A stretch of 62,881 bases of DNA from Eubacteriales bacterium (GTDB lineage: Bacteria > Bacillota > Clostridia > Lachnospirales > Lachnospiraceae): contig JAUNPJ010000012.1 of NCBI GenBank assembly GCA_030536755.1, forward strand, positions 1-62,881. Direction: 5' to 3'. Numbering within the stretch: position 1 is the first letter of the stretch; each line of letters opens with the position of its first letter. The translations under genes and the position numbers were made by a program. Shown piece after piece: positions 1-62,881 of this stretch. The notes below the pieces were generated by a model. It was not told where the DNA came from and made no database searches. It was given only the letters and a program-made list of their open reading frames with translations.

Positions 1-53
1 TAGAACACTAGCCTTCCAAGCTAGATACGTGGGTTCGATTCCCATCACCCGCT
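1..53 (+). tRNA. tRNA-Gly (TCC), 5' end cut off by the window
   Basis: The window opens inside this tRNA. The anticodon stem-loop reads GCCTTCCAAGC with anticodon TCC, followed by the T arm GGGTTCGATTCCC and the end of the acceptor arm. It is the first of five tRNA genes in one array. Confidence 0.85.
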
Positions 54-80
54 CTTGCTTTGAGAATAATCAAAGCGGAT

Positions 81-154
<74 letters not shown>

Positions 155-158
155 CTAT

Positions 159-233
159 GGTGGGTATAGCGCAGTTGGTTAGCGCGCCAGATTGTGGCTC
201 TGGAGGCCAAGGGTTCGAATCCCTTTATCCACC
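159..233 (+). tRNA. tRNA-His (GTG)
   Basis: Anticodon GTG in loop TTGTGGC. The acceptor stem is 8 bp, including the extra G at -1 opposite C73 that is typical of histidine tRNAs (GGTGGGTA pairs with TATCCACC). Confidence 0.95.
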
Positions 234-260
234 TTTCCAGTTTATGGGTCTCCAGTATAA

Positions 261-332
261 AGGGCTATCGCCAAGCGGTAAGGCACAGCACTTTGACTGC
301 TGCACTCGCTGGTTCGAATCCAGCTAGCCCTG
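261..332 (+). tRNA. tRNA-Gln (TTG)
   Basis: Acceptor AGGGCTA pairs with TAGCCCT; anticodon loop CTTTGAC gives TTG; T arm CTGGTTCGAATCCAG. Confidence 0.94.
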
Positions 333-366
333 TTTCTTAGGCAGTTGGATTGTTAAAACAGAATAT

Positions 367-439
367 GGAGCATTAGCTCAGTCGGTAGAGCACTTGACTT
401 TTAATCAAGTTGTCCGGGGTTCGAATCCCCGATGCTTCA
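367..439 (+). tRNA. tRNA-Lys (TTT)
   Basis: Acceptor GGAGCAT pairs with ATGCTTC (one G-T pair); anticodon loop CTTTTAA gives TTT; T arm CGGGGTTCGAATCCCCG. Last gene of the tRNA array. Confidence 0.95.
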
Positions 440-442
440 CGA

Positions 443-482
443 AAAGAACAGCATTTTCAAGAGATTGGAGATGCTGTTCTTT
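443..482 (+). terminator. Hairpin ending the tRNA array
   Basis: AAAGAACAGCAT (443-454) pairs perfectly with ATGCTGTTCTTT (471-482) just after tRNA-Lys. There is no long T run beyond the stem, so it may act as an imperfect terminator. Confidence 0.6.
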
Positions 483-550
483 GGTTACACAGTTTATTTT
501 TTGATTACATATTCATGTAATGTGGCACTTTCGTGGCAAAGGAGAAAATT

Positions 551-1642
551 ATGGGGTATCATATTTTGGCGGTCAATCCAGGCTCAACATCTACCAAAAT
601 AGCTGTTTATGAGGGAAAACAGGAGAAATTTGCGGTGAATATCAACCATCCGGCAGAAGATCTGGATGTGTTTGAGGGAATCAATGAACAATTTTCATTT
701 CGTAAGGAAACAATTTTGAATGCTCTGAAAGAGCGGGATTATGATGTTAAACAGCTTTCGGCTGTCGTTGGAAGAGGTGGGCAGCTGCCGCCTGTGAAAT
801 CTGGTGGCTATCTTGTAAATCAGGCGATGAAAAGGAGAATCATAGAGGGACCTATTGTATCTCATGCGTCGAACCTCGGAGCGCTGTTGGCAGATGCGAT
901 TGCAGCACCGCTTGGAATCCCGGCTTATATTTATGATGCTGTTTCCGCAGATGAATTGAAACCGGTGGCTCGTGTCATTGGTATTTCGGAGATTAAACGA
1001 CAGAGCTTCTGCCATGTGTTAAACAGCAAAGCGATGTGCAGAAAGGCTGCAGAGGCTGCCGGAAAGCGCTATGAAGATATGAATTATATTGTGGCGCATC
1101 TGGGCGGAGGAATTTCGGTCAGTGCTCATGAGAAAGGAAAAATCGTTGATGTGATTACCGATGACGGAGGCCCTTTTTCGCCGGAACGTTCCGGAAGTAT
1201 ACCTCTGATCTATATTGTGGATATGTGTTACAGCGGATTATATAATAAACGTGAAATCTTGAAGAAACTGCGCGGAATGGGCGGTATGAAGGCTCTTCTT
1301 GGCACACCGGACTGTCGTGAAATCGAGAAAATGATTGCGGATGGGGATGAAAAGGCCAAACTGGTTTACGAGGCGCAGGCATATCAGATTGCAAAGGGAA
1401 TCGGCGAGCTGGCACCGACTTTTGAAAACAAACTGGATGGAATCATTTTGACTGGAGGAATTGCGTATTCAAAGATGCTTACCGGAATGATCAAAAAGCG
1501 GGTAGAATTTATGGCTCCGGTTTTGATCATGCCGGGAGAAAATGAACTGGAATCTCTTGCATGGGGTGCGCTTCGCATTTTGAATGGAGAAGAGAAAGCG
1601 CATACATATCGGGAACCAAGAAAACCAAAGATAAAATATTAG
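551..1642 (+). CDS. buk: Butyrate kinase
   Basis: Acetokinase-family enzyme (363 aa) that interconverts butyryl phosphate + ADP with butyrate + ATP; it could also act on branched-chain acids. The N-terminal phosphate-binding stretch VNPGSTSTKIAVYE, the VGRGG loop near residue 78, HLGGGISV near 184 and DDGGPFSPERSG near 208 are diagnostic, and the length matches the family (about 355 aa). I chose ATG 551 because AAGGAG (539-544) lies 6 bases before it; an in-frame GTG at 533 has no ribosome site. No phosphate butyryltransferase gene is adjacent. Ends in a terminator shared with the convergent GntR gene. Confidence 0.93.
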   Translation: MGYHILAVNPGSTSTKIAVYEGKQEKFAVNINHPAEDLDVFEGINEQFSFRKETILNALKERDYDVKQLSAVVGRGGQLPPVKSGGYLVNQAMKRRIIEGPIVSHASNLGALLADAIAAPLGIPAYIYDAVSADELKPVARVIGISEIKRQSFCHVLNSKAMCRKAAEAAGKRYEDMNYIVAHLGGGISVSAHEKGKIVDVITDDGGPFSPERSGSIPLIYIVDMCYSGLYNKREILKKLRGMGGMKALLGTPDCREIEKMIADGDEKAKLVYEAQAYQIAKGIGELAPTFENKLDGIILTGGIAYSKMLTGMIKKRVEFMAPVLIMPGENELESLAWGALRILNGEEKAHTYREPRKPKIKY

Positions 1643-1670
1643 AAAAACAGGGGCTATGCGTCCCTGTTTT
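1643..1670. terminator. Bidirectional terminator between buk and the GntR gene
   Basis: AAAACAGGG (1644-1652) pairs with CCCTGTTTT (1662-1670), with an A run on one side and a T run on the other, so it can stop transcription from both directions. The right arm lies inside the last codons of the GntR gene. Confidence 0.8.
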
Positions 1671-2307
1671 CTAATGCGATGGAAAGAGAATGTGCCAAGT
1701 GCTCTTTCATTTTTTGTTGTGCTTCTGTAATTTTATGAGCTGTGATCAATTGATAAATTTCTTCATGCTCTTTTTGGATTTTTTCCTGATATTCTGGTTT
1801 CTGTTCGTAGCTGGCCGACATGATGGTAAGCTGTCCACGCATTTTTTCAGCGGAAGACTGAAGCCTTTTGTTGCCGCAGTAATTGTAGGCGATCAGATGA
1901 AAACTGTCAGAACACAGGATCCAGTTTTTTGTATCCTGAATCTGTAAGTACTTTTGAGAATCTGTAATGTTGTCCGTCATATCTTTCAGCATGGCTTCAT
2001 AATTGCCGTTGTCATATGCATATCCGATTGCGATGCTGTCCAAATCGCCAATAAACTGATAGATTTCTTCCAGATCACCTTTCGTAAGTTCTACCACACG
2101 AATGCCCACGTTTGAATAATAAGTGACAAGGCTATCTTCTGTAAGGCGTGTCAATGCTTCTCGAATGGGAGTAGAACTGACCTGAAAACGTTCCTGAAGA
2201 AATTTTAGTGTCAGCTTTTCACCCGGTTTTATGGTGCCCTGAATGATATCTTCTTTTAATATATCATAAATCTGACTGGACAGAGTGCTTTTTACTAAAT
2301 GACCCAT
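1654..2307 (-). CDS. GntR-family regulator, FadR/FCD subfamily
   Basis: 217 aa. N-terminal winged helix-turn-helix: IYDILKEDIIQGTIKPGEKL, then VSSTPIREALTRL, the GntR recognition-helix pattern. The C-terminal part (about 80-217) is all-helical with the D, H, H pattern of FCD ligand-binding domains, whose known ligands are organic acids. It is divergent from the flavoprotein operon and a 14-bp palindrome lies in the gap, so I infer that it represses that operon and perhaps the molybdenum-hydroxylase group. Ligand unknown. Confidence 0.85.
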   Translation of the reverse strand: MGHLVKSTLSSQIYDILKEDIIQGTIKPGEKLTLKFLQERFQVSSTPIREALTRLTEDSLVTYYSNVGIRVVELTKGDLEEIYQFIGDLDSIAIGYAYDNGNYEAMLKDMTDNITDSQKYLQIQDTKNWILCSDSFHLIAYNYCGNKRLQSSAEKMRGQLTIMSASYEQKPEYQEKIQKEHEEIYQLITAHKITEAQQKMKEHLAHSLSIALENRDA

Positions 2308-2386
2308 AGTGTGTTCCCTCTTTAATTTTTATGATTAAAAACAGTTTATCACATTCTTGGAATGAAAGCAATTTTTATATATTTTG

Positions 2387-2433
2387 CATTTTGCAAAATG
2401 TTTATTGCGTAATCTTTAAGACTTTAGTATAAT
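2387..2433 (+). promoter_or_regulatory. Promoter of the flavoprotein operon with palindromic operator
   Basis: CATTTTGCAAAATG (2387-2400) is a perfect 14-bp palindrome just upstream of a sigma-A-type promoter, TTGCGT (2405-2410), 17-base spacer, TATAAT (2428-2433). It is the obvious site for the divergent GntR protein. On the other strand TTGCTT and TAAACT, 17 bases apart (about 2370-2342), could serve the GntR gene. Confidence 0.6.
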
Positions 2434-2523
2434 AAAGGAAAATCTTTATATGAGAAGGCATCGGATTATTGGGTTACTCAGGCGAGAAAGATGCAAATGA
2501 AATAAGATCAGGAGGAATTTGTA

Positions 2524-4461
2524 ATGGGATATCAGTGGCCTTACGCAAATGAAGTAGGCGAAACAGAGCAGGCATCTTGTGATGTACTGGTTCTTGGCGG
2601 CGGGCTGGCAGGCTGTTATGCGGCAATCGCAGCTGCCAGAAAAGGAAAATCGGTTATTCTGGTGGAAAAGGGTGCCACGGTAAGAAGTGGATCTGCTGGA
2701 AGTGGATTTGATCATTGGGAATCTGCCTGTACCAATCCCTGTTCGAAAGTGACTGCAAAGGAAATTGCAGAAGCCTATATTGACGAACAGGATCATTACA
2801 GCAATGGAATTGCCCATTATATTGAGTGCAGGGAAGGATATGACCGTCTTCTTGATATGGAATCTTTTGGCGGAAAAATTCGTGATACGGAAGATGAGTT
2901 TAAAGGTGCGGAATTTCGGGATGATCAGACAAAGCTGATGTTCGCATATGATTATGAAAACAAGTTTACTTTGCGTGTCTGGGGATCGACGTTCAAGCCT
3001 GCTCTTTACAGAGAATTGCTTCGGCTTGGCGTGAAAGTGTATGACAGAACAGAGGCTACAATGCTTCTGACAGAAGTAAAGAATGGAAAGAAACGGGGGA
3101 TTGGCGCCTGTGGAATGAATGTACATACAGGAAAATTTCATACGTTTCTTGCCAAATCTACCATTTTGACGATGTCAAGACCTGCCAGAGTCTGGCTGTT
3201 TAATCCGGACCTGATGGGACTTTGTGAGTTTCGTCCTCCTCAGAGTATCGGAAGTGGTCACGCTATGGGATATCGTGCCGGTGTGGAATTTACGATGATG
3301 GAGAAATCAGTGAAAGGTGAGTTTTCTGCGGCCGGAAAAAGTTATCCTCCTTATGGTGCCGGAAATAACCACAATACCTGGTATGCAGCAACCATGGTAG
3401 ATGCCAGAGGTGTGGAGATTCCTTATGTGGATAGAGACGGCAGGGAGCTGAAAACAGTTTCCGAACGCTATTATCCGGCTAAAGGACAGAAGTTCTTTCT
3501 GAAGGGAGGCGTCATTGATAATCCAAAATATGAATACCGCGGACCGGAGACTCTGGAATTTGAAGAGTTGATGAAAAGAGGATATCAGCTTCCGTTCTAT
3601 GCGGATTTGAGCAAAATGCCGGAGATGGAGCGAAAAGTAATCTGGGGCATGATGGTAGGAGAAGAGGGAAAGACAAAAATTCCGATTCTGGACAATTACA
3701 CCAAACGTGGATTTGATCCCCAAAAGCATATTCTGCAAAGCTATGGAACAGGATGGCAGTCGGCATCGTTCCTTTCGCAGGAGCGGCAGCTTTTTGGTGC
3801 ACCAGGAGGAATTTTAAATGACTGGGATCTGAAGACAAATATTGATGGGATTTATGCCGCCGGCGATCAGCTTTATGCATCGGATTGCTGTGGATTTGCA
3901 GCGGCTACAGGCTATTATGCCGGACGAAAGGCTGCGGATCATGCCGGTGAAGTCGAATATGGAACTGTATCCGAGGAAGAAATCAAAAAAGAGATGGAAC
4001 GGCTTTATGCACCGTTGTATGTGGAAAATGGAATGGACTGGCGCGAATTGAATATGGCCATGTCGAAGGCAATGCAGACCTATTGCGGCGGTATCAAGTG
4101 CAAAGATCTTCTTTTAGAAGGACTGGATCTGATGGAGAGTTATGAGAAAGAATTTGTGCCGAAGCTGGGTGCACAGAATCCCCATGAGCTGATGCGTATT
4201 CATGAAGTTCTGGATATCCTTGAAGTCTCCAAGATGATTCTCAATGCCTGCCTGCTGCGTGAATCGAGTTCGGCGCAGCTTTGCTTTGAGAGAAGTGATT
4301 TCCCTGAGATGGACCCCGAGAAAGACCGGTATTTTATTACGATCTATCAGGAGGATGGACAGGTGAAATCCCGTCGGGTACCCCTGAATTATTACGGGGA
4401 TGATGTAGAAGCAGAGTATGAAAAGCGGAATCAGGATTATATTGGAGGTGAACGGTCATGA
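2524..4461 (+). CDS. FAD-dependent oxidoreductase, fumarate reductase/AprA-like flavoprotein
   Basis: 645 aa. FAD-binding Rossmann motif VLGGGLAGCYAAIAAA near residues 22-37, followed by VILVEKG; later IDGIYAAGDQ and CCGFAAATGYYAGRKAA close the FAD site, as in flavoproteins of the fumarate reductase / adenylylsulfate reductase alpha type. It is cytoplasmic (no signal or membrane segment). RBS AGGAGG about 8 bases before ATG. The stop overlaps the ferredoxin start by 4 bases (ATGA), so the two products probably form a complex in which the ferredoxin feeds or drains electrons. Sulfate reduction is not supported by the neighbours; the substrate is unknown. Confidence 0.85.
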   Translation: MGYQWPYANEVGETEQASCDVLVLGGGLAGCYAAIAAARKGKSVILVEKGATVRSGSAGSGFDHWESACTNPCSKVTAKEIAEAYIDEQDHYSNGIAHYIECREGYDRLLDMESFGGKIRDTEDEFKGAEFRDDQTKLMFAYDYENKFTLRVWGSTFKPALYRELLRLGVKVYDRTEATMLLTEVKNGKKRGIGACGMNVHTGKFHTFLAKSTILTMSRPARVWLFNPDLMGLCEFRPPQSIGSGHAMGYRAGVEFTMMEKSVKGEFSAAGKSYPPYGAGNNHNTWYAATMVDARGVEIPYVDRDGRELKTVSERYYPAKGQKFFLKGGVIDNPKYEYRGPETLEFEELMKRGYQLPFYADLSKMPEMERKVIWGMMVGEEGKTKIPILDNYTKRGFDPQKHILQSYGTGWQSASFLSQERQLFGAPGGILNDWDLKTNIDGIYAAGDQLYASDCCGFAAATGYYAGRKAADHAGEVEYGTVSEEEIKKEMERLYAPLYVENGMDWRELNMAMSKAMQTYCGGIKCKDLLLEGLDLMESYEKEFVPKLGAQNPHELMRIHEVLDILEVSKMILNACLLRESSSAQLCFERSDFPEMDPEKDRYFITIYQEDGQVKSRRVPLNYYGDDVEAEYEKRNQDYIGGERS

Positions 4462-4742
4462 AAAAAGTAGAATTTCAAGCTTCTGTCGTGACCTGCAGTG
4501 CGAGGCCGATTGTTTATAACGAGGAAATCTGTATTGGATGCAACCGTTGTGCTCAGGTATGTCAGGTGGATATTCTGGTCCCCAGTATGGAGAAAGGAAA
4601 AACTCCGATCGTGATGTATCCGGGAGAATGTTATTACTGCGGAAGCTGTGTGATGGAATGCCCGAGAGAAGGTGCCATTACTTTGCAGCATCCGGTGATG
4701 AATCAGGCAAAATTTATACCAGTAAAAACAAGTGAAGAATAA
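4458..4742 (+). CDS. Ferredoxin, two [4Fe-4S] clusters (partner of the flavoprotein)
   Basis: 94 aa with two cluster motifs: CIGCNRCAQVCQ near residues 25-36 and CYYCGSCVMECP near 57-68. The pattern and size resemble the AprB-like subunits that accompany AprA-like flavoproteins. Translationally coupled to the upstream gene through an ATGA overlap. No strong terminator follows; the next gene starts about 80 bases later, so the MobA-like gene may belong to the same transcript. Confidence 0.9.
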   Translation: MKKVEFQASVVTCSARPIVYNEEICIGCNRCAQVCQVDILVPSMEKGKTPIVMYPGECYYCGSCVMECPREGAITLQHPVMNQAKFIPVKTSEE

Positions 4743-4823
4743 GGGAAAATAATAAAATATTGAAAGTATTCGCAACTTCGTATAGAATAAAATCAAAAGA
4801 TGAATTTTACAGAAGGGCGAAAA

Positions 4824-5948
4824 GTGAACTATTTAACAGTAAAAGAAACGGCAGAGAAGTGGGGCGTATCTGCAAGGCGTGTCCATCAATACTGCAAAGA
4901 CGAACGGATTCCAGGTACAAAGCGGCTGGGAAATGCATGGGCAATTCCTGAGAATGCCGCAAAGCCACAGGATCCGAGGAGCAGAAAAAAGAAAGAAAAG
5001 ATACAGAGCGGAGAGAAAACAGCAAAACGGGTAGGCGCGGTGATTGCGGCTGCAGGCGTTGTGGATGAAGAAAAAGATATATCCCCGCTGATGTATCTTG
5101 GAAAAATTTCCATTATCCGGCGAATGATTTTAATTTTTCAGCAGGTGCGGATATTTCCGATTGTCGTGATTACGGGATATCAGGCGTTGGAGGTAGAACA
5201 ACATCTTTCCAATTATGGTGTTATTTTTTTGAAAAATGAAAACTACAAAACAACAGATAAACTGGAGTCTGCAAAGCTGGGCTTTCGTTTCCTTGAAGAT
5301 AAGTGCGACAAAATCTTTTTTACTTCGGTGAACGTTCCCATGTTTACGGCGGAAACGTTGGGTAAAATGTTAGAGGAAGATGGAAAGATTGTGATTCCCT
5401 CTTTTCGGGGAAAAAGTGGTCATCCTGTTTTGATGAGTCGGGAAGTTCTGCAAAAAGTGAATTCTTATCAGGGAGAAGGCGGTGTGCGCGGAGCAATCGA
5501 CAGCAGTGGCTTTCAGAGACAGTTTCTTGATGTGGAAGATGAAGGCGTTCTTTTGATCAGTGATTCTATGGAACATATTGATGATTTGGTTGAGAATCAT
5601 AATGCCCGTCTTCTTCATCCTTTTGTGAAGATTCAGATTGAGCGTGAAGGCATTGTGTTTGATGGCCGGGCAAAATTACTGCTTCTTCTGATTCAGGAGA
5701 CAAAATCTGTGCAGACTGCATGCAGGCAGATTGCCATGTCCAGAGGAAAGGCATGGGATATGATCAATCAGATGGAAGAGGAACTGGGATTTGCCGTTGT
5801 GACCCGCAGACAGGGTGGAAGCCACGGAGGTAAGACAGAACTGACAACAAAGGGAAAAGAGTTTCTTAGGGCTTTCCAGGAATATGAGAATGTGGTAAGA
5901 AATTATGCATCAGAACAATTTCGGCTGAAATTTGGAGATCTGAAGTAG
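4824..5948 (+). CDS. Excisionase-type HTH + MobA/YgfJ-like + ModE-type HTH fusion
   Basis: 374 aa in three parts. Residues 1-50: YLTVKETAEKWGVSARRVHQ...GNAWAIP, the MerR/excisionase-like winged HTH. About 70-260: a nucleotidyltransferase-like Rossmann fold (VGAVIAAAG, TSVNVPMF, GKSGHPVL), related to the YgfJ/MocA proteins that mature molybdenum hydroxylases; the usual GxGxRMG loop is degenerate, so catalysis is doubtful. About 270-350: LysR/ModE-type HTH (SVQTACRQIAMSRGKAWDMI), as in molybdate regulators. GTG 4824 is preferred because AGAAGGG lies 7 bases upstream; ATG 4800 has none. Lies directly before the molybdenum hydroxylase. Role inferred: a cofactor accessory protein that may also regulate. 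Confidence 0.75.
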   Translation: MNYLTVKETAEKWGVSARRVHQYCKDERIPGTKRLGNAWAIPENAAKPQDPRSRKKKEKIQSGEKTAKRVGAVIAAAGVVDEEKDISPLMYLGKISIIRRMILIFQQVRIFPIVVITGYQALEVEQHLSNYGVIFLKNENYKTTDKLESAKLGFRFLEDKCDKIFFTSVNVPMFTAETLGKMLEEDGKIVIPSFRGKSGHPVLMSREVLQKVNSYQGEGGVRGAIDSSGFQRQFLDVEDEGVLLISDSMEHIDDLVENHNARLLHPFVKIQIEREGIVFDGRAKLLLLLIQETKSVQTACRQIAMSRGKAWDMINQMEEELGFAVVTRRQGGSHGGKTELTTKGKEFLRAFQEYENVVRNYASEQFRLKFGDLK

Positions 5949-5986
5949 CTTCAAATACTTATAACAAAGTATTTGAGGCTTTTTTC
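5947..5986 (+). terminator. Terminator after the MobA-like fusion gene
   Basis: AGCTTCAAATACTT (5947-5960) pairs with AAGTATTTGAGGCT (5967-5980), followed by a T run. It starts at the stop codon of the fusion gene. Confidence 0.85.
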
Positions 5987-6001
5987 ATGCACATTTATAA
6001 T
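5973..6001 (+). promoter_or_regulatory. Probable promoter of the molybdenum hydroxylase gene
   Basis: TTGAGG (5973-5978), 17 bases, TATAAT (5996-6001). The -35 box lies in the descending arm of the preceding terminator. Confidence 0.5.
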
Positions 6002-6059
6002 AGGTTTATCAGAAAAAAACGGATGTAAAACATATATGTGGTAAAAATGGAGGGAAAAT

Positions 6060-8624
6060 ATGTTTGAATTAAATGTAAATGGAAAGCTGGTACAGTGTGA
6101 AACAGATAAGAAACTGTTATCTTTTCTGAGAGATGATCTGAAAATTACATCTGCAAAAGATGGCTGCAGTGAAGGTGCCTGCGGAACGTGTACCATTCTG
6201 GTAGATGGAAAAGCGGTGAAAGCGTGTGTACAGAAGGTTTCCAAATTTGTGGGGAAGAAAATTCTGACGGTGGAAGGCTTTGAGGAACATGAGCGTGCAG
6301 TCTATGAGTACTGTTTTGGTGCTGCCGGTGCGGTGCAGTGTGGATTTTGTATCCCGGGCATGGTAATTTGCGCAAAGGCATTACTGGACGTCAATCCAGA
6401 TCCGACATCTGCCGATGTGAAAAAGGCGATTCGCGGAAATATTTGCCGCTGTACCGGATACAAAAAAATCGAAGAGGCCATTTTGATGGCAGGAAAATTT
6501 TTCAGAGAAAATCTGGAGATTCCAAAGCTTCCGGATGAATTGCATATGAATGAACACTTTAACAGACCGGATGCAGCTGAAAAGGTCAACGGTACCGGAA
6601 AATATGTGGATGATATGGAGTTTCCGGGAATGATTTATGCAAAAGCAGTCCGTTCCAAATATCCGCGTGCGATTATCAATAAAATTGATATCAGCAAGGC
6701 GTTAGGGCATCCGGATTGCGTGAGAATTTTGCTTAAGATTGATGTGCCGGATAATGTGATCGGACATATGAAAAAGGACTGGGATGTCATGCTGGGCGAA
6801 GGAGATACCACGCGTTATGTGGGCGACTGTCTTGCTCTGGTAGCGACAAACAACAAGGAGACACTGGATGAAGTGGTGAATCTTGTGGAAGTCGATTATA
6901 CAGAATTACAGCCGGTTACGACACCGCAGGATGCTCTGAGGGGCGACGCGCCTTTGATTCACGAAGATGGCAATATTATGAGCAGATCTACTCTGGTGCA
7001 GGGAAATGTCAAGGAGGCATTGGCGAACTCGAAGTATGTGGTAACCAGAAAATATAAAACCCCGCATCAGGAACATGCCTTTATGGAACCGGAATGTGCC
7101 ATTGCAGTTCCGGAGGGAGAAGACGGACTTTTGCTCTATACAGGAAGTCAGTCGGTTTATGATGAACAGCGTGAAATTGCCATGATGCTGAAAATTCCAA
7201 AGGAAAAAGTACACAGTCATGCCATGCTTGTCGGAGGAGGCTTTGGCGGCAAGGAGGATATGAGCGTCCAGCATCATGCGGCACTTATGGCGTGGTATAC
7301 AAAGAAGCCGGTAAAAGTGAAATTTTCCCGCCAGGAAAGCCTGGCTTATCACACAAAACGCCATCCGATGGAAATCGAGATTACGACGGGCTGTGATGAA
7401 AATGGTATTTTAACAGGAATGAAGGCGGTGATCATTGCCGATACGGGTGCGTATGCATCACTGGGAGGTCCAGTGCTTGACAGAGCCTGTACACATGCTG
7501 CGGGACCGTATAATTATCAGAATGTGGATATTCTTGGTATGTCTGTGTACACCAACAATATGGTATCAGGAGCCTTCCGTGGATTTGGAGCAGCACAGAG
7601 TAATTTCGCGATGGAGAATAACCTGAATCTTCTGGCAGAGAAGGTTGGAATTTCTCCATGGGAAATCCGCTACCGTAATGCAATCCGTCCCGGACAGATT
7701 CTTCCGAATGGGCAGGTGGCAGATGAGAGTACCGGAGCAGCAGAATGTCTGGAAGCTGTAAAAGAAATTTATGAGTCGAATCCGCGTGCAGGAATTGCGC
7801 TTGGATGGAAAAACAGCGGAAAAGGCGTTGGCATCGTGGACAGCGGACGCTGTAAATTACAGATACAACATGGAAAAGTTCATGTGTTGACTTCCGCTGC
7901 CTGCATGGGACAAGGAATTGCCATTATGTGTGAGACGATTTTATGTGAAGAGGCGGGGATTTCCCCACAGTTGGTAGTGCATGAGCAGGCAGATACAAGA
8001 ATTACACCAGATTCAGGAACAAGTACGGCTTCCAGACAGACGGTTGTTACCGGTGAAGCAGTGCGAAGAGCTGCTGCTATGTTAAAAGCTGATCTGGAAG
8101 AAGGAAAAACACTGGAAGAACTGGACGGTAAAGAGTATTTTGGCGAGTATCATCCAATCACAGATGGACTGACTTCTACAACGGCAAATCCGATTCGTCA
8201 TGTCAGCTACAGCTACGGTGTACAGGTGGTACTTCCAAATGAAGAAGGAAAAATTGAAAAAGTAGTGGCTGCTTATGATGTTGGAACGCCTGTCAATATC
8301 CAGTCCGTAGAAGGACAGATTGAGGGCGGAATGGTCATGGGACTTGGTTATGCTCTGACAGAAGACTTTAAATGTGTGGACGGATACTGTAAAACCAAGC
8401 TTGGAACTTTGGGACTGATGCGTGCAACTGATGTGCCGGAGCTGGAAGTAAAACTGGTGCAGGGACCTGGAAAAATCCCGCTGGCATTTGGTGCAAAAGG
8501 TTGTGGAGAACTCTGTATGATTCCGACAGGAGCGGCATGCGCTCACGCATACTATCGCATGGATGGAAAATTGAGAACTTCCATGCCATTGCAGGATACC
8601 TATTACAAAAAAAGTAAAAAATAA
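6060..8624 (+). CDS. One-piece xanthine-dehydrogenase-family molybdenum hydroxylase (Se-dependent type suspected)
   Basis: 854 aa. Residues 1-150 hold two [2Fe-2S] domains (CSEGACGTC near 37-45; CGFCIPGM near 94 and ICRCTGYKK near 130). Residues about 165-850 are the molybdopterin subunit (GGGFGGKEDMS near 393, GAFRGFGAAQ near 503, GAKGCGEL near 822). The FAD subunit of classical xanthine dehydrogenase is missing. This fusion and length match the enzymes called selenium-dependent xanthine dehydrogenase (TIGR03311), in which selenium sits in the cofactor rather than as selenocysteine; accordingly no in-frame TGA is seen. Substrate not settled: purine or another N-heterocycle. The usual selenium helpers (selD, yqeB) are not in this window. 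Confidence 0.87.
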   Translation: MFELNVNGKLVQCETDKKLLSFLRDDLKITSAKDGCSEGACGTCTILVDGKAVKACVQKVSKFVGKKILTVEGFEEHERAVYEYCFGAAGAVQCGFCIPGMVICAKALLDVNPDPTSADVKKAIRGNICRCTGYKKIEEAILMAGKFFRENLEIPKLPDELHMNEHFNRPDAAEKVNGTGKYVDDMEFPGMIYAKAVRSKYPRAIINKIDISKALGHPDCVRILLKIDVPDNVIGHMKKDWDVMLGEGDTTRYVGDCLALVATNNKETLDEVVNLVEVDYTELQPVTTPQDALRGDAPLIHEDGNIMSRSTLVQGNVKEALANSKYVVTRKYKTPHQEHAFMEPECAIAVPEGEDGLLLYTGSQSVYDEQREIAMMLKIPKEKVHSHAMLVGGGFGGKEDMSVQHHAALMAWYTKKPVKVKFSRQESLAYHTKRHPMEIEITTGCDENGILTGMKAVIIADTGAYASLGGPVLDRACTHAAGPYNYQNVDILGMSVYTNNMVSGAFRGFGAAQSNFAMENNLNLLAEKVGISPWEIRYRNAIRPGQILPNGQVADESTGAAECLEAVKEIYESNPRAGIALGWKNSGKGVGIVDSGRCKLQIQHGKVHVLTSAACMGQGIAIMCETILCEEAGISPQLVVHEQADTRITPDSGTSTASRQTVVTGEAVRRAAAMLKADLEEGKTLEELDGKEYFGEYHPITDGLTSTTANPIRHVSYSYGVQVVLPNEEGKIEKVVAAYDVGTPVNIQSVEGQIEGGMVMGLGYALTEDFKCVDGYCKTKLGTLGLMRATDVPELEVKLVQGPGKIPLAFGAKGCGELCMIPTGAACAHAYYRMDGKLRTSMPLQDTYYKKSKK

Positions 8625-8627
8625 ATC

Positions 8628-8656
8628 TTTACAATTCCGCCGGAATACGTTATGAT
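8628..8656 (+). promoter_or_regulatory. tRNA-Leu promoter
   Basis: TTTACA (8628-8633), 17 bases, TATGAT (8651-8656), immediately after the hydroxylase stop and 16 bases before the tRNA. Confidence 0.8.
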
Positions 8657-8672
8657 AGATGACGTATCTCGT

Positions 8673-8753
8673 GCGGATATGGCGGAATTGGCAGACGCGC
8701 CAGATTTAGGTTCTGGTGTCTACGACGTGCAGGTTCAAGTCCTGTTATCCGCA
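8673..8753 (+). tRNA. tRNA-Leu (TAG)
   Basis: 81-nt class II tRNA with a long variable arm. Acceptor GCGGATA pairs with TATCCGC; anticodon stem CCAGA/TCTGG with loop TTTAGGT gives TAG; T arm AGGTTCAAGTCCT. Confidence 0.95.
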
Positions 8754-8761
8754 GAATAAAG

Positions 8762-8835
8762 CTGGAAAGCCTGGAAACAGGCACTTTCCAGAATCAGAAT
8801 GAGGGTTCTTCCCATATGGGAAGGACTCTTTTTTT
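8762..8835 (+). terminator. Two hairpins after tRNA-Leu, the second a terminator
   Basis: First hairpin 8762-8791: CTGGAAAG CCTG ... CAGG CA CTTTCCAG. Second 8801-8828: an imperfect stem closed by TTCCC ATAT GGGAA and ending in GACTC, followed by seven Ts. Confidence 0.75.
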
Positions 8836-8910
8836 GTGATTTGACATCAATGCTGACATCAACAAGTAGTAGTTGGAAGCGATAGCACCTAAAATTTGCA
8901 GGAGGCGTCT

Positions 8911-9882
8911 ATGAAGAAAAAGGTGGCAATCGGACTTCAAAATTTTGAAGAGTTGATTCAAAAAGATTATTATTATATTGACAAGACAGATTTTATCAGG
9001 GAATGGTGGGAATGTGGAGATAGTGTCACGTTAATTACCCGTCCGCGTCGTTTTGGAAAGACACTGAATATGAGTATGGTGGAAGCATTCTTTTCGGTGA
9101 AATATGCGGACAGAGGAGAGTTGTTTGAGGGGCTTTCCATTTGGGAAGAGGAAGAATATCAAAAAATACAGGGAACTTATCCGGTTATCAGTTTGTCCTT
9201 TGCGAATGTGAAAGAGAAGGAGTATAAGACTACTCGAAAAAAAATCTGTCAGTTAATCGAAGAGCTGTATTCGGATCATTCGTATTTGCTTGATAGTCCG
9301 CTTCTTCGGGAGGGAGATAAGAGATTTTTCAAAAGAGTTTCTGTAGATATGGATGATGTGGATGCAACAATGGCCATTCATTATCTGACAAAATTTTTAT
9401 ACCTTTATTATGGGAAAAAGGTCATCATTCTTTTAGATGAATATGATACACCCATGCAGGAAGCCTATGTGGACGGATATTGGGATGAGTTGGTATCTTT
9501 TACGAGAAGTCTGTTTAATGCCACATTTAAGACCAATCCATGGCTGGAGCGCGGCATGATGACGGGAATTACAAGAGTCAGCAGAGAATCTATTTTTTCG
9601 GATTTAAATAATCTGGAAGTGGTAACGACAACGTCTAACAAGTATATGGATTCGTTTGGGTTCACAGAGCAGGAAGTCTTTGCGGCATTGGATGAATTCG
9701 GATTGGGAGAAAAGAAAGAAGAAGTACGGAAATGGTATGATGGATTTATTTTTGGGGATCATAAGGATATTTACAATCCCTGGTCTATTTTGCATTTCTT
9801 AAATAAGGGAAAAGTAGCGGATTATTGGGCAAATACGAGTTCTAATGCGCTGGTGAGCAAACTGATTCAGGAAGGAAAGTGA
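8911..9882 (+). pseudogene. Truncated AAA-ATPase of the PF09820/PF08011 family
   Basis: 323 aa from ATG 8911 (RBS AGGAGG 8900-8905). It carries the N-terminal ATPase: VGLQNFEELI-like start, Walker A RPRRFGKTLNMSM near 45, Walker B VIILLDEYDTPM near 175, and the RKWYDGFIFG signature near 277. Full members such as the one at 40288-41922 run to about 540 aa and end in a PD-(D/E)XK nuclease-like domain. Here the frame stops at KLIQEGK and a terminator follows 3 bases later, so the nuclease half is gone. Function of the family is unproven; multi-copy in gut anaerobes. Confidence 0.8.
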
Positions 9883-9885
9883 TAG

Positions 9886-9912
9886 AAAACCTCTCATTTC
9901 TGAGAGGTTTTT
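9886..9912 (+). terminator. Terminator after the truncated ATPase
   Basis: AAAACCTCTCA (9886-9896), loop TTTC, TGAGAGGTTTT (9901-9911): an 11-bp perfect stem ending in a T run. Confidence 0.85.
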
Positions 9913-9915
9913 AGT

Positions 9916-9944
9916 TTGCAATTTCGAAATAAGTGTGATACCAT
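9916..9944 (+). promoter_or_regulatory. Possible rho promoter
   Basis: TTGCAA (9916-9921), 17 bases, TACCAT (9939-9944), leaving a leader of about 85 bases before rho. Rho leaders are often used for autoregulation; no specific structure is evident here. Confidence 0.45.
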
Positions 9945-10033
9945 AACCATGTTAAAAAAAGATTCAATACGATTCCGGTCAATTCAGACAAGCTTCCACA
10001 ATTTTTGATAGATAGAGAAAAGAGGTATATATT

Positions 10034-11437
10034 ATGAGAGAAAGATATGAAACATTATCTCTGGCAACTTTGCGTGATTTGGCAAAGGCAAGAGGATTAA
10101 AGGGAATTAGTACACTGAAAAAAGCGGAACTGATTGATATGATGGTAGAGGCGGATATGAAGGAAAAAGAGGAAGAAGAATCCAAAGAAACACAGGAGAT
10201 GAAAGAAGAACAGGAAGTAAAAGAGAAGAATGATCAGGGAAAAACAGTGGATCCTGCCAGAGTGCAGGAATTCAAAGATGCCAAATCTCCTGTGGATACA
10301 GCACAGCTCGACAGCGGACTGAAAGCCAATGGCATTCTTGAAGTAATGCCGGATGGCTATGGATTTATCCGCAGCGAGAATTATCTGCCGGGTGAGAACG
10401 ATATCTATGTATCACCTTCTCAGATCCGGCGCTTTAATCTAAAGACAGGAGATGTTCTCCAGGGAAATATCCGTGTGAAGACGCAGTCAGAGAAATTTTC
10501 CGCTTTGCTGTATGTCACTTCTGTCAATGGCCGTCATCCAAATGAGAGTGTGAAACGTTTTAATTTTGAGGATATGACACCTGTTTTTCCGAACGAGCGT
10601 GTCGTGTTGGAGCGTCCGGGCGGAAGCATGGCGATGAGAATTGTAGATCTGATCAGTCCGATCGGAAAAGGTCAGCGTGGCATGATCGTATCTCCTCCAA
10701 AGGCAGGTAAGACAACCTTACTCAAAGATGTAGCAAAATCTCTGCTGCGCAACAATCCGCAGATGCATTTACTGATTCTGCTTATTGATGAGCGCCCGGA
10801 AGAAGTAACCGATATGAAGGAAGCGATTGTCGGAAAAAATGTAGAAGTCATCTATTCTACATTTGATGAATTGCCGGAACATCATAAACGTGTATCGGAG
10901 ATGGTGATTGAACGCGCCAAACGTCTGGTAGAGCATAAAGAAGATGTTGTGATCCTTCTGGACAGCATTACACGTCTGGCGAGAGCCTACAATCTGATTG
11001 TACCGCCAAGCGGACGTACTTTATCGGGTGGTCTCGACCCGGCAGCGCTGCATATGCCAAAACGATTTTTCGGTGCAGCCAGAAACATGCGTGAGGGAGG
11101 AAGCCTTACCATTCTGGCGACAGCCCTGGTAGATACAGGAAGTAAGATGGACGATGTGGTTTATGAAGAGTTTAAGGGGACCGGCAATATGGAACTTGTG
11201 CTGGATAGAAAACTGCAGGAAAAGAGAGTCTTCCCTGCGATAGACATTGTAAAATCGGGAACCAGAAGAGAAGATCTTCTGCTGAACAGTCAGGAGCAGG
11301 AAGCTGTATATCATATGAGAAAAGCTTTAAATGGAATGAAGGCGGATGATGCCATTGAACAGATTCTCAACATGTTTTCCAGAACAAAGAACAATCAGGA
11401 ATTTGTCCAGATGATCAAAAGACAAAAATTGTTTTAG
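10034..11437 (+). CDS. rho: Transcription termination factor Rho
   Basis: 467 aa RNA-dependent ATPase. N-terminal Rho-N helix bundle ([21 protein letters not shown]), then a 45-residue stretch rich in E and K (about 45-80) as in many Firmicute Rho proteins, then the cold-shock-like RNA-binding domain ([23 protein letters not shown]) and the RecA-type motor with Walker [11 protein letters not shown] near residue 221, LIDERPEEV near 255 and the [11 protein letters not shown] region near 310. Start ATG with GAGGT upstream. Confidence 0.97.
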
Positions 11438-11440
11438 GAC

Positions 11441-11469
11441 TTGCATTTTTTCTGTTTCTGTGATACAAT
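11441..11469 (+). promoter_or_regulatory. rpmE promoter
   Basis: TTGCAT (11441-11446), 17 bases, TACAAT (11464-11469), starting 3 bases after the rho stop. Confidence 0.75.
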
Positions 11470-11540
11470 TTGAAAGCTGTTTAAATTTGATAGTCATATC
11501 AAGACGTATATAGAACATTATGATAGAAGAGGTGAAAGAA

Positions 11541-11741
11541 ATGAAAGAAGGAATCCATCCAGTATACCATCAGGCTACTGTAACCTGCAACTGCGGTAAT
11601 ACATTCGTTACAGGTTCTACAAAAGAAGAAATCCACGTAGAAATCTGTTCTAAATGTCATCCGTTCTATACAGGTCAGCAGAAAGCTGCTCAGGCTCGTG
11701 GACGTATTGACAAGTTCAATAAGAAATACGGTCTTAAATAA
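11541..11741 (+). CDS. rpmE: 50S ribosomal protein L31 (zinc-binding form)
   Basis: 66 aa: [20 protein letters not shown] opening, then [10 protein letters not shown]. The four cysteines (CNC and CSKC) mark the zinc-binding form. ATG 11541 is chosen because AGAGGTG lies 6 bases upstream and L31 proteins start MKxxIHP; an upstream ATG at 11520 would add seven non-family residues. Confidence 0.96.
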
Positions 11742-11769
11742 GAATTTGTGCATATGGTAAGAGAGGATC

Positions 11770-11803
11770 AGGTTGAGGTTAGGAAGAATAATCTCAACCT
11801 TTT
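11770..11803 (+). terminator. Terminator after rpmE
   Basis: AGGTTGAG (11770-11777) pairs with CTCAACCT (11793-11800), followed by TTTTC. Confidence 0.7.
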
Positions 11804-11825
11804 CTTGTAATAAAGGAGTTTATTT

Positions 11826-12812
11826 ATGAAATCATCAAATATTGGCGGACAGGCAGTCATGGAAGGCATCATGATGCGCCATGGCGATGTGTATTCCGTA
11901 GGAGTCAGAAAGCCAAACGGTGAGATTGAGGTGAAAGTCGAGGAGTATAAAAGTGTTTTCGGAAAACACAAGTGGATGAAACGGCCGATGCTTCGAGGTG
12001 TTGTCAGTTTCGTGGATTCCCTTGTTGTGGGAATACGCTGTCTGATGTATTCTGCCACATTTTTCGAGGATGAGGAAGAAGAACAGGCACTTACCCCGGA
12101 GGAAGAAGCTGCAAAGCAGGCAAAAGAAGAGCGGGAGAATAAATGGATGATGTATGGAACGGTTGCGCTGTCCATCGTGATGACCGTGGGTCTGTTTATG
12201 ATTCTGCCATATTATCTGGCGGGGCTGCTTCGGAACATCACCGATTCGGAGACACTCATCGCACTTGCAGAAGCACTCGTGCGAATTTTCATTTTTCTGA
12301 TCTATCTTCTTCTGATTTCCAGAATGAAAGATATTCAGAGAACATTTATGTACCATGGAGCTGAGCATAAATGCATCAACTGTGTGGAAAACGGTATGGA
12401 GCTGACCGTAGAAAATGTTATGAAAAGTTCCAGACAGCACAAACGCTGCGGAACCAGTTTCCTGATGTTTGTGGTCGTGATCAGTGTAATCTTTTACCTG
12501 TTTATCAGTCTGATCCCGTTTCAGGCACACTGGATGAAGGTTGCGCTTCGTCTGGCACTGGTTCCGGTAATTGCAGGCGTTGCCTATGAGATCATTCGCC
12601 TTGCCGGCTCCAGTGACAATAAATGTGTGATGCTTCTGAGCAAGCCGGGACTGGCACTGCAGAAGCTGACGACGAAGGAACCGGATGAAAGCATGGCAGA
12701 GGTGGCGATTGCGGCAGTGGAAGCCGTTTTTGACTGGCGTGCTTATCTTGCGGGCGAGGAAGATACCTCCGTGTCCTGTTGCGCAGACTGTACGGAGGAA
12801 TGCAGGCAATGA
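11826..12812 (+). CDS. DUF1385 family membrane protein
   Basis: 328 aa. Starts SSNIGGQAVMEGIMMRHGD, the DUF1385 signature, with MYHGAEHKCINCVE near residue 177 (a conserved His/Cys cluster that could bind metal). About four hydrophobic segments (near 115-140, 150-165, 215-235, 245-260) place it in the membrane. The family is commonly found next to rpmE, prmC and prfA in Firmicutes, as here; it overlaps prmC by 4 bases. Function not established. Confidence 0.9.
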   Translation: MKSSNIGGQAVMEGIMMRHGDVYSVGVRKPNGEIEVKVEEYKSVFGKHKWMKRPMLRGVVSFVDSLVVGIRCLMYSATFFEDEEEEQALTPEEEAAKQAKEERENKWMMYGTVALSIVMTVGLFMILPYYLAGLLRNITDSETLIALAEALVRIFIFLIYLLLISRMKDIQRTFMYHGAEHKCINCVENGMELTVENVMKSSRQHKRCGTSFLMFVVVISVIFYLFISLIPFQAHWMKVALRLALVPVIAGVAYEIIRLAGSSDNKCVMLLSKPGLALQKLTTKEPDESMAEVAIAAVEAVFDWRAYLAGEEDTSVSCCADCTEECRQ

Positions 12813-13660
12813 GCACATATGTAGATTTGCTGTCGCATGGAAGACAGTATTTGCAGCAGCGTCATATTTTAGATGCAGAACTGGATGCCTGGTATCTGCT
12901 GGAATATGTCATTGGTCATGACAGAAGCTGGTATTTTCTTCATATGAAGGAGCAGGTGCCGTCTGCTGTTGAAGATACATATGAAAGCCTTTTGCGGCAT
13001 CGAGGCGCACACAGGCCATTGCAGCAGATCACCGGGAAGGCTTATTTTATGGGCCTGGAATTTATGGTAAATGAGCATGTGCTGATTCCGCGTCAGGATA
13101 CAGAAATACTCGTGGAGGAAGCATTAAAGCGAATGAGTGAACATGCAAGAATTCTGGATTTGTGTACAGGTTCGGGTTGTATTTTGCTCAGTCTTTTATA
13201 TAATAAAAATAAGGCAGAAGGAATTGGAATTGATATCTCAAAAGAGGCACTAAAGGTCGCCAGACAAAACAGCTGCGAGTTGAATATTTCTGCGGAATTT
13301 GTGCAGAGTGATCTGTTTGAAAAAGCAGACGGAACTTTTGACCTTATCGTTTCCAATCCACCTTACATACCGGCGAAAGTGATTGCAGGACTTATGGAGG
13401 AAGTCAGGGATTATGAGCCTCATCTTGCATTGGATGGCGGGGAAGACGGACTTGATTTTTATCGGAAAATTGTGGCACAGGCAGGCGCATATCTGAATCC
13501 CGGGGGCTGGCTGATCATGGAAATCGGACAGGAACAGGGAGAGGATCTGCGGCAGATGCTTTCATATGCCGGTTATGAAGAAATTGAAGTTGTTCAGGAT
13601 CTGGCAGGTCTGGATCGAGTAGTATTAGGAAGAATGCACCAGGAGGAGATTCATGTTTGA
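12809..13660 (+). CDS. prmC: Release-factor glutamine N5-methyltransferase PrmC
   Basis: 283 aa. Methylates the Gln of the GGQ motif in release factors, and lies directly upstream of prfA. N-terminal helical domain (1-75); SAM motif [15 protein letters not shown] near 112-126; catalytic NPPYIP near 185. ATG 12809 is preferred: GGAGG is 10 bases upstream and it overlaps the DUF1385 stop as ATGA; earlier TTG/ATG codons sit too close to the RBS. Confidence 0.95.
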
Positions 13661-14729
13661 TAAATTAGAGGATCTGTTGATCCGTTTTGAGGAAGTATTG
13701 AGTGAACTGGGTGAACCTGATGTGGCAAGCAATCAGGAGCGCTTTCAGAAATTAATGAAGGAGCAGGCTGAACTTCAGCCAATCGTAGATGCTTATAAAG
13801 AGTATAAGAAAAGCAAAGAGACCATTGAGGACAGCCTTGCCATGCTGGAAGAAGAAAATGATGAAGAAATGAGAGAGATGCTCAAGGAAGAACTGTCTGA
13901 TGCCAAGAAGCGGGTAGAGGAACTGGAGCATGAGCTGAAGATTCTTCTTCTTCCAAAAGACCCGAATGACAACAAAAACGTAATCGTTGAGATTCGTGCC
14001 GGTGCAGGCGGGGATGAGGCTGCGCTGTTTGCAGCGGAGATTTACCGTATGTATGTAAAATATGCAGAGAGTCAGCGCTGGAAGACGGAGATGCTCAGTC
14101 TCAATGAGAATGGAATCGGCGGATTTAAAGAAGTTACCTTTATGATCAACGGACAGGGTGCATATTCCAAGCTGAAATATGAAAGCGGCGTGCACCGTGT
14201 ACAGCGTGTGCCGGAGACGGAGTCAGGCGGACGTATCCATACTTCTACGATTACAGTTGCGATTATGCCGGAAGCAGAGGAAATTGATTTCCATCTTGAT
14301 ATGAATGACTGTAAATTTGATGTATTCCGTGCATCCGGAAACGGTGGACAGTGTGTCAATACCACAGACTCTGCAGTTCGACTGACACATATTCCGACCG
14401 GTATTGTGATTTCCTGTCAGGATGAGAAATCACAGCTCAAAAATAAAGACAAAGCGCTCAAAGTACTGCGCTCCAGACTGTATGAGATGGAATTGGAAAA
14501 ACAGCATGATGCAGAAGCAGAGGCACGAAGAAGCCAGGTTGGAACAGGAGATCGTTCGGAGAAAATCCGTACCTACAATTTCCCGCAGGGACGTGTGACT
14601 GATCATAGAATCAAACTGACGCTGCATCGTCTCGACTCCATTATGAATGGAGATATTGGAGAGATTATCGACAATCTGATTGCTGCTGACCAGGCAGCAA
14701 AACTGAGTAACCTGCAGGATGAAGCATAA
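13653..14729 (+). CDS. prfA: Peptide chain release factor 1
   Basis: 358 aa, the usual RF1 length. Coiled N-terminal domain, [16 protein letters not shown] near 112, [19 protein letters not shown] near 187 and the GNGGQCVN catalytic motif near 230, whose Gln is the PrmC target. Recognises UAA/UAG. Start overlaps the prmC stop by 8 bases; RBS AGGAGG within prmC. Confidence 0.97.
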
Positions 14730-14759
14730 TCGCTATAGTGTTTGGGAGGAACAAAAGAA

Positions 14760-15683
14760 ATGAAAAAAACGGCATTGGTCATTATGGCTGCTGGTATTGG
14801 AAGCAGATTCGGAAAAGGAATTAAGCAGTTGGAGCCGGTAGGTCCAAATGGAGAGATTATTATGGATTATTCCATTTGCGATGCACTGGAGGCCGGTTTC
14901 AATAAAGTGGTGTTTATTATCCGCAGGGATTTGGAGGAAGATTTCAAAGAGATTATCGGAAAGCGCATCGAGAAGATCACGGAAGTGAAATATGCTTTTC
15001 AGGAGAGAGAGGATCTTCCGGAAGGATTTACCTGTCCTGCGGACAGAACAAAGCCATGGGGAACCGGACAGGCTGTTCTGGCATGCAGAGAACTTCTGGA
15101 TGAGCCTTTTGTGGTCATCAATGCTGACGATTATTATGGAAAAGAGGCTTTTTTCAAAGTACATGAGTATCTTGTGCAGGAACGCTGTGAAGGGGAGAAA
15201 CTTCAGATCTGCATGGCAGGATTTATTCTCGGCAATACCCTCAGTGACAATGGTTCCGTGACAAGAGGCGTCTGCCATGTCAATGCAAAGGGACAGCTGA
15301 CAGGTGTCACGGAGACACACAACATTGTGAAGACACCGGATGGCGCCGCTGTGGAGGAAGAAGACGGAAGTTTGGCTCCTCTGGATGTGAAATCACTGGT
15401 ATCTATGAATATGTGGGGATTGACACCGGCTTTTATGAAAACTCTGGAGAGTGGATTTGCAGAATTTTTGGCCAATATAAAAGAAGGAGATCTTAAGGCG
15501 GAATATCTGCTCCCAACAATTGTGGATAAGCTGATTCAGGAAGAAAAGGCTGATGTGACTGTACTGAAAACACATGATACCTGGTTTGGCGTTACTTATC
15601 AGGAAGATAAATATGCAGTGAAGGCTGCTTTTGAAGAATTGATTCAGAAAGGTGTGTATACAAGTCCGTTGTATGCAGACTGA
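14760..15683 (+). CDS. Nucleotidyltransferase family protein (sugar-phosphate type)
   Basis: 307 aa. N-terminal nucleotide-binding signature VIMAAGIGSRFG and KQLEPVGPNGEIIMDYS, then FVVINADDYYG (metal-binding Asp) near 117, as in NTP:sugar-1-phosphate nucleotidyltransferases. ATG 14760 has GGGAGG 10 bases upstream. It precedes glmM by 22 bases, which suggests work on an aminosugar or cell-envelope precursor, but the exact sugar and NTP cannot be read from sequence. Confidence 0.75.
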   Translation: MKKTALVIMAAGIGSRFGKGIKQLEPVGPNGEIIMDYSICDALEAGFNKVVFIIRRDLEEDFKEIIGKRIEKITEVKYAFQEREDLPEGFTCPADRTKPWGTGQAVLACRELLDEPFVVINADDYYGKEAFFKVHEYLVQERCEGEKLQICMAGFILGNTLSDNGSVTRGVCHVNAKGQLTGVTETHNIVKTPDGAAVEEEDGSLAPLDVKSLVSMNMWGLTPAFMKTLESGFAEFLANIKEGDLKAEYLLPTIVDKLIQEEKADVTVLKTHDTWFGVTYQEDKYAVKAAFEELIQKGVYTSPLYAD

Positions 15684-15705
15684 TTCAGGAAGGAGAATAA
15701 CAACA

Positions 15706-17052
15706 ATGGGTAAATATTTTGGAACAGACGGTTTTCGCGGTGAGGCGAATGTAGTATTGACAGTAGAGCATGCGTTTAAGGTAGGACGCTATCTTGGCTG
15801 GTATTTCGGCAAAGAAAAAAAGGCTCAGGTGGTCATTGGAAAAGATACCAGAAGAAGCAGTTATATGTACGAATATGCTCTGGTAGCCGGTCTGACAGCG
15901 TCAGGTGCCGATGCATATCTTCTTCATGTTACCACGACACCAAGTGTCTCCTATGTTGTAAGAACCGATAATTTTGATTGCGGAATCATGATTTCTGCAA
16001 GCCATAATCCTTATTATGACAATGGAATTAAAATCATCAACAGCAATGGACAAAAGGTAGAGGCGGAGCTGGAATACCAGATTGAAGAATATATTGACGG
16101 AAAAATTCCGGAGCTTCCTCTCGCGACAAAGGAAAACATTGGACGTACCGTGGATTATGTAGCAGGCCGTAATCGGTATATCGGATATCTGATTTCCATT
16201 CCTGCGCACTCTTTTAAAAACATCAAAGTGGGACTGGATTGTGCCAACGGAAGTTCTTCTTCCATTGCAAAGAGTGTGTTTGATGCGTTGCGGGCAAAAA
16301 CGTATGTAATCAACAATGAGCCGGATGGAACCAACATCAATACCAATTGCGGTTCCACGCATATCGAAGTGCTGCAGAAATATGTAAAGGAAAATGGTCT
16401 GGATGTGGGCTTTGCCTTTGATGGCGATGCAGACCGCTGTATTGCAGTAGACCATGAAGGCCAGGTGATCGATGGAGACCTGATCATGTATATCTGCGGA
16501 AAATATATGAAAGAGCAGGGAAAACTGCGCAACGATACTGTTGTTACCACTGTGATGTCAAACCTTGGTCTGTACAAAGCGCTGGAGCGTGAGGGCATGC
16601 GTTATGAACAGACAGCAGTAGGTGATAAATATGTATGTGAGAATATGATGAACAATGGATACAGCCTGGGCGGAGAGCAGTCCGGACATATCATTTTCTC
16701 ACGCCATGCATCTACCGGAGACGGAATCTTGACTTCTCTGATGCTGATGGAAGCTATTGTGGAGAAAAAGACAGATCTGCATACACTGGCGAGTGAAGTG
16801 AAGATTTATCCGCAGCTTTTGAAAAATGTAAGAGTTTCTGATAAGAAAACTGCCAGAGAAAATCCAAAAGTTGTGGAAATCGTGGAGCAGGTGGGACGTG
16901 ATCTGGGATCTGATGGCCGTATTCTTGTGCGCGAAAGTGGTACAGAGCCGGTAATCCGTGTGATGGTAGAAGCATCTACTGATCAGATCTGCAAAGATCA
17001 GGTTGCACGTGTGGTAAAGGTAATGGAAGAAGAAGGACTGATAGTGGAGTAA
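15706..17052 (+). CDS. glmM: Phosphoglucosamine mutase
   Basis: 448 aa. Converts glucosamine-6-P to glucosamine-1-P for UDP-GlcNAc and peptidoglycan. YFGTDGFRGEAN at the start, ISASHNPYYDNGIK near 97 (phosphoserine loop), DGDADRC near 240 (metal loop), GGEQSGH near 323 and RESGTEPVIRVM near 408. ATG 15706 follows AGGAAGGAG; an upstream in-frame extension is ignored. Confidence 0.9.
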   Translation: MGKYFGTDGFRGEANVVLTVEHAFKVGRYLGWYFGKEKKAQVVIGKDTRRSSYMYEYALVAGLTASGADAYLLHVTTTPSVSYVVRTDNFDCGIMISASHNPYYDNGIKIINSNGQKVEAELEYQIEEYIDGKIPELPLATKENIGRTVDYVAGRNRYIGYLISIPAHSFKNIKVGLDCANGSSSSIAKSVFDALRAKTYVINNEPDGTNINTNCGSTHIEVLQKYVKENGLDVGFAFDGDADRCIAVDHEGQVIDGDLIMYICGKYMKEQGKLRNDTVVTTVMSNLGLYKALEREGMRYEQTAVGDKYVCENMMNNGYSLGGEQSGHIIFSRHASTGDGILTSLMLMEAIVEKKTDLHTLASEVKIYPQLLKNVRVSDKKTARENPKVVEIVEQVGRDLGSDGRILVRESGTEPVIRVMVEASTDQICKDQVARVVKVMEEEGLIVE

Positions 17053-17055
17053 TAC

Positions 17056-18093
17056 ATGAAAGCAGGCAAGTATATTCCTTTGCTGTTAGCTGCCGCGGTG
17101 GCATTTACTGCCTGCGGCAGCCAGCAGAAAGAAAACTATAAAGAGGCGGAACTGAATCTGGAAAAGGGCCATTATGAGGAAGCACTGGAAGGGTTTCAGC
17201 AGGCGGTTTCGGATGATATCAAGATCGTGGAATCCTGGAGAGGACAGGGCATTGCACTGCTGAAGCTGAATCGCTATGAAGAGGCAATTCAGGCTTTTGA
17301 GACAGCACTTGCACAGGAAAAGGGAAGCAAGGGAATCCTCAAGGATATCTGGCTGTACAAAGCAACGGCGGAGTACAAAAACGGCGATTCACAGACGGCT
17401 CTGGCCAGTGTGCAGTCCGCAGCAGAGCTGGATGGCGATGAGCAATGCTATCTGTTTATGGGAAAATTATATCTGGAGCTGGCGCAGTATGAAGAAGCAG
17501 ATGCTTCATTTGAACAGGTTTTGGATAAGAATAAATCTTACGAAAGCTATGTAGACATTTACCAGATCTATGTGCAGCAGGATATGTCTGCAGATGGAGA
17601 GGCATATCTCAAAGAAGCACTGGAACTGAAAGGAAAAGAAAAAGAGGACTATTATCAGCGTGGAAGGATATACTTCTTTATGGGAGATACAGACAGTGCA
17701 AAAAAAGAGCTGATGGAGGCGGTGAATCGGAAATATCCGGATGCGATGCTGTTTTTGGGAAAGATTTATCTGTCTGACAAGGATATAGGAAATGCACGAG
17801 CCATGTATCAGCAATATATGGAAATGCAGGAGGAGAATCAGGCGAGAGGATTCAATGGTCTGGCACTTTGCGATATTGCCGAAGGCAATTATTTTTCTGC
17901 TCTGGAACAGATTCAGAAGGGACTGGAAATCGCAGAAAAAGGCGATGTACAGGAACTTTTATACAATGAAGTAGTTGTCTATGAGAAAATGCTGGATTTT
18001 GATACAGCCAAGACAAAAATGGCATCTTATATGGAATTATATCCGGATGATGTGGATGCCCAGAAGGAAAATCAATTTTTACAATATCGATAG
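17056..18093 (+). CDS. TPR-repeat lipoprotein
   Basis: 345 aa. Lipoprotein signal KYIPLLLAAAVAFTACGS with lipobox FTAC, then successive tetratricopeptide-like units (EEALEGFQQAVSDD, EEAIQAFETALAQ, EEADASFEQVLDK and others), so an extracytoplasmic protein-binding scaffold. Begins 3 bases after glmM in the same operon; partner unknown. Confidence 0.85.
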   Translation: MKAGKYIPLLLAAAVAFTACGSQQKENYKEAELNLEKGHYEEALEGFQQAVSDDIKIVESWRGQGIALLKLNRYEEAIQAFETALAQEKGSKGILKDIWLYKATAEYKNGDSQTALASVQSAAELDGDEQCYLFMGKLYLELAQYEEADASFEQVLDKNKSYESYVDIYQIYVQQDMSADGEAYLKEALELKGKEKEDYYQRGRIYFFMGDTDSAKKELMEAVNRKYPDAMLFLGKIYLSDKDIGNARAMYQQYMEMQEENQARGFNGLALCDIAEGNYFSALEQIQKGLEIAEKGDVQELLYNEVVVYEKMLDFDTAKTKMASYMELYPDDVDAQKENQFLQYR

Positions 18094-18153
18094 GAATGGC
18101 GGATCTGTCTAAGGAAGGCGTGGAAGATTCGTGTTCCTGAGAGTAGGAGGTCT

Positions 18154-19401
18154 ATGGAATTATATAAGATGCAGCAGATTACAGAGAGGGTCATTCTGGT
18201 TGGAGTCCAGACCAGCCCTTATGAGCAGACAAAAGAATCGCTGAAAGAACTGGCTGAGCTGACACATACAGCAGGCGCTGGTGTGGTCGGTGAAATGATT
18301 CAGGTCAGAGAGGCGATTCATCCCAGTCTGTATATTGGAAAAGGAAAGATAGAAGAACTGCGTTCTATGATTTATGCCTGCGATGCGACGGGAATCATTT
18401 GTGACGACGAATTGAGTGCTGTGCAGATGAATAATCTGGAGCAGGAACTGGAGTGCAAGGTAATGGACAGGACTCTTTTGATTCTGGATATTTTTGCTTC
18501 CAGAGCGATTACAAGTGAGGGAAAAATCCAGGTAGAACTGGCGCAGCTTCGCTATCGGGCTGCGCGTCTGGTGGGAATGAGAAATTCTCTGTCCAGACTT
18601 GGAGGCGGAATTGGTACCAGAGGACCCGGTGAGAAGAAGCTGGAGATGGATCGCCGTCTCATTCGTACCAGGATCAGCCGTTTGAAGAAAGATCTGGAAG
18701 CTGTGCAGCAGCACCGCGATCTGATTCGTGCCCAGAGATCGAAGGGAAACTTGAAAATCGCGGCAATCGTAGGATATACAAATGCCGGAAAATCCACACT
18801 GTTGAATACACTGACCAGCGCCGGTGTTTTAGAGGAGGACAAGCTGTTTGCTACGCTCGATCCGACAACGAGGGCATTAGATTTGGATGATGGACAGCAG
18901 ATTCTTCTGACGGATACGGTTGGGTTTATACGAAAACTTCCGCATCATCTGATTGAGGCTTTTAAGAGTACGCTGGAAGAGGCGCGTTATGCAGATATCA
19001 TTGTGCATGTGGTTGACGTTTCGAATCCGCAGTACGAGACACAGATGCATGTCGTATATGAGACGCTGCGCGAATTAAAGGTAGAAGACAAAAAAGTGGT
19101 GACTCTTTTCAATAAAATTGATAAAAAATCAGATGCTGAGCATCTTAGAGATTCCAGAGCGGATTATACACTTCGTGTGTCTGCGCGCCGCGGGGATGGG
19201 CTGGAGGAATTCAAAAAGATTTTAAGTCAGATTCTTTCAGAAAATCAGATTTATATCGAGCGCCTTTTTCCTTATGAAAAGGCAGGGCTGATTCAGCTGA
19301 TCCGCGGTAAGGGACAGCTTCTGATGGAGGAGTATAAGGAGGATGGAATCCTTGTAAAAGCCCGTGTTCCGCGGGAAATCTATGGAAAAGTCAGTAGTTA
19401 A
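18154..19401 (+). CDS. hflX: Ribosome-associated GTPase HflX
   Basis: 415 aa. N-terminal HflX domain (VGEMIQVREAIHPSLYIGKGK), helical linker with GGGIGTRGPGEKKLE, then GTPase with G1 GYTNAGKSTL near 206, G2/G3 FATLDPTTRAL and TDTVGFI near 250, and NKID near 325. Splits stalled ribosomes in known members. AGGAGG 3-8 bases before ATG. A strong terminator follows. Confidence 0.96.
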   Translation: MELYKMQQITERVILVGVQTSPYEQTKESLKELAELTHTAGAGVVGEMIQVREAIHPSLYIGKGKIEELRSMIYACDATGIICDDELSAVQMNNLEQELECKVMDRTLLILDIFASRAITSEGKIQVELAQLRYRAARLVGMRNSLSRLGGGIGTRGPGEKKLEMDRRLIRTRISRLKKDLEAVQQHRDLIRAQRSKGNLKIAAIVGYTNAGKSTLLNTLTSAGVLEEDKLFATLDPTTRALDLDDGQQILLTDTVGFIRKLPHHLIEAFKSTLEEARYADIIVHVVDVSNPQYETQMHVVYETLRELKVEDKKVVTLFNKIDKKSDAEHLRDSRADYTLRVSARRGDGLEEFKKILSQILSENQIYIERLFPYEKAGLIQLIRGKGQLLMEEYKEDGILVKARVPREIYGKVSS

Positions 19402-19454
19402 AAAACACCATATCTTGTGTTGATAATTTTGAGAACACAAGATATGGTGTTTTT
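19401..19454 (+). terminator. Terminator after hflX
   Basis: A 20-bp perfect stem: left arm 19401-19421 (AAAAACACCATATCTTGTG...), right arm 19434-19454, ending in TTTTT. Confidence 0.92.
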
Positions 19455-19458
19455 CGTG

Positions 19459-19487
19459 TTGACTTGCATGGGGGAAACTGCTACAAT
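19459..19487 (+). promoter_or_regulatory. nrdD promoter
   Basis: TTGACT (19459-19464), 17 bases, TACAAT (19482-19487). No obvious NrdR box pair was identified by eye in the short leader. Confidence 0.75.
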
Positions 19488-19546
19488 ATCCCATGTACCA
19501 CAAATTTGAGATGCGATAGACAAAACAAAAGGGGGCTAATAAGATC

Positions 19547-21913
19547 ATGTTTCAAGTGCTGAAAAGAGACGGTGAAATTGCAGATTTTGAGATGAAAAAG
19601 ATTACAGGTGCCATTGAGAAGGCATTTGCTGCGAAAGATAAACAATACAGTCAGGATATGATGGATTTGCTGGGGCTTCACGTAACAGCAGATTTTCAGA
19701 AGAAAATCAAGGATGGAAAGATTGCTGTCGAGGACATTCAGGACAGCGTGGAAAATGTGCTGATTCAGGCCGGTTATTCTGATGTGGCGAAGGCTTACAT
19801 TTTGTATCGGAAACAGAGAGAGAAAGTCCGCAACATGAAATCTACAATTCTGGATTATAAAGAAATTGTCAACAGCTATGTAAAGGTGGAGGACTGGCGT
19901 GTGAAGGAAAACTCTACCGTCACGTATTCCGTTGGCGGTCTGATTTTGAGCAATTCCGGTGCTGTAACTGCCAACTACTGGCTTTCTGAGATTTATGACG
20001 ATGAGATTGCCGAGGCGCATAGAAATGCGGATATCCACATTCACGATCTGTCTATGCTGACGGGGTATTGTGCCGGATGGTCATTAAAACAGCTCATCAA
20101 AGAAGGTCTGGGAGGAATCAAGGGAAAGATTACTTCAGCACCTGCAAAGCATTTGAGTGTTTTGTGCAACCAGATGGTAAATTTCCTGGGAATCATGCAG
20201 AATGAATGGGCTGGTGCACAGGCATTTTCTTCGTTTGATACGTATCTGGCACCATTTGTAAAAGCAGATAATCTGTCTTACCAGGAAGTAAAAAAATGCA
20301 TCGAGTCTTTTGTATACGGTGTGAATACGCCGAGCCGCTGGGGAACACAGGCTCCATTTTCTAATATTACACTGGACTGGACCGTGCCAAATGATCTTGC
20401 AGAGCTTCCGGCCATTGTAGGCGGCAAAGAGATGGATTTTAAATATAAAGACTGTAAGAAAGAGATGGATATGGTAAACAAGGCCTTCATTGAAGTTATG
20501 GTGGAGGGTGATGCAGAGGGAAGAGGATTCCAGTATCCGATTCCGACTTACTCCATTACCTCTGATTTTGACTGGTCGGATACAGAAAACAACCGTCTGC
20601 TGTTTGAGATGACATCCAAGTACGGAACACCATATTTTTCCAATTATATCAACAGTGATATGGAGCCGAGCGATGTGCGCAGTATGTGCTGCCGTCTTCG
20701 TCTGGATCTTCGCGAACTGCGCAAAAAGACAGGTGGATTTTTCGGCTCTGGTGAGAGTACAGGATCAGTCGGTGTTGTGACGATCAATATGCCGAGAATC
20801 GCATATCTGTCGAAGACACCGGAAGAGTTTTACCGCAGACTGGACCATTTGATGGATGTTTCAGCCCGCTCTTTGCATATCAAGCGTCAGGTGATCACAA
20901 AACTTCTCGACGAAGGATTGTATCCATATACAAAACGTTATCTTGGCAGTTTTGATAATCATTTTTCCACTATCGGTCTGATCGGTATGAACGAAGTGGG
21001 ATTAAATGCGTGCTGGCTTGGCCGCGATCTGACCGATGAGCGCACGCAGGCATTTACCAAAGAGGTCCTCAATCATATGAGAGAAAAACTTTCTGACTAT
21101 CAGGTAGAATATGGGGATCTCTATAATCTGGAGGCTACACCGGCAGAGTCCACAACGTATCGTCTGGCAAAACATGACAGAGAACGCTGGCCGGATATCC
21201 GTACAGCGGGAAGCAAGGGAGATACGCCTTATTATACAAACAGTTCTCATCTGCCGGTGGAATACACAAGTGATATTTTTGATGCGCTGGATATTCAGGA
21301 TGATCTGCAGACTCTGTATACATCCGGAACCGTATTCCATGCGTTTATTGGTGAAAAGCTTCCGGACTGGAAAGCTGCTGCTGCGCTGGTAAGAAAAATT
21401 GCGGAGAATTATAAGCTCCCCTATTATACAATTTCTCCGACTTATTCGGTATGCGCAGACCACGGTTACATTGCGGGAGAACATTTTACCTGTCCGGTCT
21501 GTGGAAAGCCGGCTGAAGTATACAGCCGTATTACCGGTTATTATCGCCCGGTACAAAACTGGAATGATGGAAAGACACAGGAGTATAAAAATCGTACATT
21601 ATACGACATCGCCGGTTCGAAGCTGAAAAAGGAAGATCATATCAGCAGGGTAACGATTACGCAGGATGAGATCAAAACAGAGGCGACTGAGACAGAGAAA
21701 TTCCTGTTTACGACAAGCACCTGTCCGAACTGCAAAGTCGCAAAGGCGATGCTGAAGGGTCAGGAAATACAGGTCATTGATGCGGAAGCACATCCGGATA
21801 TGGCACGCAGATACGGAATTATGCAGGCACCGACACTGGTGATCACAGATGGAGAGCATATGCAGAAGTATGTCAACACATCGAATATTCAAAGATATGT
21901 AGAGCAGCAGTAG
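19547..21913 (+). CDS. nrdD: Anaerobic ribonucleoside-triphosphate reductase with C-terminal thioredoxin-like domain
   Basis: 788 aa, class III reductase making dNTPs without oxygen. ATP-cone at 1-95 (VLKRDGEIADFEMKKI), large barrel, zinc cysteines CADHG near 636 and CPVCG near 650, and glycyl-radical loop SRITGYYRPVQNW near 660. Beyond the usual end, residues about 715-788 form a thioredoxin/glutaredoxin-like domain with redox motif TSTCPNCK and cis-Pro APTLVI, presumably the attached reductant. The activase nrdG, usually adjacent, is not in this window. Confidence 0.95.
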   Translation: MFQVLKRDGEIADFEMKKITGAIEKAFAAKDKQYSQDMMDLLGLHVTADFQKKIKDGKIAVEDIQDSVENVLIQAGYSDVAKAYILYRKQREKVRNMKSTILDYKEIVNSYVKVEDWRVKENSTVTYSVGGLILSNSGAVTANYWLSEIYDDEIAEAHRNADIHIHDLSMLTGYCAGWSLKQLIKEGLGGIKGKITSAPAKHLSVLCNQMVNFLGIMQNEWAGAQAFSSFDTYLAPFVKADNLSYQEVKKCIESFVYGVNTPSRWGTQAPFSNITLDWTVPNDLAELPAIVGGKEMDFKYKDCKKEMDMVNKAFIEVMVEGDAEGRGFQYPIPTYSITSDFDWSDTENNRLLFEMTSKYGTPYFSNYINSDMEPSDVRSMCCRLRLDLRELRKKTGGFFGSGESTGSVGVVTINMPRIAYLSKTPEEFYRRLDHLMDVSARSLHIKRQVITKLLDEGLYPYTKRYLGSFDNHFSTIGLIGMNEVGLNACWLGRDLTDERTQAFTKEVLNHMREKLSDYQVEYGDLYNLEATPAESTTYRLAKHDRERWPDIRTAGSKGDTPYYTNSSHLPVEYTSDIFDALDIQDDLQTLYTSGTVFHAFIGEKLPDWKAAAALVRKIAENYKLPYYTISPTYSVCADHGYIAGEHFTCPVCGKPAEVYSRITGYYRPVQNWNDGKTQEYKNRTLYDIAGSKLKKEDHISRVTITQDEIKTEATETEKFLFTTSTCPNCKVAKAMLKGQEIQVIDAEAHPDMARRYGIMQAPTLVITDGEHMQKYVNTSNIQRYVEQQ

Positions 21914-21941
21914 GTGCAGCTGTCTGCTTGTGTAAGAAGAA

Positions 21942-21984
21942 TAGACAAGCCCTTATCTTCATGTTATAATTTTGAAGATAAGGG
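21942..21984 (+). promoter_or_regulatory. Promoter of murT overlapping a hairpin
   Basis: TAGACA (21942-21947), 17 bases, TATAAT (21965-21970). The -10 lies in the loop of CCCTTATCTTCA (21950-21961) / TGAAGATAAGGG (21973-21984), which is followed by a T-rich tract and can end nrdD transcripts. Confidence 0.6.
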
Positions 21985-22013
21985 TTAGTTTTATTTTAAA
22001 GAGAGGAAAAAAC

Positions 22014-23354
22014 ATGAGACTGCGTAGAATGCTTGCAATCTGGGCGGCCCGTTTCGCGGGATTTGCCTGTAAAAAAATGGGGCGCCAGGGTGTAACCTGG
22101 GCGGGAAAAATAGCCTTGAAGCTGGACCCCAATATATTAAAAACGCTGGCAGGACAGGTACGGAAGGATATTTTTGTGACCTGTGGAACCAACGGTAAGA
22201 CAACAACCAACAATATGCTCTGTGCGGCGTTGGAGAAAGAAGGATATAAAGTAGTATGCAACCATACAGGCTCGAATATGCTCAATGGAGTGGTGGCTGC
22301 CTTTGCGCTGGCTGCCGGGCTTGGTGGAAATCTTGATGCGGATTATGCCTGCATTGAGGTGGACGAGGCTTCCACAAGAAGAATTTTTCCGCATTTTAAA
22401 CCAGACTATATGGTGCTTACCAATCTGTTTCGTGACCAGCTGGACCGTTACGGAGAAATTGATATCACGATGAATATTCTGAAAGAAGTGATGCAGTCAG
22501 CGCCGAAAATGAAAATCATTGTCAACGGTGATGATGCATTGTCTGCGTTTCTTGCCATGGACAGCGGAAATCCCTATGTGACATACGGAATCAGTGAACA
22601 GGTGATCGATGACAAGGAGTCCCATGAGATTCGCGAGGGACGTTTCTGTAAAAAATGTGGTGCAAGACTGGAGTACCGATTTTATCATTACAGCCAGCTT
22701 GGCGATTATGCATGTACAGGCTGTGATTTCAAAAGACCGCCCATTGATTTTGATGCCACAGATGTGCGGGTGGGAGACCAGCTTGCTTTTCGGGTAGAGG
22801 GACATCCGATTGCTGCCAATTACAAAGGTTTTTACAATGTTTACAATATTCTGGCTGCTTACGCTGCAGGGCGCACAGCCGGACTTTCGATGGAACATTT
22901 TAACGATATGTTAAAGGCGTTTAATCCGGAAAACGGTCGTATGGAGCAGTTTCGGATCAAAGGATGCGGAATCGTACTGAATCTGGCAAAGAATCCGGCA
23001 GGTTTCAACCAGAATATTTCGGCAGTCATGCAGGATGATGCCAAAAAAGATCTGATCATTGTTATCAACGACAATGCACAGGATGGAACGGATATCTCCT
23101 GGCTGTGGGATGTCGATTTTGACCGTTTCCGGGATGCCAATGTCAATTCGATTACGGTCAGCGGCATTCGTTGTCAGGATATGCGTCTTCGCCTGAAGTA
23201 TGTAGATATTCCGTCCATGCTGGAGGAGGATGTAGAGACAGCAATCCGTAAACGTGTGGAGGATGGCTGTGGAAATCTGTATGTGCTGGTCAATTATACG
23301 GCACTGTTTAGTACGAGAAATGTGTTGAAAAAGATAGAGGGGGAGAAAGCATGA
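22014..23354 (+). CDS. murT: Lipid II isoglutaminyl synthase, MurT subunit
   Basis: 446 aa Mur-ligase-like protein that with GatD amidates the D-Glu of lipid II. ATP loop VTCGTNGKTTTNN near 56; Zn-ribbon insert with CKKCG near 211 and CTGC near 233; DUF1727 C-terminal domain with NPAGFNQ and DNAQDGTDISWLWD near 325-365. ATG 22014 has GAGAGGA upstream. ATGA overlap with gatD. Confidence 0.95.
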   Translation: MRLRRMLAIWAARFAGFACKKMGRQGVTWAGKIALKLDPNILKTLAGQVRKDIFVTCGTNGKTTTNNMLCAALEKEGYKVVCNHTGSNMLNGVVAAFALAAGLGGNLDADYACIEVDEASTRRIFPHFKPDYMVLTNLFRDQLDRYGEIDITMNILKEVMQSAPKMKIIVNGDDALSAFLAMDSGNPYVTYGISEQVIDDKESHEIREGRFCKKCGARLEYRFYHYSQLGDYACTGCDFKRPPIDFDATDVRVGDQLAFRVEGHPIAANYKGFYNVYNILAAYAAGRTAGLSMEHFNDMLKAFNPENGRMEQFRIKGCGIVLNLAKNPAGFNQNISAVMQDDAKKDLIIVINDNAQDGTDISWLWDVDFDRFRDANVNSITVSGIRCQDMRLRLKYVDIPSMLEEDVETAIRKRVEDGCGNLYVLVNYTALFSTRNVLKKIEGEKA

Positions 23355-24070
23355 AAATAACGATTGGACATTTATACCCCGATTTGCTGAATCTTTACGG
23401 AGACAGAGGAAATATTGCCTGTTTGATGAAACGATGCCAGTGGAGAGGCATTGAGGCGGAGACAATCGAGTTTGAGAGCGACGATGCGATTGATTTTTCA
23501 AAGCTTGATATTGTCCTTCTCGGAGGCGGATCAGACAGAGAGCAGATGCTGGTCTGTGAGAAACTGAAAGTAATTCAGAAGAATTTTAAGGCATATGTGG
23601 AGGACAACGGCGTTGTCATTGCTGTATGCGGAGGATACCAGCTTCTTGGAAATTATTATAAAACGGAAGAAGGCACGATTGAGGGACTGCATCTGGTAGA
23701 CCTGTATACAGAGCAGGGAGAAGGACGGCTCATTGACAACATTGTGATTCAGAGTGATTTGTTTGAACTTCCGGTAGTTGGTTTTGAGAACCATGGAGGC
23801 CGCACGTACATCAACGATAATCAGCCGTTTGGAAAGGTACTGTATGGTTCCGGCAATACCGGAGAATCCGGTTATGAGGGCGTGGTCTACAAAAATGTGA
23901 TCGGAACGTATCTTCATGGACCGCTGCTTCCCAAAAATCCACAGGTATGCGACTGGCTCATCCAAAGAGCGCTGGAGCGCAAATATGGAGCGGTTGAGCC
24001 GCTGGCACCGTTGGATGACAGCTGGGAGCTGGAGGCAAATGCGTATATTTGCAATCGTTTTCTGAAATAA
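23351..24070 (+). CDS. gatD: Lipid II isoglutaminyl synthase, GatD glutaminase subunit
   Basis: 239 aa glutamine amidotransferase-like subunit supplying ammonia to MurT. HLYPDLLNLYGDRGN at the start, nucleophile Cys in AVCGGYQLLG near 92, and the His of GTYLHGPLLPKNP near 190. Translationally coupled to murT. Confidence 0.95.
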   Translation: MKITIGHLYPDLLNLYGDRGNIACLMKRCQWRGIEAETIEFESDDAIDFSKLDIVLLGGGSDREQMLVCEKLKVIQKNFKAYVEDNGVVIAVCGGYQLLGNYYKTEEGTIEGLHLVDLYTEQGEGRLIDNIVIQSDLFELPVVGFENHGGRTYINDNQPFGKVLYGSGNTGESGYEGVVYKNVIGTYLHGPLLPKNPQVCDWLIQRALERKYGAVEPLAPLDDSWELEANAYICNRFLK

Positions 24071-24098
24071 AGATATCAAACAGGACAGGGGTGATTAT

Positions 24099-24959
24099 AT
24101 GTTAAAACAGCTGTTTGGCCGGGGACAGAAACCGCCGGCGATTTCAAAATCCGGAGAGCCCAATCCTTTTGTGGAACTGTACCAGCAGGGAAAAGCCTGG
24201 GCAGCAGAGCACAAGGAGGAAGGCAGACGAATTGTTATTTCCCATGGAAAGGTAAAACTGGTGGGGTATTATTACAGCCAGGGAACAGACAAGACGGTGA
24301 TTTTCGTTCACGGTTTTGGATCTAGTTATCTGGAACGGCTGGCAAATGCGCAGTTGTATTATAACAGAGGATTTAATATTTTGACTGCCATCTGCCGCGG
24401 TCACGGAGAGAGCGGCGGAGAGTACCGGACGATGGGCTACAAAGACAGCGAAGATGTCGTGTGCTGGGCAAATTATCTGGCACACAAAGAAAATCAGAAG
24501 CAGATCATTCTGGATGGTGTTTCTATGGGAGGTGCTTCGGTGATAGCTGCCAGTGGCAATCAAAATCTTCCCAAAGAAGTAAAAGGCATTGTTTCAGACT
24601 GTGCATTTACTTCTATAGAAGAGATTATTCGATTCCATCTGAAAAAATCGCTGCCGTTTGTTCCGGATTTTCTGATTCTTCCTTTGCTCAATTTGGTCAG
24701 TCAGAAGAAATACGGGATTTCCCTGAGGCGCAATTCACCGATGGAACAGGTAAAACATGCCAGAGTGCCGCTGCTGTTTATTCACGGTGTGGATGACACG
24801 TTTGTTCCTTATGAGATGGGAAGAACACTGAATATGTATTGTGCTTCGCAGTCTTCTCTGGCATCCGTCAAAGGCGCAGGACACGGAGAGGCCTGTCTTG
24901 TGGATCCGAAGGGATATGATGAGGCAATCAGTATGTTTCTGGATACAATTTTGGAATAA
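24099..24959 (+). CDS. Alpha/beta hydrolase (serine aminopeptidase S33-like)
   Basis: 286 aa. Oxyanion region VIFVHGFGSSY near 69, nucleophile elbow DGVSMGGAS near 140, acid HGVDDTFVP near 230 and catalytic His in GAGHGEA near 265: a complete triad. A short N-terminal tail without a clear signal peptide suggests a cytoplasmic or weakly anchored enzyme. Substrate unknown. Follows gatD by 28 bases and ends before a strong terminator. Confidence 0.85.
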   Translation: MLKQLFGRGQKPPAISKSGEPNPFVELYQQGKAWAAEHKEEGRRIVISHGKVKLVGYYYSQGTDKTVIFVHGFGSSYLERLANAQLYYNRGFNILTAICRGHGESGGEYRTMGYKDSEDVVCWANYLAHKENQKQIILDGVSMGGASVIAASGNQNLPKEVKGIVSDCAFTSIEEIIRFHLKKSLPFVPDFLILPLLNLVSQKKYGISLRRNSPMEQVKHARVPLLFIHGVDDTFVPYEMGRTLNMYCASQSSLASVKGAGHGEACLVDPKGYDEAISMFLDTILE

Positions 24960-25066
24960 TGCTTCTGCAAATTTCAGAGAGTACCGATGTATTGTGTAAA
25001 ATAAGGCAGGTATCCGGAAAGAAGTATGCACATGCGTACTTGTACATATTATATAGAAATGAAAAT

Positions 25067-25107
25067 AAAGCTCTGTATCTGGCTGAAGGTCAGATACAGA
25101 GCTTTTT
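25067..25107 (+). terminator. Terminator between hydrolase and sugar-transport operon
   Basis: AAAGCTCTGTATCTG (25067-25081) pairs with CAGATACAGAGCTTT (25091-25105), then TTTTT. Confidence 0.9.
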
Positions 25108-25211
25108 GTTGTTTATATACGAAAAAAGTACGGTTTTTCCGCTTTTTTGTTAAATTATGAACAATGGTACAAGAATGTTCAAAAAATGTACATAAAATGG
25201 AACTTGTGCCA

Positions 25212-25431
25212 ACAAGTACATACAAGTTGTCGATAAAAAGAGAAAAAACCATACAACTTTTTGAGAAAGATGCTGTACAAGTTATTGACAGAATAAGGAT
25301 ATGGATGTATAATTTGCTCATAAAAGCGGATGAGATTATAAAGATAATTAAAAAAATGCACAAAAAAGATTTGTAATCTTCATACCGTAAAAAATGAACA
25401 AATTATGAACAAATAATTTGTAAGTACAAGT
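25212..25431 (+). promoter_or_regulatory. Promoter and AraR-like operators of the sugar importer
   Basis: Consensus promoter TTGACA (25285-25290), 17 bases, TATAAT (25308-25313). Downstream, ATTTGTAAGTACAAGT (25416-25431) matches 14 of 16 positions of the known AraR operator ATTTGTACGTACAAAT and sits between promoter and start codon, where a repressor would block elongation. A weaker copy ACAAGTACATACAAGT is at 25212-25227, and GTACAAG half-site at 25275-25281. The rest of the 480-base gap shows nothing else I can support. Confidence 0.7.
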
Positions 25432-25455
25432 AAATTTATAATGGGAGGAAACAAA

Positions 25456-26604
25456 ATGAAGAGAAGAGTATTAAGCCTGTTACTTGGTACAGCAATGGTA
25501 TCCAGCATGCTTGTTGGATGCGGCGGAAGTGGGGACGCAGCAGCAACAGACAGCGCAGCAACAGAGGAAAGCACAGACACTGCAGAAGCTGGTGGAGAGG
25601 GTGGCACCATTGGTCTTGCGATGCCGACACAGTCTTCTGAGCGTTGGATCAACGACGCTGCAAACATGCAGAAACAGCTGGAAGAAAAAGGATACAAAGT
25701 AGAAGTTCAGTTCGCAGAGGACGATGTACAGCAGCAGGTATCCCAGATTGAGAACCTGATCGCAAAAGACGTTGACTGTCTGGTAGTTGCAGCGGTTGAC
25801 TCTTCTGCTCTTGTAAATGCTCTGGCACAGGCAAAAGAGAAAGAAATCCCGGTTATCGCATATGACCGTCTGCTGATGGATACAGATGCTGTTTCCTACT
25901 ATGCAACATTCGATAACAAAGGTGTAGGAACGAAGATTGGTGAGTACATCAAAGAGAAGAAAGAGCTTGACAAGGCAAAAGAAGCTGGTGAGTCTTATAC
26001 CATCGAGTTCTTCATGGGATCTCCGGATGATAACAATGCGCTCTTCTTATACAATGGTATTATGGAAGTTCTGCAGCCATATCTGGATGACGGCACACTG
26101 GTATGTAAATCCGGAAGAACCTCTTTCGATGATACATGTATCTTAAGATGGTCTCAGGAGACAGCTCAGAAAAACTGTGAAGATATTCTGACAGCAAACT
26201 ATGCAAAAGAAGATCTGGATATCGCTTGTACCGCATTTGACGGATTTGCTTACGGTGTTCGTTCCGCTCTGGAAGGTGCAGGATACAGCAAAGACAATAC
26301 AGACAGCAAAGTATGGCCTCTGGTTACAGGACAGGATGCTGAGCTGATGGCTACTAAGAACATCATTTCAGGATATCAGACAATGTCTATTTACAAAGAC
26401 ACCCGTCTTCTGGCTGAGAAATGTGTATCCATGGTTGATGCCTGCCTGAAAGGCACAGAGCCGGAAATCAACGATACAGAGCAGTATGACAACGGCAAAC
26501 TCGTAGTTCCTTCTTATCTGTGTGAGCCACAGGCTGTAGATAAAGACAACTACAAAGAACTGTTAGTTGACAGCGGATACTATACAGAGGATCAGCTGAA
26601 ATAA
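25456..26604 (+). CDS. chvE: Sugar-binding lipoprotein, ChvE type
   Basis: 382 aa. Lipoprotein signal with lipobox LVGC, then a low-complexity A/T/E linker (about 25-50), then a periplasmic-binding fold of the ribose/xylose class (IGLAMPTQSSERWINDA, AYDRLLMDTDAVSYY, YTIEFFMGSPDDNNA). This class binds aldoses such as arabinose, xylose, galactose. First gene of the importer; ATG 25456 follows GGGAGG. The AraR-like operator favours arabinose or a similar sugar. Confidence 0.88.
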   Translation: MKRRVLSLLLGTAMVSSMLVGCGGSGDAAATDSAATEESTDTAEAGGEGGTIGLAMPTQSSERWINDAANMQKQLEEKGYKVEVQFAEDDVQQQVSQIENLIAKDVDCLVVAAVDSSALVNALAQAKEKEIPVIAYDRLLMDTDAVSYYATFDNKGVGTKIGEYIKEKKELDKAKEAGESYTIEFFMGSPDDNNALFLYNGIMEVLQPYLDDGTLVCKSGRTSFDDTCILRWSQETAQKNCEDILTANYAKEDLDIACTAFDGFAYGVRSALEGAGYSKDNTDSKVWPLVTGQDAELMATKNIISGYQTMSIYKDTRLLAEKCVSMVDACLKGTEPEINDTEQYDNGKLVVPSYLCEPQAVDKDNYKELLVDSGYYTEDQLK

Positions 26605-26618
26605 AGAAGAACTCATAA

Positions 26619-26646
26619 GACGGGCGGCGGCAAAAAAGCTGCCGTC
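26619..26646 (+). other. Intercistronic hairpin between binding protein and ATPase genes
   Basis: GC-rich stem GACGG...GGC / GCTGCCGTC with loop AAAAAA, followed by CATCTTTT. It likely acts as a partial terminator or mRNA stabiliser that keeps the binding protein more abundant than the membrane parts, as is usual in such operons. Confidence 0.6.
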
Positions 26647-26688
26647 CATCTTTTATGAAAAGAAAAAATAAAAGGAGTGAGGAGAAGA

Positions 26689-28239
26689 ATGTCTGAAATT
26701 ATATTGGAGATGAATCACATCACAAAAGCATTCTCAAGTGTGAAAGCTCTGGATGATGTAAATCTGAAAGTGCGCAAAGGCGAGATTCACGCCCTCTGTG
26801 GTGAGAACGGTGCCGGAAAATCAACATTGATGAATGTTTTGTCTGGTGTGTACCCTTATGGAACGTATGAGGGCGATATCGTATACAAGGGCGAGACCTG
26901 CCAGTTCCATAAGATCAAAGACAGTGAGTCAAAAGGCATTGTAATCATCCATCAGGAGCTGGCGCTCAGCCCGTATCTTTCCATTGCCGAGAACGTATTT
27001 ATGGGCAATGAGAGAACTACTGGAAAAGGTATCATCAACTGGACAGAGACAAGAAGTAAGGCGAAAGAAGTTCTTGCAAAAGTTGGTCTGCAGAATGAAG
27101 ATATCAATGCGCCGATCAACACCCTTGGTGTTGGAAAGCAGCAGCTGATCGAGATTGCAAAAGCCATGGCAAAAGATGTAGAGCTTTTGATTCTGGATGA
27201 GCCGACAGCTGCTCTGAATGACGAAGAGAGTGCACAGCTTCTTGAAATCATGCTTGATCTGAAAAAACATGGAGTTACTTCTATCATTATCTCGCACAAA
27301 CTGAATGAGATCAGTTATGTTGCAGATGCGATTACCGTTATCCGTGACGGACATACGATCGAGACACTCACAAAAGGCGTGGATGACTTCAGTGAGGACA
27401 GAATCATTAAGGGAATGGTAGGTCGTGAGCTGACAAACCGTTATCCGGAGCGAGTAGATTGTCCGATCGGAGACGTTATTTTTGAAGTAAAGAACTGGAA
27501 TGTATACAATCCGGAAGATTCCAGCAGACAGATGCTCAAAGACATCAACATTAAAGTAAGAGCGGGAGAAGTAGTTGGTCTTGCAGGTCTGATGGGTGCC
27601 GGACGTACCGAATTTGCCATGAGTGTGTTTGGTCATTCTTATGGAAGCAGAATCTCTGGTGAGGTATACATGCATGGCAAGAAAGTAAGCACAAAGACCG
27701 TAAGAGAAGCCATCAACAACAAGATTGCTTACACATCGGAAGACCGTAAAACATATGGTCTTGTATTGATTGATGATATCAAACATAACATGACTATGGC
27801 TGCCATGAGAGATTATTTCTCCAAAAACGGTATTGTAAATGCAAACGAAGAAATTCTCGCGGCAGAGGAATATAAGAAACGTATCAATGTAAAATCCAAT
27901 TCTATTAACCAGGCTGTCGGTTCTCTTTCCGGTGGTAATCAGCAGAAGGTTGTATTGGCAAAATGGATGCTGACACAGCCGGATGTATTAATCCTGGATG
28001 AGCCTACCCGTGGTATTGACGTAGGTGCAAAATATGAAATTTACTGCGTAATTAATGAACTTGCAAAAGCTGGTAAGGCAGTGATCGTAATCTCTTCTGA
28101 AATGCCGGAAGTTATTGGTACCTGTGACAGAGTTTATGTGCTGAACGAAGGCGAGATCGCCGGTGAGCTGAACAAAGAGGAACTGTCTCAGGAGAGAATT
28201 ATGAAGTGCATTATGCAGCATAATGGGAAAGGAGAATAA
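26689..28239 (+). CDS. mmsA: Multiple-monosaccharide ABC transporter ATPase (GguA/MmsA)
   Basis: 516 aa with two ATPase halves. First: Walker [11 protein letters not shown] near 36, [14 protein letters not shown], Walker [12 protein letters not shown] near 165. Second: degenerate [10 protein letters not shown] near 303, [13 protein letters not shown] near 407, [13 protein letters not shown] near 428. Double-ATPase architecture is typical of ribose/xylose-type importers. ATG 26689 follows AAAGGAGTGAGGAG. Confidence 0.93.
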
Positions 28240-28244
28240 TAGAA

Positions 28245-29414
28245 ATGGAAAATAAAAAAACTGTAAATCTTGATTTAAAACAATATGGTATGGTGGGCGC
28301 CCTGATTATCATTTTCTTCCTGTTTTACTTTTTATCACACGGCGCAAATGCAACTCCTACAAACATTAACAACCTGGTAATGCAGAATGGTTACGTAGTA
28401 ATCCTTGCAACCGGTATGTTATTCTGCGTATTGACTGGTAACGTTGACCTTGGTGTTGGTTCTGTCGTTGCTCTTTCTGGTGCAGTATCTGCTCTTTTAG
28501 TTGTAGATAAAGGTATGCCAATCATCGTTGGTATCATTGCTGCACTCGTTGTTGGTTTACTGGTTGGTGTATTCGCAGGATTCTTTATTTCCATGCTGGA
28601 TATCCCGCCTTTCGTAGTAACACTGGCAACCATGCTGATGGGTCGTGGTCTTACATATACAATCGCTCAGGCCCGTACAATCGGACCTCTTCCGGAAGGA
28701 TACAGCAAACTTGGTGCAGGATTCCTTCCAACTGTAAAAATCCCATTTGGCGACGGAACTCTTGATCTGGTATGTGTCGTTCTCGCAATTGTTGCTTCCG
28801 TACTGATTGTTCTGTCTGAGTTAAAGACAATCAAAACAAACAACAAATATGGATTTGCAAACGTTGTTGCATGGCAGCTCATCGTAAAAAATGTAATCAT
28901 TCTGGCAATCGCATGGTTCTTCTTCATGAGTCTTGGAAGATACAATGGTATTCCGATTCAGCTGGTAATCATGGCTGCTCTGGTAGGAATTTATCACTTT
29001 ATCGCAAGTAAAACAGTAGCTGGACGTCAGGTATATGCGCTTGGTGGTAATGCAAAAGCAGCACGTCTGTCTGGTATCAATACAAAGAAAGTATTCTTCT
29101 GGGTATATGCAAACATGGGTCTTCTTGCAGGTGTTGCAGGTATCGTTCTGACAGCACGTAATGCTTCCGCAACCCCAAAAGCCGGTGACGGTTTTGAGTT
29201 GGATGCAATCGGTTCCTGTTACATCGGTGGTGCAGCAGCAGCCGGTGGTGTTGGTACAATCATTGGTGCCGTAGTTGGAGCTCTTGTAATGGGTGTTCTG
29301 AACAATGGTATGTCCCTGATTGGATGGTCTACCGATATCCAGAAAGTAGTAAAAGGTCTGGTACTTCTTGGTGCGGTTACACTTGATATCGTGACAAAGA
29401 AGAAAAAAGGTTAA
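28245..29414 (+). CDS. mmsB: Multiple-monosaccharide ABC transporter permease (GguB/MmsB)
   Basis: 389 aa, about ten hydrophobic segments. Conserved TGNVDLGVGS near 64 and GGNAKAARLSGIN near 266 (ATPase contact loop) are typical of the BPD_transp_2 permeases. Follows the ATPase by 5 bases. Confidence 0.93.
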   Translation: MENKKTVNLDLKQYGMVGALIIIFFLFYFLSHGANATPTNINNLVMQNGYVVILATGMLFCVLTGNVDLGVGSVVALSGAVSALLVVDKGMPIIVGIIAALVVGLLVGVFAGFFISMLDIPPFVVTLATMLMGRGLTYTIAQARTIGPLPEGYSKLGAGFLPTVKIPFGDGTLDLVCVVLAIVASVLIVLSELKTIKTNNKYGFANVVAWQLIVKNVIILAIAWFFFMSLGRYNGIPIQLVIMAALVGIYHFIASKTVAGRQVYALGGNAKAARLSGINTKKVFFWVYANMGLLAGVAGIVLTARNASATPKAGDGFELDAIGSCYIGGAAAAGGVGTIIGAVVGALVMGVLNNGMSLIGWSTDIQKVVKGLVLLGAVTLDIVTKKKKG

Positions 29415-29452
29415 TGATTTTGCCTGAGTAGAACAAGAAAAAGGGGAAAAAT

Positions 29453-30553
29453 ATGACCAGGAACGTAGCGAAGTATCAGCAGGTGGTTGAATGGATACGG
29501 CAATGTCTGGATACCGGAAAACTTCAGGCCGGTGATAAGCTGGAATCAGAAAATGAAATTGGTCTTCGTTTTGGGATCAGCCGTCAGACAGTGCGTCATG
29601 CTCTCAGTATTCTGGAAAGAGAAGGGATCATTGAGAGCAGGCAGGGAAGCGGCAATTACGTTTTGCCTGTGAAAGAAGTATCGGAATCATCGCCGAGAAA
29701 AAATATGAATTCAAAGACTGCTGTTGTCGTCAGTACCTATGTCAATGGATACATATTTCCCAAAATCATTCAGGGCATGGAAAAAGTCCTGGAAAAAGAA
29801 AACTGGAAAATCAGAATTACGTTCACGCATAACCGGTATGAAACCGAACGGAAAGTGTTAATGCAGTTAATTGAAGATGAGGATGTGGATGGGCTGATCA
29901 TTGAGCCTGCTCGCACCGGTCTTCCGAGTCCGAATCTGGAATATTACCGGAAACTGCAGGAAAGAGGAATTCCCATTGTATTTTTCCACAGCTATTTCAG
30001 GGAAATGGATATTCCACATGTATCCATAGATGACAAAAGAGCCGGATATCTGGCAGCAGAACATCTGATTGAGCAGGGACACAGAAAAATTGCGGGAATT
30101 TTCAAGCTTGATGATGGCCAGGGACAGAGACGTTTTAGCGGATATATGCAGGCACTTTCAGAGTATGGTATGAAAATTCGTAATCAGCAGGTTGTTTGGC
30201 TGGATACGGAAGAGGAACAGGATATGGCAGTCAGCAAAGAAAGGATTTTTCGACGGCTCAGAGGCTGCACAGGATGCGTCTGTTATAATGATGAAGTAGC
30301 GAATCACTTGATTGAATTGTGCGGCGAGACAGGCATTCGGGTGCCGGAGGATTTATCTCTGGTAAGTATCGACAATTCTGATCTTGCGCGATTAGGGAGT
30401 GTTTTACTGACATCGGTGGTGCATCCCATGGAAGCACTGGGACAGAAGGCTGCGTTAAATATGCTGGAGTTGGTAAAGAATCCGATGTTTGATGCTACCT
30501 ATGAATTTACGCCTGATATAGAAGTGCGTGATTCGGTTCTTCCCAGAAAGTAG
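29453..30553 (+). CDS. AraR-like repressor (GntR HTH + LacI-type sugar-binding domain)
   Basis: 366 aa. Residues 1-75 are a GntR winged HTH (KLESENEIGLRFGISRQTVRH), residues about 85-366 a LacI/PBP1-type effector domain (TAVVVSTYVNGYIFPKIIQG, GYLAAEHLIEQGHRKIAGIF, VSIDNSDLARLGSVLLTSV). This unusual combination and length are those of AraR (B. subtilis 362 aa). An AraR-like operator lies before the importer operon, so it probably represses it and releases with the sugar. Confidence 0.85.
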   Translation: MTRNVAKYQQVVEWIRQCLDTGKLQAGDKLESENEIGLRFGISRQTVRHALSILEREGIIESRQGSGNYVLPVKEVSESSPRKNMNSKTAVVVSTYVNGYIFPKIIQGMEKVLEKENWKIRITFTHNRYETERKVLMQLIEDEDVDGLIIEPARTGLPSPNLEYYRKLQERGIPIVFFHSYFREMDIPHVSIDDKRAGYLAAEHLIEQGHRKIAGIFKLDDGQGQRRFSGYMQALSEYGMKIRNQQVVWLDTEEEQDMAVSKERIFRRLRGCTGCVCYNDEVANHLIELCGETGIRVPEDLSLVSIDNSDLARLGSVLLTSVVHPMEALGQKAALNMLELVKNPMFDATYEFTPDIEVRDSVLPRK

Positions 30554-30589
30554 TTCTCATTGAAAACAACATAAAATCTTCACAGAAAA

Positions 30590-30622
30590 GGTGTTGCATT
30601 CTGCAATGCCTTTTTTTATACT
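30590..30622 (+). promoter_or_regulatory. Terminator of the repressor gene with embedded promoter
   Basis: GGTGTTGCA (30590-30598), loop TTC, TGCAATGCC (30602-30610), T run to 30617. The same bases give TTGCAT (30594-30599), 17 bases, TATACT (30617-30622), a promoter for the second binding protein. Confidence 0.65.
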
Positions 30623-30652
30623 AATAAGATGTGGAAGAACAGGAGGAATTCA

Positions 30653-31780
30653 ATGAGAAAACGAGGGTATCGAACGATTGTTCTGGTTATGATGAGTTTG
30701 CTGCTGTGTGGCTGCGGTGCACAGAAGAAGGACACAGATGCGTCAGAGATTCAGATAGAGGAAAAAGAAGAGACGCAGGAAATCAAGAAAGAGGAGACGC
30801 AGAAAACGAAGGAGGATCCTGGAGAAGTTGTAGGAATCGTGTTTCCTGACAAAGATGATAAGGTTCTGCGTGCAGAGGCACAGAAAATAAAAAAAGAGCT
30901 GGAAGAAAAAGAGTATTCGGTGAAATTGGTTTACGCAGGAAATGATGGAAAGAAGCAGGCAGAGCAGATTAAACAGATGGTGAAGGACAAAGTCAGCGGT
31001 CTTGTCATCTGTCCAGTAAATTCCGGCGATTTGAAGGATTCTCTGAAACAGGCCAAAAAACAGGGGATTTTAGTCATTTCTTATGATAAACTGATTGCCA
31101 ACACAGAGGATCTCTCTTATTATGTCGGATTTGATTACAATGAGATTGGAAAAGAGGCTGCAGAGTATTTCGTAAAAGAGAAAAAGCTGGACAGTGCCAA
31201 AAAAGAGAAAAAATCATACACAATTGAGTTTTTTATGGGAGCACTGGATGATATGAATGGAAGAATCCAGATGGACGCCATGATGAACATCCTGGATCCA
31301 TATTTTGCTCTGGGAGTACTGCAGTGTAAATCTTTGCGTACTACTTATGAGGATGTCAGCATTGCCAAAGGATCCAAAGAGATTGCGGGTAAGACATGTG
31401 ACAATATCATGAAAGCCAACTATATGGATAAACCTGTGAATTTAATCTATGTGGGAAATGACAATATGGTGGAAGATGTGGTGTCTGCTTTGAAGGAACA
31501 AAGCGGTTTTGAGAAAAGCTGGCCTGTGATTGCAAGTTCCGGAAGTGATGAAGCAGTGTTTCAAAGACTCAAAGAAAAAACGCAGGTATTATCTGTGTAT
31601 CAGATGCGCGAAACTCTGCCACAGTTATGCGTAGATTTGGTTGATCAGTCTATGCAGGGAAAAGAAATAAAAAATCTGGGAACAGTAAACAACGGAACAG
31701 CAAAGATTGCTGCTGTATTTGGAAAAATAAAAACTGCCAATCAGAGCAATTACCAGCAGGTAGAAAATCAAATAAAATAA
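30653..31780 (+). CDS. Second ChvE-like sugar-binding lipoprotein with charged linker
   Basis: 375 aa. Lipobox LLLCGC, then a very charged tether rich in E, K, Q and T (about 25-60), then the same fold as the 25456 protein: AYDRLL- and YTIEFFMG-type motifs recur as SYDKLIANTEDLSYYVG and SYTIEFFMGALDDMNG. ATG 30653 follows AGGAGG. It has its own promoter and may be an alternative binding protein or a sensor; no histidine kinase is next to it. Confidence 0.8.
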   Translation: MRKRGYRTIVLVMMSLLLCGCGAQKKDTDASEIQIEEKEETQEIKKEETQKTKEDPGEVVGIVFPDKDDKVLRAEAQKIKKELEEKEYSVKLVYAGNDGKKQAEQIKQMVKDKVSGLVICPVNSGDLKDSLKQAKKQGILVISYDKLIANTEDLSYYVGFDYNEIGKEAAEYFVKEKKLDSAKKEKKSYTIEFFMGALDDMNGRIQMDAMMNILDPYFALGVLQCKSLRTTYEDVSIAKGSKEIAGKTCDNIMKANYMDKPVNLIYVGNDNMVEDVVSALKEQSGFEKSWPVIASSGSDEAVFQRLKEKTQVLSVYQMRETLPQLCVDLVDQSMQGKEIKNLGTVNNGTAKIAAVFGKIKTANQSNYQQVENQIK

Positions 31781-31781
31781 C

Positions 31782-31832
31782 AAAAAACTGTCTCACAAAG
31801 TTCAAAATAAGAACGCGGAGACAGTTTTTTTA
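31782..31832. terminator. Bidirectional terminator
   Basis: AAAAAACTGTCTC (31782-31794) pairs with GAGACAGTTTTTT (31818-31830), with an inner GTTC/GAAC pair. Serves the binding protein on + and the ECF gene on -. Confidence 0.85.
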
Positions 31833-31836
31833 TTGT

Positions 31837-32370
31837 TTATTTATGTGCGATACCTGCTTGTGACATACGTTTGAAATCCGGGATTGCAGAAAGAATTGGG
31901 AATAAAATCAGACCAATTACAAGACCGCTGATACCCTGAATCAGGTTGGCAGGAATGCTCGCAGCAGCTCCTGCTGCGGAGTACAGAGGAATTTCACACA
32001 GGAAATATCCGCCTGCTACAAGGATAATATCTGCGATACCGCCAACAGCAACTCCGATATAAGAATTCACGCCGCGTTGCTGTAATTTGCGGAATGCATA
32101 GCCTGCAGCGAATGCAACCGCACCTTTGATCACGAGTGTGATCGGAACGTATACAAAATATCCGCCGATCAGATCAGACAGCGCAGAACCGATTCCGGCA
32201 GCCAGTGCACCATATCCAGGTCCGAGAAAAACACCGGATAAAATAACGATCGCATCACCGGGGTGAATGTAACCGCCTGTTCCGGGCGTTGGAATACGAA
32301 TGGACATTGTGGCAACACAGGAAAGTGCAGCGAACAGAGCAGCCATGACAAGTTTTTTAGTATCTTTCAT
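31837..32370 (-). CDS. ECF transporter S component
   Basis: 177 aa, five to six hydrophobic segments. Opens KLVMAALFAALSCVATMSIRIP, then GYIHPGDAIVILSGVFLGP, typical of substrate-specific S components that share a general energy-coupling module; none of EcfA/T is here. RBS AGGAGG at 32388-32381 region. The short leader shows no riboswitch, so the vitamin or metal substrate cannot be read from it. Confidence 0.85.
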   Translation of the reverse strand: MKDTKKLVMAALFAALSCVATMSIRIPTPGTGGYIHPGDAIVILSGVFLGPGYGALAAGIGSALSDLIGGYFVYVPITLVIKGAVAFAAGYAFRKLQQRGVNSYIGVAVGGIADIILVAGGYFLCEIPLYSAAGAAASIPANLIQGISGLVIGLILFPILSAIPDFKRMSQAGIAHK

Positions 32371-32406
32371 AGTAAAACCTCCTCAAAAGAATATATTTAA
32401 TTAATA

Positions 32407-32435
32407 ATCATACGCCATTCAGGCTGGAAAGGCAA
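32407..32435 (-). promoter_or_regulatory. ECF gene promoter
   Basis: On the minus strand TTGCCT (32435-32430), 17 bases, TATGAT (32412-32407). Confidence 0.6.
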
Positions 32436-32442
32436 TTATTTT

Positions 32443-32471
32443 TTGACAAAAAAACTCAAAAAAATTATAAT
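32443..32471 (+). promoter_or_regulatory. Consensus promoter of the small-protein gene
   Basis: TTGACA (32443-32448), 17 bases, TATAAT (32466-32471), a perfect sigma-A match in an A-rich context. Confidence 0.85.
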
Positions 32472-32506
32472 AAGAATAAACGGTGAGTACAAAAAGGAGG
32501 TTCTTT

Positions 32507-32734
32507 ATGAAAGAATACGAAGCAATCAGAGAGATTTTCAATTTATGCTCCAACAACCAGATGAGGGATGTGTTTGTGGAAGAAATTGAATGTGAGGATC
32601 TGGATGAATTTATCAAGAATAAGTTTGAAGGGAAAGAGGTTTCCTGGGAAAAATCTGTACTGGAGGACGGAACGGTCATCTATGATATTATGACTTCTAA
32701 AATTAAACAGCGTTATTCCTTTACAGAAATCTAG
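32507..32734 (+). CDS. Small acidic protein, function unknown
   Basis: 75 aa, acidic, no membrane segment or Cys motif (MKEYEAIREIFNLCSNNQM start, IYDIMTSKIKQRYSFTEI end). A consensus promoter and AAGGAGG 8 bases before ATG make it a real, well expressed gene. I do not recognise a family. Confidence 0.75.
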   Translation: MKEYEAIREIFNLCSNNQMRDVFVEEIECEDLDEFIKNKFEGKEVSWEKSVLEDGTVIYDIMTSKIKQRYSFTEI

Positions 32735-32755
32735 ACCTGCGGTATACTGATATTA

Positions 32756-32796
32756 TAGCAAGACAAGAAAATTTGCATTATTTTCTTGTCTTGCTA
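32756..32796 (+). other. 17-bp perfect hairpin with overlapping promoter
   Basis: Left arm 32756-32772 and right arm 32780-32796 are fully complementary around the loop TTGCATT, but no T run follows. TTGCAT (32773-32778) and TATACA (32795-32800), 16 bases apart, could be a promoter for the CsoR-family gene, so the hairpin may end the upstream transcript and carry the next promoter. Confidence 0.55.
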
Positions 32797-32888
32797 TACA
32801 TTGTAAAAATGTTGGTGAATGCAGTGCAATCTGGCATTGATTATGGTGCGGACCGAAAAATACAGGAAAGGGCGAGGGAAAATCGTAA

Positions 32889-33245
32889 ATGAGTCATGAA
32901 ACAGAAAAACATACGCATGTGTTGGAGGATGGCACCATTGTGGAGCACACTCACGATCATCACCATGGCCATGGGCACACACATAGTCATGAGCATACAA
33001 AGGCTGTGTTGAATCGCTTGTCCAGGGCAATTGGTCATCTGGAATCTATTAAGAGGATGGTGGAGTCGGGCCGCGACTGCAGTGAGGTGCTGATTCAGCT
33101 TTCGGCGGTTAAATCTGCGATCAATAATACAGGTAAGATTATCTTGCAGGATCACATTGAACATTGCATTGTCGATGCGGTGGAACATGGAGACAAAGAT
33201 GCAATCAAAGAGCTGGAAAAAGCGATTGACAGATTTATCAAATAA
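32889..33245 (+). CDS. CsoR/RcnR-family metal-sensing repressor with His-rich N terminus
   Basis: 118 aa. Residues 1-37 hold about 14 His (THDHHHGHGHTHSHEHT), then the helical DUF156 core (AVLNRLSRAIGHLESIKRM). The sensing residues Cys in GRDC near 63 and HxxxC in DHIEHC near 89-93 are present, the C-H-C set of CsoR; the His tail suggests Ni/Co/Zn handling. Sits 34 bases before mrp. It is a candidate regulator of the CCCC...GGGG promoters at 37-52 kb. Confidence 0.88.
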   Translation: MSHETEKHTHVLEDGTIVEHTHDHHHGHGHTHSHEHTKAVLNRLSRAIGHLESIKRMVESGRDCSEVLIQLSAVKSAINNTGKIILQDHIEHCIVDAVEHGDKDAIKELEKAIDRFIK

Positions 33246-33279
33246 AATGAGTAACAGAAAATAGATAGGAGAAGGTAAC

Positions 33280-34110
33280 ATGGCAAAAGAATGCAGCAAC
33301 ACAAGTTGCACAAAAGAAGATTGTTCTAATTGTAAGAGTAAACAGGACGGAGGAATCCCAAAAGAAGAGCTGAATGACTTTTCCAAGATTGGAAAAGTGA
33401 TCGGTGTTGTCAGCGGCAAGGGCGGCGTAGGAAAATCTTTTGTAACAGCATCTCTCGCAAATATGATGGCAAAACGCGGTTTTCGCGTAGGTATTCTGGA
33501 TGCGGATATCACAGGACCTTCGATTCCGAAAATGTATGGAATCAAGGGAACTGCTGTGGCGGATGACAACGGAATTTATCCAATGCTTGCGGCAAATGAC
33601 ATTAAGGTGATGTCTGTAAATCTGCTTCTTCCAACAGAGGAGACCCCTGTTATCTGGAGAGGACCTGTCATTGCAAATATGGTAAAACAGTTCTGGACAG
33701 ATGTTATCTGGGGCGAACTGGATTATCTTTTTGTGGATATGCCTCCTGGAACTGGTGATGTACCGCTGACGGTATTTCAGTCATTGCCGATCGATGGTGT
33801 TGTGATTGTAACTTCACCACAGGATCTTGTTCAGATGATCGTAAAGAAAGCCTACAATATGGCAGAAATGATGCATGTGCCGGTACTTGGTATTGTGGAG
33901 AACTACAGCTATGTCAAATGTCCAGATTGCGGAAGCGAGCTGAAAATATTTGGTGAGAGTCACATCGAAGAGATTGCAAAAGACTTAAACGTAGAACTGA
34001 TTGGTAAGATGCCAATCGATATGGAATATGCGAAGATGGCAGATCATGGAACTTTCCATGAAATCGATAACCAGTATATTTCAAAGGCGATTGACGTAAT
34101 GCCAAGATAG
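33280..34110 (+). CDS. Mrp/NBP35-type Fe-S carrier ATPase
   Basis: 276 aa. Cys-rich N terminus (C5, C10, C15, C18), deviant Walker A VVSGKGGVGKSFV near 44, DADITGPSIP near 71, PPGTGD near 153 and CPDCG near 214, whose CxxC bridges an Fe-S cluster between two subunits. Delivers Fe-S clusters to target proteins in known members. Probably co-transcribed with the CsoR-family gene. Confidence 0.92.
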   Translation: MAKECSNTSCTKEDCSNCKSKQDGGIPKEELNDFSKIGKVIGVVSGKGGVGKSFVTASLANMMAKRGFRVGILDADITGPSIPKMYGIKGTAVADDNGIYPMLAANDIKVMSVNLLLPTEETPVIWRGPVIANMVKQFWTDVIWGELDYLFVDMPPGTGDVPLTVFQSLPIDGVVIVTSPQDLVQMIVKKAYNMAEMMHVPVLGIVENYSYVKCPDCGSELKIFGESHIEEIAKDLNVELIGKMPIDMEYAKMADHGTFHEIDNQYISKAIDVMPR

Positions 34111-34125
34111 TTTTAGGAAAAAATG

Positions 34126-34168
34126 AGAAGACAATTCTGATTTATATTAAGAATTGTCTTCTTTTTTG
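34126..34168 (+). terminator. Terminator after mrp
   Basis: AGAAGACAATTCT (34126-34138) pairs with AGAATTGTCTTCT (34150-34162), then a T run. The next 150 bases to 34323 hold no gene I can support. Confidence 0.88.
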
Positions 34169-34323
34169 TTTAAATAATTTCAATAATAGATAATTTAACC
34201 ACTCTTTTCGTTTTTAACAAACAATTTTCTTTGTCGAAATAACGGATTTTTACTGAATATGAATACTTTTGGAACGAAACTCTGGGCAAACTGACGAAAA
34301 ATGGTGAAATCGGTTGCAGAGAC

Positions 34324-34353
34324 TTGACATTCGACTTTTTCAGTGTATATAAT
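34324..34353 (+). promoter_or_regulatory. Promoter of the HPr-like gene
   Basis: TTGACA (34324-34329), 18 bases, TATAAT (34348-34353). Confidence 0.8.
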
Positions 34354-34404
34354 ACAGAAAAATTTATATGTGTGTTTGTTTTTCAAAAACAGGAGGAATG
34401 TATT

Positions 34405-34641
34405 ATGGAAAAAAAGGTAAAATTAAGTAATATGAATGATGTAAAAGAGTTTGTAAAGATGGCATGTAGATGTGATTTTGATGTGGATGTTTTCTATAAC
34501 AGGGTCATCATCGACGCAAAATCTATTTTGGGAGTTCTCAGTATGGACCTGAATCAGGTTTTAACGGTAAGAGGTTATGGAAACTGCGATAAGTTTTTTG
34601 CCGAACTTTCTAAATTTGAACCAGCAGAAGGAGTCGCTTAG
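34405..34641 (+). CDS. HPr-fold protein lacking the phosphorylatable histidine
   Basis: 78 aa. The part VDVFYNRVIIDAKSILGVLS matches the helix/Ser-46 region of HPr phosphocarriers, but the GLHARP segment that carries the catalytic His is replaced (MNDVKEFVKMACRCDFDVDV). It therefore cannot relay phosphate in the normal way; a regulatory or structural role is inferred. Strong promoter, AGGAGG 8 bases before ATG 34405, own terminator. Confidence 0.8.
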   Translation: MEKKVKLSNMNDVKEFVKMACRCDFDVDVFYNRVIIDAKSILGVLSMDLNQVLTVRGYGNCDKFFAELSKFEPAEGVA

Positions 34642-34647
34642 TGTATG

Positions 34648-34689
34648 AAGATGGAATATCCGCAGAAATGTGGAATTCCATCTTTTTTT
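34648..34689 (+). terminator. Terminator after the HPr-like gene
   Basis: AAGATGGAAT (34648-34657) pairs with ATTCCATCTT (34675-34684), then Ts to 34689. Confidence 0.85.
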
Positions 34690-34763
34690 GTATCTTATCG
34701 TTGATTTGTGTATAATAGTGGAAAGGATTTTATTTATGAAAATGAGAAAGTGAAATTTGATTC

Positions 34764-37109
34764 ATGGAGAAGAAGACAGAAAAAATATCCGTTCGAACGC
34801 TGGTGGAATTTATTTTCCGAAGCGGAGATCTGGACAATCGAAGACGTACAAAAGCAGATTTGGATGCAATGCAGAAAGGAAGCCGTCTGCATCGCAAAAT
34901 CCAGGGGCGTATGGGAGCAAATTACCATGCTGAGGTATCACTGGTGCATGTAATCGACTGCGGAGCGTATGACATCCGTCTGGAGGGGCGGGCGGATGGG
35001 TTGATCAAAGTGCAGGACTTTGTGACGATTGATGAGATCAAGGGCGTTTATTTTGATATCGATGCTTTGGAGGAGCCGGTGTTTGTCCATCAGGCACAGG
35101 CCATGTGTTACGCTTATATTTATGGAATACAGAATCAGCAGAAATGCATGGGGATTCAGATGACGTATGCACATCTGGAGACGGAAGAGATTCGACGTTT
35201 TCAGATGGAATACAGTATGGAGGAATTGACGCAGTGGTTTAAGCAGATGATTGCTTCTTACCGAAAATGGCTGGATTATCAGATGGAATGGCGGAAAAAG
35301 AGAAACCAGTCCATGGAAAATCTGGAATTTCCTTTTGCTTATCGAACAGGGCAGAGAGACCTGGTGGCCGGTGTGTATCGCACGATTATGCGTAGAAAAC
35401 AGTTATTTATCCAGGCGCCGACCGGTGTCGGGAAAACGATGTCAACGGTATTTCCGGCTGTGCGGGCTGTTGGAGAAGGTTATGGAGAGAAAATCTTCTA
35501 TCTGACGGCCAAAACGATTACCCGAACGGTGGCCCAGGAAGCCTTTGGAGTTTTATCAGGAAAAGGACTTTTGTATAAGGTACTCACGATCACAGCAAAA
35601 GAAAAAATGTGCATGTGTGAGGAGGTGGACTGTAATCCGGTCAGCTGTCCCTATGCGAAAGGACATTTTGACAGAGTCAACGATGCAGTCTATGAGCTGT
35701 GGACGACAAAAAACAATTATGGAAGAGAAACGATCGCACAGCAGGCAGAGAAATGGCAGGTATGTCCATATGAATTATGTCTGGATCTTGCTTTGTGGAT
35801 GGATGCAGTCATCTGTGATTATAATTATGTGTTTGATCCTGATGCGCATCTGCAGAGATTTTTTGGAGAAGGGGTCAAGGGGGATTATATTTTTCTCATT
35901 GATGAGGCCCATAATCTGGTCGAGCGGGGCAGAGAAATGTACAGCGCAGTCATTTATAAAGAGGATGTGTTGGAAACAAAACGGCAGATGAAACCATTCA
36001 GCAAAAAGCTGGAGAAGAGTCTTGAGAAGGTGAATCGGATTTTGCTGGAATATAAGCGGGAATGTGAGACGTATCGAATCCTCGACAGTGCAGGAGCGCT
36101 TGCTGTAGCGCTGTCGAATCTGCAGGGAGAGATGGAAAGTTTTATGGAGAAGCATCCGGATTTTGAGTGGCCCAAAGCCTCGCTGGACTTTTATTTTTCC
36201 GTGCGCAGCTTTTTGAATATTTTTGATCTTCTGGATGAGAATTATGTGATCTATACCGAATTGGAAGAGGAGGGGCTGTTTAAAATCAAGCTGTTTTGCG
36301 TCAATCCGGCAAAAAATCTGCAAAATTGTCTGAACAAAGGCGTCAGTACGGTGTTTTTCTCTGCGACTTTGCTTCCGGTGCAGTATTATCGCTCGATGTT
36401 CAGTACAAGAGAGGATGATTATGCCATATATGCCCAGTCTCCGTTTGATTCTGCGAAGAAATGTCTTCTGGTGTGTAAGGATGTGAGCAGCAAATATACC
36501 CGCAGAGGATATGCGGAGTACAGAAAAATAGCATCCTATATTGATTCTGCTGTGAAAAGTAAAACAGGCAATTATATGGTGTTTTTCCCCTCGTACAAAT
36601 TGATGGAGGATGTATATACCATCTATATAGAAGAGATTCTGCATGATGAAGTTACATGTATCTGTCAGAATCCCCATATGGGAGAAAAAGAAAGAGAAGA
36701 ATTTCTACAGCAGTTTCAGGAAGAAAGAGAACATTCTCTTGTGGGGTTTTGTGTGATGGGAGGAATTTTTGCAGAAGGGATCGATCTCATCGGAGATTCA
36801 CTGATTGGAACTTTGATCGTGGGAACAGGAATTCCGCAGATCAGTTATGAGAGGGAAATTCTGAAGAATTATTACGATGTCAGAGACGGAAGCGGTTTTG
36901 ATTATGCGTATCGTTTTCCGGGCATGAATAAGGTGCTACAGGCGGCAGGAAGAGTGATTCGCACACAGGAGGATGAAGGCGTGATCCTTCTGTTGGATGA
37001 GCGTTTTCTGTATCGGGAATATCTGCAGCTTTTTCCGAGAGAATGGACGGATTATCAGGTGTGTGATCTTGACGGCATAGAGCAGAAACTGATGGATTTT
37101 TGGAACTAA
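34764..37109 (+). CDS. PD-(D/E)XK nuclease-like + XPD/DinG-type Fe-S helicase
   Basis: 781 aa. Residues about 1-150 resemble Cas4/RecB-like nucleases (GSRLHRKIQ, LEGRADGL near 73, TIDEIKG near 88: E..D..(D/E)xK). Then superfamily 2 helicase: Walker A QAPTGVGKTMSTV near 217, four Cys of a [4Fe-4S] domain (CEEVDCNPVSCPYAKG near 285-300, VCPYELC near 333), LIDEAHNL near 378 and C-terminal QAAGRVIR near 733. Rad3/DinG-type 5'-3' helicase expected in DNA repair. Translation signal is weak (GAGAAAGTGA). Confidence 0.85.
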   Translation: MEKKTEKISVRTLVEFIFRSGDLDNRRRTKADLDAMQKGSRLHRKIQGRMGANYHAEVSLVHVIDCGAYDIRLEGRADGLIKVQDFVTIDEIKGVYFDIDALEEPVFVHQAQAMCYAYIYGIQNQQKCMGIQMTYAHLETEEIRRFQMEYSMEELTQWFKQMIASYRKWLDYQMEWRKKRNQSMENLEFPFAYRTGQRDLVAGVYRTIMRRKQLFIQAPTGVGKTMSTVFPAVRAVGEGYGEKIFYLTAKTITRTVAQEAFGVLSGKGLLYKVLTITAKEKMCMCEEVDCNPVSCPYAKGHFDRVNDAVYELWTTKNNYGRETIAQQAEKWQVCPYELCLDLALWMDAVICDYNYVFDPDAHLQRFFGEGVKGDYIFLIDEAHNLVERGREMYSAVIYKEDVLETKRQMKPFSKKLEKSLEKVNRILLEYKRECETYRILDSAGALAVALSNLQGEMESFMEKHPDFEWPKASLDFYFSVRSFLNIFDLLDENYVIYTELEEEGLFKIKLFCVNPAKNLQNCLNKGVSTVFFSATLLPVQYYRSMFSTREDDYAIYAQSPFDSAKKCLLVCKDVSSKYTRRGYAEYRKIASYIDSAVKSKTGNYMVFFPSYKLMEDVYTIYIEEILHDEVTCICQNPHMGEKEREEFLQQFQEEREHSLVGFCVMGGIFAEGIDLIGDSLIGTLIVGTGIPQISYEREILKNYYDVRDGSGFDYAYRFPGMNKVLQAAGRVIRTQEDEGVILLLDERFLYREYLQLFPREWTDYQVCDLDGIEQKLMDFWN

Positions 37110-37115
37110 AGTACA

Positions 37116-37141
37116 AAACCACATATTTTTTGTGGCTTTTT
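37116..37141 (+). terminator. Terminator after the helicase gene
   Basis: AACCACA ... TGTGG stem followed by CTTTTTG. Confidence 0.65.
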
Positions 37142-37376
37142 GTAAAAATTGAGAGAAAACACTTGATTAATCGGGAGAATGGGAATAAAATAGCTAATGG
37201 TTTGGAAATGCTATCCTTATCCTGCTGGACAAACGGTAGTTATATCGCAAACTTTTCATTTTGATGTCCTCGGAAAGCAAATTTACCTTCTCAATTATCT
37301 CATTTGTTTTCTGTCATGAATCGATAAAAGTTTACCCAGTAATGATGTATCTGATTGTTTGTTACGGATATTGATA

Positions 37377-37404
37377 GAAAGGGGAGCGGTTTTGCTTCCC
37401 TTTC
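37377..37404 (+). other. Hairpin in the 490-base gap before cbiM
   Basis: GAAAGGGGAGC ... GCTTCCCTTTC, a long stem of unknown role. Between 37142 and 37376 I see no gene and no known riboswitch. Confidence 0.5.
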
Positions 37405-37417
37405 AAATAAAAGAATC

Positions 37418-37569
37418 ATATCCCCCCATGGACGGGATATGGCAGAGCGTATAGAACAGAACTTATATAGAGAAAAAAGCCTGGATTTCCGGGCTTTTTT
37501 TGTGTACCAAAAAAGTAAAAAAAACAACCCCCCGGGTGGCTTGTGCGGACTTTCACAGGATGATATGAT
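37418..37569 (+). promoter_or_regulatory. Metal-regulon promoter module A (before cbiMQO)
   Basis: Three parts. An inverted repeat ATATCCC (37418-37424) / GGGATAT (37434-37440). A terminator-like hairpin, AAGCCTGG ATTT CCGGGCTT followed by Ts, at about 37478-37501. Then ACCCCCCGGGTGGC (37527-37540) touching TTGTGC (-35, 37541-37546), 17 bases, TATGAT (-10, 37564-37569). The same arrangement occurs at 45277-45410 and 51489-51611, and the last part at 42550-42593. Confidence 0.75.
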
Positions 37570-37604
37570 AAACTCAGAAAGAACGTGAGGGGAGGCGATG
37601 TATG

Positions 37605-38609
37605 ATGCATATGGCAGATGCATTAGTATCACCGGCAGTAGCCGGTACGATGTATGTCTGTTCTGCAGCAGCGGCAGCATATTCGGTAAAAAAGGTAAGG
37701 TTGGAAAGTGATCCAAAGAAAATTCCGGTGATGGGAATTATGGGAGCTTTTGTATTTGCAACACAAATGATTAATTTTACGATACCGGGAACCGGCTCAA
37801 GTGGTCACTTGTGCGGCGGTATGCTTTTGACGGCGATTCTTGGACCTTATGCGGCATTTTTGACGATGATCGGAGTTTTGCTGATACAATGTCTGCTGTT
37901 TGCGGACGGAGGTCTTCTGGCTTTGGGATGCAATATCTGGAATATGGCTTTTTATGGCTGCTTTCTCGGATACTTCCTGCTGTGGAAGCCGATGATGAAA
38001 AAAGGCGCCAGCCGGGGAAAAATTGCGGCAGCATCGATTTTGGGATGTATGCTGACACTTCAGCTGGGAGCGTTTAGTGTGACGGTGCAGACGTTGCTTT
38101 CCCAAATTACAGATTTACCGTTTGCTGTGTTTGTGGGAACAATGCAGCCAATTCACTTGGCGATTGGATTTGTAGAAGGACTCATCACGACAGCTGTTCT
38201 CTGGTTTATTTATGAGGCAAGACCGGAAATTCTGATGGATGTAACAGAGTCAGAAGCAAAAGGAAAAGCTTCTTTCAAAGATACGATTGTGATTCTGGGA
38301 ATCCTTGTGGTTTTGATCGGCGGAGGACTTTCACTGGTAGCATCTTCCAATCCAGACGGACTGGAATGGTCGATTGAGAAAATTACAGGCTCTGCGGAGA
38401 TCGAATCAAAAGGAACAAACGCTTATACGGCGGCGGAAAGTATCCAGGAGACCACGGCAATTCTTCCGGATTATGCCTTTAAAGGTTCGGAATCTGTCAT
38501 TGGTACAACGTTTTCCGGAATTTTTGGCTCTTTGCTTGTTGTCGGTGTGTGCATAGGCGGCTGTTATGCATTTAAATTCTTCAGAAAAAAGGAAAAACAA
38601 TATGAGTAA
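37605..38609 (+). CDS. cbiM: Cobalt/nickel ECF importer, CbiM fused to CbiN-like PDGLE domain
   Basis: 334 aa membrane protein. MHMADALVSPAVAGTMY is the CbiM/NikM start, where the N-terminal Met-His binds the metal; hence I prefer ATG 37605 over 37602. About seven hydrophobic segments to residue 210, then a C-terminal NPDGLEWSIEKITG segment and a last membrane helix, i.e. the CbiN/PDGLE part fused on. Overlaps cbiQ by 8 bases. Metal, Co2+ or Ni2+, not decided by sequence. Confidence 0.9.
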   Translation: MHMADALVSPAVAGTMYVCSAAAAAYSVKKVRLESDPKKIPVMGIMGAFVFATQMINFTIPGTGSSGHLCGGMLLTAILGPYAAFLTMIGVLLIQCLLFADGGLLALGCNIWNMAFYGCFLGYFLLWKPMMKKGASRGKIAAASILGCMLTLQLGAFSVTVQTLLSQITDLPFAVFVGTMQPIHLAIGFVEGLITTAVLWFIYEARPEILMDVTESEAKGKASFKDTIVILGILVVLIGGGLSLVASSNPDGLEWSIEKITGSAEIESKGTNAYTAAESIQETTAILPDYAFKGSESVIGTTFSGIFGSLLVVGVCIGGCYAFKFFRKKEKQYE

Positions 38610-39369
38610 AATAGACGGTGCTATATATGAAATCCATTATATGGATACTGTCGCGGATAGAGACCAGTGGGTGAATCGGATTCATCCACTGGTTAAGCTG
38701 CTTTTGACAATTATTTACATTGCCGTGACAGTTTCTTTTTCAAAATACGATTTATCAGGAGTTCTCCTTATGGGCATTTATCCGGCTGTCATCTTTATTC
38801 TGGGAGAAATCTCTTTCCGTGACAGTATTCGAAGACTTCGCGTTGTGCTGCCTCTGGTATGTTTTGTGGGACTGTTTAATCCCTTTTTTGATCAGGTGCC
38901 TGTGGCACAGGTGGGCAGCCTGGTGATTACTTCCGGTATGATTTCCATGGTGACACTTATGATCAAAGGCGTCTACAGCGTGCTGGCGTCTTATCTGCTC
39001 ATTGCGACCACATCCATTGAAAAGATCTGCTATGCCATGCGTTTGTTGAAAATACCATCGGTGGTTGTGACACAAATCCAGCTTACCTATCGCTATGTTA
39101 CCGTTCTTCTGGGTGAGGCAAGCCGGATCATGCAGGCTTACAGCCTGCGGGCACCGGGACAAAAAGGCGTGCATTTTAAAGTGTGGGGATCGCTGGCGGG
39201 CCAGCTTCTCCTTCGCAGCATGGACAAGGCAAACGCTGTCTATGAGAGCATGATTCTTCGCGGATACAAGGGAGAATTCGCCTATGCATCCAGAACGAAA
39301 TGCAGAGCGAAAGATTATCTTTATCTTGTGGTGTGGATGGTAATCTTTGCGGTTTTAAAAATACTATAA
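38602..39369 (+). CDS. cbiQ: Cobalt/nickel ECF importer transmembrane protein CbiQ
   Basis: 255 aa. HPLVKLLLTIIYIAVTVSF start, QIQLTYRYV near 166, SLRAPGQKG near 193 and SMDKANAVYESMILRGY near 212 (EcfT coupling motif). Connects CbiM to the ATPase. Confidence 0.9.
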   Translation: MSKIDGAIYEIHYMDTVADRDQWVNRIHPLVKLLLTIIYIAVTVSFSKYDLSGVLLMGIYPAVIFILGEISFRDSIRRLRVVLPLVCFVGLFNPFFDQVPVAQVGSLVITSGMISMVTLMIKGVYSVLASYLLIATTSIEKICYAMRLLKIPSVVVTQIQLTYRYVTVLLGEASRIMQAYSLRAPGQKGVHFKVWGSLAGQLLLRSMDKANAVYESMILRGYKGEFAYASRTKCRAKDYLYLVVWMVIFAVLKIL

Positions 39370-39384
39370 CTATTGGAGAAAAAT

Positions 39385-40119
39385 ATGAGTCACATTCGAA
39401 TTAATTTTGAACATGTAAATTACAGCTACGAAAAAGCGATTCCTATTTTGCGGGATGTGACCTTTTCTGCGCACGAGCATGAAAGTATTGGTCTGATCGG
39501 TGCAAACGGGGTGGGAAAGTCTACACTTTTGAAGCTTCTGGTAGGCTTAAACCTTGGATACGAGGGAACGATTTCTGTAGAAGGAATGAAGGTGGAAAAG
39601 CAGATTCTTCCAAAGATCCGGGAGCGCATCGGTTATGTGTTTCAGGATTCCGACAGCCAGCTTTTTATGTCCACCGCATATGAAGATATTGCATTTGGGC
39701 CGAGAAATTATGGATTGTCGGAACCGGAGGTGCAGGAGCGGGTAGAACATGCGCTTTCGATGATTCACATTGAACATCTCAAAAACAAGCAGATTTATAA
39801 GATGTCGGGCGGCGAGAAAAAGATGGTTTCCATCGCAACCATCCTTGCCATGACACCGGACATTATCCTGATGGATGAGCCGTCCATCGCACTGGACCCG
39901 CGCAACCGGAGATATCTGATTCAGATTTTAAATCAATTTCATCACCTGAAGATTATTGCTTCGCATGATCTGGACATGATTCTGGATACCTGCAGCCGTG
40001 TCATTCTCATGGCAGAAGGAACGATCATTCGTGACGGAAAAGCAGAGGAAATTTTGTCAGACAAGGAAATTCTGGAGGCGAATGGTCTGGAATTGCCGTT
40101 GTGTATGCAGAGAAAATAA
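39385..40119 (+). CDS. cbiO: Cobalt/nickel ECF importer ATPase CbiO
   Basis: 244 aa. Walker A IGANGVGKSTLLK near 40, Q-loop VFQDSDSQLF near 87, signature MSGGEKKMVSIA near 138, Walker B IILMDEPSIALDP near 160. ATG 39385 follows GGAG; an upstream TTG is ignored. Completes CbiMQO. Confidence 0.92.
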   Translation: MSHIRINFEHVNYSYEKAIPILRDVTFSAHEHESIGLIGANGVGKSTLLKLLVGLNLGYEGTISVEGMKVEKQILPKIRERIGYVFQDSDSQLFMSTAYEDIAFGPRNYGLSEPEVQERVEHALSMIHIEHLKNKQIYKMSGGEKKMVSIATILAMTPDIILMDEPSIALDPRNRRYLIQILNQFHHLKIIASHDLDMILDTCSRVILMAEGTIIRDGKAEEILSDKEILEANGLELPLCMQRK

Positions 40120-40129
40120 TCAGATTCTG

Positions 40130-40200
40130 TTTTTCTGCGGCAAATTGATGGGGATTATTGATCAAGAAGGAAAGACACGTCAATGCTGGCGTGTCTTTTT
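40130..40200 (+). pseudogene. Remnant of the 3' end of the desulforedoxin-like gene with its terminator
   Basis: About 70 bases (TCTGCGGCAAATTGATGGG..., then AAAGACACG...CGTGTCTTTTTT) match the end of the gene at 42131-42469 plus its terminator (42440-42506) at more than 90% by eye. It marks a duplication or deletion junction directly after cbiO, and the hairpin probably still terminates cbiMQO. Confidence 0.75.
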
Positions 40201-40215
40201 TGAAGCAATTAGAAA

Positions 40216-40244
40216 TTGCCTGACTTATTCATTCATGGTAAGAT
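40216..40244 (+). promoter_or_regulatory. Promoter of the full-length AAA-ATPase gene
   Basis: TTGCCT (40216-40221), 17 bases, TAAGAT (40239-40244). Confidence 0.5.
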
Positions 40245-40287
40245 AAAAGAAAAGAACGGCGATGTCGATAGAAAGGTGGCAGTAAGT

Positions 40288-41922
40288 ATGGGATTTTATC
40301 TGAATAGTCGGGCACCGTATACGCTTTACCAAAATGAAACAAATCAGCCATATTTTGTAGATAAGACAAAAATGTTGAAGGAACTGTTTCCGCTTGTAGA
40401 AGCCGGCAATAAACATATTTGTCTGACAAGACCAAGAAGATTTGGAAAAACAATTATGGCAAATATGGTTGCGTCTTTTTTTTCAAAAGCATGTGATGCA
40501 AAAGAGATTTTTGATAAACTGGAGATTTCTGGTGAACCGGCGTATGAACAGCACAGAAATCAATATTATGTGGTTGCTGTTTCTTTTAATGATGTGCCAA
40601 GAAACTGCTGTTTTTATCAGCAGTATATTGAGCGGATCGAAAATCGTTTGATTAAAGATCTTCAGAGAGAATTTCCAGATGTAGTCTTTGATTTGGAGGA
40701 TGCCGTTTGGGATTCTTTTATGACATTATATATGGAGCATCCCGACATTCAGTTTATCTTTGTATTGGATGAATGGGATTTTATTTTTCATCAGGATTTT
40801 GTGACAGAAACAGATAAAAAATCGTATCTCATTTTTCTGAGAAGTCTGTTAAAAGACAGACCGTATGTGCGCCTTGCATATATGACAGGAATTCTGCCGA
40901 TTTCTAAATATTCCAGTGGGTCGGAGTTAAATATGTTTGCAGAATATACTATGGCAAGGAGTCGATTATTTGGCGAGTATTTTGGATTTTCTGACCAGGA
41001 AGTGGATGTGCTGTATGACAGATACTGTGAAAAACAAGAGGAACCGCGTTTCGTCAGCAGGGATGAATTGAGGCGATGGTATGATGGATATGCGACTCCA
41101 TCAGGTGTACGTTTATATAATCCTCGTTCGGTAGTTCTTGCCCTTACCAATAACAATCTGGATAATTATTGGACGAGTTCCGGACCATATGATGAAATTT
41201 TTTATTATATAAGGAATAATGTAGATTCTGTCAGAGATGAGATTGCTTTGATGGTATCTGGAGTGTCCATTCCGACGAAAATACAAGAATATGCGGCTAC
41301 TTCGCAAAATCTCAAAACAAAGGAAGAGATTTTATCTGCTATGGTTGTGTATGGTTTCCTGAGCTATGAAAATGGAACAGTTTCCATACCAAACAAAGAG
41401 CTGATGGATCAGTTTTCTGATATGCTCAGGCGGGAAACTTCTCTGGGATATGTATATCAACTGGCAAAAGAATCTGAAAAAATGCTCAGAGCGACTCTGA
41501 ATGGGGATACGGAAACAATGGAACGAATACTTGAATTGGCACATGATACGGAAACGCCGATTCTTGCTTACAATCATGAGACAGAATTGAGTGCGATAGT
41601 GAATCTGGTCTATTTGTCGGCACGCGATTCATATAGGGTGGAACGGGAAGAAAAAGCAGGAAAAGGCTTTGTGGATTTTATTTTTTATCCGGAAACCAGT
41701 CTGGCATCAGATGGTATTATCCTCGAACTGAAAGTGGGACACTCGCCGGAAGAAGCAATTGCTCAGATTAAAGAAAAGAACTATGCGGTACGGTTTATGG
41801 GCAAGTTTTCTCAACAGAAAACAAAGCCTTTGCGTATTCTGCTGGTTGGCATCGGATATGACAGAAATCAGAAGAAACATAGATGCAAGGTGGAAGTGAT
41901 GACACCAAAATGGGAAACATAA
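40288..41922 (+). CDS. AAA-ATPase with C-terminal PD-(D/E)XK domain (PF09820/PF08011)
   Basis: 544 aa. ATPase part: FVDKTKML near 25, Walker A RPRRFGKTIMANM near 50, Walker B IQFIFVLDEWDFIF near 155, RRWYDGYATPSG near 268. C-terminal part: GKGFVDFIFYP near 455 and GIILELKVGHSPEEA near 475, the D...ExK nuclease core. GAAAGGTGG before ATG 40288. Intact relative of the truncated gene at 8911. Family role unproven; sits between metal-transport units as a likely insertion. Confidence 0.85.
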   Translation: MGFYLNSRAPYTLYQNETNQPYFVDKTKMLKELFPLVEAGNKHICLTRPRRFGKTIMANMVASFFSKACDAKEIFDKLEISGEPAYEQHRNQYYVVAVSFNDVPRNCCFYQQYIERIENRLIKDLQREFPDVVFDLEDAVWDSFMTLYMEHPDIQFIFVLDEWDFIFHQDFVTETDKKSYLIFLRSLLKDRPYVRLAYMTGILPISKYSSGSELNMFAEYTMARSRLFGEYFGFSDQEVDVLYDRYCEKQEEPRFVSRDELRRWYDGYATPSGVRLYNPRSVVLALTNNNLDNYWTSSGPYDEIFYYIRNNVDSVRDEIALMVSGVSIPTKIQEYAATSQNLKTKEEILSAMVVYGFLSYENGTVSIPNKELMDQFSDMLRRETSLGYVYQLAKESEKMLRATLNGDTETMERILELAHDTETPILAYNHETELSAIVNLVYLSARDSYRVEREEKAGKGFVDFIFYPETSLASDGIILELKVGHSPEEAIAQIKEKNYAVRFMGKFSQQKTKPLRILLVGIGYDRNQKKHRCKVEVMTPKWET

Positions 41923-41940
41923 AAAGAAGTTTGAAGAAGG

Positions 41941-41967
41941 GTTACTGTTCACTCTGTTCACAGTAAC
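41941..41967. repeat. 27-bp palindromic repeat unit
   Basis: GTTACTG TTCAC TCT GTTCA CAGTAAC. It is the exact reverse complement of 55887-55913 and matches the 3' end of the 143-bp repeats with one difference. Confidence 0.85.
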
Positions 41968-42004
41968 GAAGAAGGCTTCTTACTATACAATTTTTGTAAA
42001 AAAT

Positions 42005-42035
42005 ACTTGATAAAAACTATCAAGTATGCTATAAT
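42005..42035 (+). promoter_or_regulatory. Promoter with overlapping inverted repeat
   Basis: TTGATA (42007-42012), 17 bases, TATAAT (42030-42035). ACTTGATA (42005-42012) and TATCAAGT (42019-42026) form an inverted repeat over the -35 and spacer, and ATCAAGT recurs at 42042. A repressor site is likely; regulator unknown. Confidence 0.65.
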
Positions 42036-42130
42036 GAAAACATCAAGTAAACGTAAACAAAGTGAATTGTTCTGGGGGGACGCCGGACAATTACAGCAAA
42101 TCCAATTTTTATGAAAGAAGGTATTTACTT

Positions 42131-42469
42131 ATGAAAATCAGACTGGATCAGGCAATTGTAGAATTTATTCCGGAAAATGACATTGAGACTGCAGAATTAA
42201 AGGCTTTATGGGTGAGAATGAGCAACTGTGTCGGCAATACGAAGCAGCTTGAGCCGATGGGCATTTACACTCCGGAAGATCCGAATGCAAGAAATGCAGC
42301 ACGTTTCCATATCGAGGGACTGACCGAACAGGAACTGAAAACCGTACCGGCATTCTTTGCTCCATACGATACAGATGTATATTGTGCAACCTGCAACAAG
42401 ACTGTATTTGTGAAAAAAGGTGATCAGATTCCGATCTGCTGCGGCAAACTGATGGAGATTATTGATTAA
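42131..42469 (+). CDS. Protein with C-terminal desulforedoxin-like domain
   Basis: 112 aa. The C-terminal 35 residues YCATCNKTVFVKKGDQIPIC-CGKLMEI carry the CxxC...CC pattern of desulforedoxin/rubredoxin-like Fe(SCys)4 sites. The N-terminal 70 residues (MKIRLDQAIVEFIPENDIE...) are unrecognised. ATG 42131 follows GAAAGAAGG. A repressor-like promoter suggests a stress-induced redox protein. Its tail is duplicated after cbiO. Confidence 0.75.
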   Translation: MKIRLDQAIVEFIPENDIETAELKALWVRMSNCVGNTKQLEPMGIYTPEDPNARNAARFHIEGLTEQELKTVPAFFAPYDTDVYCATCNKTVFVKKGDQIPICCGKLMEIID

Positions 42470-42475
42470 GGAAGG

Positions 42476-42506
42476 AAAGACACGTCAATGTTGGCGTGTC
42501 TTTTTT
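42476..42506 (+). terminator. Terminator after the desulforedoxin-like gene
   Basis: AAAGACACG (42476-42484) pairs with CGTGTCTTT (42495-42503), then Ts. Confidence 0.85.
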
Positions 42507-42549
42507 GGCAAAAAAATGTGATGTAAAAGAGTATGGCAAACATAAAAAT

Positions 42550-42593
42550 ATCCCCTGCCGGGGGTTGTGACATATTTCGCAAAATGATATTCT
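42550..42593 (+). promoter_or_regulatory. Metal-regulon promoter D (before the methyltransferase pair)
   Basis: ATCCCCTGCCGGGG (42550-42563) touches TTGTGA (-35, 42565-42570), 17 bases, TATTCT (-10, 42588-42593). Same geometry as modules A-C; the upstream repeat and hairpin are absent. Confidence 0.7.
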
Positions 42594-42629
42594 TATAGGT
42601 AGTAAAAAGAAAGATGAGGATATTATTTC

Positions 42630-43385
42630 GTGGAATTATTACAAGATATAGAACATTACTGGACGAACCGTGCCGAGGGGTATTCGCAGGTTAATCAGGA
42701 GGAACTGGCAGGAGACAACAAGATTCACTGGCTTAATGAGCTGGAACGACACATCCCAAAAGAGGAAAAAGAGAATCTGAAAATCCTGGATATCGGAACC
42801 GGTCCGGGATTTTTTTCAATTATTCTGACAAAGGCAGGCTACCGTGTGACGGCGGTGGATTACACAGAAGCCATGCTGGAGGAAGCAAAAAAGAATGCCG
42901 GGGAACTGGCAGACAAAATAGAGTTTCGCCGTATGGACGCGCAGAATCTGGAGTTTGCGGATGAAATGTTTGATGTGATCGTCACAAGAAATCTGACCTG
43001 GAATCTGGAAAAGCCGGTGCAGGCGTATCAGGAGTGGCAGCGTGTCCTGAAAAAAGGCGGCATTTTGCTGAATTACGATGCCAACTGGTATCACCATCTG
43101 TTTGATGAAGAAAAACGAAAAGAATATGAGCAGGACAGAGCGCGTGTCAGTGAGACCGGCATGGAGGATCATTATACTTGTACGGACATTGATGCGATGG
43201 AGGAGATTGCAAGACAGGTGCCGCTGAGTCAGAGGATGCGTCCTCAGTGGGACGAACAGGTACTTCGTGAACTTAGATTTTCACAGATTGAGATTGACAT
43301 GGACGTTTGGAAAGAAGTCTGGTCTGAGGTCGAGAAAGTAAATTACGGCTCCACGCCGATGTTTTGCGTAAAAGGAATTCGATGA
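42630..43385 (+). CDS. Class I SAM-dependent methyltransferase (metal-regulon associated)
   Basis: 251 aa. SAM motif I KILDIGTGPGFFSIIL near 49-64, motif II VTAVDYTEAMLEEA near 72, MDAQNLEF near 100, VTRNLTWNLEKP near 116 and LKKGGILLNYDANW near 138. The NLTW motif recurs in the fused copy at 43399 and a related N terminus occurs at 55399. GTG start with GAGGA 9 bases upstream. Its promoter matches those of three metal importers. Substrate unknown; a small metal ligand is my inference. Confidence 0.85.
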   Translation: MELLQDIEHYWTNRAEGYSQVNQEELAGDNKIHWLNELERHIPKEEKENLKILDIGTGPGFFSIILTKAGYRVTAVDYTEAMLEEAKKNAGELADKIEFRRMDAQNLEFADEMFDVIVTRNLTWNLEKPVQAYQEWQRVLKKGGILLNYDANWYHHLFDEEKRKEYEQDRARVSETGMEDHYTCTDIDAMEEIARQVPLSQRMRPQWDEQVLRELRFSQIEIDMDVWKEVWSEVEKVNYGSTPMFCVKGIR

Positions 43386-43398
43386 GGAGAATAACAAC

Positions 43399-45120
43399 AT
43401 GGCATACACAGAAGAAAAAAACAGAGAGACAGACTGGGACAGACCGCTGGTACTCGGAAATTTTACCGTGCATCAGGGAGAATCCGTCAGTGGTTTTCTG
43501 AAGCTTGAGGATGGGGAATTTGAGTTTCCGGCGACCATTATCCGGGGAGACAGGCCGGGAAAGACAGTGCTCATTACGGCGGGCATTCATCCGGGAGAAT
43601 ATGTGGGAATTGAGGCGGCTGTAGAGCTTGGCCGGGAACTCAGACCGGAAAAAATTGACGGCACGGTCATTATTATCAAAGTGATCAGCAGAGAAGAATT
43701 TGAGCAGAGAAAAGGAAGTGCGGGGATGACAGGCGGAAGAAATCTCTATCGCCTTTTCCCTGGAAATATGGATGGAGAGCGCCTGGAACGTCTTGCCGAT
43801 TTGGTGACGAGACAGCTTCTTTCAATTGCTGACTATTATATTGATCTGCACAGCGGCGATGATTATGAAGAACTGACGCCGTATGTCTACTATGCAGGAA
43901 AGGCGGATCCTGAAGTTTGCCAGATGTCCAGGAAAATGGCAGAGCAGGTGGATGTGCCGTATATGGTGATGTCTTTGACTGCAACTGGAGGCTCTTACAA
44001 CTATGCGGCATCGATCGGTGTGCCGAGTATTATGATCGAGAGGGGCGGCATGGGCGGCTGGACGATGGAAGAGGTACAGTCGACAAAACGTGATGTCCGC
44101 AATATTCTTAAATTTGTTGGAATCTGTGAGGGACAGCGTGATTACCGCCATTACTATCCGCTCGATGTCAAGAACGTGCAGTATCAGGCTGCGAACGTCA
44201 AGGGCTTATGGTATCCGCGAAAGAAAGCGGGAGATTTAATCATCGAGGGAGAAGTCCTCGGTGTTGTAAAAGATTATGAGGGACGCGTGCTTGAGGTCAG
44301 CCGCGCAGTCAGCAGCGGCGTCATTCTTTACCAGACGGGAAGTTTGCAGGTAGTCAAGAAAGGACCGATGATCGCCTACGGTGAGATTGCCTATGAGAGA
44401 GACGAGCGCAAGGAGCGCATTACCTCCTACTGGACGAAACGAAGCGACAGTTTTATGGAGCAGAGAAGAGAAGAACTGCACAGTGCGCTTGCTGACCGAT
44501 GGATGAAGGAAATTACACAGCATATCCCGCAGGGAGAAAAACTGAAGATTCTCGATGTCGGCTGCGGAGCCGGATTTTTCTCGATTCTGCTGGCAAAATA
44601 CGGACATGAGGTGACAGGAATTGATTTGACACCCGATATGATTCGTCATGCCCAGGAACTGGCGGAGGAAGAAAAGGTTGATTGTACCTTCCGGGTGATG
44701 GATGCAGAAAATCCGGAATTTGCGGATGATACGTTTGACCTGATTATTTCCAGAAATCTGACCTGGACATTGCCGGACCCGGCAAGGGCTTATCGGGAGT
44801 GGAGCCGTGTGCTGAAAAAAGGTGGTGTGCTGCTGAATTTTGATGCCAATTACGGAGCGGTGGATTTTGCGGATACTTCCGATCTTCCAACCAATCATAC
44901 GCATAACAAGATTGAGACAGAGATGATGCAGGAGTGTGAGGATATTAAGCGCCAGCTTCCGATCAGCTCTCATGCCCGTCCTGCCTGGGATCTGGAGACA
45001 CTTGGAAAAATCGGCATGGAGCAGTTTTCCATTGATCTTGGTATCAGCAGGCGGATTTATGTGGAGAAGGATCAGTTTTATAATCCGACACCGCTGTTTT
45101 TGTTAAAGGCAGTGAAGTAG
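43399..45120 (+). CDS. AstE/AspA-type zinc hydrolase fused to a SAM methyltransferase
   Basis: 573 aa. Residues 1-335: succinylglutamate desuccinylase/aspartoacylase fold with zinc ligands in TAGIHPGEYVG (H, E) near 60 and YIDLHSGDD (H) near 148, and SIMIERGGMGGW near 212. Residues about 345-573: methyltransferase homologous to the upstream gene (KILDVGCGAGFFSILLA near 384, ISRNLTWTLPDP near 452, VLLNFDANYG near 475). 13 bases after the first methyltransferase, so co-expressed. Known relatives of the first half cut amide bonds of N-acyl amino acids; with methylation this could build or recycle an amino-acid-derived chelator (inference). Confidence 0.85.
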   Translation: MAYTEEKNRETDWDRPLVLGNFTVHQGESVSGFLKLEDGEFEFPATIIRGDRPGKTVLITAGIHPGEYVGIEAAVELGRELRPEKIDGTVIIIKVISREEFEQRKGSAGMTGGRNLYRLFPGNMDGERLERLADLVTRQLLSIADYYIDLHSGDDYEELTPYVYYAGKADPEVCQMSRKMAEQVDVPYMVMSLTATGGSYNYAASIGVPSIMIERGGMGGWTMEEVQSTKRDVRNILKFVGICEGQRDYRHYYPLDVKNVQYQAANVKGLWYPRKKAGDLIIEGEVLGVVKDYEGRVLEVSRAVSSGVILYQTGSLQVVKKGPMIAYGEIAYERDERKERITSYWTKRSDSFMEQRREELHSALADRWMKEITQHIPQGEKLKILDVGCGAGFFSILLAKYGHEVTGIDLTPDMIRHAQELAEEEKVDCTFRVMDAENPEFADDTFDLIISRNLTWTLPDPARAYREWSRVLKKGGVLLNFDANYGAVDFADTSDLPTNHTHNKIETEMMQECEDIKRQLPISSHARPAWDLETLGKIGMEQFSIDLGISRRIYVEKDQFYNPTPLFLLKAVK

Positions 45121-45127
45121 AATATAT

Positions 45128-45270
45128 GTTACTGTTCACACGGCACTATCCCGCGAGGTGTTTTGGCATGAATATGCCAAAATCCCGAGACATACAAGCC
45201 AAAATTCCATTGCCGAAGGCAATCTGGAATGAATTTTGGCTAAGTTACTGTGAACGGAGTGAACAGTAAC
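45128..45270. repeat. 143-bp structured repeat, copy 1
   Basis: Ends are 12-bp perfect inverted repeats, GTTACTGTTCAC and GTGAACAGTAAC. Inside are TTTTGGCAT GAAT ATGCCAAAA (45161-45182) and a larger hairpin from AGCCAAAATTCC to GAATTTTGGCT. The last 27 bases equal the solo repeat. A second copy with about two differences lies at 61354-61496. MITE- or REP-like; no coding capacity. Confidence 0.9.
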
Positions 45271-45276
45271 GAATAT

Positions 45277-45410
45277 ATCCCCCGGACAGGGATGAAGGAA
45301 GAGGGGAAAAATAAGAAAAAGCCTGGATTTCCGGGCTTTTTCTGACTGAAAAAAAAGAAAAAAAACAACCCCCCGGGGAGCTTGTGAAAGACTTAACACT
45401 TTGGTAAGAT
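45277..45410 (+). promoter_or_regulatory. Metal-regulon promoter module B (before the nik-like operon)
   Basis: ATCCC (45277-45281) / GGGAT (45289-45293); terminator hairpin AAGCCTGG ATTT CCGGGCTT near 45322-45345, the same 26 bases as in module A; ACCCCCCGGGGAGC (45368-45381) touching TTGTGA (-35, 45382-45387), 17 bases, TAAGAT (-10, 45405-45410). Confidence 0.75.
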
Positions 45411-45416
45411 AAAGTC

Positions 45417-45600
45417 ACAGGAACACTCCTAAAGAAGTTTACAGGAGACTTCTAAAACTATCAGAATTAAAAAATGAATTCACTCAACTCAACAAACACA
45501 CATACGAAGACCTCCAAACTCGTATTGAAAATTCTGATAGCCATAAATGTCACAGGGAAAGATTTCTATGAGTATTCTTTATAGAAATCTTTTTCTTCGT
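45417..45600 (+). promoter_or_regulatory. Long leader with terminator before the nik-like operon
   Basis: From the predicted start to the first gene are about 220 bases. CTATCAGAATT (45458-45468 region) pairs with AATTCTGATAG (45530-45540 region), enclosing a small ATACGA/TCGTAT stem. Then AAAGATTTCTAT pairs with ATAGAAATCTTT followed by TTCTT (about 45568-45600): an intrinsic terminator 40 bases before the start codon. GTCACAGG occurs on both sides of the first structure. No match to a riboswitch I know. Confidence 0.6.
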
Positions 45601-45639
45601 GGAGTTTGTTTTTGTTGAAAGGAGGAAGAGAGAAGAAAG

Positions 45640-46581
45640 ATGAATTATGTATGCAAACGTATACTGCAGTTGATACCAATTCTGATTGGTATTACATTTT
45701 TATCTTTTGCGATGATGCGAGTAGCCGGAAGTGATGCGGTCACGGAAATGTATGCGAACCGCGGAACGGAAGTGTCGCAGGAGATTATAGATGCGAAGCG
45801 TGCAGAGCTTGGTTTGGATCAGCCGTTTATGGTGCAGTATTTCAACTGGATGGGCGGTATGCTTCGAGGTGATATGGGAACAAGCTATGTGTCCGGAGAG
45901 GATGTGTTTCATACCTTTCTGTCAAAACTGCCGGCGACTTTGATTTTGACAGCCATGTCGATTGTGATGACTGTTGTGATTTCGATTCCGCTTGGTATAT
46001 TGGCAGCAGTTCGTCACGACCGATTTGTCGATCTGCTTTTGCGGTTTTGTAGTTTTGCGGGAAACGCAATGCCGAATTTCTTTGTTGGTATGGTGCTGAT
46101 GCAGCTGCTCAGTATTAAGCTGGGATGGCTTCCGATTATTTCTACGGGTGTCAATGTAAAGAGTGCGATGATGCCAACGTTGACGCTTGCCATTTCCATG
46201 TCAGCAAAATATATGCGGCAGGTACGTGCAACGGTGCTTGAGGAATTAAATAAAGATTATGTGCAGGGAGCAAAGGCAAGAGGGGTGCGTGATTCGGTTA
46301 TTCTCTGGAAGAATGTCATAAAGTCTTCCATGCTGACAATCATCACGCTGCTTGCACTCTCGATTGGGAGCCTCTTGGGAGGTACTGCGATCATTGAAAG
46401 TATTTTTATGTGGGACGGCGTTGGAAAACTGGCGGTGGATGCAATCAATATGCGTGATTATCCGCTGATTCAGGCCTATGTAATGTGGATGGCGATTATC
46501 TATGTTCTTGTCAATCTGATTACGGATCTTTTGTATCATCATTTGGACCCACGCATTCGTCTGGGGGTGACTAAGGGATGA
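45640..46581 (+). CDS. NikB/DppB-like ABC importer permease
   Basis: 313 aa, six hydrophobic segments. Opening YVCKRILQLIPILIGITFLS is typical; EAA loop near 195-230 (RATVLEELNKDYVQGAKARG). AAGGAGG before ATG. First gene of a five-gene operon in the order permease, permease, ATPase, ATPase, binding protein. Confidence 0.9.
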   Translation: MNYVCKRILQLIPILIGITFLSFAMMRVAGSDAVTEMYANRGTEVSQEIIDAKRAELGLDQPFMVQYFNWMGGMLRGDMGTSYVSGEDVFHTFLSKLPATLILTAMSIVMTVVISIPLGILAAVRHDRFVDLLLRFCSFAGNAMPNFFVGMVLMQLLSIKLGWLPIISTGVNVKSAMMPTLTLAISMSAKYMRQVRATVLEELNKDYVQGAKARGVRDSVILWKNVIKSSMLTIITLLALSIGSLLGGTAIIESIFMWDGVGKLAVDAINMRDYPLIQAYVMWMAIIYVLVNLITDLLYHHLDPRIRLGVTKG

Positions 46582-47426
46582 GAGAACCAACAGTGAGAAC
46601 GCAGAATGTTCATAAGAATCATTTAAAGACACGATTGATTCTATTTGGTACGCTGGCACTGCTTTTGATTATTTGTTCCTACTTTAGTGAATCTTTATGT
46701 CCCTATGATCCTTATTTGCAGGACCTGAGCAATGCAAAGGCAGCACCGTCGGCAGCGCATCTTCTCGGTACAGACCGTTATGGGCGTGACATGTTATCGC
46801 GTGTGATTGCGGGAAGTAAGACAAGTATTTATTCCACCCTTTTATTAGTGGGATTTATCACCGTGTTTGGAACGATCATTGGGATTATCTGCGCCTGGAA
46901 CGGAAGCTGGCTGGATACACTTCTGATGCGCATTTCTGATATGTTTCTGGCTTTTCCGGGACTGGTGTTTGCACTTGCGGTTGCGGCTGTGCTCGGCGGA
47001 GGGGTACAGAATGCGATTATTGCGTTAGCGGCTATCAGCTGGCCAAAATATGCGCGAGTCGCCCGCAGTCAGACGCTTGCCCAGAAGGAAACGGTGTATA
47101 TCCGGGCGGCAAAGCTGTCTGGATGCAGTACAGGAAAACTGATTTTTAAGCATATTCTTCCGAATATTTTTGGCCCCATTCTTGTCACTGCCATGCTTGA
47201 CATCGGTACGATGATGATGGAGCTTGCCGGACTTTCCTTTTTGGGACTGGGCGCGAAGCCGCCGATTGCGGAATGGGGAAGTATGATGAGTGATACAAGA
47301 AACCTGCTCACGACACATCCATGGGTGACGTTGTCACCGGGAATTGCAATTTTTATATCGGTCATGATTTTCAACCTTTTGGGTGATACAGTCAGAGACT
47401 GGTTAGATCCGAGAAACGGGAGGTAG
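46578..47426 (+). CDS. NikC/DppC-like ABC importer permease
   Basis: 282 aa. HLLGTDRYGRDMLSRVIAGSK near 55 is the family signature; EAA loop YIRAAKLSGCSTGKLIFKHI near 173. Overlaps the previous gene by 4 bases. Confidence 0.9.
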   Translation: MREPTVRTQNVHKNHLKTRLILFGTLALLLIICSYFSESLCPYDPYLQDLSNAKAAPSAAHLLGTDRYGRDMLSRVIAGSKTSIYSTLLLVGFITVFGTIIGIICAWNGSWLDTLLMRISDMFLAFPGLVFALAVAAVLGGGVQNAIIALAAISWPKYARVARSQTLAQKETVYIRAAKLSGCSTGKLIFKHILPNIFGPILVTAMLDIGTMMMELAGLSFLGLGAKPPIAEWGSMMSDTRNLLTTHPWVTLSPGIAIFISVMIFNLLGDTVRDWLDPRNGR

Positions 47427-47431
47427 GAAGC

Positions 47432-48211
47432 ATGTCAGAGATGATTCGATATGAGCATGTAGACATCAGTTACAACAGAAGGATGGTGGTACATGACGTT
47501 CATTTTTCTGCTCAGGAAGGCGAGATACTTGGAATCGTCGGTGAGAGCGGAAGTGGAAAATCAACGCTTATAAAGGCGGCAATGGGACTTCTTGGCAGGG
47601 ATGGTCTTGTCACGAGAGGCGATATCTGGTACAAAGGCAAAAATCTTCCGGATCTTTCTCCAAAAGAAATGCGCAAAATTTGCGGAGCAGAGATCGGAAT
47701 GATTTTTCAGATGGCAGGAAGCTCGTTCTGTCCGATTCGCACCGTTCGAGATCAGCTTTATGAAACAGTAAGCGAGCACAAAAAGACTGAGAAAAAGGAA
47801 TTTGAGGATCAGGCGCAGGAGCTTCTGGCAAAATTTGGTTTTGAAGATCCGAAAAGAGTGCTGGACAGTTATCCGTTTGAATTGTCCGGAGGCATGCAGC
47901 AGCGAGTTGGAATTGCAGCAGCTATGTTGTTGAAGCCGAAAATTCTTATGGCGGATGAACCGACCTCAGCTCTCGATGTTTCGGTTCAGAAACAGGTGGT
48001 GGAAGAAATGCTTATGGTCAGAGAGATATTTGGCACGACAATTTTGCTTGTGACACATAACCTGGGAGTTATTCGTGCAATGGCCGACAATATGCTGGTC
48101 CTCCATCAGGGAGAAACTATGGAATATGGAAAAACAAAAGAAATCCTTGCGCATCCGCAGTCAGAATATACTCAGAAATTACTCTCTGCGGTACCTAAGC
48201 TTCGGAGGTGA
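47432..48211 (+). CDS. NikD-like ABC importer ATPase
   Basis: 259 aa, the short NikD size rather than the 330 aa of OppD. Walker A GESGSGKSTLIKA near 34, signature ELSGGMQQRVGIA near 150, Walker B ILMADEPTSALDV near 170. Confidence 0.9.
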   Translation: MSEMIRYEHVDISYNRRMVVHDVHFSAQEGEILGIVGESGSGKSTLIKAAMGLLGRDGLVTRGDIWYKGKNLPDLSPKEMRKICGAEIGMIFQMAGSSFCPIRTVRDQLYETVSEHKKTEKKEFEDQAQELLAKFGFEDPKRVLDSYPFELSGGMQQRVGIAAAMLLKPKILMADEPTSALDVSVQKQVVEEMLMVREIFGTTILLVTHNLGVIRAMADNMLVLHQGETMEYGKTKEILAHPQSEYTQKLLSAVPKLRR

Positions 48212-48218
48212 GCGATCA

Positions 48219-48977
48219 ATGGAACCAATCTTAAAGGTGGAACACCTGACAAAAATCTTTCATTCGAAGGGAAGAGAGGACTATACAGCTGTCGATGATG
48301 TCAGTTTTTCTTTATTACCGGGTGAGAAGCTTGCAATTATCGGAGAAAGCGGAAGCGGGAAGACGACAGTGGTAAATATGATCACCAGACTTTTGGATGC
48401 AACGGCAGGAACGATTGTATTGGATGGACAGGAAATCACCGAAATCAAGGGCAGAAAACTGAAAGAAGTGTACAGAAAAATGCAGATGGTTTTTCAGACA
48501 CCGACCGACAGTTTTGATCCTAGATGTACACTTGGAGATGGTGTTGCAGAAAGTCTTGTAAATCATGGAATGTCAAAAAAAGAGGCCATGAAGGAAGCCG
48601 TGCGTCTTCTGGGCCTGTGTGGACTTAATGAAGAATTTGCAAAGCGTTATCCGCATGAAGTCAGCGGAGGACAATGCCAGCGTGCGGCAATCGCCCGGGC
48701 AATCGCGATCAAACCGAAAGTGCTGATCTTGGATGAAGCAACCTCTGCGCTTGATGTTACGGTACAGGAGGACATTCTGAATCTGTTGACAGAGTTAAAG
48801 GAAGAGATGGACATGTCCTATCTGTTCATTTGCCACGATATTGCGCTTGTTCAGAACTTCTGTGACAGAGTTCTTGTGATGTATCACGGTAAAATTGTGG
48901 AGGAAGGCATTCCAGATGAGGTGATACAACATCCAAAAGAGGCATACACAAAAAATTTGATCGATAGTGTTTTGTAA
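48219..48977 (+). CDS. NikE-like ABC importer ATPase
   Basis: 252 aa. Walker A GESGSGKTTVVNM near 41, signature EVSGGQCQRAAIARA near 147, Walker B VLILDEATSALDV near 168. ATG 48219 follows GGAGGTG at the end of the NikD-like gene; an apparent upstream extension inside that gene is not used. Confidence 0.9.
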   Translation: MEPILKVEHLTKIFHSKGREDYTAVDDVSFSLLPGEKLAIIGESGSGKTTVVNMITRLLDATAGTIVLDGQEITEIKGRKLKEVYRKMQMVFQTPTDSFDPRCTLGDGVAESLVNHGMSKKEAMKEAVRLLGLCGLNEEFAKRYPHEVSGGQCQRAAIARAIAIKPKVLILDEATSALDVTVQEDILNLLTELKEEMDMSYLFICHDIALVQNFCDRVLVMYHGKIVEEGIPDEVIQHPKEAYTKNLIDSVL

Positions 48978-49036
48978 ATCTATCCTTTGCCTTACAGGAA
49001 AGGCATGAAATATAAATTTATGAAGGAGAAGTACAT

Positions 49037-50638
49037 ATGAAGATGAAACGATTAGCAGCATTTGCACTCAGTGCATGCATGTGCATGAGCCTTCTGGCTG
49101 GCTGTGGAAGTGATCAAAGTACAAAAGAATCAAAAGAACAGACAGAAGCAGCAGACACAGCATCTACGGAAGAATCATCGGAAAAGAAAACCATGGTGAT
49201 TGGTGATACGACATTCAATGCTTCGAACGAAGAACCGGATGTTAATCCGCACAATGCTTATGCCGGATGGGCATGCATCCGTTATGGTGTTGGTGAAACA
49301 TTGGTTAAGTATTCTGACAATATGGAAATTCAGCCATGGCTGGCAACAGAATGGGAAAACGTTGATGACTTGACATGGAAAATTACGCTTCGCGACGATG
49401 TGTCTTACTCCAGCGGCCGTAAAATGGACGGAGAATCTGTAAAACAGTGTCTGGAGCATCTTCTTGAGGTGCATGATCGCGCAAAGAGTGATACAAAGAT
49501 TGAATCCATTGAGGCTGATGGACAGGTGCTTACTATTAAAACATCTGAGCCAAAACCGGCTCTTCTTAATTACCTTGGAGATCCGTATGGTTGTATCATT
49601 GATATTGACGCTGGTTTTGATAACGGAATCGTTGTCGGAACAGGTCCTTATATCGCAGTTGATTTAAAGACAGATGACCATTTGACTTTGGTGAAAAATG
49701 AAAATTACTGGGGTGGCATGCCGCATATTGATGAGCTGACGATCCGCACAATTACTGATGGAAATACGTTGGCAAATGCCCTTCAGTCTGGTGAAGTTCA
49801 GGCCGCTTACGGTATGGCTTATGAGAGCTATCCGATTTTTGAGAATGACAATTTCCAGTTCTCACAGATCTCAACATCCCGCTGCTTTTTCGGAAAAATG
49901 AATTTTGATGAAAATTCTGTCTGCGCAGATCCGGCAGTTCGTAAAGCAATTGCGATGGGTATTGATAAGGAAAGTTTTGTCGCAACACTTCTTGAAGGAA
50001 ATGGATATCCGGCAAATGGCGTCTTCCCGGAAGGTTCTGCATTTGGAGGCGATAAAGTTACGACAGAAACTTATGATCCGGAAGGTGCAAAAGAAGTACT
50101 GGAAGAGGCTGGATGGAAAGATTCTGATGGAGATGGCATCCGTGAAAAAGATGGACGCAAGCTTGTTGTAAAATGGCTGACTTACCCAAGCCGTCAGGAG
50201 CTTCCTCTTCTTGCAGAATCAGCTCAGGCAACGTTGAAAGACATCGGTATGGAAGTAGACATCAACTGTACCGCAGACAATAATGAAGTGGTAAAAGATT
50301 CCTCAGCGTGGGACATCTATGCAATGGCAAATGTTCAGGCTCCGACCGGAGATCCGGAATACTGGTTCACCGTATTTGCGACCTCCGATGCAACAAAGAA
50401 TCAGGGAAAATACAGCAGTGAAAAACTGGACGAACTGGAGAAGCAGCTGAGTGAAACATTTGACGTAGACAAGAGAGCAGAACTTGCAGTACAAATGCAG
50501 CAGACGGTTCTGGATGACAATGCATTTGTATTCTGTTCATTCCTGAAAATGAGCATGATTTCAAGATCTAATGTTTCAAACTATACGTCTCATGCATGTG
50601 ACTACTATCAGGTAACAGCAGATCTTGACATTCAGTAA
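49037..50638 (+). CDS. Nickel/peptide-class substrate-binding lipoprotein (NikA-like)
   Basis: 533 aa. Lipobox LLAGC, a linker rich in S/T/E/K (25-50), then family 5 solute-binding domain (EPDVNPHNAYAGWACIRYGV, WKITLRDDVSYSSGRKMDGE, GTGPYIAV near 195, RKAIAMGIDKESFV near 305). NikA proteins bind nickel with a chelator such as two histidines; together with the short ATPases and the CbiMQO-type promoter this favours a metal or metal-chelate over peptides. Confidence 0.85.
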   Translation: MKMKRLAAFALSACMCMSLLAGCGSDQSTKESKEQTEAADTASTEESSEKKTMVIGDTTFNASNEEPDVNPHNAYAGWACIRYGVGETLVKYSDNMEIQPWLATEWENVDDLTWKITLRDDVSYSSGRKMDGESVKQCLEHLLEVHDRAKSDTKIESIEADGQVLTIKTSEPKPALLNYLGDPYGCIIDIDAGFDNGIVVGTGPYIAVDLKTDDHLTLVKNENYWGGMPHIDELTIRTITDGNTLANALQSGEVQAAYGMAYESYPIFENDNFQFSQISTSRCFFGKMNFDENSVCADPAVRKAIAMGIDKESFVATLLEGNGYPANGVFPEGSAFGGDKVTTETYDPEGAKEVLEEAGWKDSDGDGIREKDGRKLVVKWLTYPSRQELPLLAESAQATLKDIGMEVDINCTADNNEVVKDSSAWDIYAMANVQAPTGDPEYWFTVFATSDATKNQGKYSSEKLDELEKQLSETFDVDKRAELAVQMQQTVLDDNAFVFCSFLKMSMISRSNVSNYTSHACDYYQVTADLDIQ

Positions 50639-50672
50639 CTTTGAAGATTGTTTTTATGCAAAAAAAGGATGA

Positions 50673-50701
50673 TGGGTGGGACAGAACCGTCCCACCTCTT
50701 T
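50673..50701 (+). terminator. Terminator of the nik-like operon
   Basis: GGTGGGAC (50674-50681) pairs with GTCCCACC (50688-50695), then TCTTTT. Confidence 0.85.
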
Positions 50702-50705
50702 TATG

Positions 50706-51374
50706 ATGAAAAATAAAACACTTGATTTGACAAAAGGGAATACGATTACCGTATTGAGATACTTTGTTCTTCCGATTCTTTTGGGAAGTCTCATTCAGCA
50801 GTTGTATGTAACTGCGGATGCAGTGATTGTTGGGCAGTTTGTCGGAAAAAATGGGCTTGCCGCTGATGCGATGGCACCGGCACTTACCACTTTCACGGCA
50901 CAAAATATCGGAGCGGGTAAGTATGACAGAGTAAAAAAAGGCGTGTTTGTGGGCACTGCCATGTCTACAATTTGTTGTGTTATGATTAGCATTGTTTTAT
51001 TCTTTGGTACACCAATCATGGGAAAATGGTTTCTTACATTTTCTGATGCGGGAGTCATTGTGCCTTTGGCATCTGGATATATGCGATTACTGGCTCCGTT
51101 TTTCTTTTTCTATGCTATTGCAGAAGCGCTTTCCGGAGCGTGCTCAAGTATGGGAGATACACTGAAACCGATGGTGGTTACATTGACCTGTATGTGTGTG
51201 CTTCGTATCGTGGGAATTATTTTTATCTTTCCGTTACACCATACTATGGAATGTATTGCATTTATTTATATTGCATCTTGGGCAGTTACAGCTGTGGCAT
51301 TTGTGTTGATGTTTGTCATACGTTTGCGTATGCTGGAGATAAAGAAAAATAAAAAAAGAGAGTTTGTATTTTAA
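50706..51374 (+). pseudogene. MATE efflux protein with large internal deletion
   Basis: About 223 aa against the usual 440-460. Residues 1-50 (TKGNTITVLRYFVLPILLGS, YVTADAVIVGQFVG) are the normal MATE start; then the frame jumps to AQNIGAGKYDRVKKG, which normally lies near residue 270. So roughly 200 residues are missing in frame. It also lacks a ribosome site, starting right on the preceding terminator. Not expected to work as a transporter. Confidence 0.8.
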
Positions 51375-51400
51375 AATAAAATTTTATTTATGCAAAAATA

Positions 51401-51448
51401 AAACAGTATATAGAAACTAAAATCATTGTTTCTATATACTGTTTTTTT
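51401..51448 (+). terminator. Terminator after the MATE remnant
   Basis: AAACAGTATATAGAAAC (51401-51417) pairs with GTTTCTATATACTGTTT (51428-51444), then Ts. Confidence 0.88.
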
Positions 51449-51488
51449 ATATATATGTAGAAAAACAGAAAAAATATAACTTGTAATC

Positions 51489-51611
51489 ATCCCCCGGATA
51501 GGGATAAAAATTAGAAAAAACATGCGATTTTTGGCTGAAAATCAAGGGAAAAATAAAGGAAAAGTTTATCCCCATGGGTGGCTTGTGCGGTGTAATTATA
51601 TTCGTTAAGAT
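51489..51611 (+). promoter_or_regulatory. Metal-regulon promoter module C (before the fec-like operon)
   Basis: ATCCC (51489-51493) / GGGAT (51501-51505); ATCCCCATGGGTGGC (51568-51582) touching TTGTGC (-35, 51583-51588), 17 bases, TAAGAT (-10, 51606-51611). Same order as modules A and B, with a weaker GATTTT/AAAATC hairpin in place of the shared terminator. Confidence 0.75.
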
Positions 51612-51617
51612 AAGCAT

Positions 51618-51728
51618 GTAAGCTGCATTGCTTTTTAAATAATGAAATCACGCAAGTTAATAACCGCTTATCACCATACTTGCGTGTCTTCGTGGAAAAG
51701 CCTTGTTTTGATAGCAGGGCTTTTTCCA
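51618..51728 (+). promoter_or_regulatory. Leader with hairpin and terminator before the fec-like operon
   Basis: CACGCAAGT (51649-51657) pairs with ACTTGCGTG (51679-51687). Then AAAAGCCTTG and CAGGGCTTTTT form an intrinsic terminator ending near 51727, 38 bases before the start codon. Its layout parallels the nik-like leader but the sequence differs. Confidence 0.6.
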
Positions 51729-51765
51729 TTTGAGATATATACAAAAAACAGAAGGAGGAACAGAA

Positions 51766-52845
51766 GTGGGAGCATCAGTAAAACACAGAGGATTGAGGAA
51801 GATTTTTAATCGGGATGATCCGAATATGAAAATTATTTTGGTGATTATGGCAATTGTTGCAATTGTTTCGATTGTTCTGGCTGTGGGACTGGGACCCGTT
51901 AGCGTCCGGCCGGAAATTACAGCGAAGGTTATATTGAGCAAGATTCCGGGAATTGGTTCAAATATACCAGTTACTTGGGAAAATTTGGATGAAAATATTG
52001 TTATGAGCCTTCGGCTTCCTCGTGTGCTATTGGGAATGATTGTTGGAGCTTCGCTGGCTGTGACAGGTGTGGCTATGCAGGCACTTGTAAGGAATCATCT
52101 GGCAGATCCATTTATTTTGGGCGTCTCCTCAGGTGCAGCGGCATTTGCAACACTTGGTATGCTATTTGGCGTATTTTCTTTTCTTGGCAGATATTCTTTG
52201 TCCATCAGTGCATTTCTTGGAGCAGGAGCAACGATTGTTCTTGTTTATATGATTTCAAGAGTACGGGGGAGGATTAATATTACACAGCTTCTTCTGTCTG
52301 GTGTGGCGATTTCCATGATTATGGATGGTGTGACAAAAATCATTACTTTGAGCGCACCGAATGCTTTAGGTCTTCATAATGCAGAATTCTGGATGGCAGG
52401 AAGCCTTGCAGGAGCGAAGTGGGGATATCTGACATTACCACTTGTTGTTATGCTTCTTTGCATTTCTGTTCTGATGATTAATTATCGTGCCTTAAATGCA
52501 CTTCTTCTTGGAGATGATACGGCGGGTTCTCTTGGAATTAATGTAGCGAGAATGCAGAAACTGCTTGTATTGATTGCTTCTCTGTTGGCAGGCGTAACGA
52601 TTGCGGTGAGTGGAAGTATTGGATTTATCGGCCTGATGTGTCCACATATTGCAAGACTTCTCGTAGGTGCTGATCATAAGAAGGTATTGCCAGTAGCGGC
52701 TCTTTTAGGCGGAATCCTAGTTGTATGGACAGATGTAGCAGCACGAATGATTATTGCACCGGAAGAACTTCCGCTTGGTATTTTGACTGCAGTATTTGGC
52801 GGACCATTCTTTATTATATTGCTGAAGAAAAATACAAGGGGGTAG
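51766..52845 (+). CDS. FecCD/BtuC-type metal-chelate ABC importer permease
   Basis: 359 aa, about nine to ten hydrophobic segments. RLPRVLLGMIVGASLAVTGV near 94, QALVRNHLADPFILGVSSGA near 116, GFIGLMCPHIARLLVG near 290 are family hallmarks of siderophore/haem/B12 importers. GTG 51766 with AAGGAGG 7 bases upstream; an in-frame ATG at 51730 has none. Confidence 0.92.
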   Translation: MGASVKHRGLRKIFNRDDPNMKIILVIMAIVAIVSIVLAVGLGPVSVRPEITAKVILSKIPGIGSNIPVTWENLDENIVMSLRLPRVLLGMIVGASLAVTGVAMQALVRNHLADPFILGVSSGAAAFATLGMLFGVFSFLGRYSLSISAFLGAGATIVLVYMISRVRGRINITQLLLSGVAISMIMDGVTKIITLSAPNALGLHNAEFWMAGSLAGAKWGYLTLPLVVMLLCISVLMINYRALNALLLGDDTAGSLGINVARMQKLLVLIASLLAGVTIAVSGSIGFIGLMCPHIARLLVGADHKKVLPVAALLGGILVVWTDVAARMIIAPEELPLGILTAVFGGPFFIILLKKNTRG

Positions 52846-52853
52846 GAACAACT

Positions 52854-53645
52854 ATGAGTGAACAGGTAAGATTAGAGGTTGAGAAACTGAATTTTTCGTA
52901 TGATGCAGAGAAGAAGATTATTGAGGATATTAATCTCAATGTGAAAAAAGGAGAGTTTGTAGGGATTATCGGTCCGAATGGAAGTGGAAAGTCGACAATC
53001 TTGAAGAATATTTACCGGGCACTTGATCCAGCTTCTGGAACTGCTTTTCTCGATGGAGAGAATATTTATAAAATGAGCTACAAAGCTATGGCAACCAAGG
53101 TAGGCGTGGTAGGCCAGGAAAATTATGTGCCTTTTGATTTTAAGGTAGAAGATATTGTCGCTATGGGGAGAAGCCCTCATAAAAAACTTTTTGATGGAGA
53201 TACAAAGGCAGATAAAGAAATTGTGATGGCAGCTTTGGATAAAATTGGTATGAAACATATGGCAAAGCGCAATTACCAGCACCTTTCCGGAGGAGAAAAA
53301 CAAAGAGTCATCATTGCGCGTGTTCTGGCTCAGCAGACCGATTTTCTGATTTTGGATGAGCCGACGAATCATCTTGACATTGGCTATCAGCTTTCTATTT
53401 TTGATCTTGTAAAAAATCTTGGAGTGACTGTATTATCAGCGATTCACGATCTGAATATTGCGGCTCTCTACTGCGATCGGATTTATATTTTAAAGCAGGG
53501 AAAACTGTATGCATCGGGAACTCCGGAAGAGTTGTTAACATCAAAAACGATCCGAGAAGTATATGGTATTAATGCAGACGTGATCATCCATCCTGTTACG
53601 AAAAAGGTGAATATTACATATTTACCCAAATCGTTAGGAGCGTGA
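52854..53645 (+). CDS. FepC/BtuD-type ABC importer ATPase
   Basis: 263 aa. Walker A GPNGSGKSTILKN near 40, Q-loop VVGQENYVP near 85, signature HLSGGEKQRVIIARV near 142, Walker B FLILDEPTNHLDI near 163. ATG 52854 after GGGGGTAGGA. Confidence 0.92.
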   Translation: MSEQVRLEVEKLNFSYDAEKKIIEDINLNVKKGEFVGIIGPNGSGKSTILKNIYRALDPASGTAFLDGENIYKMSYKAMATKVGVVGQENYVPFDFKVEDIVAMGRSPHKKLFDGDTKADKEIVMAALDKIGMKHMAKRNYQHLSGGEKQRVIIARVLAQQTDFLILDEPTNHLDIGYQLSIFDLVKNLGVTVLSAIHDLNIAALYCDRIYILKQGKLYASGTPEELLTSKTIREVYGINADVIIHPVTKKVNITYLPKSLGA

Positions 53646-53698
53646 TGCCATATGGCTGCAAGAGTGCATAAATCAACAAAGAGTAAAGGAGAAAAAAG

Positions 53699-54691
53699 AT
53701 GAAGAAGAAAGTAATCGCAGGTTTATTATCCGTAGCTATGGTGGCAAGCTTTGGCATGACAGGATGCGGATCTGGAGCAGACAGTGCTGCTTCGAAGGAA
53801 ACATCTGCATCAGAAGAAACTGCTGAATCAAAAGAGGCAGAAACATTAACTTTTGACAATTACGGAAGAGAAATTACGGTAAACGGTACACCAGAGAAAG
53901 TGCTGACTCTGGGACCTAATTGTACAGAGCTCTTCTGCGCGCTGGGCTTAAACGATCTGGTTATTGGAAATTCGCTGAATAATCACAGCCGAGGTGCCCT
54001 TCCGGAGTATAAAGAGGCATATGATGCGATTCCGGAGTTGAATCACAGTTCTGCTACACGTGAGGCAGTTCAGACGAGCGGTGCAGATTTTATTTATGGA
54101 CTTGACTGGGAGTTTGGCGATGAGGGATTAAATACAGAAGAATTAGAGCAATTCGGAATTACTACGTATATGAACGCGGCCTCTACTCTGGAGGAACAGT
54201 ATCAGGAGATTCGTGACATCGGAAAGATTTTTAAAGTAGAGGATAGAGCAGAGGAATTTGTTAAGGATCAGCAGGAGCGTATTGCAAAGGTTGAAGAGAC
54301 TGTGAAAGATCAGGATCCGGTGAAGGTTCTGGTCTATGACAGTGGAAATGACGGTGTATTTACCTGTGGCGGAACGAATTTTGAAACGCTGCTGATTAAG
54401 GAGGCCGGCGGAAAAAATATTTTTGATGACCAGACAGAAAAGCAGTGGATTACCGTGAGCTACGAGGAGGCGATTGCGAGAGAGCCGGATGTGATTTTGA
54501 TTCACGATTATGATTCACCTTCTGTGGAAGAGAAAATAGAAGAAATTAAGTCAAATCCAGTATTGTCACAGCTTGATTGCGTAAAAAATGAAAGATTTGC
54601 CACGATTGAACTGGAATCTGTTCTTGCAGGAGACAGAATGGCATACACCGTTGAGAAACTGGCAGCAGATTTTTATCCTGATTTATTTTAA
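53699..54691 (+). CDS. FecB/BtuF-type metal-chelate-binding lipoprotein
   Basis: 330 aa. Lipobox GMTGC, S/A/E linker, then the two-lobed binding fold (VNGTPEKVLTLGPNCTELFCALGL, EFGDEGLNTEELEQFGI, REPDVILIHDYD). Class members bind ferric siderophores, haem, cobalamin or other chelates. Third gene of the operon; the shared promoter links it to cobalt/nickel-type uptake. Confidence 0.9.
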   Translation: MKKKVIAGLLSVAMVASFGMTGCGSGADSAASKETSASEETAESKEAETLTFDNYGREITVNGTPEKVLTLGPNCTELFCALGLNDLVIGNSLNNHSRGALPEYKEAYDAIPELNHSSATREAVQTSGADFIYGLDWEFGDEGLNTEELEQFGITTYMNAASTLEEQYQEIRDIGKIFKVEDRAEEFVKDQQERIAKVEETVKDQDPVKVLVYDSGNDGVFTCGGTNFETLLIKEAGGKNIFDDQTEKQWITVSYEEAIAREPDVILIHDYDSPSVEEKIEEIKSNPVLSQLDCVKNERFATIELESVLAGDRMAYTVEKLAADFYPDLF

Positions 54692-54744
54692 CAGGTCAAA
54701 AACTTGATTTTATGCATTCAAAATAAAACAAGGAGACAGGTATT

Positions 54745-55320
54745 ATGAATGTAAATATGTTTCTTTTTGACGATTTTGATATGTTAGGAGCGTTTGGTCC
54801 GGCAGAGATTTTTGCGCTTGTTTCAGGCGAATTTGGAATTAATTACTGGTCTTTGCAGGGAGATATTGTCAATAGCAGCCAGGGATTGAAAGTATGGACA
54901 GAACCGGTAGATTTAGAAGCAAGTGGAGGAATTTTGCTGGTTCCCAACGGAAGGGGAGCACGACGTGTTTTGTATCAAGAGCGTTCTGTCATTGAACAAC
55001 TGCTGACACTCGTTAATCATTCGGATTACTGCATGATGGTTGGCGATGGTGCATGTATTCTGGCTCAGACGGGTGCCTTGTATCGAAGAAACGTTGCAGA
55101 CTCTTTACAGGAAAACTGGAAGAGGATGTTTACGGCGGCAATTAACTGGGTTCCTGGTGTTCCGTGGGTGGCAGACGGAAAATATTATTCTTCCTCGAAT
55201 GCTCTGCATGGAATGGATATGACGCTGGGATTGATTGCGGATGTGCTGGATGTGGATATAGCAATGCGGGCAGCAGACAAACTGGGGTATCATTGGGAAG
55301 TGGAAGAAGGATATTTTTAA
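54745..55320 (+). CDS. DJ-1/PfpI superfamily protein in the fec-like operon
   Basis: 191 aa. FLFDDFDMLGAFGPAEIFAL start and the nucleophile elbow MVGDGACILAQTG with Cys near 107 fit the DJ-1/PfpI (GlxA N-terminal) fold, which includes isonitrile hydratases and glyoxalases. AAGGAGA before ATG. Placed last in the importer operon, it may process an imported chelate; this is inference. Followed by a strong terminator. Confidence 0.8.
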   Translation: MNVNMFLFDDFDMLGAFGPAEIFALVSGEFGINYWSLQGDIVNSSQGLKVWTEPVDLEASGGILLVPNGRGARRVLYQERSVIEQLLTLVNHSDYCMMVGDGACILAQTGALYRRNVADSLQENWKRMFTAAINWVPGVPWVADGKYYSSSNALHGMDMTLGLIADVLDVDIAMRAADKLGYHWEVEEGYF

Positions 55321-55329
55321 AAAAAGTAA

Positions 55330-55371
55330 AAAACAAAAGACTTCCGTTTTGTCAGGAAGTCTTTTGTTTTT
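55330..55371 (+). terminator. Terminator of the fec-like operon
   Basis: AAAACAAAAGACTTCC (55330-55345) pairs with GGAAGTCTTTTGTTTT (55355-55370). Confidence 0.9.
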
Positions 55372-55398
55372 ATTGTTTACAGCGAAAGGAGAAGCGTA

Positions 55399-55530
55399 AT
55401 GACATTAAACAATGAAATAAAAGAATACTGGGAAGGGGAGGCTGGTGTATACAGCCAGGGGATACAGGAAGAGTTAAATGGCTTGCAGCGTCAGGCATGG
55501 AAGAAAATAGTTTTGGGCAATGGGTGGGAG
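55399..55530 (+). pseudogene. N-terminal remnant of a third metal-associated methyltransferase
   Basis: The first about 40 residues (EIKEYWEGEAGVYSQGIQEE, then LNGLQRQAWKKIV) align with the start of the 42630 protein (DIEHYWTNRAEGYSQVNQEE) and with the linker of the fused one (SYWTKRSDSF). It has an intact RBS (GAAAGGAG) but the SAM-binding core is gone and a csoR promoter occupies the space. Confidence 0.75.
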
Positions 55531-55545
55531 CAGAAAAATAGAAAC

Positions 55546-55596
55546 TTGACAGGCAGAAAAATAATCAATATAATTTACATATACCCCTTATGGTAT
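55546..55596 (+). promoter_or_regulatory. csoR promoter with CsoR-type operator
   Basis: TTGACA (55546-55551), 17 bases, TATAAT (55569-55574), then ATACCCCTTATGGTAT (55581-55596), which has the ATACCCC...GGTAT form of CsoR operators. The site is at the transcription start, so autorepression is likely. Confidence 0.8.
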
Positions 55597-55609
55597 GTGG
55601 AGGTGAAAG

Positions 55610-55885
55610 ATGAAACAATGTATGGATGCGGAAAATCTGCACCGCAGATTGAAAAAAATCATCGGGCAGGTACAGGCGATTGACAGAATGGTAGATGAGG
55701 ATGTTCCCTGTGAAGATATTTTGTCTCAGATAAATGCTGCAAAATCAGCACTTCATAAAGCAGGACAGGTTGTATTGGAAGGTCACATTAAGCATTGCGT
55801 CCGGGATGGTATTGAGCATGGAGATGCAGACAAGACAATCGAAAGCTTTACAAAAGCAGTTGAGCGATTTGCCAATATGAAATAA
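55610..55885 (+). CDS. csoR: CsoR-family metal-sensing repressor
   Basis: 91 aa all-helical DUF156 protein. Sensing Cys in VPCEDI near 34, and HIKHC near 59-63 (H and C four apart): the C-H-C set of Cu(I) sensors. GGAGGTGA before ATG. It precedes the P-type ATPase gene; both have ATACCC...GGGTAT-type operators. Confidence 0.88.
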   Translation: MKQCMDAENLHRRLKKIIGQVQAIDRMVDEDVPCEDILSQINAAKSALHKAGQVVLEGHIKHCVRDGIEHGDADKTIESFTKAVERFANMK

Positions 55886-55886
55886 A

Positions 55887-55913
55887 GTTACTGTGAACAG
55901 AGTGAACAGTAAC
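55887..55913. repeat. 27-bp palindromic repeat unit, inverted copy
   Basis: GTTACTG TGAAC AGA GTGAA CAGTAAC, the exact reverse complement of 41941-41967 and one base different from the right end of the 143-bp elements. Starts 1 base after the csoR stop. Confidence 0.85.
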
Positions 55914-55952
55914 GAAATAAAAGGCAGTCAGCTCGGCTGCTTTTTTTATGCC

Positions 55953-56003
55953 TTGACAACATATACCCCCATGGGTATAATATACCTATACATATATAGG
56001 TAT
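55953..56003 (+). promoter_or_regulatory. P-type ATPase promoter with two palindromic operators
   Basis: TTGACA (55953-55958), 17 bases, TATAAT (55976-55981). ATACCCCCATGGGTAT (55963-55978) lies in the spacer, so a bound repressor blocks RNA polymerase. A second perfect inverted repeat, ATACCTATA / TATAGGTAT (55983-56003), follows the -10. Confidence 0.85.
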
Positions 56004-56018
56004 AAAAGGAGGGGACAC

Positions 56019-57896
56019 ATGATAGAAAAACTGGAAAATCTGCTGGAACTGGGCGGGACAAAAAAAGATATTGCAATGATTTGTATTTCTGCTGCTGCTC
56101 TTTCTATGAGTGTTTTTGATTTTATCTCTTTGCCGTTTGATTGGGCATGGATAGCCATTGTACTGTGCGGAGTTCCTATTATTCTGGAAGCAATCATTGG
56201 CTTGGTTACAGAATTTGATATCAAAGCGGATGTACTCGTATCGCTTGCTTTGATCGCCTCGGTCTTTATCGGAGAACATTTTGCAGCAGGGGAAGTTGCT
56301 TTTATTATGCAGATCGGAGCTTTGTTGGAAGATTTGACGGTAGCCAGGGCGAGAGCAGGGATTGAAAAGCTGGTACATCTCACACCACAGACAGCAAGAG
56401 TGATGAATGGAGGAGAGGGGCATATCGTACCAGCAGAAAAGGTGCAGATTGGTGATCTGCTGAGAGTACTTCCCGGAGAGAGTATCCCTGTAGACGGTGT
56501 GATCACGACTGGAGAGACTTCAATCAACCAGGCGGTTATGACCGGAGAATCACTGCCTGTAGATAAAACAGTGGGCGATGAGGTTTCAAGCGGTACTGTA
56601 AATCAATTTGGAGCCTTTGAAATGAAAGCCACAAAGGTAGGACAGGACAGTTCGATTCAGCGTATGATACAGCTGGTTCAGTCCGCAGATGCAGGAAAAG
56701 CTAAAATTGTAGGGATCGCGGACCGATGGGCGACATGGATTGTGGTGATTGCGCTGTTGGCTGCCTTCCTGACCTGGCTGATTTCGGGAGAAATTATTCG
56801 TGCAGTTACGATTCTGGTGGTGTTTTGTCCGTGTGCAATGGTTCTTGCCACTCCTACTGCGATTATGGCAGCAATCGGAAATGCCACGAAGCATGGTTTC
56901 CTTGTGCGCAAAGGCGATGCTCTGGAGCGGCTTGCGGAGGTAAAGATAATTGCGTTTGATAAAACAGGTACTCTGACATACGGAAAGCCTCAGGTAACTG
57001 CTGTAAAAAGTGTAAATCCCGATTACAAAGAAGAGATGGTGTATACGTATGCTGCTTCTGCAGAACAGTTCTCTGAGCATCCATTGGGGAAGGCTGTTGT
57101 GCACTGCTTCAAACAGATGAAAGAAGATGCAATCCTCCCGGCAGAGCAGTTTCAGATGCTGCCGGGACGAGGTGTATCTGCCTTGATAGAGAAGAAAAAA
57201 ATTCTGGCCGGTAATAAAGAAATGATGTTGGAAAACAGTATTGAAATATCAGATGAGGTGTATGTTGGCGTGGAAAGCTATATCTGCAAAGGAAGCACCG
57301 TTATTTACATTGCGGCAGAGAAATGCCTGGCGGGATATCTTGTTCTTTCTGACACTATTCGTGAAGAGAGCAGTCGGATGGCTGCAGCTATTAAAAAACT
57401 AAGTATTTGTCCTGTCCTTCTGACAGGCGACCATGAGAATGCTGCTGATACAATTGCGAAGAAGATTGGTATAGAAGAAGTACATGCAAATTGTATGCCG
57501 GAAGATAAACTGAAGTGGATAGAATTTTATCAGAATAAAAATGAGACGGTCTGCATGATCGGAGATGGAGTCAATGATGCACCTTCTTTGAAACTTTCTA
57601 ACGTGGGAATTGCCATGGGAGGCGTGGGAAGTGATATCGCAGTGGAGGCCGCAGATATCGCTCTTGTAGATGATGAGATAAAAGAATTGCCTCATTTGCT
57701 GGCTTTGTCAAAGCGCATGATGACAACGATTAAATGCAATCTTGGATTTTCAATGGGATTGAATTTTCTGGCAATCATCCTTGCAATTTCCGGTATTTTG
57801 AATCCTGTTGTTGGTGCATTGATGCATAATATGGGATCTGTGATTGTGATTGTCAACTCAGCGCTATTATTAAAATGGAAATCATGTTTTTTATGA
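56019..57896 (+). CDS. Heavy-metal (P1B-type) translocating ATPase
   Basis: 625 aa efflux pump. Starts at ATG 56019 (AAGGAGGGG upstream) and has no N-terminal CxxC metal domain. MTGESLPVDK near 180, metal-site FCPCAMVLATP near 269, phosphorylation motif DKTGTL near 313, HPLG near 350 and GDGVNDAPSL near 515. The last helix reads HNMGSVIVIVNSALLL rather than the MxxSS of Cu(I) pumps, so metal could be Cu, Zn or Mn. CsoR-type operators argue for Cu or a CsoR-family ligand. Confidence 0.9.
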   Translation: MIEKLENLLELGGTKKDIAMICISAAALSMSVFDFISLPFDWAWIAIVLCGVPIILEAIIGLVTEFDIKADVLVSLALIASVFIGEHFAAGEVAFIMQIGALLEDLTVARARAGIEKLVHLTPQTARVMNGGEGHIVPAEKVQIGDLLRVLPGESIPVDGVITTGETSINQAVMTGESLPVDKTVGDEVSSGTVNQFGAFEMKATKVGQDSSIQRMIQLVQSADAGKAKIVGIADRWATWIVVIALLAAFLTWLISGEIIRAVTILVVFCPCAMVLATPTAIMAAIGNATKHGFLVRKGDALERLAEVKIIAFDKTGTLTYGKPQVTAVKSVNPDYKEEMVYTYAASAEQFSEHPLGKAVVHCFKQMKEDAILPAEQFQMLPGRGVSALIEKKKILAGNKEMMLENSIEISDEVYVGVESYICKGSTVIYIAAEKCLAGYLVLSDTIREESSRMAAAIKKLSICPVLLTGDHENAADTIAKKIGIEEVHANCMPEDKLKWIEFYQNKNETVCMIGDGVNDAPSLKLSNVGIAMGGVGSDIAVEAADIALVDDEIKELPHLLALSKRMMTTIKCNLGFSMGLNFLAIILAISGILNPVVGALMHNMGSVIVIVNSALLLKWKSCFL

Positions 57897-58012
57897 TTTC
57901 TTTAGAAACTTTATTTTAATTTTAGCGCACGTACATAGTTTCATCACATTTTGCACGTATACTGTAAGACAGATAGATGAATAACCACTCTCTATCTCCC
58001 CCCTCAAAAAGA

Positions 58013-58050
58013 AAAAGAAGAGACCTGACAGCCGTCGGGTCTTTTCTTTT
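58013..58050 (+). terminator. Terminator after the P-type ATPase region
   Basis: GACCTGAC (58022-58029), AGCC, GTCGGGTC (58034-58041), then TTTTCTTTT. Confidence 0.75.
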
Positions 58051-58101
58051 GCAAAAATTTACGATAAAATTAGGGGAAATAATGTAGTGGAGATGAAAAA
58101 T

Positions 58102-59016
58102 ATGACGATTACCCAGTTAAGATATGTGATTGCGATATCCCAGGCAAATTCCATGAATGAGGCAGCGCGGCATCTGTTTATTTCTCAGCCGAGTCTTTCT
58201 GCTTCTGTGAAGGATCTGGAGGAGGAGATTGGGATTGAGTTGTTTCGGCGGACGAATCGCGGTGTGATGGTGACACCGGAGGGCGAAGAATTTCTGGGAT
58301 ATGCCAGACAGGTCGTAGAACAGTACCAGCTGATTGAGACACGCTATGTAGAGAAGAAGGAAGTTAAGAAGAAATTCAGTGTGTCCATGCAGCACTATAC
58401 GTTTGCCGTCAATGCTTTTGTGGAGATGGTAAAGCAGTTTGGCATGGACGAATATGAATTCGCGATTCATGAAGAGAAGACGTATGAAGTGATTGAAGAC
58501 GTGAAGAATTTCAAGAGCGAGATCGGTATTTTGTACCTGAATGATTTTAACCGCAAGGTGCTGACCAAGCTGTTTCAGGAGTACGGATTGGAGTTTCATG
58601 AGATTTTAAGATGCGGAGTTTATGTGTATCTCTGGAAAGGCCACCCTCTGGCACAAAAAGAGGAAATTGCACTGGAAGAGTTGGAGCAGTATCCCTGCCT
58701 TTCTTTTGAACAGGGAGACTACAATTCCTTTTATTTTGCAGAGGAGGTGCTCAGCACCTATGAATACAAACAGCTTATTAAGGCAAATGACCGGGCGACG
58801 ATGCTCAATCTGATGGTGGGATTGAATGGATTTACGCTGTGCAGTGGAATCATTTGCGAAGAACTGAATGGTTCCGAGTATTGTGCCGTAAAATTAAAGT
58901 CAGAGGAAGTTATGACAATCGGGTACCTTTCTCGAAAGGGAACGGCCATCAGTCCTCTGGGACAGAAATATCTCGAGGAACTGGCTAAATTTCAGAGTGC
59001 GGCGCGGCTGAACTGA
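58102..59016 (+). CDS. LysR-family transcriptional regulator
   Basis: 304 aa. N-terminal HTH: QLRYVIAISQANSMNEAARH, LFISQPSLSASVKDLEEEIG; then LysR effector domain. ATG 58102 has GGAG 9 bases upstream. Its end overlaps the convergent PucR-type gene by 25 bases. Target unknown. Confidence 0.92.
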   Translation: MTITQLRYVIAISQANSMNEAARHLFISQPSLSASVKDLEEEIGIELFRRTNRGVMVTPEGEEFLGYARQVVEQYQLIETRYVEKKEVKKKFSVSMQHYTFAVNAFVEMVKQFGMDEYEFAIHEEKTYEVIEDVKNFKSEIGILYLNDFNRKVLTKLFQEYGLEFHEILRCGVYVYLWKGHPLAQKEEIALEELEQYPCLSFEQGDYNSFYFAEEVLSTYEYKQLIKANDRATMLNLMVGLNGFTLCSGIICEELNGSEYCAVKLKSEEVMTIGYLSRKGTAISPLGQKYLEELAKFQSAARLN

Positions 59017-59732
59017 CGGAGAAAGTCACGCACCATGAAAGCGGTCATCAGCTCAAAACGTTCTGTGGGGTCATCCAGGCGATAGCCAAGCTGTTCCTGC
59101 AGGATGCGAAGACGGTTGGTGACGGTATTTCTATGACAGTAGTTTTCGGCTGCAATTTCTTTGACGTTGCCCCAGTGCCTTAAATAGAGAAACAGTGTAT
59201 CGGAAAAGTTGGTGTTGTGTTTTCTGTCATATTCCAATACAGCCCCTAATTTTTGATTGACATAGCGCTCTAAAAGAGAGGTATTGTTGATTTCCATCAG
59301 CAATTTATAGAAATCCATATGCTCATCTGTTTGCGAATCCAGAAAAATGCGGTTATAGTAGTCTTTTGTAAGGTCATAGATGTGAATGTGCCAGGGCATC
59401 ACAAACAGAGGGAAAGCGTGCGTATTGCAAAAATCCAGGACCGTCGGTGTGAGATCAGACAGAAAAATATGTTTTCCGATGTTCAGAATCAGGCCGCAGG
59501 TATGTCTAGCGCAGAGTGTCTGTATAAAATGCAGCAGCCATTCTTCGGTATGGTCATAAAGTGCTCCGGTGGAAATAATCAGTTCACCCGTTCTCAAAAA
59601 ATTTTCATTTGTCTGATCTTCAGCCACATATACCCAGTTCATTTCCTGATTCAGACCGGATTCTCCTGCAAGAAGCTGCAGCTGATATTTTTTCCCTGTT
59701 TTTTCATAAAGGTCTGCTAAGCGTATTGACAT
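58992..59732 (-). CDS. Short PucR-family transcriptional regulator
   Basis: 246 aa. N-terminal PucR domain (LADLYEKTGKKYQLQLLAGESG...NWVYVAEDQ) and C-terminal HTH_30 (FLYLRHWGNVKEIAAENYCHRNTVTNRL). The central domain of the usual 400-550 aa members is missing. Divergent from the aminotransferase gene; an ATTGTGC-N5-GCACAAT repeat overlaps its own predicted promoter, which suggests autorepression and control of the aminotransferases. Confidence 0.85.
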   Translation of the reverse strand: MSIRLADLYEKTGKKYQLQLLAGESGLNQEMNWVYVAEDQTNENFLRTGELIISTGALYDHTEEWLLHFIQTLCARHTCGLILNIGKHIFLSDLTPTVLDFCNTHAFPLFVMPWHIHIYDLTKDYYNRIFLDSQTDEHMDFYKLLMEINNTSLLERYVNQKLGAVLEYDRKHNTNFSDTLFLYLRHWGNVKEIAAENYCHRNTVTNRLRILQEQLGYRLDDPTERFELMTAFMVRDFLRQFSRAAL

Positions 59733-59777
59733 ATTTATTTCTCCATAGATTCATAATGATTCTATATTATAACATGA

Positions 59778-59816
59778 ATTGTGCACGCGGCACAATGAAA
59801 GCACAAAACATTGTGC
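59778..59816. promoter_or_regulatory. Inverted repeat and half-site, probable PucR operator
   Basis: ATTGTGC (59778-59784) and GCACAAT (59790-59796) form a 7-bp inverted repeat, with a third ATTGTGC at 59810-59816. On the minus strand TTGTGC (59795-59790) and TATAAT (59771-59766) could be the PucR-gene promoter. GCACAAT recurs at 61582-61588 before the second aminotransferase. Confidence 0.6.
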
Positions 59817-59826
59817 ATCAAATCCC

Positions 59827-59909
59827 TTGTAAAAGGGCAAAATTCGTTTTATCATGTAAGGCAAGACAAGGGCGTCAGGTATCACAGCAGTGGTAGTTGG
59901 CGTTTTTTT
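59827..59909 (+). promoter_or_regulatory. Promoter and leader hairpin before the GabT-like gene
   Basis: TTGTAA (59827-59832), 17 bases, TATCAT (59850-59855). Then CGTCAG (59873-59878) pairs with TTGGCG (59897-59902), inner TATCAC/GTGGTA, followed by seven Ts: a terminator-type hairpin at the very start of the transcript. Related to 61600-61634. Confidence 0.6.
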
Positions 59910-59942
59910 ATTTGAAAAATTACTTTTTTGGAGGTTGAAGAT

Positions 59943-61298
59943 ATGTTAAGAGAAGATTTACCAAAAATTATTACAGATACACTGCCAGGACCAAAGGCAC
60001 AGGCAATCATTGATCGCAGAGCAAAAGCAGTTCCAAATGCGATTCGCTGCGGATATCCGGTTGTGATGGATCATGCAGAAGGCGCAATGATTGAAGATGT
60101 GGACGGAAACAAATTCCTTGATTGGATTGGCGGTGTTGGTGTTTTGAATATCGGTCATTGCCATCCGGAGGTTGTGGAGTCTGTAAAAGCGCAGGCAGAC
60201 AAATACTTCCACGGCATGTTCAACGTAGTGACACATGAAGGCTATGTAGAACTGGCTGAGAAGCTTGCTTCTATCGCACCGGTAAAAGGTGATCATGCGA
60301 AAGCATATTTTACAAACAGTGGTGCCGAGGCTGATGAGAATGCTGTAAAAATTGCAAAAGCTTTTACAAAGAGACCAAACATTATCGTATTTTCCGGAGC
60401 TTTCCATGGACGTACACTGCTGACGATGTCTATGACTTCCAAGAAAGCTTATGCCGTTGGCATGGGACCATTTCCGGATGGCATTTTCCGTGCACAGTTC
60501 CCGTATTACTACAGAAATCCTGCTGGAATGCCGGCGGACAAAGCATGTGATTATTATCTGGATTCCATCAGGGCTGTGTTTGAGCAGTGCGCACCGGCAG
60601 ATACGATTGCAGCAATCGTAGTAGAACCGCTGCAGGGTGAGGGCGGATTCATTCCGGCACCAATCGAGTGGATTAAGGCTGTGAGACAGATTTGTGATGA
60701 CAATGGCATTATGCTGGTTGCCGATGAAGTACAGTCTGGTTTCTGCAGAACAGGAAGAATGTTTGCGACAGAATACTGGAAAGAAGCAGGAGTGCAGCCG
60801 GATATCATTGCGACTGCAAAATCCATTGCAGCAGGTGTTCCTCTCTCCGCAATCATTGCAAGAGATGAAATTATGGATGCTCCGGCACCTGGAACCATCG
60901 GCGGAACCTTCGGTGGTAATGCATTGGCATGCGCCGCATCCTTAAAAACAATTGAAATTATGGAGCGCGATAATCTGGCAGGACGTTCTCTGGAAATCGG
61001 TGAGAAAGTGACAAAACGCTACACCGAGATGAAAGAGAAATATGAATGTGTCGGAGATGTGCGCGGTCTTGGCGGCATGATCGGTATTGAGTTTGTAAAA
61101 GACAAAGAGTCCAAAGAGCCGGATGCAGCCCTGACATCAGCTGTGATCAATGAATGTGCGGCAAATGGTCTGCTGGTAGAGGGTGCCGGTACTTACAACA
61201 ATGTCATTCGTTTCCTTGCACCTCTTGTTATGACAGATGAGCAGCTGGAAGCTGGTCTTGATATCTTTGAGGCAGCGGTAGCAAAATGTGCAAACTAA
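59943..61298 (+). CDS. Class III aminotransferase, 4-aminobutyrate type (GabT-like)
   Basis: 451 aa PLP enzyme moving an omega-amino group to a 2-oxo acid. GVGVLNIGHCHPEVV near 62, TNSGAEADENAVKIAK near 122, GAFHGRTLLTMSM near 152, PLQGEGGFI near 225, DEVQSGFCRTG near 257 and the PLP Lys in IATAKSIAAG near 292. ATG 59943 follows TGGAGG. Could act on GABA, 5-aminovalerate or ornithine; GabT is the closest match by motif. Confidence 0.85.
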   Translation: MLREDLPKIITDTLPGPKAQAIIDRRAKAVPNAIRCGYPVVMDHAEGAMIEDVDGNKFLDWIGGVGVLNIGHCHPEVVESVKAQADKYFHGMFNVVTHEGYVELAEKLASIAPVKGDHAKAYFTNSGAEADENAVKIAKAFTKRPNIIVFSGAFHGRTLLTMSMTSKKAYAVGMGPFPDGIFRAQFPYYYRNPAGMPADKACDYYLDSIRAVFEQCAPADTIAAIVVEPLQGEGGFIPAPIEWIKAVRQICDDNGIMLVADEVQSGFCRTGRMFATEYWKEAGVQPDIIATAKSIAAGVPLSAIIARDEIMDAPAPGTIGGTFGGNALACAASLKTIEIMERDNLAGRSLEIGEKVTKRYTEMKEKYECVGDVRGLGGMIGIEFVKDKESKEPDAALTSAVINECAANGLLVEGAGTYNNVIRFLAPLVMTDEQLEAGLDIFEAAVAKCAN

Positions 61299-61353
61299 GT
61301 CATTAGCCTGAAAATGAACATGTCAGCATACGAGTCCAATATAATGGACAAAA

Positions 61354-61496
61354 GTTACTGTTCACACGGCACTATTCCGCGAGGTGTTTTGGCATGAATA
61401 TGCCAAAATCCCGAGACATACAAGCCAAAATTCCATTGCCGAAGGCAATCTGGAATGAATTTTGGCTAAGTTGCTGTGAACGGAGTGAACAGTAAC
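61354..61496. repeat. 143-bp structured repeat, copy 2
   Basis: Same element as 45128-45270 in the same orientation with about two substitutions; here the inner GTTACTG has become GTTGCTG, and the 12-bp terminal repeats are intact. It occupies the gap between the two aminotransferase genes. Confidence 0.9.
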
Positions 61497-61534
61497 GGAC
61501 AAAAAGAAGAAAAAGAAATAATTAAAAAAGGTAG

Positions 61535-61634
61535 TTGACACTTTATCAGATGTGTGGTACAGTAAGCTTGTTCAAAATATTGCACAATTGATGACGAGGG
61601 CGTCAGATATCCGAAAGGATTCTGGCGCTTTTTT
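61535..61634 (+). promoter_or_regulatory. Promoter and leader terminator before the second aminotransferase
   Basis: TTGACA (61535-61540), 17 bases, TACAGT (61558-61563). GCACAAT half-site at 61582-61588. Then GCGTCAGATATCC (61600-61612), GAAA, GGATTCTGGCGC (61617-61628) and six Ts: a strong intrinsic terminator inside the leader, 30 bases before the gene. Confidence 0.7.
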
Positions 61635-61665
61635 GCATTATTTTTTATAAGAGGAGGAAAAAATT

Positions 61666-62880
61666 ATGAGATTAAAAGACACAGGACTTACTGCACAGGA
61701 CATTAAGGACAAAGTAAATAAATATATGATTGAGACGTATGAGCGTTTTGATTTCCTCGCAGAGACAGCAAAAGACCAGTATATCTACGATGAGAATGGA
61801 GAAGCCTACCTGGATTTTTATGCAGGTATTGCCGTAAACTCTGCAGGTAACTGCAACGAGAAGGTAGTAAAAGCTGTTCAGGATCAGGTCGCAGATATTA
61901 TGCATACATTCAACTATCCATATACCATTCCGCAGGCTCTGCTGGCTGAGAAGGTATGTACCACGATTGGAATGGACAAAATCTTCTATCAGAACTCCGG
62001 TACAGAGGCAAACGAGGCGATGATTAAGATGGCTCGTAAATATGGTATTGAGAAGTATGGCCCGAATAAATACCATATCGTAACAGCAAAAATGGGATTC
62101 CACGGAAGAACCTTTGGTGCCATGTCAGCAACCGGTCAGCCGGGTAACGGATGCCAGATCGGCTTTGGACCTATGACATATGGTTTCTCTTATGCACCAT
62201 ACAATGACCTTCAGGCATTCAAGGATGCATGTACCGAGAATACCATCGCAATCATGATTGAGCCGGTACAGGGCGAAGGCGGTGTTCATCCTGCAACACA
62301 GGAATTTATGACAGGTCTGAGAGAGTTCTGTGATGAGAACGGAATGCTGCTTCTGATCGATGAGGTACAGACTGGATGGTGCAGAACCGGTGCCGTTATG
62401 AGTTATATGAATTACGGCATCAAACCGGATATCGTATCTATGGCGAAAGCACTTGGAGGCGGTATGCCAATCGGTGCGATCTGTGCAACAGAAGAAGTCG
62501 CAAAAGCCTTTACACCAGGTTCTCATGGAACCACCTTTGGCGGACATCCTGTCAGCTGTGCAGCAGCACTGGCAGAGGTCAATGAGCTGCTTGACAGAGA
62601 CCTTGCAGGAAATGCAAAGGAAGTTGGTGCTTATTTCATGGAGAAATTAAACACACTTCCTCATGTAAAAGAAGTCAGAGGACAGGGATTGCTGGTCGGT
62701 GTTGAATTTGATGATACAGTATCAGGAGTAGAAGTAAAACATGAATGTATCCACAGAAGACTGCTGATCACTGCAATCGGAGCACATACAATTCGAATGA
62801 TTCCACCTCTTATGATTACAAAAGAGGACTGCGACAAAGCGGTAGAGATTATCCGCGCATCCGTGGAAGCATTAGCATAA
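61666..62880 (+). CDS. Class III aminotransferase, acetylornithine/ornithine type (ArgD-like)
   Basis: 404 aa, complete; the stop is one base before the window end. FYAGIAVNSAGNCNEKVVKA near 48, NSGTEANEAMIKMARKYG near 108, MGFHGRTFGAMSATGQP near 143, EPVQGEGGVHP near 198, DEVQTGWCRTG near 230, PLP Lys in SMAKALGGGMP near 257. Size and motifs fit ArgD/ornithine aminotransferases. No other arginine gene is visible. RBS AGAGGAGG. Confidence 0.85.
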   Translation: MRLKDTGLTAQDIKDKVNKYMIETYERFDFLAETAKDQYIYDENGEAYLDFYAGIAVNSAGNCNEKVVKAVQDQVADIMHTFNYPYTIPQALLAEKVCTTIGMDKIFYQNSGTEANEAMIKMARKYGIEKYGPNKYHIVTAKMGFHGRTFGAMSATGQPGNGCQIGFGPMTYGFSYAPYNDLQAFKDACTENTIAIMIEPVQGEGGVHPATQEFMTGLREFCDENGMLLLIDEVQTGWCRTGAVMSYMNYGIKPDIVSMAKALGGGMPIGAICATEEVAKAFTPGSHGTTFGGHPVSCAAALAEVNELLDRDLAGNAKEVGAYFMEKLNTLPHVKEVRGQGLLVGVEFDDTVSGVEVKHECIHRRLLITAIGAHTIRMIPPLMITKEDCDKAVEIIRASVEALA

Positions 62881-62881
62881 G

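Follow-up and report, generated by a model that had tools for sequence, protein, structure and literature searches.

A common promoter design at four transcription units of a Lachnospiraceae genome and its candidate regulator, an InrS-like protein of the CsoR family

The window, by which we mean the whole 62,881-nucleotide stretch of DNA analysed here, carries four units of interest on its forward strand. One consists of cbiM, which includes a PDGLE domain (37602-38609; PF01891, PF13190), cbiQ (38566-39369; PF02361) and a gene for a cbiO-like ATPase (39373-40119; PF00005), and judging from these domains the cbiM-cbiQ-cbiO unit (37602..40119) is an ECF-type Co/Ni importer. It is followed by genes for a SAM-dependent methyltransferase (42630-43385; PF08241) and an AspA/AstE-methyltransferase fusion (43399-45120; PF24827 and PF08241), and by a nik/opp-type ABC importer (45640..50638) made up of permeases (45640-46581, 46578-47426), ATPases (47432-48211, 48075-48977) and a binding protein (49037-50638; PF00496). 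The second nik permease was above the NCBIfam nickel permease cut-off (NF045474, 306.8 vs 300), while the other four nik genes were below a nickel cut-off or had none. The last, fec-like unit (51730..55320) encodes a FecCD permease (51730-52845; PF01032), an ATPase (52725-53645), a binding protein (53699-54691; PF01497) and a DJ-1/PfpI-like protein (54745-55320; PF01965); every NCBIfam match of these genes fell below cut-off, and their substrate is not settled.

A preliminary description of this DNA had assigned one promoter/operator design, with a 17-base spacer, to the four units, and direct reading of all four bore this out. A common ungapped motif, TATCCCCC-nn-GGGGG-CTTGTG, ends in the -35 box, and the -10 box lies 17 bases past the -35 at 4/4 sites. 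Before cbiM the predicted operator and -35 were mapped to 37525..37546 (CAACCCCCCGGGTGGCTTGTGC; E 0.0053; matrix score 31.2), with a -35 box TTGTGC (37541-37546) and a -10 box TATGAT (37564-37569). The nik site (45366..45387; CAACCCCCCGGGGAGCTTGTGA; E 0.0115; matrix score 31.1) has TTGTGA (45382-45387) and TAAGAT (45405-45410), and the fec-like site (51567..51588; TATCCCCATGGGTGGCTTGTGC; E 0.02; matrix score 28.4) has TTGTGC (51583-51588) and TAAGAT (51606-51611). The site before the methyltransferase pair (42549..42570; TATCCCCTGCCGGGGGTTGTGA; E 0.476; matrix score 24.6), with boxes TTGTGA (42565-42570) and TATTCT (42588-42593), is the furthest from the rest. The variable gap described earlier, CCCC-N0-4-GGG(G), had to be replaced by a fixed spacing, the element being a fixed 16-base word, CCCC-N6-GG-(C/G)TTG; "N0-4" marks merely where the C and G runs stop.

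The shared design of the four sites is far above chance. When a matrix trained on 36 sites, all from other genomes, was run over the window, the next-best scores after the four sites were 7.6 on the forward strand and 10.8 on the reverse strand, the latter matches being the same palindromes in reverse reading. The maxima of 400 first-order Markov windows had a mean of 10.0 and a highest value of 22.5, which all four real sites exceeded. A profile (R1) trained on 40 sites, the window's own four among them, recovered these four sites and no other from the organism's own genome at E<=10, among the 150 of 515 first-look candidates that were scored, and a fifth site, such as one before an nrsD-type nickel exporter, was not found within that scope. 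A plain pattern with CTTGTG returned the cbiM, nik and fec sites only (reversed control 0), as the methyltransferase site reads GTTGTG. All four own-genome sites precede cbiMQO, methyltransferase, nik and fec-like genes, and none lies before a typical exporter or detoxification target.

The proposed regulator is a His-rich protein of 118 aa (32889..33245, forward strand), placed in the CsoR/RcnR family (DUF156) by PF02583 at 98.7 bits against a cut-off of 22.8; its gene adjoins one for an Mrp/NUBPL-type P-loop ATPase (33280..34110, forward strand; PF10609, 304.8 bits). The nearest solved structure was that of InrS (5FMN, E 2.9e-23), and His32, Cys64, His89 and Cys93 of the 32889 protein aligned to InrS His21, Cys53, His78 and Cys82. 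The residues in these columns were identical in 110/110 aligned relatives, including Cys64, the invariant Cys of helix 2, with the His21 column sitting in a loose His-rich tail of the alignment. The window's regulator gene has no site of the shared motif before it, which counts against the explanation that we favor.

A second CsoR-family protein, without a His-rich tail (55610..55885, forward strand; PF02583, 93.5 bits), was considered as well. Its best NCBIfam match was RicR, below cut-off, and in the alignment it has a gap where InrS has His21, so that the N-terminal His is lacking. Two operators of the form ATACCC...GGGTAT were found in the own genome, one before a second CsoR gene and one, ATACCCCCATGGGTAT (55963..55978, centre about -18), before the E1-E2 ATPase gene at 55893, predicted to lie inside a strong TTGACA-17-TATAAT promoter; both are positioned inside TTGACA/TTGCAA-17-TATAAT promoters, which is a repressor layout. 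Since these operators belong to another CsoR type and the N-terminal His is missing, the 55610 protein is unlikely to regulate the four units, and it was set aside on the type and place of its own operator and because plain CsoR paralogues are present in many motif-negative genomes (e.g. G124 and G243).

Genomes of the family were called CsoR-positive when they carried a relative of the 32889 protein at >=82 bits (85/299). From the 107 genomes with a CbiM match we used 45 at >=52% identity plus 16 loci of a 31-39% class, leaving out a contig-edge piece (G066), a second tandem copy in G243 and weaker matches; none of these 61 cbiM loci came from a genome scoring between 71 and 82 bits for CsoR. 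With a matrix trained on methyltransferase promoters only, the motif was found before cbiM in 21/22 CsoR-positive and 0/23 CsoR-negative genomes (Fisher 5.8e-12), and before the second CbiM family it was present in 10/11 and 0/5, respectively. A matrix built from cbiM sites only recovered the motif in 21/26 methyltransferase promoters of CsoR-positive genomes and 0/4 of CsoR-negative ones, among the 30 loci returned by the search; five of the 26 had no site within 350 bp. Two exceptions, G298 and G069, have both CsoR and cbiM with site scores of 0.5 and 7.6, below 10. On the CbiM tree two of nine possible independent contrasts lay on well supported branches and both agreed, a number with which a sign test cannot reach significance. 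Of the 32 genomes with both genes, seven (G098, G036, G081, G234, G292, G211 and G257) had CsoR and cbiM no more than 2 kb apart, and in G004 the CsoR gene is divergent from a methyltransferase gene with the motif in between. Because of this presence and absence, the gene neighbourhood and the motif before orthologous operons in other genera, the prediction that the His-rich CsoR at 32889 serves all four units is supported, as is the earlier suggestion of a single regulator, which was to fall if the motif were absent ahead of orthologous operons in related genomes.

A first plain pattern matched 27/299 genomes (reversed control 15/299). Thirteen of these, among them the own genome, have the examined site near transporter, methyltransferase or cbiM genes, and all 13 were CsoR-positive; in the other 14 the examined site looks like chance, the second site of G130 being outside this check. 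One of the 13, G136, has its site near gene fragments only. Outside the family a stricter pattern matched 4/190 genomes of the class (reversed control 3 genomes), and no cbiM, nik or methyltransferase gene was found just past the site at those four loci; in G386 the site is perfect and intergenic. Across 76 sites from the genomes compared, the best -10 box was 17 bases past the -35 hexamer in 46 and 18 bases in 14, and the -35 started with TTGT in 59. In at least five the palindrome was kept and the -35 part had decayed (CTTCCG, CTTACA, CTTAAA), which also counts against the favored explanation.

Acetyl-CoA synthase is a nickel enzyme, and acetogenesis depends on nickel. This CsoR was present in 34 of 37 genomes with full-length acetyl-CoA synthase vs 51/262 others. 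The enzyme was not found in the own genome, a further point against our explanation, so the nickel or cobalt client is not named here. NikR was ruled out as the regulator, as its NikR_C domain (PF08753) was matched in none of the 299 family genomes, the own genome included (controls matched in 5/14).

Three of the four units also carry, as had been stated, an ATCCC...GGGAT repeat upstream, read directly at 37420..37438 (cbiM), 45277-45293 (nik) and 51489-51505 (fec). The repeat is not conserved along with the rest of the design: among the 22 regions upstream of cbiM in CsoR-positive genomes (one shortened by a contig end), it was found in the window's own only. Possibly it is an extra weak operator. 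A terminator-like hairpin upstream of the cbiM promoter (37473..37500) has a twin upstream of nik (about 45314-45342), and folding (-18.5 and -20.2 kcal/mol; z -5.0 and -5.9) agreed with the earlier claim that the two units share it; at fec a hairpin was not supported (-3.7 kcal/mol, z -0.4). The shared hairpin, flanked by A runs upstream and T runs downstream, resembles an intrinsic terminator that works in both directions. Upstream of cbiM and nik the sequence is similar over about 70 bases, a stretch that takes in the hairpin. Control by a metal-responsive riboswitch (e.g. NiCo) in the leaders was ruled out, as an Rfam scan of the window at gathering scores gave six tRNA matches only.

We propose, at a probability of about 60%, that the four promoters form one regulon under the InrS-like His-rich CsoR, which would activate them when metal-free and be released by Ni(II)/Co(II). 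The computed basis consists of the shared motif, its whole-genome uniqueness, the co-occurrence with the regulator gene, the neighbourhood, the conserved ligands and the fixed promoter geometry, and from it we infer DNA binding, the identity of the metal and activation over repression. A metal-free tetramer of the 32889 protein would bind the C-tract/G-tract palindrome, which reaches to the -35 box, with its centre at about -43 if transcription starts 7 bases past the -10 box. There it would assist RNA polymerase at promoters whose -10 is good and whose -35 (TTGTGN) is poor. Once Ni(II), or Co(II), occupied the site formed by the Cys-His-Cys residues and the N-terminal His, the protein would leave the DNA and import would stop. 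InrS is reported (PMC7055735) to bind upstream of nik and enhance its expression, which by analogy is a precedent for the proposed switch. Against activation, PMC7689651 describes the known CsoR/RcnR proteins as derepressors of exporters. The CsoR part of the preliminary description is supported, but the usual exporter repression does not suit the targets and layout.

The same regulator might instead act as a metal-bound co-repressor, blocking the -35 and turning import off at high Ni/Co supply, which would be an inverted allostery for the family. The predicted operator does touch the -35 box, so that occlusion is possible, and the regulator and motif evidence fits equally well. Co-repression is moreover the usual logic for importers, as in NikR, Fur and Zur. 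Set against it are the weak -35 of nearly all sites and the fixed distance to the -10, neither of which a repressor needs, the inside-promoter layout that the other CsoR type of this genome uses, and the release of characterised family members from DNA by metal (PMC4235346 and PMC7689651), and we regard co-repression as unlikely, though the most serious of the alternatives. The textbook CsoR mechanism (PMC7689651), in which the four units would be repressed by the metal-free form and induced by metal, for instance because their role is metal handling or export, is very improbable, as the targets are by family import systems whose induction by metal would do harm, and the layout is unlike the repressor layout in the same genome.

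It may also be that a different DNA-binding protein, co-inherited with the His-rich CsoR, is the regulator and that the CsoR is a bystander. Co-occurrence by itself names no binder, and in 25/32 genomes the CsoR gene is not beside cbiM; however, CsoR proteins are reported to use sites of this kind, C-tract/G-tract palindromes (PMC3902906), the seven CsoR-cbiM adjacencies and the G004 arrangement point to the CsoR, and of the two other candidates compared across the genomes, the plain paralogue is present in many motif-negative genomes and NikR in 0/299. We consider this improbable, more so than co-repression. As for chance likeness, or one promoter duplicated into four copies that no regulator controls, the 70-base similarity of cbiM and nik suggests copying, but all four scores lay above every simulated window, the motif recurs in other genera, with altered flanks, ahead of unrelated orthologous genes, and the counts for both CbiM families contradict such an origin, leaving it a negligible prospect.

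The proposed activation by the 32889 protein can be set beside known systems. InrS of Synechocystis PCC 6803, a Ni(II) sensor of the CsoR/RcnR family and the nearest solved sequence, has four nickel ligands that align with the same residues of the 32889 protein; it mainly represses the exporter gene nrsD, whereas the sites described here precede import or associated genes and are fixed against a weak -35 in many genera, and the His tail of the 32889 protein is longer. RcnR and DmeR, the regulators of Ni/Co efflux, share the fold family and have the Ni/Co response and G/C-tract operators that are predicted for the 32889 protein, but they repress exporters, while the predicted targets here are import genes; they have His in place of the last Cys (PMC7055735), where the 32889 protein has Cys-His-Cys. 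The copper repressors CsoR and RicR likewise share PF02583 and the Cys-His-Cys triad, and their C-tract/G-tract palindromes resemble the operators predicted here, yet the copper-type operators of the own genome, ATACCC...GGGTAT inside the promoter, differ from the four sites. NikR does the job proposed for the 32889 protein, matching nickel import to supply, with a fold unrelated to that of CsoR. No report of a CsoR-family import regulon in Firmicutes was found in the openly available literature.

More tentatively, and at somewhat less than even odds, we suggest that a CsoR-family protein may be a dedicated metal-import activator in Lachnospiraceae without NikR, most acetyl-CoA synthase bearers included, turning on an entire regulon for nickel/cobalt starvation through a stereotyped promoter. 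Such a regulon would bring in enzymes not known in nickel acquisition, namely the methyltransferase and AspA/AstE-methyltransferase pair, the DJ-1-like protein and, elsewhere, an FmdE-like protein. The nearby InrS-like protein and the shared site suggest that import of nickel or cobalt has an on-switch of its own. If this is true, a large gut family in which NikR was not found would gain, for its nickel/cobalt uptake, a regulator, an operator and a metal that can be put to the test, a member of the CsoR family would serve as a dedicated import activator rather than an export repressor, and unexplained methyltransferase and AspA-like genes would be assigned to metal acquisition.

The four promoter regions of the window that precede cbiM (element from 37525), the methyltransferase pair (from 42549), the nik operon (from 45366) and the fec-like operon (from 51567) were each found, by direct reading, to carry four to six C, a short gap, two to five G, TTGTGA or TTGTGC and, after a 17-base spacer, a -10 box, at the positions stated in the preliminary description. 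When aligned with the sites of relatives, the element forms a single ungapped word with the consensus TATCCCCCnnGGGGGCTTGTGn (40 sites), in which A2, C4-C7, G15, T17 and T18 are invariant. A matrix trained on 36 sites from other genomes scored the window sites at 31.2, 31.1, 28.4 and 24.6 and the rest of the window at no more than 10.8, the best score among 400 simulated windows being 22.5. Across the organism's own genome (3.84 Mb; 150 of 515 first-look candidates scored) a profile at E<=10 returned these four sites and nothing else; its training set includes the four sites, for which the 36-site matrix is the check without them.

The strict first pattern, run on 299 family genomes (298 genera), found sites near nikA-like, nikB, methyltransferase, cbiM, FecCD and DJ-1/nikB genes, and a wider scan of loci extended the list to FecB, an FmdE-like protein, a free-standing AspA and a second CbiM family. 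The expectation that the motif would stand upstream of orthologous operons in related genomes was supported across genera, and the regulon is judged to be real and conserved. Among 196 genomes of the class scanned, 190 lie outside the family; four of these matched a stricter pattern, none of the four matches preceding the regulon's target genes. In one genome of the same genus (G136), which is without a cbiM match, three motif sites lie within about 1.4 kb (locus L015) beside short methyltransferase-like and ABC ATPase ORFs, possibly a decaying regulon. The motif also lies upstream of a small membrane protein gene (136-142 aa) at two loci, L208 (10573-10983), where this gene comes after a His-rich CsoR gene, and L115, whose copy has no Pfam match.

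The target units encode cbiMQO, a methyltransferase together with an AspA/AstE-methyltransferase fusion, an ABC importer of the nik/opp type, and an ABC importer of the FecCD type with a DJ-1-like protein after it. Since CbiM is present and one permease exceeds the NCBIfam nickel cut-off, nickel or cobalt specificity is suggested. The fusion (43399-45120), an AspA/AstE-type deacylase joined to a methyltransferase, would have a part in metal acquisition; it lies alongside a related methyltransferase, with a 152-base stretch repeated at 74%. A short ORF (55399-55683) directly before the second CsoR gene resembles by eye a methyltransferase-family start (EYW...YSQ...EEL) and is probably a remnant, as probably is a MATE transporter match (50676-51374) spanning just the end of the family model. 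The methyltransferase unit is separated from cbiO by an AAA-ATPase-like/PDDEXK_9 protein (40216-41922). Two copies of a 144-base element, 99% alike, lie at 45128-45271 and 61354-61497; the ends of the element (GTTACTGTTCAC...GTGAACAGTAAC) are complementary, additional end pieces occur near 41941 and 55887, and the whole has the look of a small repeat, mobile or palindromic.

The His-rich CsoR-family protein encoded at 32889 had been suggested as the regulator, and co-occurrence and gene neighbourhood support this. Relatives of this protein at >=82 bits were found in 85 of the 299 family genomes; by named loci, its close relatives are from Blautia, Robinsoniella, Fusicatenibacter and other Lachnospiraceae. 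With a matrix built from 16 methyltransferase-upstream sites only, the 350 bases before cbiM were scored in 45 genomes, and the motif (score >=10) was present in 21 of 22 CsoR-positive vs 0 of 23 CsoR-negative genomes (Fisher 5.8e-12; highest CsoR-negative score 7.4), the sole CsoR-positive exception, G298, carrying TCTCCCCCAGGGAGAG there. The second CbiM family (16 loci) gave 10/11 vs 0/5, its exception, G069, scoring 7.6, and methyltransferase promoters, scored with a matrix trained on cbiM sites only, gave 21/26 vs 0/4; in G081, one of the five misses, a site lies 1.2 kb upstream. The CsoR label switches at least nine times along the CbiM tree, and just two contrasts fall on well supported branches; both agree, a number with which the sign test is powerless. 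The CsoR and cbiM genes lie within 2 kb of each other in 7 of the 32 genomes having this CsoR and a scored cbiM (G098, G036, G081, G234, G292, G211, G257), and in G004 a methyltransferase gene and the CsoR gene are arranged divergently, the motif occupying the interval between the two. Weaker sites (15.9-22.3) were seen at 8 of 110 His-rich CsoR loci (L045, L066, L068, L175, L177, L178, L181, L182), and no such site at the window's own CsoR gene. Plain CsoR paralogues occur in motif-negative genomes such as G124 and G243, and were therefore rejected as an explanation of the motif. We conclude with good confidence (a probability of roughly 0.85), from these sequence comparisons, that the His-rich CsoR would be the regulator. 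In a search confined to open-licence papers, no uptake regulon under a CsoR-family protein was found to have been reported from Firmicutes.

Promoter layout bears on whether the protein activates or represses. At 76 sites the best -10 after the TTGTGN hexamer lies at 17 bases (46) or 18 bases (14), and the -35 hexamer starts with TTGT in 59 and TTGA in one; given that layout, the palindrome is centred at about -43, the usual position of class II activators. In contrast, the own genome has two operators for the other CsoR type (ATACCC...GGGTAT) inside TTGACA-17-TATAAT and TTGCAA-17-TATAAT promoters, centred at about -18 and -20.5; a third is located directly downstream. The palindrome is kept but TTGT is lost at the cbiM sites of G036, G081, G150, G219 and G234, so the link to the -35 is not absolute; these sites count against activation, the alternative being that the regulator acts as a metal-dependent co-repressor. 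InrS is reported to bind upstream of nik and enhance nik (PMC7055735). Because of this report and the contrast in layout, activation by the metal-free protein is favoured, with moderate confidence.

InrS is also the closest solved sequence to the 32889 protein. Its nickel ligands are His21, Cys53, His78 and Cys82 (PMC7055735). The corresponding residues, His32, Cys64, His89 and Cys93, are shared by all 110 of 110 relatives, the His32/His21 column sitting in the loosely aligned His-rich tail. This CsoR was found in 34 of 37 family genomes with a full-length acetyl-CoA synthase vs 51 of the 262 remaining genomes (Fisher 3.6e-18). Such a synthase is missing from the own genome, and none of the 299 family genomes yielded a NikR. 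The likeness to InrS, the identity of the ligands, the co-occurrence with acetyl-CoA synthase and the lack of NikR matches point to nickel, or possibly cobalt, as the metal that the regulator would sense.
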